A model generated the notes under the pieces. It was not told the origin of the DNA. It was given only the letters and a program-made list of their open reading frames with translations, and searched no databases. A stretch of 64,000 nucleotides of DNA from Chaetoderma sp. LZ-2023a (taxonomy: Eukaryota; Mollusca; Caudofoveata; Chaetodermatida; Chaetodermatidae), in the NCBI GenBank assembly GCA_034401795.1, contig CM067374.1, positions 95,906,640-95,970,639 of the forward strand, given 5' to 3'. Both the position numbers and the translations under genes were made by a program. This document shows, in pieces, positions 1 through 64,000 of this stretch (the stretch's first letter is position 1; each line of letters opens with the position of its first letter).

Positions 1-187
1 TGATGTTCCATGGACGAGGTCTGTATATCTGCCACATCGCCTGGCGGCTGAGCCACTGGCTAACTGTCTCCAATGTGAAGTTGTGGCCCTTGTGACGCAC
101 AGCCTCGAGTAGTTGGGGGGGCTCATGGTAATATCCATCCGGCTGATAGTAGAGTTCCTCAAGAAAGACGCAGCTCCCGGATTTCAT
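1..187 (-). CDS. Retroviral-type (rve) integrase, N-terminal fragment, runs off the window
   Basis: Reading leftward from the ATG at 185-187 there are 62 open codons to the window edge. Residues 13-14 and 19-20 are Tyr-Tyr pairs, and residues 42-59 read VSQWLSRQAMWQIYRPRP. From memory, this YY...WL.rQ..wqiy.P layout is the short N-terminal region that precedes the RNase-H-like core in integrases of Maverick/Polinton-like elements. The catalytic D,D,E residues would lie left of the window and are not seen. The start overlaps the end of the upstream 79-residue gene by 29 bases, which fits the tight packing of this block. An integrase would insert the element's DNA into host chromosomes. A host-domesticated integrase relative is the main alternative. 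Confidence 0.6.
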   Translation of the reverse strand, partial: MKSGSCVFLEELYYQPDGYYHEPPQLLEAVRHKGHNFTLETVSQWLSRQAMWQIYRPRPWNI

Positions 188-398
188 CACTGATGTCCAC
201 TCCCATCCTGTCACGCATGGCCTGGGCGAACTCTAAACAGACAAACAGACGTCCGTCATTCATTCGACCATCACTGAAGACCTCCTCAAACACCTCCGTA
301 CACCAGCATCTAGTCTCTGCTGGATCCTCACTGAATGGTAATTTATCGATTAACCCTCGGAAGTTAAGTGTCTTGACCAGGTCGCACAGAGACGCCAT
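159..398 (-). CDS. Small acidic hypothetical protein, 79 residues, of the virus-like element
   Basis: I chose the ATG at 396-398 because it directly follows the GTTTAAG/TATATA leader; a longer open frame upstream runs through that leader. The product begins MASLCDLVKTLNF, has no membrane segment or signal peptide, and carries several cysteines in the first half (CWC near residues 31-33). I do not recognise the family. It lies between the acidic membrane protein upstream and the integrase fragment downstream, overlapping both neighbours by short stretches, as in a compact viral genome. The frame is intact, unlike several neighbours. Its function cannot be inferred from sequence alone. Confidence 0.5.
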   Translation of the reverse strand: MASLCDLVKTLNFRGLIDKLPFSEDPAETRCWCTEVFEEVFSDGRMNDGRLFVCLEFAQAMRDRMGVDISDEIRELRLS

Positions 399-420
399 CC
401 TTATATAGTACGGCTTAAAT
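399..420 (-). promoter_or_regulatory. TTTAAG + TATATA leader before the 79-residue gene
   Basis: On the minus strand the order is TTTAAGCC, then TATATA, then ATG three bases after the TATATAAGG tract. It overlaps the 3' end of the upstream gene. The arrangement recurs before most leftward genes here, so it is probably a promoter. Transcription itself is not shown. Confidence 0.5.
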
Positions 421-838
421 GTTCGTTGGACCAGATGGCCACGAGTGCTAGGGAAATATATGGTAGCCAAGGGCCTACCACTCCAAAGAATGTACCTACT
501 CTTGAGGCGATGGCTGGTATGGCTTCAGAAATCTTCTCCACCCCATGGAGAGCATTGTTGGCGATCTTGCGGACTATCTCGCCAGCCTTCATTGTGAACA
601 GAGCGATCAGAGCCCCAACTGCTGCCAGTGGACCGATAGAACCATTTACGTAAGTGCAATAGATTCCTTTCGCTCTGTGTACTAGCTTGCGGGATTCAGG
701 CTCTACATCATCATACTCACCCGCGGTCTCCGCTACATCGTAGTCGTCTGCATCATAATCGTCCTCATCATAGTCCTCCTCATAGTTCTCATCTTCTATA
801 TCCTCGACTGGATCATCATAAGCCTCTGATTCATACAT
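401..838 (-). CDS. Acidic-tail protein with two membrane segments, 145 residues
   Basis: I take the ATG at 836-838; a GTG nine bases further out is less likely in a eukaryote. Residues 1-48 are extremely acidic, with repeated Asp/Glu/Tyr runs. A basic stretch (residues 50-57) follows, then hydrophobic segments at about 68-83 and 116-136, so a membrane protein with an acidic head is expected. The family is not recognised. It shares a divergent promoter region with the rightward coiled-coil gene at 888, and its 3' end overlaps the leader of the next leftward gene. In a virus-like element it could be a virion membrane component, which is inference only. Confidence 0.5.
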   Translation of the reverse strand: MYESEAYDDPVEDIEDENYEEDYDEDDYDADDYDVAETAGEYDDVEPESRKLVHRAKGIYCTYVNGSIGPLAAVGALIALFTMKAGEIVRKIANNALHGVEKISEAIPAIASRVGTFFGVVGPWLPYISLALVAIWSNEHLSRTI

Positions 839-887
839 ATCCGTCACTGGGGCAGCTATATAGTAGCTTTAAACTGTAGTCTATAGC
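839..887. promoter_or_regulatory. Divergent promoter centred on a TTTAAA palindrome
   Basis: The 49 bases between two divergent starts contain GCTTTAAAC at the centre. Leftward it reads GTTTAAAGC then TATATAG. Rightward it reads CTTTAAAC then TATAGC directly before the ATG at 888. Both sides match the leader pattern seen elsewhere in the block, so one element may serve two genes. Confidence 0.5.
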
Positions 888-1258
888 ATGGCCTCCGCAA
901 TCTTGAATGCGGGTGTGTTTGCGTTTGCATGTTCTTGGGGACAAGAAGGCAGCAGAGGTCGAGCATGAGCGTCATAACCAGGCGATGGAGAATCTGTCTA
1001 AGGAGACGTTTGAGTACAGCAAAGCACTCGAGCATATACGCCAGAGGGAGGCACGCCGACGACAACTCCGAGCTCAGGCCAACCAGAGCCTCAAAGAGGC
1101 AGATAAGAGTCTCGATGAGTACTACGAGGCTGGAAAGATATCTGAGCCAACGCGCGACTATGAAGCATCGACAGGTCAGAAGACAGCAGAGCTTATAAGT
1201 AGTGGTGGCAGCTGCAGTGGTGACGACAGGAGTCGTGCTCTACGCATGCTCAAGCTGA
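888..1258 (+). pseudogene. Broken coiled-coil protein with C-terminal membrane segment
   Basis: Three reading frames carry successive parts. From the ATG at 888 a short hydrophobic start (MASAILNAGVFAFA) is read. Near 935-945 the plausible coding moves to another frame, giving a charged helical region rich in Glu, Arg, Lys and Gln, likely a coiled coil. Near 1196-1202 it shifts again into a stretch from 1202 to the TGA at 1256-1258 that encodes a Val/Ala-rich membrane helix (VVAAAVVTTGVVLYA). This order, hydrophobic start, coil, terminal anchor, is coherent only if two frameshifts are ignored. I recall similar unnamed proteins in cnidarian and mollusc genomes but cannot verify this. Decay or assembly error would both explain the breaks. 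Confidence 0.5.
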
Positions 1259-1319
1259 ATACCTGATGTGTTCGACACGCATACCTTAGCATAGCCAAAA
1301 TAAAGTACCATCACACCTA

Positions 1320-2287
1320 ATGGGCGAGTCCCAGCTATGAGGTTTCCGATGTTGAAGCTGAGCCGGTTGCCCTGATTAGGTGGGATGTTCCTGCCACCGA
1401 GGACAAGTTGGTACGATAGTCAGCACGACAGCCACGGCGTGCACTGTCCCACTGTGACAGGGTCTGAGGACTGCTTCATGACATCAACATTATCCACGAG
1501 CGCGCCAAGGTTACACCTCCGTCTGATGCGGAAATACTGGAAACCATAGAGGAAGGAGTGCCAGCTCATAGTACAGAAGAACTCCTGACTCGGATACTCT
1601 ACCGGAAGTTTGACAGCACCCAGGGCAGGGCACTCAACCTGCCTGTGGGCCCAAACCAACAGTCCTGTTATTCTAGCTCTCCAAAGGGCGAGGGTCGATC
1701 CCAAAGATCTACTAACAGTCGGGAAGTGGGCTGCTGTATTTAGCCTCCATAGCCAAGAAGAGCGAGATATGCTGGATATCCTCCAGTCTGGTGCAAATAA
1801 CTACTTCAGGGAGGAGGTCAGTGCTGCTGTAGCGGAGAGCCATGACACCGGTCATGCAGAAGGTACTCAGGAGGGGTTCACTGTTGGCCGCAAGGAGGCT
1901 ATTGAGCACATCTTCTACGAAAGAGGGCGCAGGAGTTGGCCAGTAATCTGCCAGCATTTCTGAAATTCCCAGATAACGACTAGGACTACCTCATCAAACC
2001 CACTCACAAGCATGATGCTTGTCGTGGAAAAGTGGGTCTTCCGTGAGAAGTTCCAGAAGAAGAGAGTCCTAGACTCTGACGCTCAGTGGATAGAGTTTCA
2101 GCAACAGTTTAAGCGACAGGCTTCTAACGAAACTGCCGAAGTTCCTGAAGCTTCTGACGAAGTTCCTCAAGCTTCTGACGAAGTTTCTCAAGCATCTGAC
2201 GAAGTAGCAGAGACTGCGGACGAAGTAGCGGAGACCACAGAGCCTTCTGATGAATCAAAAATGTTGCAGCCGACAGTCTGTCAGTGA
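1320..2287 (+). pseudogene. Degenerate rightward gene of unknown function with Ala-Ser-Asp-Glu repeat tail
   Basis: Coding character is visible on the plus strand but switches frame several times: an N-terminal part from about 1333, a middle part 1499-1670, a long stretch 1640-1960 (containing VDPKDLLTVGKWAAVFSLHS), and a tail 2012-2287. In-frame stops occur near 1417 and 1961. The tail, after a Gln/Lys-rich helix, has short tandem repeats built on ASDEVPQ/ASDEVAE, giving a low-complexity acidic end. The final stop overlaps the stop of the convergent ATPase gene by seven bases, so this was a real compact neighbour. No family was recognised. The number of lesions makes it a pseudogene. Confidence 0.45.
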
Positions 2288-2943
2288 TGACGCATAGAGC
2301 AGGCTAGTTTCCTGGCTGGGTTCAGCTTGTAGGTGAAGGTCTGCGCCTTTTCCAGAGATGGCTTGAAGTGTGACAGCTCACCTGTCTCCTTGTTGCTGAA
2401 GATGATGCGGGACAGCTCAGCTGCCCTCTGTACACCTGCGATAAAGTCCCCTTTGGTCTCCTTGAGGGTTAGGCTGTTGTATATGGTCTCGAGCAGGGCA
2501 CGTCCACACTTGGAGCTGAAGTATAGCAACTGGGCATTGTGGCGGATGTCCGGTGAGATCTCGCGGGTGTACTTCTGAAAGAGGATGAAGACAGTTATCT
2601 TTGTGTGCCGGATGCACCTGGTGATGTTGCTGAGGTAGGTGACTGTCTTCTGGTCCATTGCAGGGTCATCGATAACTAGAACAAGTGGTTCTGTCAGTTG
2701 GGCTGCCAGCAGCTTCTCCATCAGTGCTTGCAGGTTCTGCATCTTTGTGATTGGTCCATTGTACCATTGATCATTACTGTCAACCGCCTCAGCGGCGGAG
2801 TCAGACACCAGAAGGATGTATTGAGAGTGTAGATGTTCGGCCAGGAGATCCCACAGCAAGATGTTTTTCCTGTGTCCTGAAGGGGCAATGATCAGCACCA
2901 CCTGGCCAGCATCGGCCGGCCTACCGTCGAATGGTACAGACAT
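2281..2943 (-). CDS. A32/FtsK-HerA-like DNA-packaging ATPase with altered Walker A
   Basis: A 220-residue P-loop ATPase. Strand-loop VVLIIAPSGHRKN (residues 15-27) sits where the Walker A should be, but the usual Gly before Lys is Arg25 and the Ser/Thr after Lys26 is Asn27. Walker B is PLVLVIDD (86-93). The polar sensor is Gln123 in VFILFQ, followed by PDIRHN (131-136), which resembles the P..IR.N signature of A32-type packaging ATPases in large DNA viruses and Polintons. Such enzymes pump genomes into virions. The altered P-loop predicts lost or weak ATP binding, matching the decay of neighbours. The start overlaps the upstream 92-residue gene by 23 bases. Confidence 0.65.
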   Translation of the reverse strand: MSVPFDGRPADAGQVVLIIAPSGHRKNILLWDLLAEHLHSQYILLVSDSAAEAVDSNDQWYNGPITKMQNLQALMEKLLAAQLTEPLVLVIDDPAMDQKTVTYLSNITRCIRHTKITVFILFQKYTREISPDIRHNAQLLYFSSKCGRALLETIYNSLTLKETKGDFIAGVQRAAELSRIIFSNKETGELSHFKPSLEKAQTFTYKLNPARKLACSMRHH

Positions 2944-3199
2944 GCATGCGGATGATGGTTAGCACTTGGTCACCGGTAACCTCGTCTATATCTGGGAGAC
3001 TAAACCGCAGTACTTCCTGCACCAGCTCTTTCGCCTGCAGAGTGGGGAATCCTGCATCTCCGGCATATACGAAGGATGTGATGGAGGCGTCAAGCATGAA
3101 ATCGCAGCAGCAGCTGAGAAGATAGCATAGAGGGCCTGTGTCAGCACCCACAGTGTCTAGTACATCCAGTATCTGTATGATACATGCACGGGAAGCCAT
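2921..3199 (-). CDS. Cysteine-containing hypothetical protein, 92 residues
   Basis: The ATG at 3197-3199 lies 22 bases downstream of a GTTTAAG motif. The product is mostly helical, with a Cys-rich middle (LLSCCCDF, residues 28-35) and no clear membrane segment or signal peptide. It immediately precedes, and overlaps by 23 bases, the packaging-type ATPase, suggesting translational or functional coupling. I do not recognise the family. The frame is intact. It could be a small partner of the ATPase or of the virion, but nothing in the sequence proves this. Confidence 0.45.
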   Translation of the reverse strand: MASRACIIQILDVLDTVGADTGPLCYLLSCCCDFMLDASITSFVYAGDAGFPTLQAKELVQEVLRFSLPDIDEVTGDQVLTIIRMHVCTIRR

Positions 3200-3220
3200 G
3201 ACTATCCTGTGGTCTTAAAC
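3200..3220 (-). promoter_or_regulatory. GTTTAAG leader before the 92-residue gene
   Basis: Minus strand: GTTTAAG, 8 bases, GGATAG, then ATG. The motif lies inside the last codons of the upstream 168-residue gene, so promoter and coding sequence overlap. Confidence 0.4.
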
Positions 3221-3708
3221 GGCAAACCAAAGAACCCTGACTTCTTCACCTCTGGTAGCTGGAGGCTGGTGGTAGCACCTTTTTTGCCATCGACAGTGAT
3301 ATTGCTCAGGCTGATGGTGCCTACCCTGAGATTCTCTTCATCCTGTTGGAATGAGCTTCGTGGTTTCCGGAGATCCTTAACCAGGACTTGTGCATAGGAG
3401 TCACACATAACATTGATGGCACCAGCCTCATCGACTCCGAGCATACCGAGCATCATTGCCCTGTCTTTGATGGCCATCCCCTTGTATACAGTCTTGGCCT
3501 TGCTAATGGCTGATTGTCCTACCGTATCAGTGTTCCCGATGAGATCTCGGGCTGGGATGGTACAGCGGATCTCCTGCGGGTCTCCCTTCTCATCGAAGTC
3601 TAGGAAGGTGATAGGGGCAACAGTGTCCTCTGAACCGAGGCATGCCTCGTCCAAGTGAGCAAGATCGCCTAGCTCTTTGCTTTCTATGTCTGTGAGTGAC
3701 AGAGTCAT
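3202..3708 (-). CDS. Hypothetical protein of the virus-like element, 168 residues
   Basis: Intact frame with a start (3706-3708) just after a strong GTTTAAG...TATATAG leader. The product is soluble-looking and acidic at the N-terminus. Its central block, about residues 70-115, is well ordered (KDRAMMLGMLGVDEAGAINV then CDSYAQVLVKDLRKPR), and the C-terminal half is beta-rich (ISLSNITVDGKKG). No catalytic motif is obvious. It may be a structural or assembly protein given its place between membrane proteins and the packaging ATPase. I cannot name the family. Its stop codon lies in the leader of the next gene. Confidence 0.5.
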   Translation of the reverse strand: MTLSLTDIESKELGDLAHLDEACLGSEDTVAPITFLDFDEKGDPQEIRCTIPARDLIGNTDTVGQSAISKAKTVYKGMAIKDRAMMLGMLGVDEAGAINVMCDSYAQVLVKDLRKPRSSFQQDEENLRVGTISLSNITVDGKKGATTSLQLPEVKKSGFFGLPFKTTG

Positions 3709-3729
3709 AGTGCTATATATGGCTTAAAC
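3709..3729 (-). promoter_or_regulatory. GTTTAAG + TATATAG leader, best example
   Basis: Minus strand: GTTTAAGCC, then ATATATAG, then CACT and ATG. This is the clearest copy of the shared upstream element. It is only 21 bases long and fills the whole gap between two genes. Confidence 0.55.
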
Positions 3730-3954
3730 CTACCAGTCATAACCCCAGTGAAATAGTTGGGCATAGGAGGACCACGCAGTCGGCCAAGGGAATAGGTAGT
3801 GCTCAGGGTACTGGCCCTCTCTGTAGGGGCACGCCTTGTGGGCAGTCCACCATTCCAGGGCATTGGCGATCCTCAGTCCGCGTGGCCGACTATGGGCTAC
3901 ACACCGCTCTCTGGCACGCCATGCCTCATATGCTGCAGGGGTCTCGTGATCCAT
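3730..3954 (-). CDS. Trp/Tyr-rich small protein, 74 residues
   Basis: The ATG at 3952-3954 follows a GTTTAAC...GAATAG leader. The product is rich in aromatic residues (seven Trp, several Tyr) and Ala/Arg, ends in GYDW, and has no membrane span. The spacing to both neighbours is about 20 bases, all taken up by leader motifs, which supports a real gene despite its size. I do not recognise it; a minor virion or DNA-binding protein is possible but unsupported. Confidence 0.4.
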   Translation of the reverse strand: MDHETPAAYEAWRARERCVAHSRPRGLRIANALEWWTAHKACPYREGQYPEHYLFPWPTAWSSYAQLFHWGYDW

Positions 3955-3979
3955 CTCTCACTATTCAGAGGGGTTAAAC
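3955..3979 (-). promoter_or_regulatory. GTTTAAC leader, variant with GAATAG
   Basis: Minus strand: GTTTAACCCC, TCTGAATAG, TGAGAG, ATG. It closely resembles the next leader upstream (TCTCAATAG, AGAG), so the two form a subtype lacking the full TATATA. The GTTTAA includes the stop codon of the upstream gene. Confidence 0.45.
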
Positions 3980-4492
3980 GTAGGCGACAATGATCTCAGC
4001 CATTGCACTCGTTGCTAGCCCTAGAACCGCGGCATCCATTAGTGTAACACGTTCACTCATGATCTTGGCAGCAACAGTGTAGGAGGCACCGCTGAGGGCG
4101 ATCTTTGGGATGGGGTGAATTATTCCAAGACAGTGCCCGGCCACCCCATTCACCACGGTAGCGAAGACAGCCGCAGTGGCGGCAGAAAGGACCTCATTTC
4201 CCCCTGTCATCTTCACCACGGCCACATTGGCCACCACGTTACTGGCGACATGGACTGCCAGAGGTTTTGCTTTGGTCAGTAACTTCTGTGTCTTGGTTCG
4301 CAGCAGGTTCTCCACCTTCTGAAGACTCGCCTGGCTCTCAGGCAGTTGCTTCATGATCTCTACAGTGACGTCATTGTATAAGCACTGAGTATACAACGCT
4401 GTTAAATGTCTGCGTCCCCTGTCGAGAGAGCCAATAAGATCTTCCCAGTCTGCATCTGCCAGGTGGCCGGGTTGGTACTCAGGAATATTCAT
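3974..4492 (-). CDS. Multi-span membrane protein, 172 residues
   Basis: Intact frame. The first 75 residues are soluble and helical with a basic end. The rest is hydrophobic, with segments near 78-93, 101-125, 131-143 and 152-171, rich in Ala, Val and Gly like small viral membrane proteins. There is no signal peptide. It is divergent from the rightward gene at 4516, with only 23 bases between the starts. The last codons end in GTT TAA, which supplies the motif for the next leader. A role in an internal virion membrane or in membrane remodelling is conceivable. The family is not recognised. Confidence 0.5.
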   Translation of the reverse strand: MNIPEYQPGHLADADWEDLIGSLDRGRRHLTALYTQCLYNDVTVEIMKQLPESQASLQKVENLLRTKTQKLLTKAKPLAVHVASNVVANVAVVKMTGGNEVLSAATAAVFATVVNGVAGHCLGIIHPIPKIALSGASYTVAAKIMSERVTLMDAAVLGLATSAMAEIIVAYV

Positions 4493-4515
4493 CTCTCTAT
4501 TGAGACATCTTAAAC
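4493..4515. promoter_or_regulatory. Short divergent intergenic region with GTTTAAG
   Basis: Leftward it reads GTTTAAG, ATGTCTC, AATAG, AGAG, ATG. Rightward the ATG follows CTTAAAC with no TATA-like tract. The whole 23 bases must serve both genes. Confidence 0.45.
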
Positions 4516-4968
4516 ATGTCCGGGCTCACGCTATGCAAGAAGCACTATGAGGTCTTCTGGAGGGAGTTGAAGGACTACAAGAAGAAGACCCCATATGAGC
4601 TCGCTCGGCTCTCTGGTGCTGAGCTGACAGCCGTGGAGCTCTATCTAGGATTTGGTAAGGGGCAGATCTGCTTTCTCGAATACGTTATCATGGGCGGGAG
4701 TATCGTCGAGCTGCTCCTGTGAGCTAAAGGTTTCTACAAGGATCGGGAGTATCTGTCAGATGTGTTCCAGCAGTTGCAGACCTCCATGGCCTCACCTGAC
4801 TCAGAGCTGAACAAGTCTTTGCGATACCACAAGCTGGAAAAAGGATGCGCTGTGGAACCATCCAGCCGTTGGATGTGCATGTTGGCCGCGTGTATAGGGG
4901 CTGTAGGGCAGGCCAAGCTGGTTCAGTGTCTCACCGTGCTTCCCACTGCTACTGTAGAGTCAGGATAG
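4516..4968 (+). pseudogene. Rightward small gene with one in-frame TGA
   Basis: One frame is open from the ATG at 4516 to the stop ending at 4968, except for TGA at 4720-4722. Without it the product would be 150 residues. The N-terminal half contains a Cys/His-bearing helix (LCKKHYEVFWRELKDYKKK) and a hydrophobic patch. The C-terminal half has another hydrophobic segment near 4880-4930 (MLAACIGAVGQA). TGA could derive from CGA by one transition. I cannot name the family. Divergent spacing to the 172-residue membrane protein supports that this was a real gene of the element. Confidence 0.45.
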
Positions 4969-5048
4969 TCTTATAGCTGATTTGCTAGCGGCGGAGTAGG
5001 CTGATCCCGAGCGACACAATAGCTAGGCCTGACAACACTCGTGTCGAC

Positions 5049-5117
5049 TGGCTGCAGTGTCAGGGTCGGAGCTGCCATGGGAAGCGTCGTCTCAACTGGC
5101 TGCAGTGTCAGGGTCAG
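5049..5117. repeat. Two copies of a 19-20 bp unit at the end of the structural gene
   Basis: TGGCTGCAGTGTCAGGGTC occurs at about 5050-5068 and 5099-5117, 49 bases apart. It encodes repeated SDPDTAAS or, in another frame, TLTLQPV. The true C-terminus of the leftward gene is uncertain because either frame could continue through the repeat. Confidence 0.6.
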
Positions 5118-6243
5118 AACAACTGTATGGTGCGTTGATATCAGTGTTGAAGCCGAAGTGGACAGCGGGGGAACTCCCCTCAACTATCATGTTGTTATAG
5201 CCCCTGACTTGGAGGTCCTCGATGTCCACGATCATGTTGCTCGGAATCAACCATAGGTGTGGTGAAATAGCAAAGTGAAGTTTGCGACGGGCCTTCTGCA
5301 ACCCCTGCTGGAACTTAGCAATAAGACTGCTGGGATCTGCCACGATGATCATAAATTCAATGAGACTGATGAACATGGCCTGGATCTCTGCTCTGCTGAC
5401 ACCATCTATCGAATGATGCAGCTTGGTCTGTGCTGTAAGGAGGCCGTAGTACAGTGCTTCCAGGGACTGGTTGATCTGAATGATCCCTGCCGGTGTGAGG
5501 CCTGAGGTGGTGTGTGGGGTAAAGTACTTACACACATCTGGATAGTCCTGCCGCAAGCCAGTAATGTGCATATTTTGCACCAGCGCTCCAGGGTAGGAGT
5601 CTGTATTGAACAAGAATGTCGCTGTCTTCCGGTGGCCTACTCGTCGGGGTGATTGATACGGGAATCCTGAGTAGTCACATCTCGGGTCACCATACATAAC
5701 CCCTAGGCCACTGTTGTCACCACCATGCCACCGATAGTCTGGGTGAGCGCTGAACTCTCTCTGTAGTCTGCTGGCTGCTGAGACGCTATGACTGTTGAGC
5801 TGTGGGTCGAAGTCGTTTGTGTCAGGGAGGCTTGCACCCAGCTCATGGAGGATTCGTCGCACCGTGAAGTACACATGGAATCTGAGACAGCTGGCGATGA
5901 GCACAGCTTCAGGAGTATCAGAATAGGAGTGAAGCAGGGTGGAACTTACTCCACATCCTGCCGTGGCACACCACACAGCAAAGTTCAGCTGCTGATTCCA
6001 GTATGAGAGGCTTGGAGCAGCCATCCAAGTATGAGCTTGCGTCGCATCCTTGATGGTGATTGGGCGGTTGGTCAGCGGTCATGGGTTGACGAAGAAGCTG
6101 GATCGGGACCGTCCATCCACTGTGATGGAGAACGGTGTTAGCTCTGGTATATCATCCAGTAGAGCTCTCAGGCCAGTCAAGGGTGTACCCAGGAGGGGCG
6201 GTTGGCTCTGGATGACTGTCGTGAGGTTCAGTTGGAAGGCCAT
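5092..6243 (-). pseudogene. Largest protein of the virus-like element (probable structural protein), interrupted by TGA
   Basis: The ATG at 6241-6243 follows a TTTAAG...TATAG leader. The frame runs to 5092, 383 codons, broken only by TGA at 6079-6081 (codon 55). The part after the stop is open for 310+ residues. Distinct blocks include SYWNQQLNFAVWCATAGCGV and a Gly/Asn/Tyr-rich middle followed by alternating beta-like segments. It has no membrane span and no enzyme motif. Size, aromatic content and position make a capsid or other structural protein plausible. I recall similar anonymous proteins in other invertebrate genomes but cannot name the family. Extra sequence from 4971 to 5091 may be the real tail in another frame. 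Confidence 0.55.
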
Positions 6244-6264
6244 CTATACTGGTGTTCTTAAAGC
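6244..6264 (-). promoter_or_regulatory. TTTAAG + TATAG leader of the large gene
   Basis: Minus strand: GCTTTAAG, AACACCAG, TATAG, ATG. It decides the start at 6243 rather than the internal Met at 6024. Confidence 0.5.
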
Positions 6265-6282
6265 TACCGTACAGGCAGCACA

Positions 6283-6884
6283 CTATTTGCAGTCGTCTCG
6301 ACTCCGTAACATCTCGTTTTTTAGCTCCTCCATATCAACCCGCCAATTGGAGGCTTTGAGGTATTGCTGTCGCACTTTAGGTTTTTCCGTGTGGTACAGG
6401 GCTTGGACCTTCAATATATGGTGGTACTCTTCATCGGTGACCTGGCCATCCACGAGAGCTTTGCTGACAGACTCGTCGATAGTCTGTAGCATACTCTGTG
6501 CCAGTGTCACGTACTTAGCATGCTTCTCCAGCCTCCTTGTGATCTGCCGCTGCCCCACCCCAAGCCCGTGGCCAAGACAGTGATGGCTAGTGTCACGCCA
6601 CCCAGTCGGATGGCGACGAGGGCACCCACCTCTGTAGCGAGAGTGGCCACAGCTGCCACACCAGCACTAGCGCCAATCACACCGGTAGCAGTGGTTATAC
6701 GTGTGAGGACGTTGTATGCCGTCTTATATCGCCTGCACGTTCTGCTGTACTTTTCTGCCTCAAGGACGCGATTCTGCCTGATGGTATCTATCTGCTGGAG
6801 TCGCAAGCCATGGATGGTACCACCCTCGTCAGCAGTCAGGGAGGGGTATAATTCTGGTTGCTTCCGCCACTCTGATTTTGCCAT
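6283..6884 (-). pseudogene. Membrane-anchored helical protein, split by a frameshift
   Basis: The first part (6884 to about 6545) starts at an ATG after a GTTTAAG...GATATAC leader. It has a basic helical region and two adjacent hydrophobic segments (about residues 65-105, rich in Val/Ala/Gly). Near 6540-6555 the coding continues in another frame to 6283, with a charged helical domain containing VSKALVDGQVTDEEYHHIL, like a helix-loop-helix with an acidic loop. The two pieces overlap exactly where expected of one disrupted gene. From memory this two-part layout is common in uncharacterised invertebrate element proteins. Function unknown; a membrane-tethered virion protein is a guess. Confidence 0.5.
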
Positions 6885-6905
6885 AGTATATCTGGAGGCT
6901 TAAAC
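6885..6905 (-). promoter_or_regulatory. GTTTAAG + GATATAC leader
   Basis: Minus strand: GTTTAAGCC, TCCA, GATATACT, ATG. The GTTTAA is formed by the last Val codon and stop codon of the upstream 98-residue gene. Confidence 0.5.
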
Positions 6906-7196
6906 AGGCATCACCGGCAGAATCTGCTCATGAGTCATAGAAGGGTTCATTTTGGAGAGCCTGGCAAACCATACCAGCTTGCGGGTGTTGAGACAGACGT
7001 CTCTTAGACAGCGGTCATCCAGCACTATGACGGGTGCCAGTAGCTTTCTGAGACGTGACATCTGGAACTTCACCGTATCACCAAGATAGTAGGTCCACTG
7101 CTGGATGGCTTCCTTGGTCTTACACTTCTGCACCATCTCCTCTTCCCACTGTATGACCTCTGGCTCATCCTCGTCTGAGAAGACACCTGGCTCCAA
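6900..7196 (-). CDS. First gene of the leftward cluster, 98 residues, likely mutated start
   Basis: The frame is open from TTG at 7194-7196 to 6900. The position matches that of ATG after the other leaders, so TTG probably replaces an original ATG. The product begins with an acidic stretch (DEDEPEVIQWEEE), is helical, and contains no membrane segment. It is the gene nearest the right-end repeats, so it may be the first transcribed. The family is not recognised. If the start is really lost, the gene is dead. Confidence 0.4.
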   Translation of the reverse strand: MEPGVFSDEDEPEVIQWEEEMVQKCKTKEAIQQWTYYLGDTVKFQMSRLRKLLAPVIVLDDRCLRDVCLNTRKLVWFARLSKMNPSMTHEQILPVMPV

Positions 7197-7214
7197 GAGA
7201 TTGTCGCTTAATTA
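7197..7214 (-). promoter_or_regulatory. Degenerate TTAAG leader at the right end
   Basis: Minus strand: AATTAAGCGACAATCTC then TTG. It resembles the GTTTAAG...AATAGAGAG subtype but without a clean TATA tract. Confidence 0.3.
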
Positions 7215-7660
7215 CACTCATTAACCCTTGTCCATCAGCATTGCGCTAATTACCATTAAGCTCGCCTCATTGGATGCCAGGAGGCACGTGATTTAACGAG
7301 GGGGCGCAGCTTCATTGTTGAACGAGTTCCCAGAGTCTGGAAAAGTTGAGTCCCGACATGTAGCCTGTCAATCATTCTTAATTACCTGCATTAACCCTTG
7401 TCACACGTCATTACACTAATTACCCGTAAGCTCACCTCCGTGGATGTCAGGAAGCACGTGATTTAATGAGGGGGGAGGGGGCTCCGCGATTGAACGATTT
7501 CACAGTCAGGAAAAAACGAGTCCAGACATGCAGCCTATCAATCATTCTTAATTACCCTCATTAACCCTGACAATCATTACGCTAATTACCCGTAAGCTCA
7601 ACTCATTGGATGACAGGAGGCACGTGATTTAATGAGAGGGAGGGGCCTATGGACATCCTC
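7208..7660. repeat. Three direct repeats of 170 bp, each with CACGTG, at the right end of the element
   Basis: Units start at 7208, 7378 and 7548, each opening with TTAATTAC and sharing CATTAACCCT, a TAATTACC block, TTGGATG.CAGGA and a CACGTG hexamer (7285, 7455, 7621). The third copy is cut short near 7660. They lie just outside the first gene, where terminal or subterminal repeats of a linear DNA element would be. No inverted partner can be seen because the left end is outside the window. Confidence 0.75.
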
Positions 7661-7880
7661 TACATCTAACATCCAATCAAAACAGTGGAGAGCTGGGCCC
7701 CCGTCAAAAGAATCCGACACAAAAGGTGGAGAGAGATCAAAGGAAAAAGGCGTCAAAATAGCAATGGAGAGAACAAAGGAAAGAACAAAAGAAGAAGGTG
7801 TGAAAACGTGGCCCAGAACGCCTCACCTCTACTATAGCATACACATTTCCAGACAAGTAACAGCCCTGTCTAATCCCACA
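7661..7880. other. No gene recognised
   Basis: Purine-rich, with repeated AAGGAAA-type tracts. I see no coding signal or RNA gene. Confidence 0.5.
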
Positions 7881-9295
7881 TTTTCAAGGAAAAGGGGACA
7901 GACAATGCATTATTAATTTTTGATAAACCTTGTGTGCCAGCATAGAGCATATGTATACAATTTGAGAAGAAATCACCAATCCATAAGCTGTTAACGTGTT
8001 GACCAAATAAGTATGACTCACACGGTCAAAGGGCTTTGTCTTGATATAGGGACAGTATGGCGAAAGATAGTGAATAAGAATTTGAACATTCCACAGCATC
8101 AATTATCAGCCTGATGTTATTAACTATATCTTTCTTCGTGGAATGCGATAACCCTAGTTTTCTTGAATCATCTCGGAAAGAAATTTGCTAATGCGGTTGC
8201 ATAGGGTTATGGAAAAAATTATCAGATCAACACATACAAGAGATACAGGTCTCCAATTATTAATGCGACTGATGTCACCTTTCTTTGGTAATAAAGAAAT
8301 GACTGCTCGTCTGCATGATGTAGGTAATCTCATATCTTTGATGGATTGGCTAAAACAGCATTTAAATCACCAATAAGTTCCCAAAACGTTTTATAAAAGT
8401 CAGCAGGTAAACCATCTATTCCAGATTTTTTTATTGTATATGTTTGTAACTGCCGTAGAAAGTTCTACCAAATCAACTGATTTATCTAGATCGTCTTTGG
8501 AAACGTCACTCAATTTTGGGAGCTCGACCAATAACGTGCTTTCGGGATGCTTACACGAATCTCCATTATTATATGTCTACCTGGTATAAAATCCTGACGC
8601 TTAACACAAAATATCTTTTTCTAAATCCATACTATTTGGCAGAATTAAATGTGAAATAGAGTTAGTTGTACCACGTTTCTTTTTTAAATAAAAAAACCAA
8701 CCATGTTTCGTTGGATTGTTCAAGTCATTTAGATGCTGAAAGAGAGATGGTACCAACGCGCCTCTGGATCGTTGTTCTAAGAGAGACAACAGGGACGCTT
8801 GCTTTTATTTGATTTCATTGTATAAGTCATCAGCTCTTGGTATTTTAGCAGATAAATTCTCTATATGATGTTGCTACTGTAACATATTTTCTTTAAAATA
8901 GCAGCTCGTTCACGAGAAAAAAACCCTGCGATATACTCCTAATATGTTTCTTACCCACATCCCCGCAATCTTGCAAGTTGTCAAATGTAGATATTCTTAG
9001 AAAATCTGGAAGACGCTGTGCTTATGCGAGACAACCATTTGATTTAAATATTCAACAGCCATTGAATGGGGTTCCTGTATCGAAGTTTACCAATTGCGTG
9101 GTCTAAAGTACGGTTGAAATACCCTACAAGAATTAATGGATATGGTCCCTGTAAAGATGAAATATGAGCTTTCATTTTTTTCTCAGGTGGGTTATAGCCA
9201 TTCTGGCCAGATGAGCTAATAATGGCAATATGCTGCTAGTGTTGCATAGTCGGACTCTACCATACCAGGGAGACATCTTCACAGACCACGCCGGG
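7880..9295 (-). mobile_element. Decayed L1/Tx1-type LINE fragment (endonuclease end to mid RT)
   Basis: Reading on the minus strand from right to left: an endonuclease end with PLILVGYFN near 9111-9150 (GDFN-like), then a linker with YLKKKRGTTNSISHL near 8640-8700, then RT blocks GIDGLPADFYK (about 8395-8430), LPKKGD and NNWRPVSL (8237-8295), and FDRVSHTYL (about 7985-8035). These are standard L1/Tx1 clade landmarks in the right order. Stops and frameshifts separate them and no full ORF survives. The YADD catalytic block and the 3' part are absent. The right part of this LINE (from 8622) recurs at 21501-22174 as part of the larger duplication. Confidence 0.75.
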
Positions 9296-9300
9296 TTGTG

Positions 9301-9319
9301 GAAGAAGAAGAAGAAGAAG

Positions 9320-9349
<30 letters not shown>
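9301..9349. repeat. (GAA)n microsatellite
   Basis: About 16 perfect GAA units at the edge of the LINE remnant. Copy B is at 22180-22228. Confidence 0.95.
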
Positions 9350-9350
<1 letters not shown>

Positions 9351-9714
9351 CAATCGATTGATTGATTAATAGGTGTTTATTAAATAGATCGCATAATTGT
9401 TATGAATCCACTTGTTTATACAACTGAAAACTACAATAATTAGTGACAATGACAATATTTGCAAACATGTTTATTAAAGATAATTGCCGGTAATGCACTA
9501 GTTTAGGTCACGATGACCTACTCTACACATATTGTTAAATCTGATGTTTAAGTACTGTAGTAGTTTATTACAGTAAACGACACCCCCTTATTACAGTTGT
9601 GTGATGGCGCTATAGCGATAGGCAATTGGACCACTTATTACAGGCCTACAGCGCCTTAGTATTGTGATGGTGGGTAGTTAAAGATCATGAACTGTTCGCG
9701 CGCCTGCTCACCCA
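9350..9714. other. AT-rich, no gene seen
   Basis: There is no ORF of note and no RNA motif. It leads into the CGCA tract. Confidence 0.5.
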
Positions 9715-9846
9715 CACGCACACACACGCTTGCGTACACGCACGCACACACGCACGCACACATACATGCATACACGCACGCACATACACAAATGCACACC
9801 CACACGCACCCGCACACGCACCCGCACACAAACACACACACACACA

Positions 9847-9914
<68 letters not shown>

Positions 9915-9922
9915 CAGACACA

Positions 9923-10006
<84 letters not shown>

Positions 10007-10024
10007 CAAACAGACACACACGTA

Positions 10025-10088
<64 letters not shown>

Positions 10089-10106
10089 CAGACACACACG
10101 TAGGTA

Positions 10107-10162
<56 letters not shown>

Positions 10163-10163
10163 C
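9715..10163. repeat. (CGCA)n microsatellite with interruptions
   Basis: Long CGCA runs broken by CAGACACACACG segments. All frames are open (Thr-His-Ala-Arg on one strand, Arg-Ala-Cys-Val on the other) simply because the unit has no stop codon. It is not a gene. Confidence 0.97.
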
Positions 10164-10339
10164 ACAGGCATGCATAAGCTCACGCATGCGCACTGAACAA
10201 GATTTTGCTTTATAATCATGCCAATACCGTTCACCGATGGCCCGTGGTCAGTGCATAAGGGAAACAGAGAGAAATCATATGCCAGGAATGAAGCTATGCA
10301 TTTAATATTTTAATTTTGATCTAATATTTTATAGTGCAA

Positions 10340-10615
10340 TCAGTCTGAACATGGAAGAACCCCTGGGGTCAAGAGGGGTAACGCCACATGAAATTGACTA
10401 CACCTCGTGTTGATAGAGGTGCAGTTAAACAGACCAAGTGCAACTATTGAAGACAGAATACTGTGATGACCTTTCTCAAGGCACGTAGCAACACTTAGAG
10501 CATATCCAATAGACTGTGTCTGGGGCCTAGGCACAGTCCACTCAACAAGGACAACTATCAGAGGCGCCAACGTTACCATCAATAGCCACAATCTCAAGCG
10601 ACAAGGGGTTACCAT
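10340..10615 (-). CDS. Possible first exon with signal-anchor sequence
   Basis: The open frame starts at 10615 with a basic then strongly hydrophobic N-terminus (RLRLWLLMVTLAPLIVVLVEW, about residues 6-26), typical of a signal peptide or type II anchor. The rest is low in coding character. It stays open in copy B (23197-23472) with one visible amino-acid change (Pro to Ser near residue 29). It lies about 840 bp beyond the terminal exon of the minus-strand candidate gene, so it could start a second, tandem gene. No downstream exon was identified. The frame may be chance. Confidence 0.25.
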   Translation of the reverse strand: MVTPCRLRLWLLMVTLAPLIVVLVEWTVPRPQTQSIGYALSVATCLEKGHHSILSSIVALGLFNCTSINTRCSQFHVALPLLTPGVLPCSD

Positions 10616-10739
10616 AGCTAAGGAGGAGAGACATTAAGAAAACGTTATTATAACATACAGACCACAGGTCACTGCGGGGCAGTCACATTCTGGACAATGC
10701 AGCACCCGCGTGCACACGAACACGCACGCACGCACACTC

Positions 10740-10985
10740 GCTCACACCTACTCACTCACTCACTCACTCACTCACTCACTCACTCACCCACCCACCCACC
10801 CACCCACCCACCCACCCACTCACTCACTCACTCACTCACTCACTCACTCACTCACTCACTCACTCTCTCACTCTCTCACTCACTCACTCACTCACTCACT
10901 CTTACTCACTCACTCACTCACTCACACTCTCTCTCTCACTCACTCTCACTCACTCACTCACTCACTCACTCACTCACTCACTCAC
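10740..10985. repeat. (CACT)n / (CACC)n microsatellite
   Basis: Tetranucleotide tract with Thr-His-Ser-Leu-type open frames as an artefact. Copy B (23600-23812) has a different internal pattern, showing length and sequence turnover between the copies. Confidence 0.95.
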
Positions 10986-11456
10986 ATTCACGAATGCACA
11001 GACATGAATAGTCCACGACCTTACACACCCATCACAATATTAGCAATGTTATGTGTGTTCAGGTTCAGGCTCATACTGTACTACCTCTATGATACTAATA
11101 CACAATATGTTCTCTAAGTGCATTACCGGCGTCCAGCACAAGCATACAAAGTTAACAAATGATGATCAGTTAATGACAAATTAACAAGTTTACAAATATA
11201 AACCATATATACAATAAAATTACACAATCTATATATATTATACATTATATATATACAGAATGTATATGCTCATTGGAAAAGGTAATTAACGTTTATAAAG
11301 AAAAGCAATCCGGATGAAAATGTGAATTATGATACAGCAACGTTCTAATTATTTATGGAATGAATCGACAGTAAGCTAAATATTACAAACGTGAGAAATG
11401 GTATAAATGTGAAAATATGTTGCCTTTACAATTATGAATATTTTATAGGAATATAT
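10986..11456. other. AT-rich stretch, no gene seen
   Basis: Includes a run of TATATA around 11215-11260 but no promoter context. It is downstream of the terminal exon on the minus strand and could hold its 3' UTR. Confidence 0.4.
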
Positions 11457-11509
11457 TTAATCTGAATCATAATCTAGCACATAATTCTCGTCCATCCCAT
11501 CCTCTGTGC
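11457..11509 (-). CDS. Candidate terminal exon of the minus-strand host gene
   Basis: On the minus strand a CAG acceptor after an ATTATTATTTT tract (11510-11512) is followed by a short acidic coding end, TEDGMDENYVLDYDSD, and a TAA at 11457-11459. The exon enters in phase 1, matching the phase-1 donor of the candidate exon ending at 12667, so the two join as ...NYTG-TEDG... The tract is identical in copy B (24282-24334). Small exons are easy to over-call, so confidence is moderate. The protein tail would be cytosolic or secreted and acidic. Confidence 0.4.
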
Positions 11510-11514
11510 CTGAA

Positions 11515-11529
11515 AATAATAATAATAAC

Positions 11530-11593
<64 letters not shown>
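11515..11593. repeat. (AAT)n microsatellite
   Basis: ATA-rich trinucleotide run directly beside the splice acceptor of the terminal exon. It is shorter and purer in copy B. Confidence 0.95.
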
Positions 11594-11944
11594 GTCAGCT
11601 ATCTGATCAAATATGTCATGTGTTACCTGACGTCACAATCAAATGATGTAGCTCCGAAAAGTCTGTCACGAAAGCGTCTAATTATAATTTAATACACATT
11701 ATCTTGAATAATTTGAAACTAATTTGACTACGAGCTTTTGATGCCATGGGTAAAATATTCAATAGTTCGCCTGTATAATTACCTTAGTAGGCGGAACTTA
11801 GCTAGAAATGGGATTGGCATAGATAGAAATGAATCCCTGTATTGGTGAAGCTTATTCATATTATTCATTATCAACTTCGATTAAAACATTATAGTGTGTG
11901 GAGATCTGCAGGGGCTTCTAACACGTGAATAGCAACGCATCTCT

Positions 11945-12552
11945 GAAACAACCACCTCCTAACACTTTGAACCAGAAAGGTCAAACACGAAACAACCACC
12001 TCCTAACACCTTGAACCAGAAAAGCCAAACACGAAACAACCACCTCCTAACACTTTGAACCAGAAAGGTCAAACGCGAAACAACCACATCCTAACAATTT
12101 GAACCAGAAAAGTCAAACACGAAACAACCACCTTCTAACCAGAAAGGTCAAACGCCAAACAACCACATCCTAACACTTTGAACCAGAACGGTCAAACGCG
12201 AAGCAACCACATCCTAACACTTTGAACCAGAACGGTCAAACACGAAACAATCACCTCCTAACACTTTGAACCAGAAAGGTCAAACATGAAACAGCCACAT
12301 CCTAACACTTTGAACCAGAAAGGTCAAACATGAAACAGCCACATCCTAACACTTTGAACTAGAAAGTCAAACATGAAACAGCCACATCCTAACACTTTGA
12401 ACCAGAAAGTCAAACACGAAACAACCACCTCCTAACACTTTGAACCAGAAAGGTCAAACATGAAACAGCCACATCCTAACACTTTGAACCAGAAAGTCAA
12501 ACATGAAACAGCCACATCCTAACACTTTGAACCAGAAAGGTCAAACACGAAA
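11945..12552. repeat. 44-bp minisatellite, about 14 units
   Basis: Unit contains AACAACCACCTCCTAACAC then TTTGAACCAGAAAGGTCAAA. Units vary by CTCC/ATCC, CACG/CATG and small deletions. Copy B (24745-25574) is 222 bp longer, equal to about five extra units, so the array is length-variable. It lies in an intron of the candidate gene. Confidence 0.95.
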
Positions 12553-12666
12553 AATCATCTACAATACAAGCACCGTGCTGCTGGATCGTTTAAAGTTAAT
12601 TTGACTGGGAGCCTATGACAACAACAAGTTCTTCTCACATTAGCTTCAAGACATTCAAATTCTTAC

Positions 12667-12730
12667 CTGTATAGTTACCTTCAAATCGATATTCTGGAGG
12701 TACCATACAAAATGCCACATGGCAACATGT
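12667..12730 (-). CDS. Candidate internal exon ending in EGNYT, phase 1
   Basis: On the minus strand the segment MVPPEYRFEGNYT is followed by ACAG and a consensus donor GTAAGA (12661-12666). It ends in phase 1 and so joins in frame to the terminal exon at 11509. The 5' boundary is uncertain. The same Y.F..NYTG-plus-donor block appears at six or more other places in the window, mostly inside TIR MITEs, so this exon may be MITE-derived, or the MITE may have captured it. Copy B has it at 25689 and upward. Confidence 0.35.
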
Positions 12731-13583
12731 GATATTTCTTTAAGACCACATTCATATTCAAGGAGCCACGACCATTACAGACATAACCTTACTAGTCGTG
12801 ATTGACATCATACATTGCAGGTACATCTTTGGAGCTATAGCTATACATGTTGTGGATTCCAGTGAGATTTTCACCAATGACCAATATCGTCACCGGTGCA
12901 ACAGAATGTTAGCAAACTTCGGACTATAACTTTTACTACCAGAGGTGAAGAGATAAGATAATCTGAGTGCACTTAGAAGTGGTTTTGAATCGATAGCTGA
13001 CACGTTAGCAAGGTACATGTTGGCTATCCACTATGCAAATATGAGGGTACAGGAAATGAAAATATAACTTTGGCGCTACTAGGATTCTGCCAAAGCATTT
13101 AGGCCGGATGTCCATTTATTTTGCGTGCCAGGGGGCTAACGACAAGTGGCCCATATATCTGGGGTAGGTGCGACAGTGTTGCCACCCTCCAACCCATCTG
13201 AATTGGGTGGGTGGGGTGTGAGACAGAGAATTCCCCTCCTCAAGAAAACCTTTACGATTTAGCTGCGCTCAGGGCGTGTATTGCGCTTTTCTGATTTAAG
13301 TATGTATTTGGAGAGAACGAGCGAGCATACTAGATCTCCAATAGAAAATATTTGAAATTTAGATGGCTTCGGAGTGATTTTCCTGCACACATGGGTTCCT
13401 ATAGGAAACATTTTCGGGGATTTTCTGAAATTTAAATCCACCAGAGTGTCTCTTGCATTTCTGGAGATATTATATTATCAGTTGTAAATTTGGATATATG
13501 CATGTGTTGGCAAGATAAATGGCACACTGGCCTGCCCCCAGGAAAATCATGAAATGAAGATGCCCTCCTACATTTTTGGACGT
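12731..13583. other. Intronic or intergenic sequence, no gene seen
   Basis: I see no supported exon or RNA gene. Short minus-strand open frames at 13259-13635 show no domain. Confidence 0.4.
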
Positions 13584-13936
13584 AATTCACCTTTCCAGCG
13601 TATCCATCTATCAATCTGACGTCACATGACTTCATAATCAGCTAAATGGCATGGTGGATGACGTCGTAAACATTACGTCATGAATGATTCTATTAGGCCG
13701 GTCTTTAACTCTTAATAGTCCGACATGTTGTACGAATTGTATGTCTCTACTATTTAATAACCATACTGTTGAATATTTTGAAACTAATTTGACTGCACGC
13801 TATATTCAATAACTTGCCTGTATAGTTTTCTGGAAATTGATAGTCAGAGAGTTCAGATGTCGATCGATCCCAACACGAGCGAGGTGTGGGTGGTGCTTAG
13901 CCAGAGATGGGCGGGGCATGACTAAAAATGGAATTT
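13584..13936 (-). mobile_element. MITE with GGACCTTTCC-type ends, CRE-rich
   Basis: Starts TTCACCTTTCCA and ends near AAAATGGAATTTTG; the TIRs are imperfect. Internally it carries several TGACGTCA-like sites, the TTTTGAAACTAATTTGACTG core, a GATCGATCGATCC-like block and a GGGCGGGGC block in the order typical of the family in this window. Copy B is at about 26607-26960. Confidence 0.6.
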
Positions 13937-14337
13937 TGTATTAATATGTGTATGTGTTGACAGGAGAAAGGATGCAATCTTACTTGCATGTGTATAAGTG
14001 CTGAAGGAGAATGTGCGTGGGGTTCCTACCACAGAAAATATTTGAAATTTAGATATCCTCAATATATAAGTTGAAATATTATTTGAATATGTACATGTGT
14101 TCGTAAAAAGGTAGCATCAGCTGAAATCTTACTTGAATATGTATATATGCGTTGGCGTGAGAAATGGCACAATGGTTCCCCTCCACAAAGAAATCTGAAC
14201 TTTAGATGCAGGGGGGGGGGGGGGTATTACGAGATGAAACCTGATAATGTATAGAATAAGCAGTAAGATTGTTCCATCGACGACAACAGTAGCCGTGAAC
14301 GTATATGAGATCGCCATCTGATAGTGAGAATGACTAT

Positions 14338-14718
14338 TTAACACCTCTTATGTAAATGGCCCTTTAAAGCGCTCAAAATACTATTTATTTCAATTAAACA
14401 TTTAATTGCCAATACTATTCAAGGAAATTTTGAATTTTGCAGCCAAAAATAGTATTTTTGTAAATTTATAACGAAAATTTATTTTTTTAAATAGATTTCT
14501 GTTATGCTTCAAATGGACATTCATCAAAAGTTTAATGGTCAGGAAAATTCAAATTTCTGCTTAGCCAGTGTCCAATTGCAGACCAAGAACAGTATTTTAG
14601 AAAATTTAGCACTGGAATGGCTGACTCGGTTACCAAATGGACATTTCTCAAGATCACTGCAGAGGTCGTTTGGACGAACGTGACCATTAACGGGTTAAGT
14701 TGACACAGGAGGTGTTAA
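14338..14718. mobile_element. 381-bp MITE with TTAACACCTC ends
   Basis: Left end TTAACACCTCTTATGT and right end ACACAGGAGGTGTTAA are inverted repeats. The interior has no ORF. A related element lies inverted at 50250-51041, sharing long blocks such as ATTGCCAATACTATTC/its complement and GCTTAGCCAGTGTCCAATT. Copy B is at about 27362-27742. Confidence 0.7.
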
Positions 14719-15069
14719 GGGCTGGTATTTTCCAATATGGTGATCAGATTTACATTCTGTCAGAGCTCTGTCATAATAACAACATTCTTTGGAATGTACG
14801 GACAATGGTCATGTAGATTTGTCAGATGGTCTCTATCATTCATCTTTTAAGATGTTGGCACCAAAAATATTAATTCGTCAGTGTTTTGTAAGTCGCAACA
14901 ATGTACAGTTGTAGACTTTTAGAACATCTGTGACCCCAGTCTATAGGCATGCAATAGTATGCAATACTAATTCTTCACAATGCTAGTACCACATGCGCGA
15001 ATATACGTGCACATATACAGGGTGTGGTGGTGGCAAATGGTAATGTATACATGTAAGTGTTATACTTAC

Positions 15070-15726
15070 ATTGATTAGTACAACACTGGAAACACCACCT
15101 GATGCTATGTTTGAGGCCTCTGGCTATGGTGCGAACAGACTTGTTATCATTATCAGGTTCTGGCACATGTGAAGAAGGAGGTGATATCATAATGATTTCT
15201 GTTTCTTTTATTGCCAGATTTAAGTCTATTTTATGAGGCTCGAAGAAGAGACCTCGGATATTTATACAGCTTTGTAGCGATTCCCTAGATAACATGAAGC
15301 TGGCCTCATAGTCCCTCTCTTTCTCCATCTCTCTCTGCTTCTCAATCTGTTCGAGAATCGCCTTCCTTTTCGTATGCTTGGCCTTTTCTTGTTCTATGAT
15401 CTGTCGCAAGTCCATCATGGCTTCCTTAACGGAACCATCAGCATTATTATGGACATTCCGCCGCAGTTGATTAATCGCATCTCCAATTACATCATTACTT
15501 TCAAAATTGGTTTCTTCAACGAACGATTTCCTCTGATTACCACAGCCATTGGTAGCCTGACTGTTATGCTTCGTGTCCCGCTCTGTCGTTATGGATCGTT
15601 GAACACTCTGATTTACAAATTCACCCAGTCTGACGTCACTGACTGAGGTTAACGAGTCACTTGGTAATGACTCAGTATCGCTCTCCCATCTTTGATATTC
15701 ATATCTATCTGCTAATGGTGTCCAAT
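15070..15726 (-). CDS. Candidate main coding exon of a minus-strand host gene (219 codons)
   Basis: Bounded by a clean acceptor (TTGAATTGCAG, ending at 15727) and donor (AAT|GTAAGT at 15064-15069), open throughout its 657 bases, entering and leaving in phase 1. The product is acidic, Ser-rich at its start (ESLPSDSLTSVSDVRLGEF), then has a charged helix with MDLRQIIEQEKAKHTKRKA and KQREMEKER, a likely coiled coil. Splicing to the signal-anchor exon 19101-19194 keeps frame. I do not recognise the family. Copy B is at 28094-28750 with the frame preserved. A homologous but shorter and damaged exon lies at 18684-18862. Confidence 0.5.
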
Positions 15727-15975
15727 CTGCAATTCAATAATACAATGACTTCAGTAAAGTTAGCCGCAACGCGTGTATCCGTATGGGTCGAACAGATGCG
15801 TGCGCACATATCCACACACACATAAGCACAGTCACACTCGAGAAATCCATTTGTGTACCACCTGTTTGAGAGTTTTTGCTGGTCCCAAATGGGATTGATT
15901 GAGGGAATATGGCCTGCGTATATTATGACAATAGCACAATTAGTCTACCATTGGTCTTATTGGTCTGATAATGAT

Positions 15976-16110
15976 AACAACCTTTCCAATTTTAGCAATG
16001 CCCCGCCCACCTCTAGCCAAGCTCCAGCCACACCTTGCTCGTGTTGCGATCGATCGATCCCTGAACTCCCTGGATATCAATTTCCAGTAAAATATGCAGG
16101 GAAACTGTTG
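15976..16110 (+). mobile_element. Partial GGACCTTTCC-family MITE
   Basis: Starts at ACCTTTCCA with the GCCCCGCCCACC, GATCGATCGATCC and YQFP.. blocks, then is cut off after CAGGGAAACTGTTG. The left half only. Confidence 0.5.
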
Positions 16111-16126
16111 AAGGGCGATTCCGAGC

Positions 16127-17681
16127 GTGTCGTACGAGACAATCTGACTGCTTTTTAATTATTTAAATATAGAAAGCGCTTGAGGAGACAGATGTCCCTA
16201 GCTATTTTCTAAACTTAACCTAGATAGGTACATGCCAGACACAAAGTAAAACAAATATTGGCCTTGTTTATTCTCAAAACTTAGAATATAGTGGTGTGTC
16301 GTACGGGACAGAAAATGGACATAGTTTTTTTACACCGTTTAGACAATCTCAAAATTCTGCTCTGCCTAGAGGGTCATTGACATTAAAGCAGATGTTAGTC
16401 ACCAACCACAACAGAATGAACATTTAATTAGGGCCTAATGATTATTTGATACTCGTGTTTATGTCAGGAATAAAAAATCTTGTGTGTCGTACGGGACATC
16501 TAGAAACGTGCCGTACGGGACACATGTGTCCTTTCGCTTATTTAGTCACATAATTCTACTGTATGGCTAGTGGCTGAGAAAAGTAGGTTTACACAAAATT
16601 ACTATAACAACAGGATTGGCGGGGAATCTTTGACACTAATTTTAGGCTTTCTCACAAAAATCTGCTTCATCAGGTGGCAGGTGGAATGTGTACAGGAGCT
16701 GGTGCAACTCATGTACGGTGCCAGATCATGTACAGTAAAGATTATTGAGTTTGTTCTGAGATTTAGTCATTATTGTGAGCCAGGGGTGGTTGAATGGGTG
16801 GGCCACAAATTAAGCAGACTCAACCACCTTTTGTTTCCTATTTTTGTGGTTCAATCTTTGAGAGTTCAGATCTTTTTCTGCTAACAGTCTTTTGTACAAC
16901 ATCAGAAGCTGTATTTGGGTTGCATTGATTCTTGTATATGTCAGAGCCATGTACATATTCTACTTGTTGCCGGATGAAGCAAATTTGTGTGTGAATGTAT
17001 GAATTGGGTGGGATTGATCTTGTGAGGTGCTACCCTTGAATCCTTTATGATTGTCTACAGACGAAAAAAGGTACCATACTCCTGTCACAAAATTCCTGAA
17101 GTCATAACAAAGCAAATCTTAACAAATATAACAGTAAACAGAATTTACCTATTAAATGCAAATATCAATGCAACTAATAATGCAAATACACTAAGAAACG
17201 AACTTTTATGAATACACCATGACACATATAGACTAGTAGAATGAGCCTGTTTTTGGGCGGCCATGGTTGCAGCATAAACAAATTATTATAATCATATTTA
17301 CAACTGTATTAATAATTCAAAATTATTAAACTATAATTAATAATTCTAAATCATCACCAGCATTTTATAATCATTAATAATTAATCAGTTTTTAAACAGA
17401 AATGTACAGTATTGCCAGATTATTTAACTAAAACAATCACTGGTTGGTTCATGATGGCTGCAGCAAAATACTAAAACAAACAATGGTTGTTTCGGACTGA
17501 CTATAGCAAAATAATCACTATATTCATCAAAATGTTTTACAGATTCTTTTAGCAGTCTTGCATATCATAATTTTTTTTACTGTCCAGTAAAAGGACTTGC
17601 ATGAATTATTAGATTGCATGTGTCGTACGGGACATGTACCAGGAGATGTCCCAGTCGACACACAAAGTGTCGTACGGGACA
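16127..17681. repeat. Cluster of six GTGTCGTACGGGACA motifs
   Basis: Occurrences at 16127 (GTGTCGTACGAGAC), 16296, 16484, 16508 (GTGCCGTACGGGACA), 17620 and 17667. Each is centred on the palindrome CGTACG and the flanks are unrelated. Two pairs are close (24 and 47 bases apart). The cluster is kept in copy B (29151-30705). No protein gene in this stretch explains it; the open frames at 16570-16884 and 17614-17796 show no recognisable domain. Confidence 0.8.
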
Positions 17682-18144
17682 AACTTTAATGTGTAATATA
17701 AAAATACCTTTGAAACTATATCTTGAATTTGGTTATGACTTGAAGTTAGAAAATACTAAAAGAGACATTTGTGTCATTTTTATTTACATTATTTGAAATT
17801 GGTATCAATAAGATTAATTTCAAAATATGTTTTTGAATATCTTTTAGACTGTATGTTTTTTTTTATATACAATGCATCATTCTAATGATTCCATAGCATT
17901 TTAACCTTGGGACTACTATTTTCCCCTGAATAATTCAAAAACAAAAAACAACAAACAATTTTGAAAAAATAAACACATTCTAGACTTTAATGAATTCACC
18001 TCGAAATATATATGTTTGCCAAAGTTTAGACCAAAAATCATGATAGATCATGTAAATTGGTTTATTTAAGTATGGAAATACACCATCAGCAAGGCCAGTT
18101 AAGCATTTGAAATTTTAGTATGAATGTCTTGGTTTGATCGAATC

Positions 18145-18385
18145 GCCATGAATATGTTGAAACTAATTTGACTGGGTGTGACCAGTCAAAGTAGTTTCAA
18201 AATATTCAACAGAATGTTTATTAAATGGTAAAGCCATACAACTCGTACAACACTGGTTAGTCCGTCTTCAAGTATGCGTTCTTGATGACCTTATCTACGT
18301 CATTCATAACGGCATTTATTATGGCGTCATCATACACGTCACGTAGTTGGATTATGACGTCATATGAGGGATGGATAAACTGATC
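18145..18385 (+). mobile_element. Partial GGACCTTTCC-family MITE (right half)
   Basis: Begins at the TTGAAACTAATTTGACTGG foldback core with its inverted arm 20 bases on, then the TTATTAAATGGTAAAG block and several TGACGTCA-like sites, and ends near GATGGATAAACTG. Copy B is at about 31171-31411. Confidence 0.55.
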
Positions 18386-18683
18386 AATAGCATCTGCAAT
18401 ATAAAAGGACCCATTTCAAGGTTTGCCTCCACCTCACCCACCCCATCCCCACCCCACCCCCATTTATAGCTAAGCTCTGCCCACGTTTTGCGTGTTATAT
18501 ATTTTGACTTTGGATGCTAAGAGTGACAGTCACATTGTCAAGATAATTCAACAGGTACGGTGTTGACTATATTGAAACCAATTTGACTCGGTGCTGAAGG
18601 TGCCTATGACAATAACGTGAAAATTGTGTTTATTTTCACGAAGGATTACGCCTTCTGTTTATCAGAAGCATTGATTCACTAAC

Positions 18684-18862
18684 CGTTATACACGTTGGCC
18701 TGCTCTGTGGTTGTAGAATTGCGGATGGTGTCATTTAGAAAATCGCTCAGACTAACATCACTGATTGAGGTGACTGAGGTGAGTGAGTCACTTGATAGCG
18801 TCGCACTGTCTGCCTCGCATCTGTGATATTCAGACATCTCTGTTTGTATAATGGTGTCCAAC
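18684..18862 (-). pseudogene. Damaged duplicate of the Ser-rich exon start
   Basis: Has an acceptor (TTCAATTGCAG) and a donor-like GTTAGT. Its open frame (SDSLTSVTSISDVSLSDFLN) is clearly related to SDSLTSVSDVRLGEFVN at 15070-15726. At the nucleotide level both begin TTGGACACCATTA, but a 5-base length difference soon after puts the conserved frame out of phase with the upstream signal exon, where it would meet TGA. So this looks like a tandem exon duplicate that has drifted or is skipped. Copy B is at 31710-31888. Confidence 0.45.
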
Positions 18863-19100
18863 CTGCAATTGAATAACACAATGAATCTTGTGAATCTGCA
18901 AACACATACAATATGGTCTACAGCTCAGAAATAAGTTAAAATGTTAGTTAGTATGGTACGAAACGTTCCCTTGAATATTTTTGAACATACTTGGATTAGA
19001 AGACATTTGTGCCGTACGCAGCAACGTCTTTGTGTGCACACATTCATACATGCACAGCCTCGCGCGTATAAGACAAGATGGGTGTGTAGTATCGACTCAC

Positions 19101-19194
19101 CTGTCGAACTGTTCCTATTTCTCATAAGGATGAACGCTTGAAGCAAGGTTAACTTTAGACATGCAAGGATCACGGTTACCCTTATACCTAGCAT
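19101..19194 (-). CDS. Candidate first exon, signal peptide or membrane anchor
   Basis: ATG at 19192-19194, 31 codons plus one base, ending in a strong donor CGACAG|GTGAGT (19095-19100). The peptide starts MLGIRVTVILACLKLTLLQA, a positive residue followed by a hydrophobic core, then RNRNSST, as in a signal peptide or type II anchor. It leaves in phase 1 and joins in frame to the exon starting at 15726. Copy B is at 32126-32219. This suggests the host protein is secreted or membrane-bound. No TATA box was identified upstream. Confidence 0.45.
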
Positions 19195-19245
19195 CTACTA
19201 TGCTAAATTAAATAGAAAGGTCTATGAATGTGTCCGAGTAAACTT

Positions 19246-19573
19246 AATGGACCTTTCCAAAGTAATGACGTCATAATCAGCTAAGCGGTGTGTAGGATGA
19301 CGTCGTAGTAATTACGTCATAAATGATTCGATACGGCCCGTCTTTAACTCGTAATAGTCCGACACGTTTATACAAATTGATTGTCTCTACTATTTAATAA
19401 ACATGTTGTTAAATATTTTGAAACTAATTTCAAAATATTCAACATCTTACCTGTATAGTTTCCTGGAAATTGATAGTCAGGGAGTTCAGATATCCCAACA
19501 CGATCGAGGTGTGGGGGGGGGGGAGCTTAGCTAGAGATGGGCGGGGTATAGCTAAAGATCGAAAGGTCCATTT
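19246..19573 (-). mobile_element. 328-bp MITE with AAATGGACCTTTC ends
   Basis: Left AATGGACCTTTCC and right GAAAGGTCCATTT are near-perfect inverted repeats. Inside are TGACGTCA sites, a perfect short palindrome of the AATATTTTGAAACTAATTTC core, the FPGNYTG block with a GTAAG donor, a poly-G run and GGGCGGGG. It is the best delimited member. Copy B is at about 32270-32597. Confidence 0.75.
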
Positions 19574-20622
19574 AAACCATACAATCTTCATCTATTTCAA
19601 GCCTTAATTATTATTGTAAAGTAATCAGAATATTGCTCATACCATTACTCTTTAACCAATTCCTATCCAGGAAAGCTGCTGAATATTTGAAACTAATTTG
19701 ACTGGAACATGTTGCTGCTATAGACCCTTGAAGCTCAAAGAGTTGATTAAAAATGAGCACAATTTCATTTTAAACATACGCTGATTTATTAGACGTGGAA
19801 AAGCAATTATCATAACAATTGTCACAAAGACTCGTCACTTATAACTCGACTGACCAGTGCCTCAAATTTAAAAGGATGCTAATCTCATCTCAAATGTTGT
19901 ACTGCACAGATAGATTATGGTTTATAGCCATTTTTTCCTCCTCAAGCGATAGTGCGTGATGTCACGTAAGTGTCAAATGTATTATATTCTTTATTATATA
20001 ATAATTATCTTGTAAGAATATTTTGAAACTAATTTAATTGGAAGTAGTTGATGCCTATAGCAGGCAGGCAGCAACAACTTCCAGTTAAATTAGTTTCAAA
20101 ACATATGACAATTTACGTGTATGATTGTTTTTTACACAGCATGACCAACCTATAGCTGGAACCGCTATGACTGAGAGCATATACCGAGGCAGACGCGCTA
20201 GGTTTTTTCTGATTGGCTGAAAAGCAAAGCATGATAGTCACCATAGGCTGTAGAAATGTATCAACATTTAATTACTAAGGCCTGAATGTCTTTCGTTGTC
20301 GGCACGATAAAAGACTAGGTTGCCAGAGATATATTATGTGTGGAAAATGCTATCACCTGAATGGCTAGTATAAGACACGGTGAGATTTCCTTTAAGACGA
20401 TTATATGTTGTACAACTTATATGTTGTACAACTTACTACAAAGCAGTTGAATATTTTTAACTAATTTGACTGGAACCCGTTGCTGCCATCGACTTTCAAG
20501 AAGCGAATTATAAATTGGCACAATTTCATTTGAAACAAATGCAACAGTCCCTTGTTGCAGCATAATAGGCCGGTTTTTCAGAAATGAAAAACATGTCCAC
20601 ACGGACTGATAGATTGACGTAT
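19574..20622. other. Foldback repeats, no gene seen
   Basis: Contains three further TTTTGAAACTAATTTGACTG-type blocks (about 19680, 20023, 20447). The one at 20022-20106 has both arms around a short loop with CAGCAACAACTTCC. No coding exon is supported. Confidence 0.5.
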
Positions 20623-21000
20623 TAGTCCAGGAGCTAAAGCTAGGTCAGAATCGTGACGTAGCACACCCAGTATTCGGAAGGTCTGACACTTGCTGTGGCT
20701 TGGGGGACATGTCGCACACATTGTAAGCCCTGTTGTACAAACAAATTGTAGGTACCACTAATTAGTTATCCTGATTTCTTTTCATAGGGGGTCTAGGCTT
20801 TGGCTGTATCCACAGTGCACAACGATATAAGCATGATCGTGTCATAACTCAAAATAATATCGTATTAGATTCACCATATATGATATTTAGACGGATATCG
20901 ACCTAACATATATCCAACATACATTGTGCATGCATATACCAAGGCGAGGGTGAAATGTGAAGGTTATATTTTATGTATGTATACTAACTCCATCATAGAA
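20623..21000 (+). mobile_element. Left end of the FEN-like TIR element, cut by the gap
   Basis: Starts TAGTCCAGGAGC like the complete copy at 33647 and matches it until the gap. It is the copy A version of the same insertion, so not an independent copy if the duplication is artefactual. Confidence 0.8.
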
Positions 21001-21500
21001 NNNNNNNNNNNNNNNNNNNNNNNNNNNNNNNNNNNNNNNNNNNNNNNNNNNNNNNNNNNNNNNNNNNNNNNNNNNNNNNNNNNNNNNNNNNNNNNNNNNN
21101 NNNNNNNNNNNNNNNNNNNNNNNNNNNNNNNNNNNNNNNNNNNNNNNNNNNNNNNNNNNNNNNNNNNNNNNNNNNNNNNNNNNNNNNNNNNNNNNNNNNN
21201 NNNNNNNNNNNNNNNNNNNNNNNNNNNNNNNNNNNNNNNNNNNNNNNNNNNNNNNNNNNNNNNNNNNNNNNNNNNNNNNNNNNNNNNNNNNNNNNNNNNN
21301 NNNNNNNNNNNNNNNNNNNNNNNNNNNNNNNNNNNNNNNNNNNNNNNNNNNNNNNNNNNNNNNNNNNNNNNNNNNNNNNNNNNNNNNNNNNNNNNNNNNN
21401 NNNNNNNNNNNNNNNNNNNNNNNNNNNNNNNNNNNNNNNNNNNNNNNNNNNNNNNNNNNNNNNNNNNNNNNNNNNNNNNNNNNNNNNNNNNNNNNNNNNN
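21001..21500. other. Assembly gap, 500 N
   Basis: Exactly 500 N, a placeholder length, joining two contigs. Open frames drawn across it are meaningless. Confidence 0.99.
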
Positions 21501-22198
21501 TAAATCCATACTATTTGGCAGAATTAAATGTGAAATAGAGTTAGTTGTACCACGTTTCTTTTTTAAATAAAAAAAACAACCATGTTTCGTTGGATTGTTC
21601 AAGTCATTTAGATGCTGAAAGAGAGATGGTACCAACGCGCCTCTGGATCGTTGTTCTAAGAGAGACAACAGGGACGCTTGCTTTTATTTGATTTCATTGT
21701 ATAAGTCATCAGCTCTTGGTATTTTAGCAGATAAATTCTCTATATGATGTTGCTACTGTAACATATTTTCTTTAAAATAGCAGCTCGTTCACGAGAAAAA
21801 AAACCTGCGATATACTCCTAATATGTTTCTTACCCACATCCCCGCAATCTTGCAAGTTGTCAAATGTAGATATTCTTAGAAAATCTGGAAGACGCTGTGC
21901 TTATGCGAGACAACCATTTGATTTAAATATTCAACAGCCATTGAATGGGGTTCCTGTATCGAAGTTTACCAATTGCGTGGTCTAAAGTACGGTTGAAATA
22001 CCCTACAAGAATTAATGGATATGGTCCCTGTAAAGATGAAATATGAGCTTTCATTTTTTTCTCAGGTGGGTTATAGCCATTCTGGCCAGATGAGCTAATA
22101 ATGGCAATATGCTGCTAGTGTTGCATAGTCGGACTCTACCATACCAGGGAGACATCTTCACAGACCACGCCGGGTTGTGGAAGAAGAAGAAGAAGAAG

Positions 22199-22229
<31 letters not shown>

Positions 22230-22594
22230 CAATCGATTGATTGATTAATAGGTGTTTATTAAATAGATCGCATAATTGTTATGAATCCACTTGTTTATAC
22301 AACTGAAAACTACAATAATTAGTGACAATGACAATATTTGCAAACATGTTTATTAAAGATAATTGCCGGTAATGCACTAGTTTAGGTCACGATGACCTAC
22401 TCTACACATATTGTTAAATCTGATGTTTAAGTACTGTAGTAGTTTATTACAGTAAACGACACCCCCTTATTACAGTTGTGTGATGGCGCTATAGCGATAG
22501 GCAATTGGACCACTTATTACAGGCCTACAGCGCCTTAGTATTGTGATGGTGGGTAGTTAAAGATCATGAACTGTTCGCGCGCCTGCTCACCCAC

Positions 22595-22713
22595 ACGCAC
22601 ACACACGCTTGCGTACACGCACGCACACACGCACGCACACATACATGCATACACGCACGCACATACACAAATGCACACCCACACATACACACACACACAA
22701 ACATACACACACA

Positions 22714-22781
<68 letters not shown>

Positions 22782-22785
22782 CTCA

Positions 22786-22865
<80 letters not shown>

Positions 22866-22883
22866 CAAACAGACACACACGTA

Positions 22884-22943
<60 letters not shown>

Positions 22944-22965
22944 CAAACAGACACACACGTAGGTA

Positions 22966-23021
<56 letters not shown>

Positions 23022-23024
23022 CAG
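22595..23024. repeat. (CGCA)n microsatellite, copy B
   Basis: Counterpart of 9715-10163, slightly shorter, with different interruptions (ACATACACACACACACAAAC near 22684). Confidence 0.95.
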
Positions 23025-24281
23025 GCATGCATAAGCTCACGCATGCGCACTGAACAAGATTTTGCTTTATAATCATGCCAATACCGTTCACCGATGGCCC
23101 GTGGTCAGTGCATAAGGGAAACAGAGAGAAATCATATGCCAGGAATGAAGCTATGCATTTAATATTTTAATTTTGATCTAATATTTTATAGTGCAATCAG
23201 TCTGAACATGGAAGAACCCCTGGGGTCAAGAGGGGTAACGCCACATGAAATTGACTACACCTCGTGTTGATAGAGGTGCAGTTAAACAGACCAAGTGCAA
23301 CTATTGAAGACAGAATACTGTGATGACCTTTCTCAAGGCACGTAGCAACACTTAGAGCATATCCAATAGACTGTGTCTGGGGCCTAGACACAGTCCACTC
23401 AACAAGGACAACTATCAGAGGCGCCAACGTTACCATCAATAGCCACAATCTCAAGCGACAAGGGGTTACCATAGCTAAGGAGGAGAGACATTAAGAAAAC
23501 GTTATTATAACATACAGACCACAGGTCACTGCTGGGCAGTCACATTCTGGACAATGCAGCACCCGCGTGTACACGAACACGCACGCACGCGCGCACACTC
23601 GCTCACACCTACTCACTCACTCACTCACTCACTCACTCACTCACTCACTCACTCACTCACTCACTCACTCACTCACTCACTCACTCACTCTCTCTCTCTC
23701 ACTCACTCTCACTCACACTCTTACTCACACTTACACTTACACTCACACTCACACTCACACTCACACTCACACTCACACTCACACTCACACTCACTCACTC
23801 ACTCACTCACATTCACGAATGCACAGACATGAATAGTCCACGACCTTACACACCCATCACAATATTAGCAATGTTATGTGTGTTCAGGTTCAGGCTCATA
23901 CTGTACTACCTCTATGATACTAATACACAATGTGTTCTCTAAGTGCATTACCGGCGTCCAGCACAAGCATACAAAGTTAACAAATGATGATCAGTTAATG
24001 ACAAATTAACAAGTTTACAAATATAAACCATATATACAATAAAATTACACAATCTATATATATTATACATTATATATATACAGAATGTATATGCTCATTG
24101 GAAAAGGTAATTAACGTTTATAAAGAAAAGCAATCCGGATGAAAATGTGAATTATGATACAGCAACGTTCTAATTATTTATGGAATGAATCGACAGTAAG
24201 CTAAATATTACAAACGTGAGAAATGGTATAAATGTGAAAATATGTTGCCTTTACAATTATGAATATTTTATAGGAATATAT

Positions 24282-24334
24282 TTAATCTGAATCATAATCT
24301 AGCACATAATTCTCGTCCATCCCATCCTCTGTGC
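24282..24334 (-). CDS. Candidate terminal exon, copy B
   Basis: Same coding end, stop and acceptor as 11457-11509. No difference was seen. Confidence 0.4.
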
Positions 24335-24339
24335 CTGAA

Positions 24340-24394
<55 letters not shown>

Positions 24395-24744
24395 GTCAGC
24401 TATCTGATCAAATATGTCATGTGTTACCTGACGTCACAATCAAATGATGTAGCTCCGAAAAGTCTGTCACGAAAGCGTCTAATTATAATTTAATACACAT
24501 TATCTTGAATAATTTGAAACTAATTTGACTACGAGCTTTTGATGCCATGGGTAAAATATTCAATAGTTCGCCTGTATAATTACCTTAGTAGGCGGAACTT
24601 AGCTAGAAATGGGATTGGCATAGATAGAAATGAATCCCTGTATTGGTGAAGCTCATTCATATTATTCATTATCAACTTCGATTAAAACATTATAGTGTGT
24701 GGAGATCTGCAGGGGCTTCTAACACGTGAATAGCAACGCATCTC

Positions 24745-25574
24745 TGAAACAACCACCTCCTAACACTTTGAACCAGAAAGGTCAAACACGAAACAACCAC
24801 CTCCTAACACCTTGAACCAGAAAAGCCAAACACGAAACAACCACCTCCTAACACTTTGAACCAGAAAGGTCAAACGCGAAACAACCACATCCTAACAATT
24901 TGAACCAGAAAAGCCAAACACGAAACAACCACCTCCTAACACTTTGAACCAGAAAGGTCAAACGCGAAACAACCACATCCTAACAATTTGAACCAGAAAA
25001 GTCAAACACGAAACAACCACCTTCTAACCAGAAAGGTCAAACGCCAAACAACCACATCCTAACACTTTGAACCAGAACGGTCAAACGCGAAACAACCACC
25101 TTCTAACACTTTGAACCAGAAAGGTCAAACATGAAACAGCCACATCCTAACACTTTGAACCAGAACGGTCAAACGCGAAGCAACCACATCCTAACACTTT
25201 GAACCAGAACTGTCAAACACGAAACAACCACCTCCTAACACTTTGAACCATAAAGGTCAAACATGAAACAGCCACATCCTAACACTTTGAACCAGAAAGG
25301 TCAAACATGAAACAGCCACATCCTAACACTTTGAACCAGAAAGGTCAAACATGAAACAGCCACATCCTAACACTTTGAACCAGAACGGTCAAACGCGAAG
25401 CAACCACATCCTAACACTTTGAACCAGAACTGTCAAACACGAAACAACCACCTCCTAACACTTTGAACCAGAAAGGTCAAACATGAAACAGCCACATCCT
25501 AACACTTTGAACCAGAAAGTCAAACATGAAACAGCCACATCCTAACACTTTGAACCAGAAAGGTCAAACACGAA
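24745..25574. repeat. 44-bp minisatellite, copy B, about 19 units
   Basis: About five units longer than copy A. The extra units resemble internal duplications of existing variants. Confidence 0.95.
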
Positions 25575-28093
25575 AAATCATCTACAATACAAGCACCGTG
25601 CTGCTGGATCGTTTAAAGTTAATTTGACTGGGAGCCTATGACAACAACAAGTTCTTCTCACATTAGCTTCAAGACATTCAAATTCTTACCTGTATAGTTA
25701 CCTTCAAATCGATATTCTGGAGGTACCATACAAAATGCCACATGGCAACATGTGATATTTCTTTAAGACCACATTCATATTCAAGGAGCCACGACCATTA
25801 CAGACATAACCTTACTAGTCGTGATTGACATCATACATTGCAGGTACATCTTTGGAGCTATAGCTATACATGTTGTGGATTCCAGTGAGATTTTCACCAA
25901 TGACCAATATCGTCACCGGTGCAACAGAATGTTAGCAAACTTCGGACTATAACTTTTACTACCAGAGGTGAAGAGATAAGATAATCTGAGTGCACTTAGA
26001 AGTGGTTTTGAATCGATAGCTGACACGTTAGCAAGGTACATGTTGGCTATCCACTATGCAAATATGAGGGTACAGGAAATGAAAATATAACTTTGGCGCT
26101 ACTAGGATTCTGCCAAAGCATTTAGGCCGGATGTCCATTTATTTTGCGTGCCAGGGGGCTAACGACAAGTGGCCCATATATCTGGGGTAGGTGCGACAGT
26201 GTTGCCACCCTCCAACCCATCTGAATTGGGTGGGTGGGGTGTGAGACAGAGAATTCCCCTCCTCAAGAAAACCTTTACGATTTAGCTGCGCTCAGGGCGT
26301 GTATTGCGCTTTTCTGATTTAAGTATGTATTTGGAGAGAACGAGCGAGCATACTAGATCTCCAATAGAAAATATTTGAAATTTAGATGGCTTCGGAGTGA
26401 TTTTCCTGCACACATGGGTTCCTATAGGAAACATTTTCGGGGATTTTCTGAAATTTAAATCCACCAGAGTGTCTCTTGCATTTCTGGAGATATTATATTA
26501 TCAGTTGTAAATTTGGATATATGCATGTGTTGGCAAGATAAATGGCACACTGGCCTGCCCCCAGGAAAATCATGAAATGAAGATGCCCTCCTACATTTTT
26601 GGACGTAATTCACCTTTCCAGCGTATCCATCTATCAATCTGACGTCACATGACTTCATAATCAGCTAAATGGCATGGTGGATGACGTCGTAAACATTACG
26701 TCATGAATGATTCTATTAGGCCGGTCTTTAACTCTTAATAGTCCGACATGTTGTACGAATTGTATGTCTCTACTATTTAATAACCATACTGTTGAATATT
26801 TTGAAACTAATTTGACTGCACGCTATATTCAATAACTTGCCTGTATAGTTTTCTGGAAATTGATAGTCAGAGAGTTCAGATGTCGATCGATCCCAACACG
26901 AGCGAGGTGTGGGTGGTGCTTAGCCAGAGATGGGCGGGGCATGACTAAAAATGGAATTTTGTATTAATATGTGTATGTGTTGACAGGAGAAAGGATGCAA
27001 TCTTACTTGCATGTGTATAAGTGCTGAAGGAGAATGTGCGTGGGGTTCCTACCACAGAAAATATTTGAAATTTAGATATCCTCAATATATAAGTTGAAAT
27101 ATTATTTGAATATGTACATGTGTTCGTAAAAAGGTAGCATCAGTTGAAATCTTACTTGAATATGTATATATGCGTTGGCGTGAGAAATGGCACAATGGTT
27201 CCCCTCCACAAAGAAATCTGAACTTTAGATGCAGGGGGGGGGGGGGGGTATTACGAGATGAAACCTGATAATGTATAGAATAAGCAGTAAGATTGTTCCA
27301 TCGACGACAACAGTAGCCGTGAACGTATATGAGATCGCCATCTGATAGTGAGAATGACTATTTAACACCTCTTATGTAAATGGCCCTTTAAAGCGCTCAA
27401 AATACTATTTATTTCAATTAAACATTTAATTGCCAATACTATTCAAGGAAATTTTGAATTTTGCAGCCAAAAATAGTATTTTTGTAAATTTATAACGAAA
27501 ATTTATTTTTTTAAATAGATTTCTGTTATGCTTCAAATGGACATTCATCAAAAGTTTAATGGTCAGGAAAATTCAAATTTCTGCTTAGCCAGTGTCCAAT
27601 TGCAGACCAAGAACAGTATTTTAGAAAATTTAGCACTGGAATGGCTGACTCGGTTACCAAATGGACATTTCTCAAGATCACTGCAGAGGTCGTTTGGACG
27701 AACGTGACCATTAACGGGTTAAGTTGACACAGGAGGTGTTAAGGGCTGGTATTTTCCAATATGGTGATCAGATTTACATTCTGTCAGAGCTCTGTCATAA
27801 TAACAACATTCTTTGGAATGTACGGACAATGGTCATGTAGATTTGTCAGATGGTCTCTATCATTCATCTTTTAAGATGTTGGCACCAAAAATATTAATTC
27901 GTCAGTGTTTTGTAAGTCGCAACAATGTACAGTTGTAGACTTTTAGAACATCTGTGACCCCAGTCTATAGGCATGCAATAGTATGCAATACTAATTCTTC
28001 ACAATGCTAGTACCACATGCGCGAATATACGTGCACATATACAGGGTGTGGTGGTGGCAAATGGTAATGTATACATGTAAGTCTTATACTTAC

Positions 28094-28750
28094 ATTGATT
28101 AGTACAACACTGGAAACACCACCTGATGCTATGTTTGAGGCCTCTGGCTATGGTGCGAACAGACTTGTTATCATTATCAGGTTCTGGCACATGTGAAGAA
28201 GGAGGTGATATCATAATGATTTCTGTTTCTTTTATTGCCAGATTTAAGTCTATTTTATGAGGCTCGAAGAAGAGACCTCGGATATTTATACAGCTTTGTA
28301 GCGATTCCCTAGATAACATGAAGCTGGCCTCATACTCCCTCTCTTTCTCCATCTCTCTCTGCTTCTCAATCTGTTCGAGAATCGCCTTCCTTTTCGTATG
28401 CTTGGCCTTTTCTTGTTCTATGATCTGTCGCAAGTCCATCATGGCTTCCTTAACGGAACCATCAGCATTATTATGGACATTCCGCCGCAGTTGATTAATC
28501 GCATCTCCAATTACATCATTACTTTCAAAATTGGTTTCTTCAACGAACGATTTCCTCTGATTACCACAGCCATTGGTAGCCTGACTGTTATGCTTCGTGT
28601 CCCGCTCTGTCGTTATGGATCGTTGAACACTCTGATTTACAAATTCACCCAGTCTGACGTCACTGACTGAGGTTAACGAGTCACTTGGTAATGACTCAGT
28701 ATCGCTCTCCCATCTTTGATATTCATATCTATCTGCTAATGGTGTCCAAT
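28094..28750 (-). CDS. Candidate main coding exon, copy B
   Basis: Frame, acceptor and donor are as in 15070-15726. The changes seen, such as Asp to Glu in the KER.YEA segment, are conservative. Confidence 0.5.
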
Positions 28751-29150
28751 CTGCAATTCAATAATACAATGACTTCAGTAAAGTTAGCCGCAACGCGTGT
28801 ATCCGTATGGGTCGAACAGATGCGTGCGCACATATCCACACACACATAAGCACAGTCACACTCGAGAAATCCATTTGTGTACCACCTGTTTGAGAGTTTT
28901 TGCTGGTCCCAAATGGGATTGATTGAGGGAATATGGCCTGCGTATATTATGACAATAGCACAATTAGTCTACCATTGGTCTTATTGGTCTGATAATGATA
29001 ACAACCTTTCCAATTTTAGCAATGCCCCGCCCACCTCTAGCCAAGCTCCAGCCACACCTTGCTCGTGTTGCGATCGATCGATCCCTGAACTCCCTGGATA
29101 TCAATTTCCAGTAAAATATGCAGGGAAACTGTTGAAGGGCGATTCCGAGC

Positions 29151-30705
29151 GTGTCGTACGAGACAATCTGACTGCTTTTTAATTATTTAAATATAGAAAG
29201 CGCTTGAGGAGACAGATGTCCCTAGCTATTTTCTAAACTTAACCTAGATAGGTACATGCCAGACACAAAGTAAAACAAATATTGGCCTTGTTTATTCTCA
29301 AAACTTAGAATATAGTGGTGTGTCGTACGGGACAGAAAATGGACATAGTTTTTTTACACCGTTTAGACAATCTCAAAATTCTGCTCTGCCTAGAGGGTCA
29401 TTGACATTAAAGCAGATGTTAGTCACCAACCACAACAGAATGAACATTTAATTAGGGCCTAATGATTATTTGATACTCGTGTTTATGTCAGGAATAAAAA
29501 ATCTTGTGTGTCGTACGGGACATCTAGAAACGTGCCGTACGGGACACATGTGTCCTTTCGCTTATTTAGTCACATAATTCTACTGTATGGCTAGTGGCTG
29601 AGAAAAGTAGGTTTACACAAAATTACTATAACAACAGGATTGGCGGGGAATCTTTGACACTAATTTTAGGCTTTCTCACAAAAATCTGCTTCATCAGGTG
29701 GCAGGTGGAATGTGTACAGGAGCTGGTGCAACTCATGTACGGTGCCAGATCATGTACAGTAAAGATTATTGAGTTTGTTCTGAGATTTAGTCATTATTGT
29801 GAGCCAGGGGTGGTTGAATGGGTGGGCCACAAATTAAGCAGACTCAACCACCTTTTGTTTCCTATTTTTGTGGTTCAATCTTTGAGAGTTCAGATCTTTT
29901 TCTGCTAACAGTCTTTTGTACAACATCAGAAGCTGTATTTGGGTTGCATTGATTCTTGTATATGTCAGAGCCATGTACATATTCTACTTGTTGCCGGATG
30001 AAGCAAATTTGTGTGTGAATGTATGAATTGGGTGGGATTGATCTTGTGAGGTGCTACCCTTGAATCCTTTATGATTGTCTACAGACGAAAAAAGGTACCA
30101 TACTCCTGTCACAAAATTCCTGAAGTCATAACAAAGCAAATCTTAACAAATATAACAGTAAACAGAATTTACCTATTAAATGCAAATATCAATGCAACTA
30201 ATAATGCAAATACACTAAGAAACGAACTTTTATGAATACACCATGACACATATAGACTAGTAGAATGAGCCTGTTTTTGGGCGGCCATGGTTGCAGCATA
30301 AACAAATTATTATAATCATATTTACAACTGTATTAATAATTCAAAATTATTAAACTATAATTAATAATTCTAAATCATCACCAGCATTTTATAATCATTA
30401 ATAATTAATCAGTTTTTAAACAGAAATGTACAGTATTGCCAGATTATTTAACTAAAACAATCACTGGTTGGTTCATGATGGCTGCAGCAAAATACTAAAA
30501 CAAACAATGGTTGTTTCGGACTGACTATAGCAAAATAATCACTATATTCATCAAAATGTTTTACAGATTCTTTTAGCAGTCTTGCATATCATAATTTTTT
30601 TTACTGTCCAGTAAAAGGACTTGCATGAATTATTAGATTGCATGTGTCGTACGGGACATGTACCAGGAGATGTCCCAGTCGACACACAAAGTGTCGTACG
30701 GGACA
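29151..30705. repeat. CGTACG motif cluster, copy B
   Basis: All six motifs of 16127-17681 are present with the same spacing. Confidence 0.8.
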
Positions 30706-31709
30706 AACTTTAATGTGTAATATAAAAATACCTTTGAAACTATATCTTGAATTTGGTTATGACTTGAAGTTAGAAAATACTAAAAGAGACATTTGTGTCA
30801 TTTTTATTTACATTATTTGAAATTGGTATCAATAAGATTAATTTCAAAATATGTTTTTGAATATCTTTTAGACTGTATGTTTTTTTTTATATACAATGCA
30901 TCATTCTAATGATTCCATAGCATTTTAACCTTGGGACTACTATTTTCCCCTGAATAATTCAAAAACAAAAAACAACAAACAATTTTGAAAAAATAAACAC
31001 ATTCTAGACTTTAATGAATTCACCTCGAAATATATATGTTTGCCAAAGTTTAGACCAAAAATCATGATAGATCATGTAAATTGGTTTATTTAAGTATGGA
31101 AATACACCATCAGCAAGGCCAGTTAAGCATTTTGAAATTTTAGTATGAATGTCTTGGTTTGATCGGAATCGCCATGAATATGTTGAAACTAATTTGACTG
31201 GGTGTGACCAGTCAAAGTAGTTTCAAAATATTCAACAGAATGTTTATTAAATGGTAAAGCCATACAACTCGTACAACACTGGTTAGTCCGTCTTCAAGTA
31301 TGCGTTCTTGATGACCTTATCTACGTCATTCATAACGGCATTTATTATGGCGTCATCATACACGTCACGTAGTTGATTATGACGTCATATGAGGGATGGA
31401 TAAACTGATCAATAGCATCTGCAATATAAAAGGACCCATTTCAAGGTTTGCCTCCACCTCACCCACCCCATCCCCACCCCACCCCCATTTATAGCTAAGC
31501 TCTGCCCACGTTTTGCGTGTTATATATTTTGAACTTTGGATGCTAAGAGTGACAGTCACATTGTCAAGATAATTCAACAGGTACGGTGTTGACTATATTG
31601 AAACCAATTTGACTCGGTGCTGAAGGTGCCTATGACAATAACGTGAAAATTGTGTTTATTTTCACGAAGGATTACGCCTTCTGTTTATCAGAAGCATTGA
31701 TTCACTAAC

Positions 31710-31888
31710 CGTTATACACGTTGGCCTGCTCTGTGGTTGTAGAATTGCGGATGGTGTCATTTAGAAAATCGCTCAGACTAACATCACTGATTGAGGTGAC
31801 TGAGGTGAGTGAGTCACTTGATAGCGTCGCACTGTCTGCCTCGCATCTGTGATATTCAGACATCTCTGTTTGTATAATGGTGTCCAAC
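31710..31888 (-). pseudogene. Damaged duplicate exon, copy B
   Basis: Counterpart of 18684-18862. The same phase problem is present, so the frame lesion predates the split of the two versions. Confidence 0.4.
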
Positions 31889-32125
31889 CTGCAATTGAAT
31901 AACACAATGAATCTTGTGAATCTGCAAACACATACAATATGGTCTACAGCTCAGAAATAAGTTAAAATGTTAGTTAGTATGGTACGAAACGTTCCCTTGA
32001 ATATTTTGAACATACTTGGATTAGAAGACATTTGTGCCGTACGCAGCAACGTCTTTGTGTGCACACATTCATACATGCACAGCCTCGCGCGTATAAGACA
32101 AGATGGGTGTGTAGTATCGACTCAC

Positions 32126-32219
32126 CTGTCGAACTGTTCCTATTTCTCATAAGGATGAACGCTTGAAGCAAGGTTAACTTTAGACATGCAAGGATCACGG
32201 TTACCCTTATACCTAGCAT
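32126..32219 (-). CDS. Candidate signal-peptide exon, copy B
   Basis: Identical layout to 19101-19194, including the GTGAGT donor. Confidence 0.45.
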
Positions 32220-33646
32220 CTACTATGCTAAATTAAATAGAAAGGTCTATGAATGTGTCCGAGTAAACTTAATGGACCTTTCCAAAGTAATGACGTCATA
32301 ATCAGCTAAGCGGTGTGTAGGATGACGTCGTAGTAATTACGTCATAAATGATTCGATACGGCCCGTCTTTAACTCGTAATAGTCCGACACGTTATACAAA
32401 TTGATTGTCTCTACTATTTAATAAACATGTTGTTAAATATTTTGAAACTAATTTCAAAATATTCAACATCTTACCTGTATAGTTTCCTGGAAATTGATAG
32501 TCAGGGAGTTCAGATATCCCAACACGATCGAGGTGTGGGGGGGGGGGAGCTTAGCTAGAGATGGGCGGGGTATAGCTAAAGATCGAAAGGTCCATTTAAA
32601 CCATACAATCTTCATCTATTTCAAGCCTTAATTATTATTGTAAAGTAATCAGAATATTGCTCATACCATTACTCTTTAACCAATTCCTATCCAGGAAAGC
32701 TGCTGAATATTTTGAAACTAATTTGACTGGAACATGTTGCTGCTATAGACCCTTGAAGCTCAAAGAGTTGATTAAAAATGAGCACAATTTCATTTTAAAC
32801 ATACGCTGATTTATTAGACGTGGAAAAGCAATTATCATAACAATTGTCACAAAGACTCGTCACTTATAACTCGACTGACCAGTGCCTCAAATTTAAAAGG
32901 ATGCTAATCTCATCTCAAATGTTGTACTGCACAGATAGATTATGGTTTATAGCCATTTTTTCCTCCTCAAGCGATAGTGCGTGATGTCACGTAAGTGTCA
33001 AATGTATTATATTCTTTATTATATAATAATTATCTTGTAAGAATATTTTGAAACTAATTTAATTGGAAGTAGTTGATGCCTATAGCAGGCAGGCAGCAAC
33101 AACTTCCAGTTAAATTAGTTTCAAAACATATGACAATTTACGTGTATGATTGTTTTTTACACAGCATGACCAACCTATAGCTGGAACCGCTATGACTGAG
33201 AGCATATACCGAGGCAGACGCGCTAGGTTTTTTCTGATTGGCTGAAAAGCAAAGCATGATAGTCACCATAGGCTGTAGAAATGTATCAACATTTAATTAC
33301 TAAGGCCTGAATGTCTTTCGTTGTCGGCACGATAAAAGACTAGGTTGCCAGAGATATATTATGTGTGGAAAATGCTATCACCTGAATGGCTAGTATAAGA
33401 CACGGTGAGATTTCCTTTAAGACGATTATATGTTGTACAACTTATATGTTGTACAACTTACTACAAAGCAGTTGAATATTTTTAACTAATTTGACTGGAA
33501 CCCGTTGCTGCCATCGACTTTCAAGAAGCGAATTATAAATTGGCACAATTTCATTTGAAACAAATGCAACAGTCCCTTGTTGCAGCATAATAGGCCGGTT
33601 TTTCAGAAATGAAAAACATGTCACACGGACTGATAGATTGACGTAT

Positions 33647-36600
33647 TAGTCCAGGAGCTAAAGCTAGGTCAGAATCGTGACGTAGCACACCCAGTATTCG
33701 GAAGGTCTGACACTTGCTGTGGCTTGGGGGACATGTCGCACACATTGTAAGCCCTGTTGTACAAACAAATTGTGGTACCACTAATTAGTTATCCTGATTT
33801 CTTTTCATAGGGGGTCTAGGCTTTGGCTGTATCCACAGTGCACAACGATATAAGCATGATCGTGTCATAACTCAAAATAATATCGTATTAGATTCACCAT
33901 ATATGATATTTAGACGGATATCGACCTAACATATATCCAACATACATTGTGCATGCATATACCAAAGGCGAGGGTGAAATGTGAAGGTTATATTTTATGT
34001 ATGTATACTAACTCCATCATAGAATCTGTATATCCTGCTGTACCACTGTTGAGAAAGCACCCAGGTAATGGTGGTTGGAATGAGACAGATGGATGTGGTG
34101 GTAATCGGTGCGGAAAAACAAATTAAAATGAACTTAGACGTACTGCAAGAAAATTTCAAAGAGGTGTGTATGTACGTGAATAAATTGCAACAGCTGTTCA
34201 AATCCTTTAAAGTTGAGTCAAGCTCGAAATCACACCTGTTCGCATTTTGGAACTCATATATTCATATGGTAGAGCTGCTGCTTGGATTCATAAGAGCTGA
34301 GAGAACTGAAGATTGGCAGGCACACCTATCTGCTACTGCTGCTATGGCGCCATATTTCTACAGCATGGACAGAACCAATTATGCAAGATGGCTGCCAATA
34401 TATCTTGCGGACATGAAGATGTTTCCAAGTACACATCCCCATGTACATGAACAATTCTTGAATGGAAATCATGCCGTAAGTCGCTCAGACCATCCATTCA
34501 ATCAAGTGTGGACAGATATGGCCTTAGAGCAATCGATTAATTTGGATTCCAAAAAGCGAGGTGGTATTATTGGAATAACACAAAAGCCAGGAGCTCTGGA
34601 GAGGTGGTTTTTAACTAGCCACGAGAGGGCAGCCATAACAACGGTCACAAAGCAAATGTGTGGGTTACAAGATAGTCACATGTTTGGAGTACAAAAGGAA
34701 ATGGGGACTAATCGAATGAACCGGGATGAAACCGATGTGCAGAAGATACTTTCGATGTTCTCATCAGATATAATGACCAATCCCTTTAATATTGCGGAAA
34801 ACGACGACAGCGAGTGTCTTCCGCTTGTAAACATTGCAACTGGCGTGGTATTGCCTAGTGAAATCGCCAATAGACTTGTTTCCGCCTGTGACATTGGTAA
34901 GGAGATTATGGAAATTTTTGTTCAGGAGCGGCTGGACACTAACACGAGAAGCTTTTGGGACACGTTGCCACACTTAAAACTTAAAACATTTGCCAGCCTA
35001 GCACAGAAGAAAAAACTCAAAACAAATGATGAAAAAATTCACAATGTGAGATCTGACCGCGAACTATTTGGTCGATTAATTATTGCCGCAAGGTCCAGAG
35101 ATGTTGATTTAAAACTAGTGATGACGTATGAACTGTCTGCTGTTCCACTATCATTGTCACATACGGATGGGACTCTAAGAAAGAATGTGAAAAGTGTTTT
35201 GTTAAGTGAACTAGAAAAGGAAGTAAATGTTGATGGACGGCTTCCACCTGTTGACAAGACAGGCGCAACAGCTTATGTAGTAGATGGCATGGCAATTGTG
35301 CAAATGGTTAAAACTGGAGGTACGTCTACATTTGGAGAATTGGCTGATAAATACTGGCACATCGTTACAGTTCCACTGAATCAAGAAGACTGCAACAGAG
35401 TAGATATAGTTTTTGACAGATATGATAGACTGGAATCTCTCAAAGCGGAAGAGCGGCTAAAACGTGGGTCATCAACAGCATTGGAAGTAAAGATTGGTGG
35501 AGAAAATGCTCCCGTTCCAAAGCAATGGGCCAAGTACATCAGCAATCCAAGCAACAAAAGTAACCTGGTTGCATTTCTCAGCAAGCGGTGGCGTGATACT
35601 GGTCCAAATATGCTATCTGCCGACAATTGCGTCATTCTTGCTGGTGGCTTTAACGATGGAATGGATGTTGTTGTCATTTCAGCGAACAATTCGTCGTATT
35701 TGGAAGAACTTCGATCAGATCACGAGGAAGCAGATACGCGTATGATGTTGCACGCGCTACACGCTTCAAAAGACCACATGCGTGTTGTTATACAGTCTCC
35801 TGATACAGACGTGGCAGTACTTAGTATATATACGTATCGTTTGCTTCACTGTTCTGAACTATGGTTCCGTACGGGCACAAAGGACAAATTGCGATACATA
35901 CCAATACATACAGTTGTTCAAGTACTGGGCCCAGCTATCTGTCTGTCTTTGCCTGGGTTTCATTCTCTTACAGGTTGTGTGTGATAGCACTAGTGCATTA
36001 TTTGGAGTCGCTAAGAGAAAAGCATTCAATCTCTTAAAGTCATCTGAATGTCATCAGCTTAGCTTAGCCCAACTCTGCGAACATGTTGACTTATCACCGA
36101 ATACTGCAATTCTATGTGAGAAATTTGTCTGTGGGTTGTATACCACCAGGGATGTGGGAAAGACAGCTGATGAAACCCGTTATTGGCTCTTTTGTCAAAA
36201 GAGACAAAGAAATGAAAATCTTCCACCTACATCGAATAGTCTAAAGCATCACACCGAAAGGGCCAATTTTCAAGCTCTTGTTTGGAGACGTTCATTGCAA
36301 GCTGTTCAGAATCTTCCATCTCCAAATGGACATGGCTGGAGTATAGTGGATGGTCTACTCAAGCCTGTTCTAATGTCAAAGGATCCTGCTCCATTTGGAT
36401 TAATTGAACTCACATCATGTAGATGTCAAAAGTCTGCCTGCAAAAGAACAGATCTCTGTCAATGCAAGGCTAACAATCTACTCTGCACTGAAGCATGCCT
36501 TTGTATGGGATGTGAAATGTGTGACAATGTTCAGCATACAATTGTCGAAGATGACTCTGACACGGATGAGTAACATTCTCTCATTTGCTCACGTGATAAA

Positions 36601-37068
36601 TATGTCCTGCCAGCTTGTGTAGACATGCACTGCATGTCAGTTAAAAGTTTAATTATGAAAAATGTAGAAAACATGGGCATTGTTGTAGCTAAGGTATTGC
36701 TAGTCACAAGAAGACCTAAGTGCCCCAATATGTACAAAGCAACATACGGGTGTCTTAAACGAGGTTGATTATGTATAAATCTGCGATATACGATCACTCC
36801 TTTCCATTTTGGTTAAGATTGTATTGATATAACATGCGCTTAAGTTTGTGAAAAATTTACCATTGTGAACATTGTTTGAGAGCTACATTCAACACCTATT
36901 GTAAATGGGCTTCTCACGGGTTAGTGATACCACAATTTTCTTGTACAACACGGCTCAGAATATACCCAAGATATCGGTCTAGCATAATATAGAGACAAAC
37001 CTTCTGAATACTGGGTGTGCTACGAAACCATTCTTCTAGACCCCTTTTGAAAATTGGCTCCCGGACTA
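33647..37068 (+). mobile_element. Complete TIR element with FEN/XPG-like gene, copy 1
   Basis: Left end TAGTCCAGGAGC and right end GGCTCCCGGACTA are inverted. Further shared subterminal blocks are GTAGCACACCCAGTATTC, TGTTGTACAA and ATTGTGGTA, so the imperfect TIRs extend some 150 bp. If TA is the target duplication, the element proper begins GTCC. One gene fills the interior. An inverted copy lies at 46122-49730. Confidence 0.8.
34068..36573 (+). pseudogene. FEN/XPG-like + CXC-domain protein, copy 1 (frameshifted)
   Basis: The frame is open from 34068 to 35984, then shifts because of a 4-base TGTG expansion at about 35974-35986, and continues to 36573. About 190 bp of the N-terminal coding region seen in the inverted copy is missing. 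Acidic blocks in order are DGMAIVQM, VFDRYDRLE, HEEADTRMMLHA, SPDTDVAVL and, after the shift, CDSTSALFGVAK, which parallel the metal-binding Asp/Glu positions and helical arch-H3TH order of FEN1/XPG nucleases. The C-terminus CRCQKSACKRTDLCQC plus further Cys resembles a CXC (tesmin/TSO1) DNA-binding module. The role as mobilising enzyme is inference. Confidence 0.6.
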
Positions 37069-37116
37069 TATATTAGGTGCGAGTTACAACTACATATAGA
37101 GGGATACATTTCTAGC

Positions 37117-37320
37117 TATGCCCGCCTATTTCTCCTTACGATCCGCCCACTTTTACGCGAGATTACAGCGCCCAGTCAAATTAGTTTCAGAATATTCAGC
37201 AGAATGTGTATTAAATTAAAAAACCCGTCAAAGATATATAATACGTACACTTGACGGACTATTCGCGCTTCATGACAGAGTTATAATACGTCAATATGAT
37301 TGTGACGTCAGCCTACATGT
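37117..37320 (+). mobile_element. Partial GGACCTTTCC-family MITE
   Basis: Contains GCCCGCC, GCGCCCAGTCAAATTAG, TTCAGCAGAATGTGTATTAAA and TGACGTCA blocks, directly after the TIR element. Confidence 0.45.
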
Positions 37321-37325
37321 GATGC

Positions 37326-37720
37326 AATGGACCTTCGCGTTTTTAACTATGCCCGCCCATCCCTCGCTAAGCTTCACCCACACCTCACCATGTTGGGATT
37401 GATCGATCTCCGAATACCCTAGCTATCAATTTCCTGAAAATTATACAGGGAAGCTGTTAAATATTTTGTAACTAATTTGACTGGGTGCTGTTGCTGCAGC
37501 AACAGCGCCCAGTCAAATTAGTTTTAAAATATTCAATAGAATATTTATTAAATAGTAAAAACATACAATTTGTACAACAACGCATATCCCGTCTTCAAAT
37601 ATGCGTTCGTGACGTACTGTGAGACGTCATTCATGACGTCATTCATTTTGATGTCATTCTACACGTCACGTACAAGAGTATGACGTCATATAATGTGTGG
37701 ATACTCTGGAAAGGTGAATT
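37326..37720 (+). mobile_element. 395-bp MITE, AATGGACCTT...AAGGTGAATT
   Basis: Carries the full family order: GCCCGCCCATC, GATCGATC, the FPENYTG block, a strong foldback (TTTTGTAACTAATTTGACTG and its complement around TTGCTGCAGCAA), then at least five TGACGTCA-like sites. Confidence 0.7.
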
Positions 37721-38444
37721 GATTAAGACGTCAGATCATATAATAATCTTGAATCTTGAATACTTGAGTAGTCGATCGGATCCATCCATTAGTTGATTTT
37801 CAAAGAACGTTTCCGTGTATTCCATGTATTCTTCTCACTTGAATGATGAGACAAGGTACATCAAAGTCTGCTTATAGGTGCTGACTAAATAATTATACTG
37901 AATATAATGAGGTCTTTAACCTCATAAACCTGATAAAAATTTAATTTAATGTGAAAAAATGGTGATCTTAAATCAATGATTTAAAGAAATCATTTTAAAG
38001 AAATTTAAAAAATCTCAAGTACAGAGAAAGACAGTGTCTCGATATTTTCCAGCCTTATGTCACTCGGGAAACGTAAAAATATAGACTTAGCATGAACAAA
38101 CGGCAATGGTCTGAATTTATTATGAGACATAGGCCTAAATTAATTTACAACATTAGGCTTTGAATTATCTGTAACATGGTACCCCTAATTAAGCGACTCG
38201 TATTCCTAGGCAGCAGCATATTTCAGTTAAATTAATCTCAAAAATAGAATATTCCTTAAATCCTTAAATCGTTCTTATCAACATATATTTTGGTACCATA
38301 TTGCTCCAGATTATCCTATGAAGAAACTCATTATTATTAAATGTGGTTTAGCTCCTATCTAGGACGTGTATTGTTATACAGGATTTTTGATATGGTAGGC
38401 CTACATAGGAATGGGGTGGAGTGTGGAATAAACATTACGAAAAC
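37721..38444. other. AT-rich, no gene seen
   Basis: No exon or RNA gene is supported. Confidence 0.4.

Positions 38445-38499
<55 letters not shown>
38445..38499. repeat. (ATT)n microsatellite
   Basis: Pure trinucleotide run giving poly-Ile frames on both strands. Confidence 0.97.
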
Positions 38500-38500
<1 letters not shown>

Positions 38501-39425
38501 GTTCGTTCGTGATACATATTGCTAGGTACCGATAACAGTACGTTGCCATTGTTGTATATTCCATCTTATCTATAGTCCGTATAATGTATGGTTGGGCCCT
38601 TTCAATGGCTTCAAGTTTTAGAATTTTGTTTGTTTTATAGGCAACTTAGGCAACTTACTAAATAATCATTAAATATTCTTCTACTACTAATTTCTTAACT
38701 CACTTGCAGTCTTGAGAATATCTATCAGTCGAAGGATACTTCTTATTGAAAATCGCTTGGTCAAACAATGACTTTTTCAGCTTGCATACATGAGGGTAAC
38801 CGATACTGTGCCTGCTACTACGCAACTTACATGACGTCATAAATAGAAGCAAGTATCTCAATTAATGACGTCACAGTGGAGATGTACACATCTTTTGATG
38901 ACGTTAACGTAAGCGTGTTTCTCAATCAAACTGTCTCTTATAGCACAGGTTATAGGGCCGATATCCGACCCTACCGGCCCAGTAAGCCGCGTTATCAGTG
39001 ATTGATCAGCAACAATAGGGCCTAATTGCGAAATTGATAATAATATAATCAATGTAAATGGTTTTCTTATTCATGTATGGATACTCATGTTATATTTTAA
39101 CAGATAGTTGTTAATGGACGTCATGTTTGGTATTTTTACTAAACCCAGTAAAGGTTGATTAAAATCAGTTCTAAATCACGAATGCATAGGCCCCTATGCG
39201 CACCGATACAAGCAAAAATCGGCGCAGTTTTGATGTGCTGAAAAGGCTTGATAGCTAATACTCATTCATCATAGCTCTCTAATCAAAAAATACATACGGG
39301 CAACAACACTGTCATCACCGGGCATGGCAACAGGAATAGAATAATCAAATAACATTAGCATTCGCAAAACGCTACTATTCTTCACAAGACACCATATATC
39401 TTACTAGTACCAAAACGACCTGGGT
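38500..39425. other. No gene seen
   Basis: Two TGACGTCA sites near 38832 and 38865. I see no supported coding region. Confidence 0.4.
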
Positions 39426-39512
39426 TCATGTCTGCCTTCGAGCCCACGAGCGCGCAAGCGTACGCGCTGTATAACCAACTAAAGCACTACACACCTTATA
39501 GGGACTCGTCAG
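39426..39512 (-). repeat. Possible tRNA-derived SINE head
   Basis: On the minus strand GTGCTTTAGTTGGTTATA resembles a pol III A box, followed about 45 bases later by GGGCTCGAAGGC, resembling a B box. The cloverleaf is not intact, so this is not a tRNA gene. Confidence 0.3.
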
Positions 39513-41148
39513 ATTCAGATTTCAGATTTATTTATTTATTACTCCCAGATCATACATGTGATACATGGGGTATAAACATTATACAATTTATATAGTGGCA
39601 AGACAGTTTACATATTATTTATATATCTCTATAGATTAACTGCTAACATTAAAACGAATAAACTAGATTTACTACAGTAATGTGATTGCTTCTTTTCAGG
39701 AAAGCCATTTTCATATTAACCATTTTTTCGTTCACAATTTCACTTTGTTTTCGGGTATTGTCTGTACGTGTTATGTTTGTTGGCCGTGTTTGTGCGACAG
39801 TTTCATCCTTTTTGGAAATGCGTAATAAATGCATTTATTAGTCGGCAGACCTTTTATAGGTTTTTTTGTTATTGCTAGTGAATAACTTGAAGAATTTAAA
39901 ATAATTTGGTCTCTTACGGTAGTATTTAGGCAGTGTTTCTAATCGTAATGTATGAAAAAAGTTGCAAATAAAAATGTAATGAAACTCATCTCCAATTTCG
40001 TTTTTGTCACAAATACTCTATTTCCTTTCTTCTCTTATTATTCCTTCCAACCTTCCCTTTTCTATTGGTAATGGTTACCGGTCCTATACCGAGTGAACAA
40101 TATTCTATCCCTATCATTAAGTCCAAGGAGGTATGGTTCCGTTTTCCAGTTAGTCTTAAAAGAATTATAGATCTTACCCCTCCACGATTCCTGCATTTGG
40201 GCGAGCCACGTTTGCATAAACTGGTCCTCTATGTTTCTAGTTATTGCATCTTGGGTGATGTTGGTGCTATGGATCGTCTGTGTGTTCCAAACGTGTGTGT
40301 GCCCTATATTATCTACAATGATTTTAATACTTGTTAGCCATTTATATGTTTTTTTTGTTTTCATTAAAATCTTTTAACCTGTAATTATATGTTTGTAGTG
40401 CTAGTTTATTTTCTTTCCTGAGGTTCTAATAATTTCACAGCCATAAAGGAGGATCGGTTCTATCATTTGGTGGTAGAGTTTTATTTGGCAATCAATGGGT
40501 AGATCTAATTGTTTAGCTCGTCGATGTAAAGCGAACGTTGCTTTTCGGCCTTGTTCAAATAGGCTTTTTCTCCGATATAAGTAAGCGTCCATTGTATGAA
40601 AAATGTATGCCTAGGTATTTATAGCTATATACAATTTCTAATGTGTTAGTATTTAGATAGAATGAAAGTCTGCTACATTATGCTTTGGTACTACTAAAGA
40701 CCATAATCTTTGTTTTATCAACATCTACCTTTAGTTTCCACAAATGCATTTAATAAAAGCTGGAGGTCAGTTGCATTTTCAGCCAGCACAATTGTATCGT
40801 CGGCATAGAGAGGAGTATTAAAAGTCTAAATAAGCTCGTCTTCTTGCCTATAGTTCTATGGATTTATAGTTTTGGTTGATACGGAAATTTTCGAGGTCAT
40901 TTAAATATATGGAGAAGAGTACTGGAGAGAGGTTCTCGCCTTGACGCACTCCCCATTTGCAAGTAAGGCGAGAATGTGTTGTTTAACTTGATTATTGATT
41001 TTATGCTGTTATATATGTTCTGTATGACTTTAAATACTTTACCATTTATGTTATGCTGTAGTAGCTTTGTCCAGAGGCCATTATGCCATATTGAGTCAAA
41101 GGCTTTCTCAAAATCTACGAAACAGCAGAATAGTCGCTTTCTTTTATT

Positions 41149-41999
41149 CAGGGGCGGATTTAGGGGGGGGGGGGTGTCCCATGGTGCACGGGACACCACC
41201 ACCCCACCCCCGACAAGCAGACCCAAAAAAATTTTTTTATTAAATTATTTTGCAAAATAGCCAAATCACATCATTATTATATGTACACACGTTTACTGTT
41301 CGGTTTTCAAATTAACATATAATGACTGCAACTATAGAGTATGGGTTAAGGAGAAATGTCCTGCAGCAGGAAAGAGTAAACTTATAGACACATGTAAAAC
41401 ACGATTTGTTGAGAGACAGAGCATTTGAAGTGTTTTGTTAGTTGTACATTGCTATAGAGCAGTCATTGTGGCAGATGGCGAATGATAGAAGTTACAACAG
41501 GGATACTAATCGAGATTCACAAGTTTTTCATTCAGTAATCACTAACTTTCAGTTCATAATCACCTTAGTTTTAGTCAAAATTTGTATGAGGTACACCAAA
41601 CCACTAAGTGCCAACGTTCAGGGTAGGGCACAGGATGTGATTTTTTACATTCTCCAATTGTGCGTGCGTGCGTGCGCGTGCGTGCGTGCGGGGGGGGGGG
41701 GTGGGGGAGGGAAGGGAACCTCAGATCCTATAGCCTCTGAAAGACCAACCTTACCACACCATAGACTTCGGCTGTATCAATTAAAATGTAGTCCATAGTC
41801 AGTGGGGGCAAATTCTTTGGTAAAATTACCCTTAAAATATAATAATTTTATCAGCCACTGATGATTCATATTCACCTCCAGAAATGCAGGAGAGGCCATC
41901 TGATAGCATCCAGATTTAAGAATTTTCCGGGGGAGGACCACCGGACCCCTCAACTAGTGAGTCGGATACCCTCTTAAAATATTCCTGAATCCGCCCTTG
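41149..41999. mobile_element. 851-bp hAT-like non-autonomous element nested in the LINE
   Basis: Ends CAGGGGCGGATTTAGG and, as complement, CAAGGGCGGATTCAGG. This TIR type is common in animal hAT elements. No transposase is present. A clear 8-bp target duplication is not visible. Taking the insert out leaves the LINE reading frame open across the junction. Confidence 0.7.
41661..41711. repeat. GTGC repeat followed by poly-G
   Basis: Simple repeat inside the hAT-like element. Confidence 0.95.
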
Positions 42000-42100
42000 A
42001 TTATTTTTAAATATTTCTACTAACGCGGACAGTGTGAATATATGGTCTGTTGTGGAATATCCTTTCCTAAAGCATGCTTGATTTAAGAAACAAGAACATG

Positions 42101-43149
42101 CATTGACTGGATATAACCAGAATATATGTCATCAGCGTGTTATTCGCTGCCTTCAAGGCACTAGTGACCATTTTGTCTCTTGCCTGGGAGGCTAAATCGA
42201 TAACACAAGTTGACGTCATAAACCGGATTTAAAATCTTTGTTAGACTTTCCAGAATGCACGTTGTTCAATTTCACCGCCACGCGACGACCCCTTCCAAAT
42301 GTCACGAGATCAGATATCAAGAACCCGCTAAATGTGTCACTATTTAACGTAGGCTATACACACCGTTTTCCAGAGATATTAGCTGCGATCTAGAATAAAT
42401 ATGTTGATTGAGCGGTTTTTAAAATTGTATGTAAAATAACAGACCCGGTGCATAAAACAGCATATTAATCTTTGTAGAGAATTTTGTTCTTATTTAATAA
42501 TTTTTCCGGTGTATACTCAGTTTCTCAAACACACCGCGCATACGCACACGTACGGAAGCACTTTAATGCGACTTTTATAGAAATGAGATTCTGAAAACAT
42601 CACTTGTTCACGTGTCTAGAAAGTCAGGCATTGTAGGCTCGCCGATGGCTCTCATCGCACCAAATGCTACAGACATTGGGGGTTTAGTCGCGCAGCCGGT
42701 GCAATGTCTGAGATGATAAATTGCGCGGGGTCACGGTGTTTTTTGACGCAACATACGGTTCCAGCGACACCATGCAGCCTTCTTTTCCTTTCCGGTGATT
42801 AGTCGAGGGGACAGTGGAACTCTTCTTTCCATCCATGAAACACATCGGAGCTGGGAGCTGGGGAGGACAACGCTAACAGTACGTTATTCCGGAACTTAAC
42901 TCCGCTTGGGGGACTTGGTGCAATAATACTAATCACAGTATCATTGAGATGAACTCAGAGCAGTAACAAATCTCAAAATGTTAAATAGTTCTCTTCTACC
43001 TTTACTGGGATGTCAAACGATACAGAGTTAATATATGTTTCCTGGGGTGTCCGGCGATACAGTTACTGTATGTTAATCAGGTCTGACGAATCATATGTTT
43101 GTTTCACGCTGTACATGGCACATTTGATTCCTAGATGCTGGAAGGGTTA
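42101..43149. other. No gene recognised
   Basis: No domain-bearing frame on either strand. Confidence 0.4.
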
Positions 43150-43159
43150 GCCGTGTCCG

Positions 43160-43600
43160 TCTGTCCGTCCACAATATCTCGTAAACATATCATACAGAAC
43201 CACTTAAGATATTTTAATTAAACTTGGTATATGCCTCATGTATGCTGGGTTGATGTGCATTTTGAAGGATTCGCATTTATAGGTCTAAGATTTTGTGTGA
43301 GAATTGGATTTTTAATGCAATACGCTGACGATTTTGGTCAGTTCTCTTAAAGAACCTCTCATGCAGAATCGCTTAAAATAATTTAATGAAACTTGGCGGG
43401 GGACTTCTTTTTGATGCGTTGATGTGCCTTTTGAAAGATTCGCCTATATAGATTTTGTGTGAAAATGGCTTTTTTAATAACTCACAATTTTTGCAATGTT
43501 CTCGTAAACAGCACATAATACAGAATTGCTTTATAATAATTTAATGAAACTGGACAGGTGAATTCCTCTTTTTATGGGATGTTCCACGTGTGACGGTTCA
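43160..43600. repeat. Three diverged repeats of roughly 150 bp
   Basis: Each has CTC(G/T)TAAA..., CATACAGAA-like, TTAATTAAACTTGG-like and GATTCGC blocks (near 43180, 43345 and 43500). Probably an old dispersed repeat. Confidence 0.45.
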
Positions 43601-43854
43601 ATATAGGCCCTATGTTTGCCCAATAATGATAGAACAAATATGCGGCCATTCTCTGCCTATGTTGAGGCAAATGACTTCTGAAAAGGAGCTATACTTTCTC
43701 ATAAATTTGTTTTCTTTCAGGTATTAGTAAAGGTCGATATGGTGAATGCGGTACCCTTGATGCCAGACATAGTGTTCTAATTCTATTCAACCCGCGTGGA
43801 TGAACTGACGCTAGTGATGACACATCTACGACCTGCGTATCCCCTTTGGAATGT

Positions 43855-44206
43855 AATGGACCTTTCCAGTTTTAGCTATGCCCCGCCCATCACTAGCTAA
43901 GCTCCACTCACGCCTTGCTCGTGTTGGGATCGATCGATCCCTGAACTCGGTGACTACACATTTTAAGAAAACTATACAGGTAAGCTGTTAAATATTTTGA
44001 AACTAATTTAACTGGACGATGTTGCTTCAACAGAATGTTTATTAAATGGTAAAGACATACAATTCGTACAACGTGTTGGACTAGTAAGCATTAAAGACGG
44101 ACTATATATGGAGTCAGTCATGACGTAATGATTATGTCGTCACTCTACATGTCACGTAGGTGATTATGACGTCATATGATGGATGGATAAATTGGAAAGG
44201 TAAATT
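43855..44206 (+). mobile_element. 352-bp MITE, AATGGACCTTTCCA...TTGGAAAGGTAAATT
   Basis: Both ends present. Inside: GCCCCGCCCATC, GATCGATCGATCC, AACTATACAG followed by a perfect GTAAGC donor, the foldback core, and three TGACGTCA-like sites. Confidence 0.75.
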
Positions 44207-44832
44207 AACTGTTCAGTATGAACCTAACAGGTGGGAGCCTCATATTCTGATAAGGAAGGCAGCTGTTTAGCGAATGGAGTGAGTGAGCAACTCGGCTTGG
44301 CTCATCATTCTCCAACTTGAATGGGCATTGCCTCCTGTTCGCGTTATTCGAGAACAGATCCGATTCTGGTTGCTGAGGCTGAACCAATCGCAGCTCAGTT
44401 GTGTTATTTTTGGATCGAGTGGTAGATTATGTTGTCCTGTTATCCATGTGCTTGCCTGAACTGGACTTGAAGCATGTGGGTGAAACCCACAAAAAGCTTA
44501 ATTACGTCGAGCTCACCACGCTTTTAATAGATCTGCCAATTATGGTCATTCTACCGTCTTGCATTCCAGAGTTATGGTTTTAAAATATGCATTTCAACTA
44601 GTGACCCGCTGACCTAGATATTTGACCGTCTGACCTGAATCTCAAACTCCCTCGAGAAAGCCACAATATGATTGTATGTGCCAAATTCAATGGCTCTTCT
44701 TTTCTTCTTTTACTCCGGAGACGGGCGGATGGACGGACGCCTAGATGGACAGACAGGCGGATGGACGGACGGATAGACAGACAGACAGAAGACACCGACC
44801 GCAATACTCACACCAGACTTCGGCGGTGTGAG
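44207..44832. repeat. Low-complexity GGAC/GACA stretch and flanks
   Basis: 44715-44795 is built from GGATGGAC and AGACAGAC units. The rest shows no gene. Confidence 0.6.
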
Positions 44833-45090
44833 TAATGGACGTTTCCAAGTTTATCCATCTATCATATGACGCCATAATCAACTGCGTGACGTGTATGATG
44901 ACGTCAAAATCACGACGTTATGAATGATTCGATATAATCCCTATTTAACGCCTAATAGTCCGACACATTGCACGAAGTGTATGTCTTAATAAACATTATG
45001 TTGAATATTTTGAAACTAATTTGACTGGGCGCTGTTGCTGCCGCACCCAGTTAAATTAGTTTCAAAATATTTAGCAGCTTACCGTAAACT
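44833..45090 (-). mobile_element. Partial MITE of the same family
   Basis: Starts AATGGACGTTTCCAAG, has TGACGTCA sites and a complete foldback around GGGCGCTGTTGCTGCCGC, then ends. Confidence 0.55.
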
Positions 45091-46121
45091 GTCCATAAGC
45101 ACGTCGCTTTCTCTGGATCGTGAGTGCCTTCTCAACCTCATTTGGTTTGGATGCTGTTCGTAGTGGGCATAGGATCGCCAAACCATGGGTCATCGTATGG
45201 ATCAGTGAATTAGTTTTTAAGACATTCTCCTATCTCTTCTGCCTTTCTTTAAAGAGCTGTAGGCCTACATTGCATGTCTGTTGTTCGGACATATGCATGG
45301 GACGAGTTGCTGTGCAGTGTAGCCTCAATACGTGTTGAAATTCCTGACAACATTTACTGCATTCGTGACCAGATGTTTCAATACATTTCAGCACCAGGTA
45401 AAGCCTCATTTGGATTAAGTTGGATGTCCGATGGTTGCTATCTGTTCCCCGAGGGTCTTGTAGCATGTCATGTGTCACTGAAGATGCGGTCTGGACCATA
45501 GCTAGCTTTACTGCATTGATTACCATTACGCTTAAAGCAGCAGATAAATGTGCTTCATCTTAAGGCCGTCAAGTATGTCTTAAAGACTAAATAGCAACAT
45601 TTGAGGATAAAGCTTTATAAAGCAAGGTAACCAGTAAATGACAGTCGATTGACTGTTAGGCCGAGGTTAACCGAAATCCGTACATTGTCGGATCCACAGG
45701 AAACGATTGGGCCTATCGCTCCCATCCCCACCCACCCACCTAAAGCATTCTTAGTTTATAATTTTTTAATAATAGGTAAAATTAGAAAGTCATGGCGTTA
45801 TCTGTCGCTCAGAATTCAGGAAATTGCTTCTCAGAGCATCTAAATTGCAAAATCTCATCGGGTCAAGACGCCCAACAATGTGAGTTGGACATCCCCTACA
45901 AGACCCACCACCATTCGCCCCTACCCTTAATTATCCACAGTCTAAGATCCGCACAGGAATCCGCATTTGTGTAGTATGTGGCTGACTATACTACCGTTAC
46001 TGACGAGGCCTAGTGACATATATTTGGATAGTTTGCGTGTCTACTCAAATATCTTTCATAGGATCACCGCTCCATGGCCAGAACAGACTTTGTCTAGCCT
46101 CGACCTAACATCAAGTGCTAT
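45091..46121. other. No supported gene
   Basis: A minus-strand frame at 45230-45526 has a C..C...F.....L..H pattern reminiscent of a single zinc finger, but the second His pair does not fit. It is not called. Confidence 0.4.
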
Positions 46122-49100
46122 TAGTCCGGGAGCCAATTTTCAAAAGGGGTCTAGAAGAATGGTTTCGTAGCACACCCAGTATTCAGAAGGTTTGTCTCCA
46201 TATTTTGCTAGAGCGATGTCTTGGGTATATTCTGAGCCGTGTTGTACAAGAAAATTGTGGTATCACTAACCCGTGAGAAGCCCATTTACAATAGGTGTTG
46301 AATGTAGCTCTCAAACAATTTTCACAATGGTAAATTTTTCACAAACTTAAGCGCATGTTATATCAATACAATCTTAACCAAAATGGAAAGGAGTGATCGT
46401 ATATCGCAGATTTATACATAATCAACCTCGTTTAAGACACCCGTATGTTGCTTTGTACATATTGGGGCACTTAGGTCTTCTTGTGACTAGCAATACCTTA
46501 GCTACAACAATGCCCATGTTTTCTACATTTTTCATAAGTAAACTTTTAACTGACATGCAGTGCATGTCTACACAAGCTGGCAGGACATATTTATCACGTG
46601 AGCAAATGAGAGAATGTTACTCATCCGTGTCAGAGTCATCTTCGACAATTGTATGCTGAACATTGTCACACATTTCACCTCCCATACAAAGGCATGCTTC
46701 AGTGCAGAGTAGATTGTTAGCCTTGCATTGACAGAGATCTGTTCTTTTGCAGGCAGACTTTTGACATCTACATGATGTGAGTTCAATTAATCCAAATGAA
46801 GCAGGATCCTTTGACATTAGAACAGGCTTGAGTAGACCATCCACTATACTCCAGCCATGTCCATTTGGAGTTGGAAGATTCTGAACAGCTTGCAATGAAC
46901 GTCTCCAAACAAGAGCTTGAAAATTGGCCCTTTCGGTGTGATGCTTTAGACTATTCGATGTAGGTGGAAGATTTTCATTTCTTTGTCTCTTTTGACAAAA
47001 GAGCCAATAACGGGTTTCATCAGCTGTCTTTCCCACATCCCTGGTGGTATACAACTCACAGACAAATTTCTCACATAGAATTGCAGTATTCGGTGATAAG
47101 TCAACATGTTCGCCGAGTTGGGCTAAGCTAAGCTGATGACATTCAGATGACTTTAAGAGTTTGAATGCTTTTCCCTTAGCGACTCCAAATAATGCACTAG
47201 TGCTATCACAACCTGTAAGAGAATGAAACCCAGGCAAAGACAGACAGATAGCTGGGCCCAGTACTTGAGCAACTGTATGTATTGGTATGTATCGCAATTT
47301 GTCCTTTGTGCCCGTACGGAACCATAGTTCAGAACAGTGAAGCGAACGATACGTATATATACTAAGTACTGCCACGTCTGTATCAGGAGACTGTATAACA
47401 ACACGCATGTGGTCTTTTGAAGCGTGTAGCGCGTGCAACATCATACGCGTATCTGCTTCCTCGTGATCTGATCGAAGTTCTTCCAAATACGACGAATTGT
47501 TCGCTGAAATGACAACAACATCCATTCCATCGTTAAAGCCACCAGCAAGAATGACGCAATTGTTGGCAGATAGCATATTTGGACCAGTATCACGCCACCG
47601 CATGCTGAGAAATGCAATCAGGTTACTTTTGTTGCTTGGAGTGCTGATGTACTTGCCCATTGCTTTGGAACGGGAGTATTTTCTCCACCAATCTTTACTT
47701 CCAATGCTGTTGATGACCCACGTTTTAGCCGCTCTTCCGCTTTGAGAGATTCCAGTCTATCATATCTGTCAAAAACTATATCTACTCTGTTGCAGTCTTC
47801 TTGATTCAGTGGAACTGTAAAGATGTGCCAGTATTTATCAGCTAATTCTCCAAATGTAGACGTACCTCCAGTTTTAACCATTTGCACAATTGCCATGCCA
47901 TCTACTACATAAGCTGTTGCGCCTGTCTTGTCAACAGGTGGAAGCCGTCCATCAACATTTACTTCCTTTTCTAGTTCACTTAACAAAACACTTTTCACAT
48001 TCTTTCTTAGAGTCCCATCCGTATGTGACAATGATAGTGGAACAGCAGACAGTTCATACGTCATCACTAGTTTTAAATCAACATCTCTGGACCTTGCGGC
48101 AATAATTAATCGACCAAATAGTTCGCGGTCAGATCTCACATTGTGAATTCTTTCATCATTTGTTTTGAGTTTTTTCTTCTGTGCTAGGCTGGCAAATGTT
48201 TTAAGTTTTAAGTGTGGCAACGTGTCCCAAAAGCTTCTCGTGTTAGGGTCCAGCCGGTCCTGAACAAAATTTTCCATAATCTCCTTACCAATGTCACAGG
48301 CGGAAACAAGTCTCTTGGCGATTTCACTTGGCAATACCACGCCAGTTGCAATGTTTACAAGCGGAAGACACTCGCTGTCGTCGTTTTCCGCAATATTAAA
48401 GGGATTGGTCATTATATCTGATGAGAACATCGAAAGTATCTTCTGCACATCGGTTTCATCCCTGTTCATTCGATTAGTCCCCATTTCCTTATGTACTCCA
48501 CACATGTGACTATCTTGTAACCCACACATTTGCTTTGTGACCGTTGTTATGGCTGCCCTCTCGTGGCTAGTTAAAAACCACCTCTCCAGAGCTCCTGGCT
48601 TTTGTGTTATTCCAATAATACCACCTCGCTTTTTGGAATCCAAATTAATCGATTGCTCTAAGGCCATATCTGTCCACACTTGATTGAATGGATGGTCTGA
48701 GCGACTTACGGAATGATTTCCATTCAAGAATTGTTCATGTACATGGGGATGTGTACTTGGAAGCATCTTCATGTCCGCAAGATATATTGGCAGCCATCTT
48801 GCATAATTGGTTCTGTCCATGCTGTAGAAATATGGCGCCATAGCAGCTGTAGCAGATAGGTGTGCCTGCCAATCTCCAGTTCTCTCAGCTCTTATGAATC
48901 CAAGCAGCAGCTCTACCATATGAATATATGAGTTCCAAAATGCGAACAGGTGTGATTTCGAGCTTGACTCAACTTTAAAGGATTTGAACAGCTGTTGCAA
49001 TTTATTCACGTACATACACACCTCTTTGAAATTGTCTTGCAGTGCGTCTAAGTCGTCAATGCTGCTTCGGCACATCTTAATTTTCTCATCCAGACTCTCC

Positions 49101-49730
49101 AATTCTGTTGGAGTAATGTGGTCTTCATGTTGTCCATTTTGTTGAACCCATTTGGAAAAAGACTGCCATTGTAATCGCAGCAGCGCTTCCATAACCAATT
49201 TGTGAGCCCTCACTCCTCGATTATATGACTTCCCTTTAAGTACAGCAGCAGCCGTGCTGCTACCATATGTGTTGGCCTCTATGTCCATCTATCTCATTCC
49301 AACGACCATTACCTGGGTGCTTTGTCAACAGTGGTACAGCTGGATATACAGATTCTATGATGGAGTTAGTATACATACATAAAATATAACCTTCACATTT
49401 CACCCTCGCCTTTGGTATATGCATGCAAAATGTATGTTGGATATATGTTAGGTCGATATCCGTCTAAATATCATATATGGTGAATCTAATACGATATTAC
49501 TTTGAGTTATGACAGGATCATGCTTATATCGTTGTGCACTGTGGATACAGCCAAAGCCTAGACCCCCTATGCAAAGAAATCAGGATAACTAATTAGTGCT
49601 ACCACAATTTGTTTGTACAACAGGGCTTAAAATGTGTGGGACATGTCCCCCAAGCCACAGCAAGTGTCAGACCTTCCGAATACTGGGTGTGCTACGTCAC
49701 GATTCTGACCTAGCTTTAGCTCCTGGACTA
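46122..49730 (-). mobile_element. Complete TIR element with FEN/XPG-like gene, copy 2 (inverted)
   Basis: Ends TAGTCCGGGAGC (left) and GCTCCTGGACTA (right), flanked by TA. 3609 bp, about 190 longer than copy 1 because it keeps the N-terminal coding region. The two copies are very similar throughout, including UTRs, so they moved recently. Confidence 0.8.
46617..49288 (-). pseudogene. FEN/XPG-like + CXC-domain protein, copy 2 (one-base frameshift)
   Basis: The ATG at 49286-49288 begins MDIEANTYGSS. The frame is open to about 47650, where one C is missing relative to copy 1 (GGGC for GGGCC near 47655). The following frame runs to 46617. The undamaged length would be about 890 residues. Order: helical N-terminal domain with FAFWNSYIHMVELLL; a middle with HSVSRSDHPFNQVWTDMALE; then the acidic nuclease-like blocks DGMAIVQM, FDRYDRLE, HEEADTRM, SPDTDVAVL, GCDSTSALFG; then a C-terminal CXC cysteine module (about 46660-46790) and an acidic tail. 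No DDE/D transposase motif was recognised. Confidence 0.65.
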
Positions 49731-50012
49731 TATACAGAGTTTATGTGGTGAGATGTGTAGCTAGTCAGGTCAAGTAATGCAACTCTCCTATCAACAAGGG
49801 TTGACTTGACCAGGAACGTGAGCAAGAAGCCTTGCGTTTTGGCGTTGCTCAACCAGATTTGCAACGAGAGCAACAGCCTAAATCCCCCTCCCCACCCCAC
49901 CCACTAGAGAAAGTGAAGGTCAACAATGGCGATTTTATACAAGCTAGTTGCTTAATCCGAGTTATTGGCGAAAGGAAGTGCATATGTCTGGGCCACAAGA
50001 TGCTGGTTATTT

Positions 50013-50235
50013 AATGGAGGCATCCAGTTTTAGCTATTCCCCGCCAATCTCTAGGCTCAGTCAAATTAGTTTCAAAATATTCAACAGAATGTGTATTATA
50101 TAGTAAAGACATACAATTGGTAAAGCAACGCAATCAATTAAGCGTTAGTGACGAACTTAGTTACGTCATTCATGTCGTAATTGATTATGACGTCATTGTA
50201 CATGATTATGACGTCATATTATTGATGAGGGACAC
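50013..50235 (+). mobile_element. Partial GGACCTTTCC-family MITE
   Basis: AATGGAGGCATCCAGTTTTAG start, CAGTCAAATTAGTTTCAAAA arm, AAAGACATACAATTGG block and TGACGTCA sites; the left interior is missing. Confidence 0.5.
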
Positions 50236-50249
50236 ACTGTATTCCTCCA

Positions 50250-51041
50250 TTAACTCCTCTTGTGTTAACAGCGCCTCAAAAACTCTCTTAATACGATTTA
50301 TATCTGCGAATCCCTCAATGATCAAGTTTGTCAAGAAATTAAAAAAATTTCGTCAGTGAATGTCCATGTGAATGTTTCTCAAGACGACTGTTTTGGAAGA
50401 AAATCCAAAACTTTTGCTTACTCGGTGTCTATTTGCAGGCTAAGGGAATACTATTCTTTGGAAATTTAGCACGGTTGCCGAGCCAGTCATTTCAGTGGCA
50501 GATCTTCAAAAATAATCTCCCGTCCTGCAAAATGGGGATTCCTCAAGACCCTCGCAGATGCCGCACTTGACGATTATATGTCTGGGTTGACACAAGATGC
50601 AGTTAAGACGTTACCCCCTCTTGTATTAACGTAACCCGTTAATGATCAAGTTGGTCCAAACGACCTTCGCAGTGATCTAGAGAAATGTTCATTTGTAGGC
50701 TAAGAGAATTGCATTTTGAAAATCTACCACTAGAATGACTGGCTCGGTAACCGAACCAGTCATTTCAGTGATAAATTTTCAAAAATATTCTTCTTGGTCT
50801 GAAATTGGACACTGGCTAAGCAGAAATTAGAATTTTCCTGACCATTACAGTTTTGATGAATGCCCATTTGAAGGATAACAGAAATCTTTTTTTTTATTAA
50901 TTTTCGTTATAAATGTACAAAAACACTCTTTTTGGCCGCAAAAAAATCAAAATTTCTTTGAATACCATTGGCAATTAAATGTTTAATTGAAATAAATAGT
51001 ATTTTGAGCGCTTTAATGCCCTGTTGACACAAGAGAGTTAA
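50250..51041 (-). mobile_element. Tandem or nested pair of TTAACACCTC-type MITEs
   Basis: Outer ends TTAACTCCTCTTGTGTTAA and TTGACACAAGAGAGTTAA are inverted. A second pair of internal ends sits near 50590-50630 (GGTTGACACAAG and CCCCTCTTGTATTAAC). The right half matches 14338-14718 inverted; the left half repeats similar blocks such as GCCGAGCCAGTCATTTCAG. Confidence 0.6.
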
Positions 51042-51400
51042 AGAAAGAGAGTTGTCCACAAAAGGTAGACCTATAGGTACTCTTGATCGAGAACGGTTAA
51101 TTGAAAATAATAAGTCTAAAATGGCTGCTCTGATATCAGATTATCGGCTGAAAGGACACTGACGTATGTATTCAATTATGCAAGTTAAATGTCACACGTG
51201 AAGAGCTGAACTTCCCTGGCAATACGTCTCGGAATTGGAAGCTAGTGCATGCTTATAGTGTAACGAGTCGGTACTAGTAAATATCTTAAACTAGATCTCC
51301 CTTGGTATTCTTGCTCTTGACGTCGTAATTGCGTGTATGCGTAAATATATCGAGAATGTGCTGTGCACGTGATAGCCACATCACCACTTCTGGCTGACCG
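51042..51400. other. No gene seen
   Basis: No coding frame or RNA motif recognised. Confidence 0.4.
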
Positions 51401-51402
51401 CT

Positions 51403-51700
51403 GATTGGCTACTGCTCAGCCGTTGATTGGCTGAGGCACATACCTCTGACGTCACGAGTAGCATAAAATGGGTGAAAAATCGAGAATCAGGAGAATCATC
51501 GGCGTGGAAGCCGACCCGTCAGGAGGACTGCTGGACCTGTGCGGACTAGATGTGTGCAACTGCTAACCTACGGTGATTCCTTCATCACTGCGGTGCCATT
51601 CGGATTTCAGTTCACCCGCGCCGGTAAGCAGATCTTGGCAGCACCGCGATATAACAATTTTGGATGCCTCCGGAAGGCCATCCTGGAGCAAAATAAATAA
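51403..51700 (+). promoter_or_regulatory. LTR-like promoter to polyA segment
   Basis: Two GATTGGCT boxes (51403, 51425), a TGACGTCA site (51447-51454), a TATA-like CATAAAAT (51462), then about 230 bases to AATAAATAAA (51692). This order is that of an LTR U3-R-U5 or of a short pol II gene. No coding frame is obvious and no second LTR is found in the window. Confidence 0.35.
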
Positions 51701-51759
51701 AGTTATACCACCCGCATCCAGACTTTTTATAAGGGAGCCTTTCCGCGTGCGGGCCCAAG

Positions 51760-53900
51760 ATGTGATTCTATGGAATGTAGAGCTGATGATGATCCTTGGT
51801 GGATGACCCGCCGGATCTGCTAACCATGCTGAAAAGTGGACTCAAACCTCCGCGCTGCATGTCGAGTGTGCTTAATTAAATTTTCGACCACAGTCTGGGT
51901 GGACTTTGCTCGGTACGCCGCAAGAGCTATGCAACGTACTTCGCACCGTGTGCCAGTTATTGTACGTGCAAAATTATTATATAAGTAGCCCTCTCTGTTA
52001 ATGGGTTACTCTCAACTTTCATATTACCGTCGATGGACGGAAACTTCACAACAAGCTGTTTAGGTTCTGTATTAGTGAAATGACTATCTCGTGGACATCT
52101 CCTGAACTGTTCCATTACCCTGTCCGGAGAATGTGCCGTATCCAACCTGCCTGTGGAAGCCTGCTTGCAGAGACCAGCCTGCAGAAACCTGCTTGCAGAA
52201 AACTGCCTGCGGAAATCCTTCTTGCACCAAAGATCGTGCCATCTCACGCTATCTACATATTAGCATCTCAATTTCAGTAATACGTGAACTTTTCTCGTAG
52301 CAATGACCAATAGGTACTCAAGTAGCTATACTATTGAACATTTAATTATTTCCGTGTATGGGTACTGATGACTAATAGGTACCATACCAGTCCTAGAACC
52401 GCATTCTTATCATTTCTGTTTTACTGTGAATATTGTCCTTGTTTACTGTAGGTGCTTTCAGCTAACAGCACCGTTAGGTCCAATGACCTGTGATACTTAT
52501 TCCAATCATATATTTATTCGAACAGTATTCATCATGTGCATTCGCTAGTTGTGTATACGGCAGATAGCCATCTAGTTAATATGTTTTGTTTATTTATAAA
52601 AACTCTACACTGCAGTACGCTAGGAAATATTATACAGCAACATATGTATCTGCATAACTATATCCCCACCAGCATCAATTTTACACTGAGGTCAGTGATC
52701 ATGCTCTAATTGCTTGAGCCTGACACCTAACCGACTAAACCTGGCTCTTTAGCTCGATAGGATAGGTTTAAAGTGGTTAGTGACAATTTCTCCATTAGAG
52801 ACGCATAGTGTATGCCTCTTTTCCGGTTGTTGTGGTAATGCAGCCCCACACACCGGCAAGGTTGTGTAAAATTGGCCAGTTACCTATAGGGCCTCGTATA
52901 TATATTGAGTTATTGTCTATTTCCACGATCCACCAGCCGCAAGGCTTATTAATTGTTTGGATTCCCATCAACACGTTATCAGGATCCGACCCTGGGAAAC
53001 TATCGGAGGTTTCCAAGTGGTGATAGATAAAGTGCTGATCTACATACACATCACCTGTATCTTTGGATATTAGTTAGGTAGATACCCCCGCCAAAGTAGG
53101 AAGCACTGCTTTAATTGTCAATTAAAATGTTGTAATACTGACCTGCAGTGCATCTCTGGGCATCATGAAAAGTAACCCTAATGACAGGTCAAATGTTAAC
53201 TCTGTAGCATGCGGTGATGGACAAGATGTCGCTCTCTATCTAATTCGTTGTAGTGTCTGGGTGAGGTCTTGGAACCCATCACACCCTCACAGGAAGGACG
53301 CTAGCCATGGATATCCATCTCTCCACCCCCACCATAAATGGCATGGCACTTTCTAATATTGCTTATGTGAACTGTGAAACTTGTCCTGGTAATGCTATAT
53401 GTGGTTGCGTGGCCGGGTAACTGGATTGTTATTTAATTTGGGAGCCTTGCTCCGTAACATGTACGCACGCTATCCTTTGGAGGTAGATGCTAGGCGGGTC
53501 AACTTACGGGAGGCCGAGTATCTGCGCCCAATGGATAAATGTATCTAAAGTTAGGTAGTTATCCCTGCCACTTGCAGCCAAGGCTTGTTTTCGTTACTAA
53601 CAACCAATTGGCAGGTTAGGATGTAGCAGAAGGCCTGCCTAAATAAAGCGGCAACTACCACTGCAGGAACATTGGAACTACAAGATGGTGACCTGGGAAT
53701 TCTTCGGAAATCATTCGTTCCATTTTCACGTAAACCAGTGTGCATCACATTAATTACAGCTTCACTAGGATTTTCAGCACTTAGTATTTTCTGTTTGAAC
53801 AAAAGAGTGGCCCTTTTTGCCAACTCTTTTCCTCCGCTTCAGCGTTGAAGGCATTTTCCAGTGATGGAGGCCCGCGCGAGGCACTTACCTCTCGCAACAA
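51760..53900. other. No gene recognised
   Basis: Several short frames (for example minus 51957-52247, minus 53551-53823) have no domain. 52145-52225 has imperfect repeats of CCTGCTTGCAGA type. Confidence 0.4.
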
Positions 53901-53910
53901 CACTATTCTG

Positions 53911-53979
53911 TGTGTGCGTGTGTGCGTGCGTGCGTGCGTGCATGCGTGCGTGCGTGCGTGTGGGAGGGAGGGAGGGAGG

Positions 53980-54036
<57 letters not shown>

Positions 54037-54037
54037 C
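53911..54037. repeat. GTGC / GGGA / (GT)n microsatellite
   Basis: Compound simple repeat on the plus strand. Confidence 0.95.
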
Positions 54038-54545
54038 TAGGGGTATACCAGTTTACATTAAACTATCTAGTGATTTCGTTGCTATGCTCTCTTACAGGGA
54101 TACCTCTGCGGATGTAAGGATCTGTGTGCTACCTCCGGCGGAACCACCTGGAAAGGACATCGGATGGCTCTATGTTGTGTATTATTGTGCTCATTTACTG
54201 TCAAACGAGTGATATTGTTTGTATAGTACTTATTAAATTTGTGTCTGTTGAATTATTAACATCTTATCCATTGCTCTAAATTAGTATGGACAGACATACC
54301 GGTAACACGAATAGTTGGGATGATACCATGTGGTCCAATCTTGGTGGCAATGGTTGCATGGCCGCACTGGAACATCAGTGTTCCACCGCCTCTAGAAGTC
54401 TGTCTTTGTACCTTCCGGAGAGATGCGATACGGGATCCGCAACCCCGAGATCCACAGCTAACCAGCCCTCCTGCACATCATGCATTTGCGGTACGATGGA
54501 ATGGAACGACATGGTGGACCAGCGCGTAGCCTCATGAGCTACAAG

Positions 54546-54563
54546 TGGTGCCCGATTTGGGGC
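54546..54563 (+). promoter_or_regulatory. Candidate primer-binding site of a Ty3/gypsy element
   Basis: TGGTGCCCGATTTGGGGC, starting with TGG two bases after a CTACA that could end the 5' LTR. It matches the expected complement of a tRNA 3' end (…CCA). The identity of the tRNA is not assigned. The matching 3' LTR was not found. Confidence 0.5.
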
Positions 54564-54660
54564 TAGAACGAGACGCGAACCCACGTCAACACTCAACACC
54601 CGCAAGTTTCCCCACCTTTTCGTGCATCTTCACATTACTATCCAGCGGTGCTGCGTTACG

Positions 54661-56041
54661 AACCGGAGGATATGGCTACACCTTTTCAGCAATACATTAG
54701 GAGACCTACACATCACCTTCATCAGTCACCTGCACTGCTACCGTATGAGAAATATCCATCGCAGAAACCAACAGAACGTCCACGTCGTCTACATAGCATG
54801 CCTCCACCCGTCTATAGACCTACACCTGTCTATGGACCTACATCAGGGCAGTATTCGGCAGAACCCACGTATCATGCACAGCATCAGCGACGGGAATCAC
54901 CGTCACGAACATGGTATCATCAGCATCATCAGGGGCATCGACAGGAGACACCACCACCACCACCACCACCACCACAACCACCACCACCTCCACCATCATC
55001 ACCAACACACTGACCAGCATCTGCATTCTCATCCGTTTCTCCAGCACCACCACCCGGTTCTGCGCCCATAACTTCTCCACGTGGACATGGCTGGATCATT
55101 CTCCCACCCACCCTCACCCACCCACCCACACCCCGCTAATTATAAAGTGCAATTTGAAATGATAAGTCGTACAAACCGGTGGAGTAATCGTCAAATGGGA
55201 GAATATTTAGCCGCAAAGCTGTCTGAGAAAGCGCTACAGGTCCTGGCAGACTTAGGCACAGACTACATACCATCATACATGGAATTAGAGAATGCATTGT
55301 CAGAAAGACTCGGCGACACAGCCCTCGGAGAAACAAGTCGGCTACAGCTCAAAAACTTACATCGACGCTCGGAGGAGACACTACCAGAATTAGCTAGACG
55401 CATCCATCTGCTAGTTACGCACGCCTATCCCAGCACAAATCTCGAGGGTGTCACCCATTTACATTTCGACACATTCATCAATGCGTTGAGCGGAGAACAT
55501 GCCTTGAAGGAAAAATTATTCCTCATGGAGCATGGTAGCCTACAACAATTAACAGGCACTGCGGTTCATATTGAAAACTTCTTGGAACGGGAGAAAAACA
55601 ATTGCCACCAACTGCATCCCATAGACGAGGTCAATGATGTCAATGTCGCCACCACCACAACTGGCTCAAATACTGCCACTGCTACTACCTCAGCATCCCA
55701 CCCACACGTGCAACATGAACAAATCACCAGACAAAATCACACATCTAGAGGAAAGGGGCATGGCGAATCCCATCGCTGGGCCACAACACTGCCCCAGGAT
55801 GCGGGAACCAGCACAACAATAACAACTGTCAAAATATGCACGATAGGTTAGAAGAGATTACTAAACAGATCTCCGCACTCACCAATTTGATCACGACACT
55901 CAGCATGACAGTAGCCACACAATCTACCACCAGATCAGCCACCACTATAGCTTCTGTACCACCACCAAACATGTGTTTTGGATGTGGTCAGCCAGGCCAC
56001 TGGAAGGATCGATGGCGGATCAACCTCCCTCAACAACTCTG
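54661..56041 (+). pseudogene. Ty3/gypsy gag remnant
   Basis: Three frames carry parts: a Pro/His-rich start (54661-55013, with a CCA repeat), the capsid region 55081-55851, and a tail ending at 56041. The capsid part has LAAKLSEKALQVLADL and LELARRIHLLVTHAY-like segments (ETLPELARRIHLLVTHAYPS), the classic gag helix and RR..E.L.....I..L..AYP pattern. A zinc knuckle CFGCGQPGHWKDRW near 55975-56016 has Trp in place of the last Cys. Gag would form the particle of the retrotransposon. Frameshifts and the damaged knuckle show it is dead. Confidence 0.7.
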
Positions 56042-56649
56042 ACCGCTGACCGATGCACCCCACAGCCTGAGAATCCATCAAACTAGCAAGGGCACCGATT
56101 ACAGAGTCAAGTTGGTGCCCATTCACACAACCTGGCTCAACTGCGGCCTCTGAACCACAATGTCAGGCGGCCACTACTAACACTCAATTTTCCCCTACAC
56201 CATACATGCACCCGCACCTGGCTTCCTCCATGTCATTGTGACAGAGTGATTTGCTGTGTCAAAATCACTTGTCTCAGTCAGGTTGTGTTTTGGGATATGG
56301 TTAGGTTTTTCTATAAATTTCTTTTATATGTTAGGGCAGGATAACTTTAAGGGTAACTTTAAGTTGGCACGTAGGCAGATGAAATGTATTTCGCGCTGTT
56401 TTTGCACGCGAATCTCAGGTTCGCTTCTGATTGGCCGGACAGCTAGAAAGTTGTGTGTTTGTTTAAAGGATGGTTTAAGATAGCCATTCACTGATATCCA
56501 ACTGACAAGTCAACTTGGAAGGAATGATTCCGTGAATCTAAGTGTGGAATCCTGTTTGTAGATTTGGCCTGTAGTTTGGTCAATTGACGGCAGATGATGA
56601 GGCAGTTCAGACTTTGAGCGCATATATGGAAGGAACAGTTCAGATGTGA
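56042..56649. other. Non-coding stretch between gag and protease
   Basis: No gag-pol coding is visible here. It appears to be part of an insertion within the element. Confidence 0.5.
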
Positions 56650-56985
56650 GTGTTTACCTGGGTGTTAACCTGAAGCAGTTCATGGGGTGTTTACCTGGGT
56701 GTTAACCGGAAGCAGTTCATGGGATGTTTACCTGGGTGTTAACCTGAAGCAGTTCATGGGGTGTTTACCTGGGTGTTAACCTGAAGCAGTTCATATGGTG
56801 ATGACCTGGGTGTTAACCGGAAGCAGTTCATGGGGTGTTTACCTGGGTGTTAACCTGAAGCAGTTCATTGGTGTTGACCTGGGTGTTAACCTGAAGCAGT
56901 TCATGGAATGTTAACCTGAAGCCGTTTCATGGGGTGTTTACTTGGATGTTAACATGAAGCAGTTCATGGGGTGTTTAACTGGATA
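56650..56985. repeat. 37-bp-type minisatellite, about nine units
   Basis: Unit contains GTGTTTACCTGGGTGTTAAC and CTGAAGCAGTTCATGG. Variants have CCGGAAG. It lies in the non-coding segment splitting gag from pol. Confidence 0.9.
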
Positions 56986-57945
56986 GTGTATGAGATTTTT
57001 CAGAGACATGGTGCTTTAGTAATGTCATTTCTGAAACCGTCAGAAATGTTCCTGGATTTGTTTTATGGTATTGTGTTAAATTTAATCTGTATTTGGACAT
57101 TTCAATATAAAAGAACTTTATACTTACCGGACTTCACATAAATATGATGTCAGAAATTAGATGAAAGAAATTGTTTAACTTTAATTTGTTAGACCTAGAT
57201 AAGAAATTACCTATCTGTAAAATGTATTTAGGGCATTATATTTTATGCGAATTATTCTGAGGAAATGGGGAATTTTCCATATTAAAGAATATTTTGTCTT
57301 TGGCCAACGTCCCTCCGGGTGGTTATAAGGACTAAGGGTATTTTATAGGTAAGGTTGTGATCAGTCATATTCTATTTTCAACTTTGATCTCAGTGGATCC
57401 TGGTAATTGTTTCATTGGGTTCATTCTGTGAAATGAAAAGATGATTTTTGCATGTGTAGTGTTTAAGGCATTATGTAATATATTCAGTATTTTGCGTGTT
57501 CCATTTGTATAGATATTCGTTATGGAGCAGTGAACAAATGGTGAGAGAAGTCATTCATTAAAATTCTTACTTAAACTTAATTTTATATTATTATTCCCAT
57601 CCCCCATCACTCACGCCTATAGTTATGACAAATTGGATTCATGAAGAACCGGTGACCTCTAGCAACTGAATTTTCTTTCGTCAATAAAATTGTTATTTTC
57701 TCCTTTGGGAGATGATTGTTAAAGTTTTTGTAAGGTTAAAGTTGCTACGTCACATCAGTATCAATGATGCACACCGCATCTGCAGCACTGGCATCTCCCC
57801 TCCCCGGAAAATGTGACCCACAAATTCTGCATCTAGCAAACCCTCTTTCCTGTGTAAACCGGCAGTGGTATGTTGTAGCACCTCCACTGAAACAACGTTT
57901 CTTCAAGCACCATGACCCACCGCCAAGGCACTGAATCCACGCTGC
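56986..57945. other. AT-rich non-coding segment
   Basis: No coding is recognised until the protease region. Confidence 0.5.
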
Positions 57946-57948
57946 CCT

Positions 57949-59037
57949 TTGGCGGTATGCAACACATCGTCCCGAACAGCATCATCCACCGCATCTACCG
58001 GCAGCAGCAGTGATTCAGAGGGGAGTATACATTCTGCATCATGGATCCGAAAAAGGAAGTGCCACCGAAAGAATGAAAGAATCCCGTCACATCACTGCGT
58101 CTTTTGTGTATCAACTAAACATCTGATGATGCACTGTAAGAAGTGGCTCATACAAGTAGTGCTTATCCGTGATCGTGACAATCCCATCCGCACTGCTGTC
58201 CACACCAATTCAGCATACACAGACACAGCATCACAGCCATCACCACTGCTACCCCCAGCTCCGTCTTCACCTAAGCAATCACAGCAGCAGCTGCGATGGG
58301 CTGGACCTTTCCACACTCAGCCGTCCACTGCACTCGCGGAAGCCATCCGAAAACAATCTGACTATATACAGAGTGATACCACACCTCAGCCCCTTTCACA
58401 GATGGTATCATTGGAGACTCTTCCGCAGGCACACCACAAAGTTATATATAAGTGCGGCTGTCTGTTCAGCGGTATTTCTACCAGTGCCACTGTTGACACT
58501 GGAGCTTCCATCACTGTCTTCAACAAGCGCTTATATGAGAGCATCCCACCTCATAAATAGCCACCCCTTAAACCTACAAACATATTTTTGCAAAGAGCTA
58601 CGGGAACCGATGTTCCCGTGGCTAGTACCATAAACCTCATCATACAGATAGAGGAGATGCAATTCATTCAGCGAGTTGTTATCGCCTCTATCCAGAATGA
58701 TGCCCTGCTCAGCTCTGATTTCCTCAGTGCCAGTGAAGCCGTCATACATTGCAGACAACAAGAATTAGACATACATGGTCGACGGATACCTCTTGGAGCA
58801 GAATCATCACTGTACGATACCTGTGCGGTGATTTTACCTACAACAGCCACAGTTGAGCCGGAACAGGAGGAAATCTTATGGGCCACCGCACCACAGTTAA
58901 GAAACAACACTCACACAGCCATGCTGGAACCCGACCCTGAATACATGATCACCTCACAATGCGCCAGTCCCTGCATGATTGTGGACACCACCAGCAAGAA
59001 TTGTACTGCATATTCAATGGCACAGCGGACCCAATAA
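57949..59037 (+). pseudogene. Ty3/gypsy protease region
   Basis: One frame with a TAG at 58558-58560. The part before it ends in ATVDTGASITVFNKRLYE, with the aspartic protease DTGAS motif (about 58490-58510). The first 100 codons are Ser/Pro/Gln-rich. The part after the stop is the protease C-terminal region and linker to RT, without a clear second motif. The retroviral-type protease would cleave Gag-Pol. The stop and the downstream frame change near 59040-59130 make it non-functional. Confidence 0.65.
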
Positions 59038-59131
59038 CTCCTGAACCAGGAGTCCATTCTGGCCACTTGGTTGATGTGATATCACTGGAGACACCCCCAC
59101 CATATCTACACCAGCAACAACTTCTGATGAT

Positions 59132-60019
59132 TTGCCGGAACACCTACATGACTTATATTTGCGTGCCACAGTTGGATTGATGCAATTTCAAAACCAGCAT
59201 ATACGGAAATTACTTTACAAATATTGCGATAGTTTCTCAGCTGGAGACATGGATTCAGGAGAAACTCATCTTGTGCAACACTCCATCGACACTGGAAACA
59301 ACAGACCCGTTCGACAACTGGTACGACATCTTCCCATACATAAGGAAGCGGAAGCACACCAACAAGTGAACGACATGTTGCGGACAGGCATAATAGAGCC
59401 ACCAGCATCCCCCTGGGCCAGTCCCATAGTACAAGCAGGCAAAAAGGATGGATCTTGGTGGTTTTGTATAGACTACCGCCGCCTCAATGATATAAGCGAC
59501 AAAGACACGTACCCGTTACCTCGAATAGATCAGGCCTTAGATTCCTTGTCCGGAGGTAAGTGGTTTTGTACCCTTGATTTAGCTGGTGGATACTGACAGG
59601 TAGCCATGGATGAGGCTGACATGGAGAAGACCGCATTCGTTTGTAGAGATAGTCTTTTTCAGTTCCGCAAGATGCCCTACGGTTTGTGCAATGCTCTTGG
59701 AACATTTGAACATCTCATTGAGCATGTATTAACTACCCTGCACTGGGAAATCTGTCTGTGTTACATCGGCGACGTAATCGTCTTTGGTTCCTCATTTGAA
59801 CAAACCTTGTCTAACCTGGGCACCATGCTTTCTCGATTCCGCACGGCCAACTTAAAGCTCAATCCAATGAAATGTCATCTCTTCAGACAGAGTGTCGAGA
59901 TCCTGGGACACGTCATATCCGGCGATGGAGTGGCTACTCAGCCATCAAAAACAAAGGCAGTGGCGGAGTGGCGGAGTGGCAGACACCAACTTCTGTCACG
60001 GACACCTGGAGTTTCCTAG
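59132..60019 (+). pseudogene. Ty3/gypsy reverse transcriptase
   Basis: Contains GIIEPPASPWASPIV, FCIDYRRLND, YPLPRIDQAL, LDLAGGY, then TGA at 59594-59596 where Trp is usual, FRKMPYGLCNA, and CYIGDVIVF at the catalytic site. Normal elements have YxDD there, so the first catalytic Asp is Gly. The end has LNPMKCHLF and ILGHVISGDG. The core RT order is complete but two lesions, the nonsense codon and the YIGD change, kill activity. Confidence 0.85.
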
Positions 60020-60190
60020 GTCTCTGTCAGTACTATTGCTGATCTATCCATCATTTCAGGGAGATTGCATCACCACTATTTAAGATCACTGAAAAGGGTC
60101 GACTATTCGAGTGGACGAGTGAGTGTGAAGGTTCCTTCAGGGCACTGAAGGAACTCTTGACAACCGCTCCACCATGACACATAGCATCTC
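60013..60190 (+). pseudogene. RT connection remnant, RNase H mostly missing
   Basis: SIHHFREIASPLFKITEKG and EGSFRALKELLTTAP mark the connection domain, with internal stops. The RNase H catalytic blocks that should follow are not found before the integrase zinc finger, implying a deletion near 60190-60280. Confidence 0.6.
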
Positions 60191-60280
60191 CCATGGTCCC
60201 CGAATTGTGGTGCACAGAGTGGAACACAGAGACAGTCGCTCACGAAACAACCAACAGATGCGCAGATATGGAATATCTAT

Positions 60281-61572
60281 GTGTGGATCCAGGAAGGGGT
60301 ACATCCTCCCAGGGAATCTGTTACACCATTATCCACAATGGCAAAATACTACTATCAGCAGTTTGAAGAATGCCACATTCAGGATGGTGTTCTCTACATC
60401 AACAACCGCATAGTGATTCCAGAGCATTATCGAAACACAATACCTCAACAACTTCATGATAACGCTGGACACCTAGCCATTGAATGGGCATTAACATGGA
60501 TAAAACAGAGATTCCACTGGATTTGGATACACAATAGTATGAAGGCATGGGTCACCAAATGCGTCCCATGTCAAAGACACGCTGTTGGCCAGCACCATTT
60601 CGCACCTCTTCAAATTAAGATAGTTGGTGCACCATGGGAGTGAATGGCTATTGATGTGCTCAGACCCTTGAATACGATGGATGAAGGAAACAAGTACATC
60701 CTCGTATTGCAAGATTATTTTACGAAATGGGTAGAAGCATTTGTTTTGCCTGACCAAGAGGCATCCACAGTGGCGGAGGTCTTGGCAAGCAATGTGTTCT
60801 TGTTCTTGTTGGGGGAGAGGTTTAACTGCACATTGGCAGAAATATTGACGAGGAAACACACCTTGATTGTTGAGATTGGTATCTACGACTCCCATATGTG
60901 CTCATGGCATACCGCACTTCCATACATTCCAGCATGGGTTATACCCCTACTTGGTTAATATTACGCCGTGAATTAGCCTTAGCCCTAGATCTGGCCATGC
61001 CCAGGATTCCGGGGGAGAAAGATTCACCATCTCTCTACATAGAGCTCATGCGGCAGTGGATAGAACAGGCCCATGAGCTAGTGAGAGCAACTTTTTCCAC
61101 TGCACACCAGCGTCAGAGAACATGGCACGACCGGCGAGTGCATAGAGATCAGTATGAGGCAGGAAAAATGCTTTGGGTTCATGATTTGCGATGTTCTGCA
61201 AACATGCCAAGTAAACTGTGTTACCAGTGGAAAGGCCCCTATGTGGTAGTAGGTAAGAAGTTGGACGTGACCTACCGTATCCACGCCTCGGATGGCCTGA
61301 CCTCAGTCATCCACTTCGATCGACTTAAACCTTGTGTTAGTGACGACCCAGTGCCAGAGCTTGGGAAGGGCATTCCACGTGACACTGGTACACAGACAGA
61401 TGTCTGTATTCCTGACGTTAGTCCAGAGCACCACAGTGCCAGTTCGACCTCTCTCTCCTACCAAGCCAGGAGTCTGGTGAACGATCAACTAACCCTGAGG
61501 ACGATAACAAGATACGTACTCGCCCTCTCCCTCATCAGTGAGGGTCTACACAATCTGGGAAGTCGTATCTGA
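60281..61572 (+). pseudogene. Ty3/gypsy integrase with deleted core
   Basis: Frame one (60281-60643) holds the HHCC finger (LHDNAGHLAIEW with CVPCQRH). After a stop at 60641-60643, the core starts AIDVLRPLNTMDEGNKYIL (first catalytic Asp in AID) and YFTKWVEAF. The second Asp and Glu regions are replaced by unrelated residues around 60800-60895, so an internal deletion or scramble removed them. The last frame (60898-61572) has MAYRTSIHSSMGYTP and a chromo-like GPYVVV...VIHFDRLKP end. It is non-functional. Confidence 0.8.
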
Positions 61573-63630
61573 AGACCTTCTCGTTTGCACTGTCCAAGGG
61601 GAAGGACGGAAAAGGTGTGAGCAGTCAGAACATCACACAGGACACAGAAATCCAGAAGCAAACAGAACACACTTGCCCGCAAAGCTGGATACATCAATTC
61701 ACCATTGCGTGAACCTCACATACACACCCGGTTATAGAACCGATATAACGCAGACATTCAACATTGGCAACAACACTGTTAGCATTCACCTAGCGTTTAT
61801 TAATCGAAAAAGTTAGAGACCCCTTTTTCCATGACAATTCCGTCCGCACAGCTGCGAGAAGCTCATCACTTTCTGCAAACCCAACTTTTCCGCAACAGCA
61901 ACAGACTCGGCATTCACCAGCTTGGAAACCTGGATATGCCCAATCCGCAATATGCCAGCATCACACAGCAGCCCGGACTTCCCTACAACAGAGCACTTCC
62001 ATCCTCAACACAGGTCAACATTTTCCGTAAACACCTTTGTATAACCAGGTTACAAAAAACTGATCATACGGAAAGGAGGAACAACACCACAGCCATCTAC
62101 AGTACGCACTACGGGGGATTCTCCCACTCCCCTCCCACTCCCCCCTCCCCGCCCTCTCCCCACATTCCCCGCCCCTCCCCCAGAATTGTAGTATGGAAAC
62201 AGCTAAAATATTACATGTCATTCACACGTAATAAAAGTCAATATTATTAAGAGAGCAAGATGCCCGCAGTCTGTCGTCCGTATCAAGTAGGATTTTGCTA
62301 CCGAATGGAAGATCGATAATGGATTGATTCAAGTTACGACAGCACTCTTCTTGGTCATCCATGCTCTAAAGTAACTCTGTCCCACCCCCGGGCTCAGCCA
62401 TTACAGAGCGAAATACATCATGTCCGATAAAGTTGACACCGCACTTCAGCTACCCACCCCACCCCCATGCTGTAATAAAAATGCCGCACTTTATGACACT
62501 GCAAGAATCATCCACAGATAAGCAGCCATGCGTATCCATGAAATTCATCAACATGACAGAACTATAGACACTCAGGTTGACTGTATTCACAATCTCCATA
62601 CGATGGTATTGTAATTGTAAAACTGGCGCACGCATTTTCCGAGCTGTATTGTAATAAATTAAGTTTGGTCTAGGTGAGAGTGAGACTAGTCCTACCCATA
62701 AGCAGAGGATGCTTGGCAGTTCACCCACCTGGGAAGCACAGTCCACCTTCGCGGAATTAGTACACTTAATTTCCGCAAGACATGGAGCTGTTTAAACCAG
62801 ACAATAATTACAGATAGCTATATTGTCCTAATTTTGATTAAGAACACGACTGTTCTACCGTGTATACAAATCATTAACGCGTGGGCTGGTAAAGCAGCAT
62901 CAAAACTTCGACAGTATAACATCATGGAGAATTTCAAATATTCTCTTACCTACATATTCCAGCCGCAAGATCAACACGGGCTGGAGTACATATATTACAG
63001 ACAAGAAGCGACGCATGTATAAGATCACGCACATATACAGGGATGCTGTTCTTAGGAACAGAATTTAAAACATATTATCCATTTTTCACATCAGCTACGA
63101 ACAATCAGCCGCATTAATACTCCGCCATTACATAAATATTGCCTAAGTTTCCGATCAACCACGTGCTTTCAAAACAACAACCACGTGATTAACACTTCTC
63201 ATTTCCAGTAAATTGGATCAAAGGCTTTAAACAAAAGAACCGCCCAAAGCCATCTACCACAACGTGATGGAAGAGGCGAGAGGTGATGAGTCGGGGCCAA
63301 GGCCGCTGATGTCATCTCGCTCTCCCACAACCCAGCGGGCGAGTTTATAAGCATCCAATCTGAAAAACTGCTTCATGCTAACTAAAAGGCAAGCTTCCAC
63401 GGGAATAAGTAGTTCCAGATTTTAACGTTGATTGGAGACTTGATTTCACACTGAGTGGGGACAAAAGCGACTATCCTTCCTTTCTATATTTACAATTGCT
63501 TCTCTTCTACAGAAGGAATATATCATCCGACTCCAGGAACATTAAAACTTAAAACTTTCCATATAGGGCATGACCGACTCACCCTAAAACTTTCAGGTGT
63601 GGTCATCCGCCCTCCTGTGACATCACCAAA
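61573..63630. other. No supported gene; C-rich tract near 62116-62180
   Basis: AAGGGGAAGGACGGAAAAGG (about 61597-61617) could be the polypurine tract of the Ty3 element, but no LTR repeat of the 5' side follows. The CCCTCCC tract at 62116-62180 is not clearly regulatory. Confidence 0.4.
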
Positions 63631-63633
63631 AGG

Positions 63634-63640
63634 TATAAAA
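63634..63640 (+). promoter_or_regulatory. TATA box candidate
   Basis: GGTATAAAAGGAGG fits the consensus TATA context. The gene or LTR it would serve lies downstream or beyond the window. The frame spanning 63455-63793 crosses it and is not supported as a gene. Confidence 0.4.
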
Positions 63641-64000
63641 GGAGGAATGCGCGCACTGAAACTTTGTCTTCCCATCGAAAATCGACACAAGGGAAGATCA
63701 AGCATTAGGCTACTTTCGTGTCGCAAACTAAATTTTGCTGTTTTCTTCTTATTATTAATTTATTGCTATTATATTTGGCCAGGACAAGTATGAAGAAATA
63801 GGATATTTAGGATAGGTTAAGCGGTTCCGCACATTTCCAATTATGTGGAAATAAGATATCACTTGTGGAAGATCTCGCCTTGTCTGACACCTCAGAGGAG
63901 TCAGCACCAGCTCATCCCGGGAGGAAGCATCCATGTACCGCATTACAGCTTAACGGACAGCCCTGTAAGCATGCCTTATCTCGAAATTCGCACTTGACGC

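Follow-up and report, generated by a model that had tools for sequence, protein, structure and literature searches.

The left end of the window, by which we mean the whole stretch of 64,000 nucleotides analysed here, very likely carries a decayed, right-truncated and internally deleted endogenous linear DNA virus-transposon of the Maverick/Polinton class (we put the probability at roughly 0.9). The sequence basis of this reading consists of an integrase, polymerase motifs, a packaging-type ATPase, inverted arrays, 5-bp duplications and many copies with the same gene order. The initial annotation had described a compact, decayed virus-like element with an rve integrase, an A32-type ATPase and several membrane proteins, and this description is supported, with a gene order shared by all eight sister copies sampled; its lineage, which that annotation could not name, can be assigned to a class. 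The Maverick/Polinton class is already known, and the present lineage looks like a new variant of it.

The element's ATPase is present in the genome in at least 150 copies (150 scored matches), mostly of low divergence. Gene order was common to the 8/8 sampled sister copies by blastn and protein matching, and the concern raised initially, that the small genes might lack homologues in the same order, thus did not materialise. The three sister copies for which both ends were read measure 16.4-17.2 kb, and all have the termini AGTAGT...ACTACT, the inverted terminal ends AGTAGTATAGCC...GGCTATACTACT and 5-bp target duplications (CGCTG, ACTTG and ACACG); the terminal repeats of the sister copies are inverted tandem arrays. 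Homology of the window to the eight sister copies covers positions 1-7193 by blastn (no strand), 7193 being the right limit, and the element continues to the left of the window, in the flank L009, down to the left array at ~4.0 kb. This flank, into which the initial annotation had proposed to extend, contains the integrase core together with polymerase-like frames and a terminal-type repeat array, so that its reading was not refuted there. The repeats reported at the right end (7207-7645, no strand) consist of a 170-bp unit in 2.6 tandem copies, but they lie beyond the sister-copy homology and do not match the sister termini, and we rejected them as the element's own terminus. In the window copy, reading frames are interrupted, the P-loop of the ATPase is substituted and most of the capsid-candidate gene is deleted. 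With several of its genes broken and its right terminus absent, this copy itself is incapable of acting. GC content is ~52% in the element, against ~40% across much of the remaining window.

The N-terminal part of the rve integrase lies at 2-187 on the minus strand. This piece alone gave no family match in the Pfam/NCBIfam searches; it matches, at 84%, a sister-copy integrase that scores 33.4 bits and so exceeds the Pfam rve cut-off of 32.6, which bears out the integrase N-terminus noticed initially at the left edge. The core is found in the left flank (L009 8447-8998, minus strand), where it scores 19.4 bits, below the rve cut-off of 32.6. The Pfam matches listed for the sister-copy integrase include no chromodomain, and the integrase piece had no relatives in the scan of viral contigs and only chance-level matches by tblastn against phages. 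The initial annotation saw no recognisable PolB in the stretch; polymerase-like frames do exist directly to the left of the window. A frame of 1,160 residues has the family-B polymerase motifs exo I, exo II, A, B and C in order, under motif definitions that we take to be the accepted ones. The polymerase-like frame matched a PHROG DNA polymerase with E 0.018, the long frame gave no Pfam polymerase domain and no PDB match, and the N-terminal piece of the polymerase reached 24.2 bits for Rho_N against a cut-off of 24.9 and showed no OTU domain.

The A32/FtsK-HerA-like ATPase of the initial annotation was confirmed as an A32-type packaging ATPase of 220 aa with a substituted P-loop, located at 2281-2943 on the minus strand (Pfam Pox_A32). 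Its relatives P0122 (29.7 bits) and P0125 (34.1 bits) pass the Pox_A32 cut-off of 22.8, whereas the window ATPase (16.8 bits) and the relatives P0121 and P0126 are below it. The frame is open in most of the copies listed, and no relatives of the ATPase were found in the scan of viral contigs. Read alone, the window copy gave sub-threshold domain matches throughout.

A double-jelly-roll capsid had been noted as absent from the stretch, and indeed none was recognised, but the absence of the capsid candidate stems at least in part from a deletion in this one copy, which has lost most of a gene of 357-411 residues among the copies. What remains of this beta-rich, 411-aa gene is two end remnants at 1243-1401 and 1423-1497 (together 1243-1497, minus strand), which P0136, the sister-copy protein, matched by tblastn with 92% over 53 aa and 84% over 25 aa; the gene is full-length in 8/8 sister copies. 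The 411-residue protein had no sequence match in the domain/PHROG searches and no relatives in viral contigs. By sequence, neither a major nor a minor capsid protein of the jelly-roll type could be recognised in the ORFs scanned, and no Pfam match to an adenovirus-like cysteine protease was found in those ORFs, which cover the ORFs of the sister copy in part.

The second large protein has a hydrophobic C-terminal tail, an unrecognised fold and 430 residues in the sister copies; in the window its gene is split into three frame pieces at 4984-6243 on the minus strand, with an open piece at 5092-6024. The length of 383 codons given initially for this probable structural protein therefore has to be corrected, since the open piece has 310 aa from the first ATG and 328 from stop to stop. 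The gene is kept in 7/8 sampled sister copies, and the family has 129 relatives among the matches listed. P0002-like proteins lie on contigs of 14-17 kb; the contig-length bins used were unequal and were set after the data had been inspected. The N-terminal piece gave no blastp match to P0001, with a local score attained by 26/2000 shuffles, and its assignment to the 430-aa gene was settled by the sister copies. The structure profiling suggested initially could be followed through a modelled relative, which is predicted to mix helices and strands and to bear a hydrophobic helix at one terminus; DSSP did not show it to be a jelly roll, and no known fold matched it, VIA-align having covered Foldseek's own top chains only. 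The family had no relatives in the scan of viral contigs, and the 310-aa piece had no tblastn match in phages.

The remaining genes are small. On the minus strand, a 145-aa protein with an acidic N-terminus and two hydrophobic segments (401-838), a 92-aa protein whose ORF overlaps the ATPase start (2921-3199), a 168-aa protein (3202-3708) and a 74-aa protein (3730-3954) were matched in 8/8 sister copies, and a 78-aa ORF (6900-7136) in 7/8. The same strand encodes a protein of 172 aa (3974-4492), for which segment prediction and the sister copies indicate up to three hydrophobic segments, and one of 206 aa (6283-6884), which has a double hydrophobic segment, is frame-broken in the window copy and was delimited from the sister copies. 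On the plus strand, a broken gene (888-1263) corresponds to a 124-aa protein of the sister copies whose C-terminus carries a hydrophobic segment. Another broken gene, of 291 aa and with a tail of acidic repeats, is preserved in pieces (1468-2287) and was also traced through sister copies; a 158-aa-type protein on this strand has one in-frame stop in the window copy and was matched in 7/8 sister copies (4516-4968). Strong hydrophobic segments number two to three each in the 145-, 172- and 125-aa ORFs and one in a plus-strand 68-aa piece, so that the estimate of at least four such proteins stands. RTX, pore-forming and SLATT names for the 125/206-aa protein were below cut-off and were discarded in favour of generic hydrophobic hairpins. 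The single-sequence fold of the 168-aa protein was uninformative (pLDDT 34). The 168- and 172-aa proteins had no relatives in the scan of viral contigs, the prokaryote genomes scanned contained no relatives, and Rfam gave no match.

The 79-aa protein at 159-398 (minus strand) is probably Bcl-2-like, although the sequence similarity is weak. It matched Pfam Bcl-2 with E 5.6e-4 and NCBIfam bcl-2 with E 1.5e-3; the Pfam scores were 20.9 bits for the window and 17.8 for the sister copy (E 5.1e-3) against a cut-off of 31.4, and the NCBIfam score was 18.5 against 283. Because all scores are below the curated cut-offs, we call the protein Bcl-2-like rather than a member of the family. In a PDB search, PII proteins ranked above Bax.

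A TTTAA element precedes 8/18 ORF starts, counted on an ORF list fixed beforehand, and a divergent gene-start motif is arranged around one TTTAAA core at 855-890 (no strand; motif analysis). Many of the genes are probably each served by a short promoter of the form TTTAA(G)...TATA(G), a longer gene-start pattern that was composed after the sequences had been inspected.

In the mechanism that we propose, the polymerase would copy the linear genome, by protein priming as we assume for members of the class, the integrase would insert it, and the ATPase would load the DNA into a particle; this particle may contain the beta-rich protein of 357-411 residues together with membrane-associated proteins such as the tail-anchored 430-residue one, and a membrane-containing particle, as suggested initially, is conceivable. 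The small Bcl-2-like protein may serve to postpone the death of the host cell. Many copies of low divergence, and searches in which no capsid or protease gene was recognised, would also suit a Maverick-derived element that forms no particles and spreads only inside the genome, its small genes having intracellular roles, but we consider this unlikely in view of the packaging-type ATPase open in most copies listed, the retention of the 411-residue gene (8/8) and the 430-residue gene (7/8) in the sampled copies, and the 129 listed relatives of the latter family. Quite improbable is a genome of Maverick type packed into a membrane vesicle or another non-jelly-roll coat made of the 430-residue tail-anchored protein and small membrane proteins: the several conserved proteins with membrane segments and the modelled 430-family relative, which appears neither a jelly roll nor like any matched fold, point towards it, but the beta-rich protein of 411 residues could be a small capsid of the jelly-roll type in its own right, and the fold comparison extended to Foldseek's own top chains only. 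We likewise give little credence to the composite picture of a recently spread Maverick lineage that would be an integrating DNA virus with a membrane-based particle of the tail-anchored, unrecognised-fold protein and small membrane proteins, no double-jelly-roll shell and its own TTTAA(G)...TATA(G) promoters at many genes.

The tight spacing of small genes seen initially held up on the minus strand, where positions 1-7200 contain six ORFs of at least 120 aa against a mean of 0.4 in 500 dinucleotide shuffles, and neither this count nor the 310-aa maximum was attained by any of the 500; the plus strand was weaker (longest ORF attained by 16/500, ORF count by 37/500). A chance ORF cluster within GC-rich host DNA, to which the weak domain matches of the window copy and the two out of seven control stretches from this window that hold one ORF >310 aa might be thought to point, is hardly credible against these minus-strand counts, and it is contradicted by the sister copies, with their order kept in 8/8 and paired target duplications in 3/3.

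The Maverick/Polinton element described here can be compared with related systems. Vertebrate Mavericks have the end motif (AGT)2//(ACT)2 and 6-bp target duplications according to PMC8097293, and they share with the present lineage an rve integrase, a polymerase-like gene, a packaging ATPase, (AGT)2//(ACT)2 terminal inverted repeats and a length near 17 kb. The lineage differs from them in its 5-bp duplications (3/3 copies), its tandem-array terminal repeats, the lack of recognised protease and jelly-roll genes, and the placement of the polymerase on one strand, with the integrase, the ATPase and most other genes on the opposite strand. Adintoviruses/meldviruses, as covered in PMC11071296, likewise combine a polymerase, a retrovirus-like integrase and a packaging ATPase; the adintovirus definition includes an OTU-like polymerase domain and a hexon recognisable by BLASTp, neither of which was recognised in the ORFs scanned here. 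An integrase chromodomain also counts among the adintovirus traits. The same paper mentions anti-apoptotic gene homologues for mammal-associated meldvirus members and some members with unrecognised virion proteins. Poxvirus A32-type packaging ATPases are linked to the element by the two ATPase relatives that pass Pox_A32, whereas the ATPase here has ~220 aa and no other poxvirus-like gene was found in the ORFs scanned.

According to PMC8097293, Maverick particles have not been seen, but capsid-type genes suggest that Mavericks are viruses. A lineage with at least 150 ATPase copies, a conserved large protein whose fold was not recognised and a gene-start motif that recurs offers concrete targets for the particle question, and it may also be a case of a Maverick in a eukaryotic host genome that carries a Bcl-2-like gene.

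The mobile-element part of the window (G000:C16:95906640-95970639, within the 2.44-Gb assembly) occupies positions 1-7193, where GC content is ~52%, versus ~40% across much of the remaining window. Six minus-strand ORFs of at least 120 aa lie in it, while 500 dinucleotide shuffles gave a mean of 0.4 and none reached six; a single long ORF is not in itself telling, because of seven control stretches taken from the window, two contain an ORF exceeding 310 aa, one apiece. The initial annotation described a decayed virus-like element and proposed looking past the left edge for an integrase core, any polymerase and a terminus. All have counterparts in L009, the stretch directly left of the window: an integrase core at 8447-8998 on the minus strand (rve, 19.4 bits; cut-off 32.6), plus-strand frames at ~4690-8260 matching one long polymerase-like frame of sister copies, and, at 4009-4308, a repeat array resembling sister-copy terminal arrays at 72-87%. 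The copy therefore spans from ~4.0 kb in L009 to window position 7193.

A genome search with the ATPase as query gave at least 150 scored matches from 6,995 first-look candidates. Apart from the window's own, the matches listed show 89-94% identity to the window copy; internal stops occur in 14 of the 150 (a count of stops only, not of frame shifts). Sister copies A-H are eight of the nine top-scoring other matches, so that this sample is biased toward well-kept relatives. In both halves all eight follow the window gene order, with deletions in some; the shared order of the small genes, whose absence would have refuted the initial annotation, is found in every sampled copy of the same genome. 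When copy D proteins were compared with copies A-H, the integrase and the 411-aa protein were matched in all eight at coverage of at least 99%, and the Bcl-2-like, 143-, 124-, 291-, 92-, 167- and 74-aa proteins also in all eight, some partially. The 158-, 430- and 206-aa proteins were matched in seven (missing from E), a 78-aa piece in seven (missing from C), and the right-end ORF in six (B only in part), with no match in the stretches examined of F and H. On the left side, copy B is the window copy's nearest relative (88-90% DNA identity; others 80-83% to L009), and it is less similar to A and C (81-91%). Elsewhere, five ATPase matches at ~3.1-kb intervals (G000:C2:90076035-90089251) suggest a tandem array of an element piece.

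Both ends were read for three copies, C, D and G. All three start with AGTAGTATAGCC and end with GGCTATACTACT, and each lies between two copies of a 5-bp sequence (CGCTG, ACTTG and ACACG, respectively); by their end coordinates they measure 17.2, 16.4 and 16.8 kb, respectively; the terminal arrays are mutually inverted copies, as shown for D. According to PMC8097293, vertebrate Mavericks have (AGT)2//(ACT)2 ends, 6-bp duplications and a mean size of ~17 kb; the end motif and size of C, D and G agree with this description, whereas the target duplication here is 5 bp.

The window copy is decayed. It differs from 19 sister loci by 0.12-0.34 substitutions per site, versus a median of 0.042 (range 0.015-0.329; 171 pairs) among those loci themselves. 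The 124-, 291-, 430- and 206-aa genes have frame breaks, the 158-aa gene is interrupted by a stop, the 411-aa gene is mostly deleted and the ATPase P-loop has a substitution. Sister-copy homology stops at 7193, short of the right-end gene and terminus, and the 170-bp repeats at 7207-7645 showed no match to sister termini.

Further right, 8622-21000 and 21501-34024 are near-identical tandem copies (99.2% identity over 9.1 kb and 95.9% over 3.9 kb) separated by a run of N at ~21001-21500; the duplication may be an assembly artefact. A 2.9-kb inverted repeat (98.5%; 34132-37072 and 46119-49053) has a long ORF in each arm, 643 aa at 34053-35981 (+) and 556 aa at 47621-49288 (-). ORFs at ~55000-62000 resemble a decayed Gypsy-type LTR retrotransposon; on visual inspection they include pieces similar to Gag, RT and integrase.

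The polymerase-like frame has 1,160 residues in L037, a stretch of sister-copy DNA, and ~1,320 by coordinates once its start, which lies in the overlapping stretch L051, is included. It carries what we take to be exo I, exo II and motifs A, B and C in the expected order. A PHROG DNA polymerase match reached E 0.018, Rho_N lay near threshold at the N-terminus, a C2H2-like finger scored E 0.76, and Pfam and PDB gave no polymerase match. The sister-copy integrase (331 aa) is over the rve cut-off, and for the 220-aa ATPase two of four relatives scanned passed that of Pox_A32. The ATPase relative P0121, on a metagenome contig, is 95% identical, on a par with the copies in the genome itself, and for this reason its contig may be host DNA within the metagenome sample.

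The 411-residue ORF is full length in all eight sister copies, and the window retains only two end remnants. Because a gene-start motif sits just ahead of residue 55, the true protein may have 357 residues. Pfam and PDB gave no match to it, and its PHROG hits were at chance level; by a crude residue-propensity count it is strand-rich, which lends little weight since the same count misreads P0002, a modelled relative of the 430-residue protein. A plus-strand ORF at the right end (L038 5100-5699 plus L047 1-468, ~322 aa by coordinates), preceded by the gene-start motif, is lost from the window copy, and its first 200 aa gave no Pfam hit.

The 430-residue gene is in three frame pieces in the window. 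A database search with the open piece of 310 aa gave 129 relatives at E 1e-3 or better, of which the fuller ones are ~490-543 aa. Among 51 listed relatives of at least 480 aa, the last residue is R or K in 43, in most cases behind a short hydrophobic stretch, and 19 of the 51 pass a hydropathy threshold of 1.4. Contigs bearing 120 listed relatives cluster at 14.0-16.6 kb (14, versus 3 per neighbouring bin, in unequal bins set after inspecting the data). An AlphaFold2 model of P0002 (56 sequences; mean pLDDT 82, pTM 0.72) has 16 helices and 11 short strands, with residues 493-513 forming a terminal helix, and gave no significant fold match in the structure libraries. We infer a tail-anchored virion or assembly protein. 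The diverged family members P0020, P0079 and P0102 share one longest-contig size, 913,888 bp, suggesting several copies on a single contig.

Of 18 ORFs on a list fixed beforehand, 8 have TTTAA 10-35 bases ahead of the ATG, against 11 of 279 ATGs in 1-7300 (all ATGs, including those 8; Fisher p 8e-9) and 118 of 2,455 in the remaining window. The longer pattern, TTTAA plus ATA plus ATG, has 8 hits in 1-7200 versus 5 across the remaining 56.8 kb. Copy D, examined over two stretches, has TTTAA at that spacing in 11 of 30 ORFs of at least 70 aa, chance ORFs included. In the window, a single TTTAAA core at 855-890 serves both directions. Because the motif recurs ahead of unlike genes, we read it as a putative core promoter. 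One small ORF is, from its sequence, probably a Bcl-2-like gene: Bcl-2 is the top family, each time below cut-off, for the window ORF in both Pfam and NCBIfam and for a sister-copy ORF in Pfam, and a PDB search ranks PII proteins over Bax. PMC11071296 mentions homologues of anti-apoptotic genes in adintoviruses associated with mammals.

We found no prior account of this lineage in the adintovirus, Maverick, Polinton and meldvirus literature, of which coverage was partial, and do not claim its absence from print. We do not file the element as a vertebrate-type Maverick, because the duplications in C, D and G are 5 bp rather than 6 bp. We place it in the Maverick/Polinton class, broadly defined; the 5-bp duplication, the unrecognised virion genes, the terminal arrays and the gene-start motif make it look like a variant of that class.
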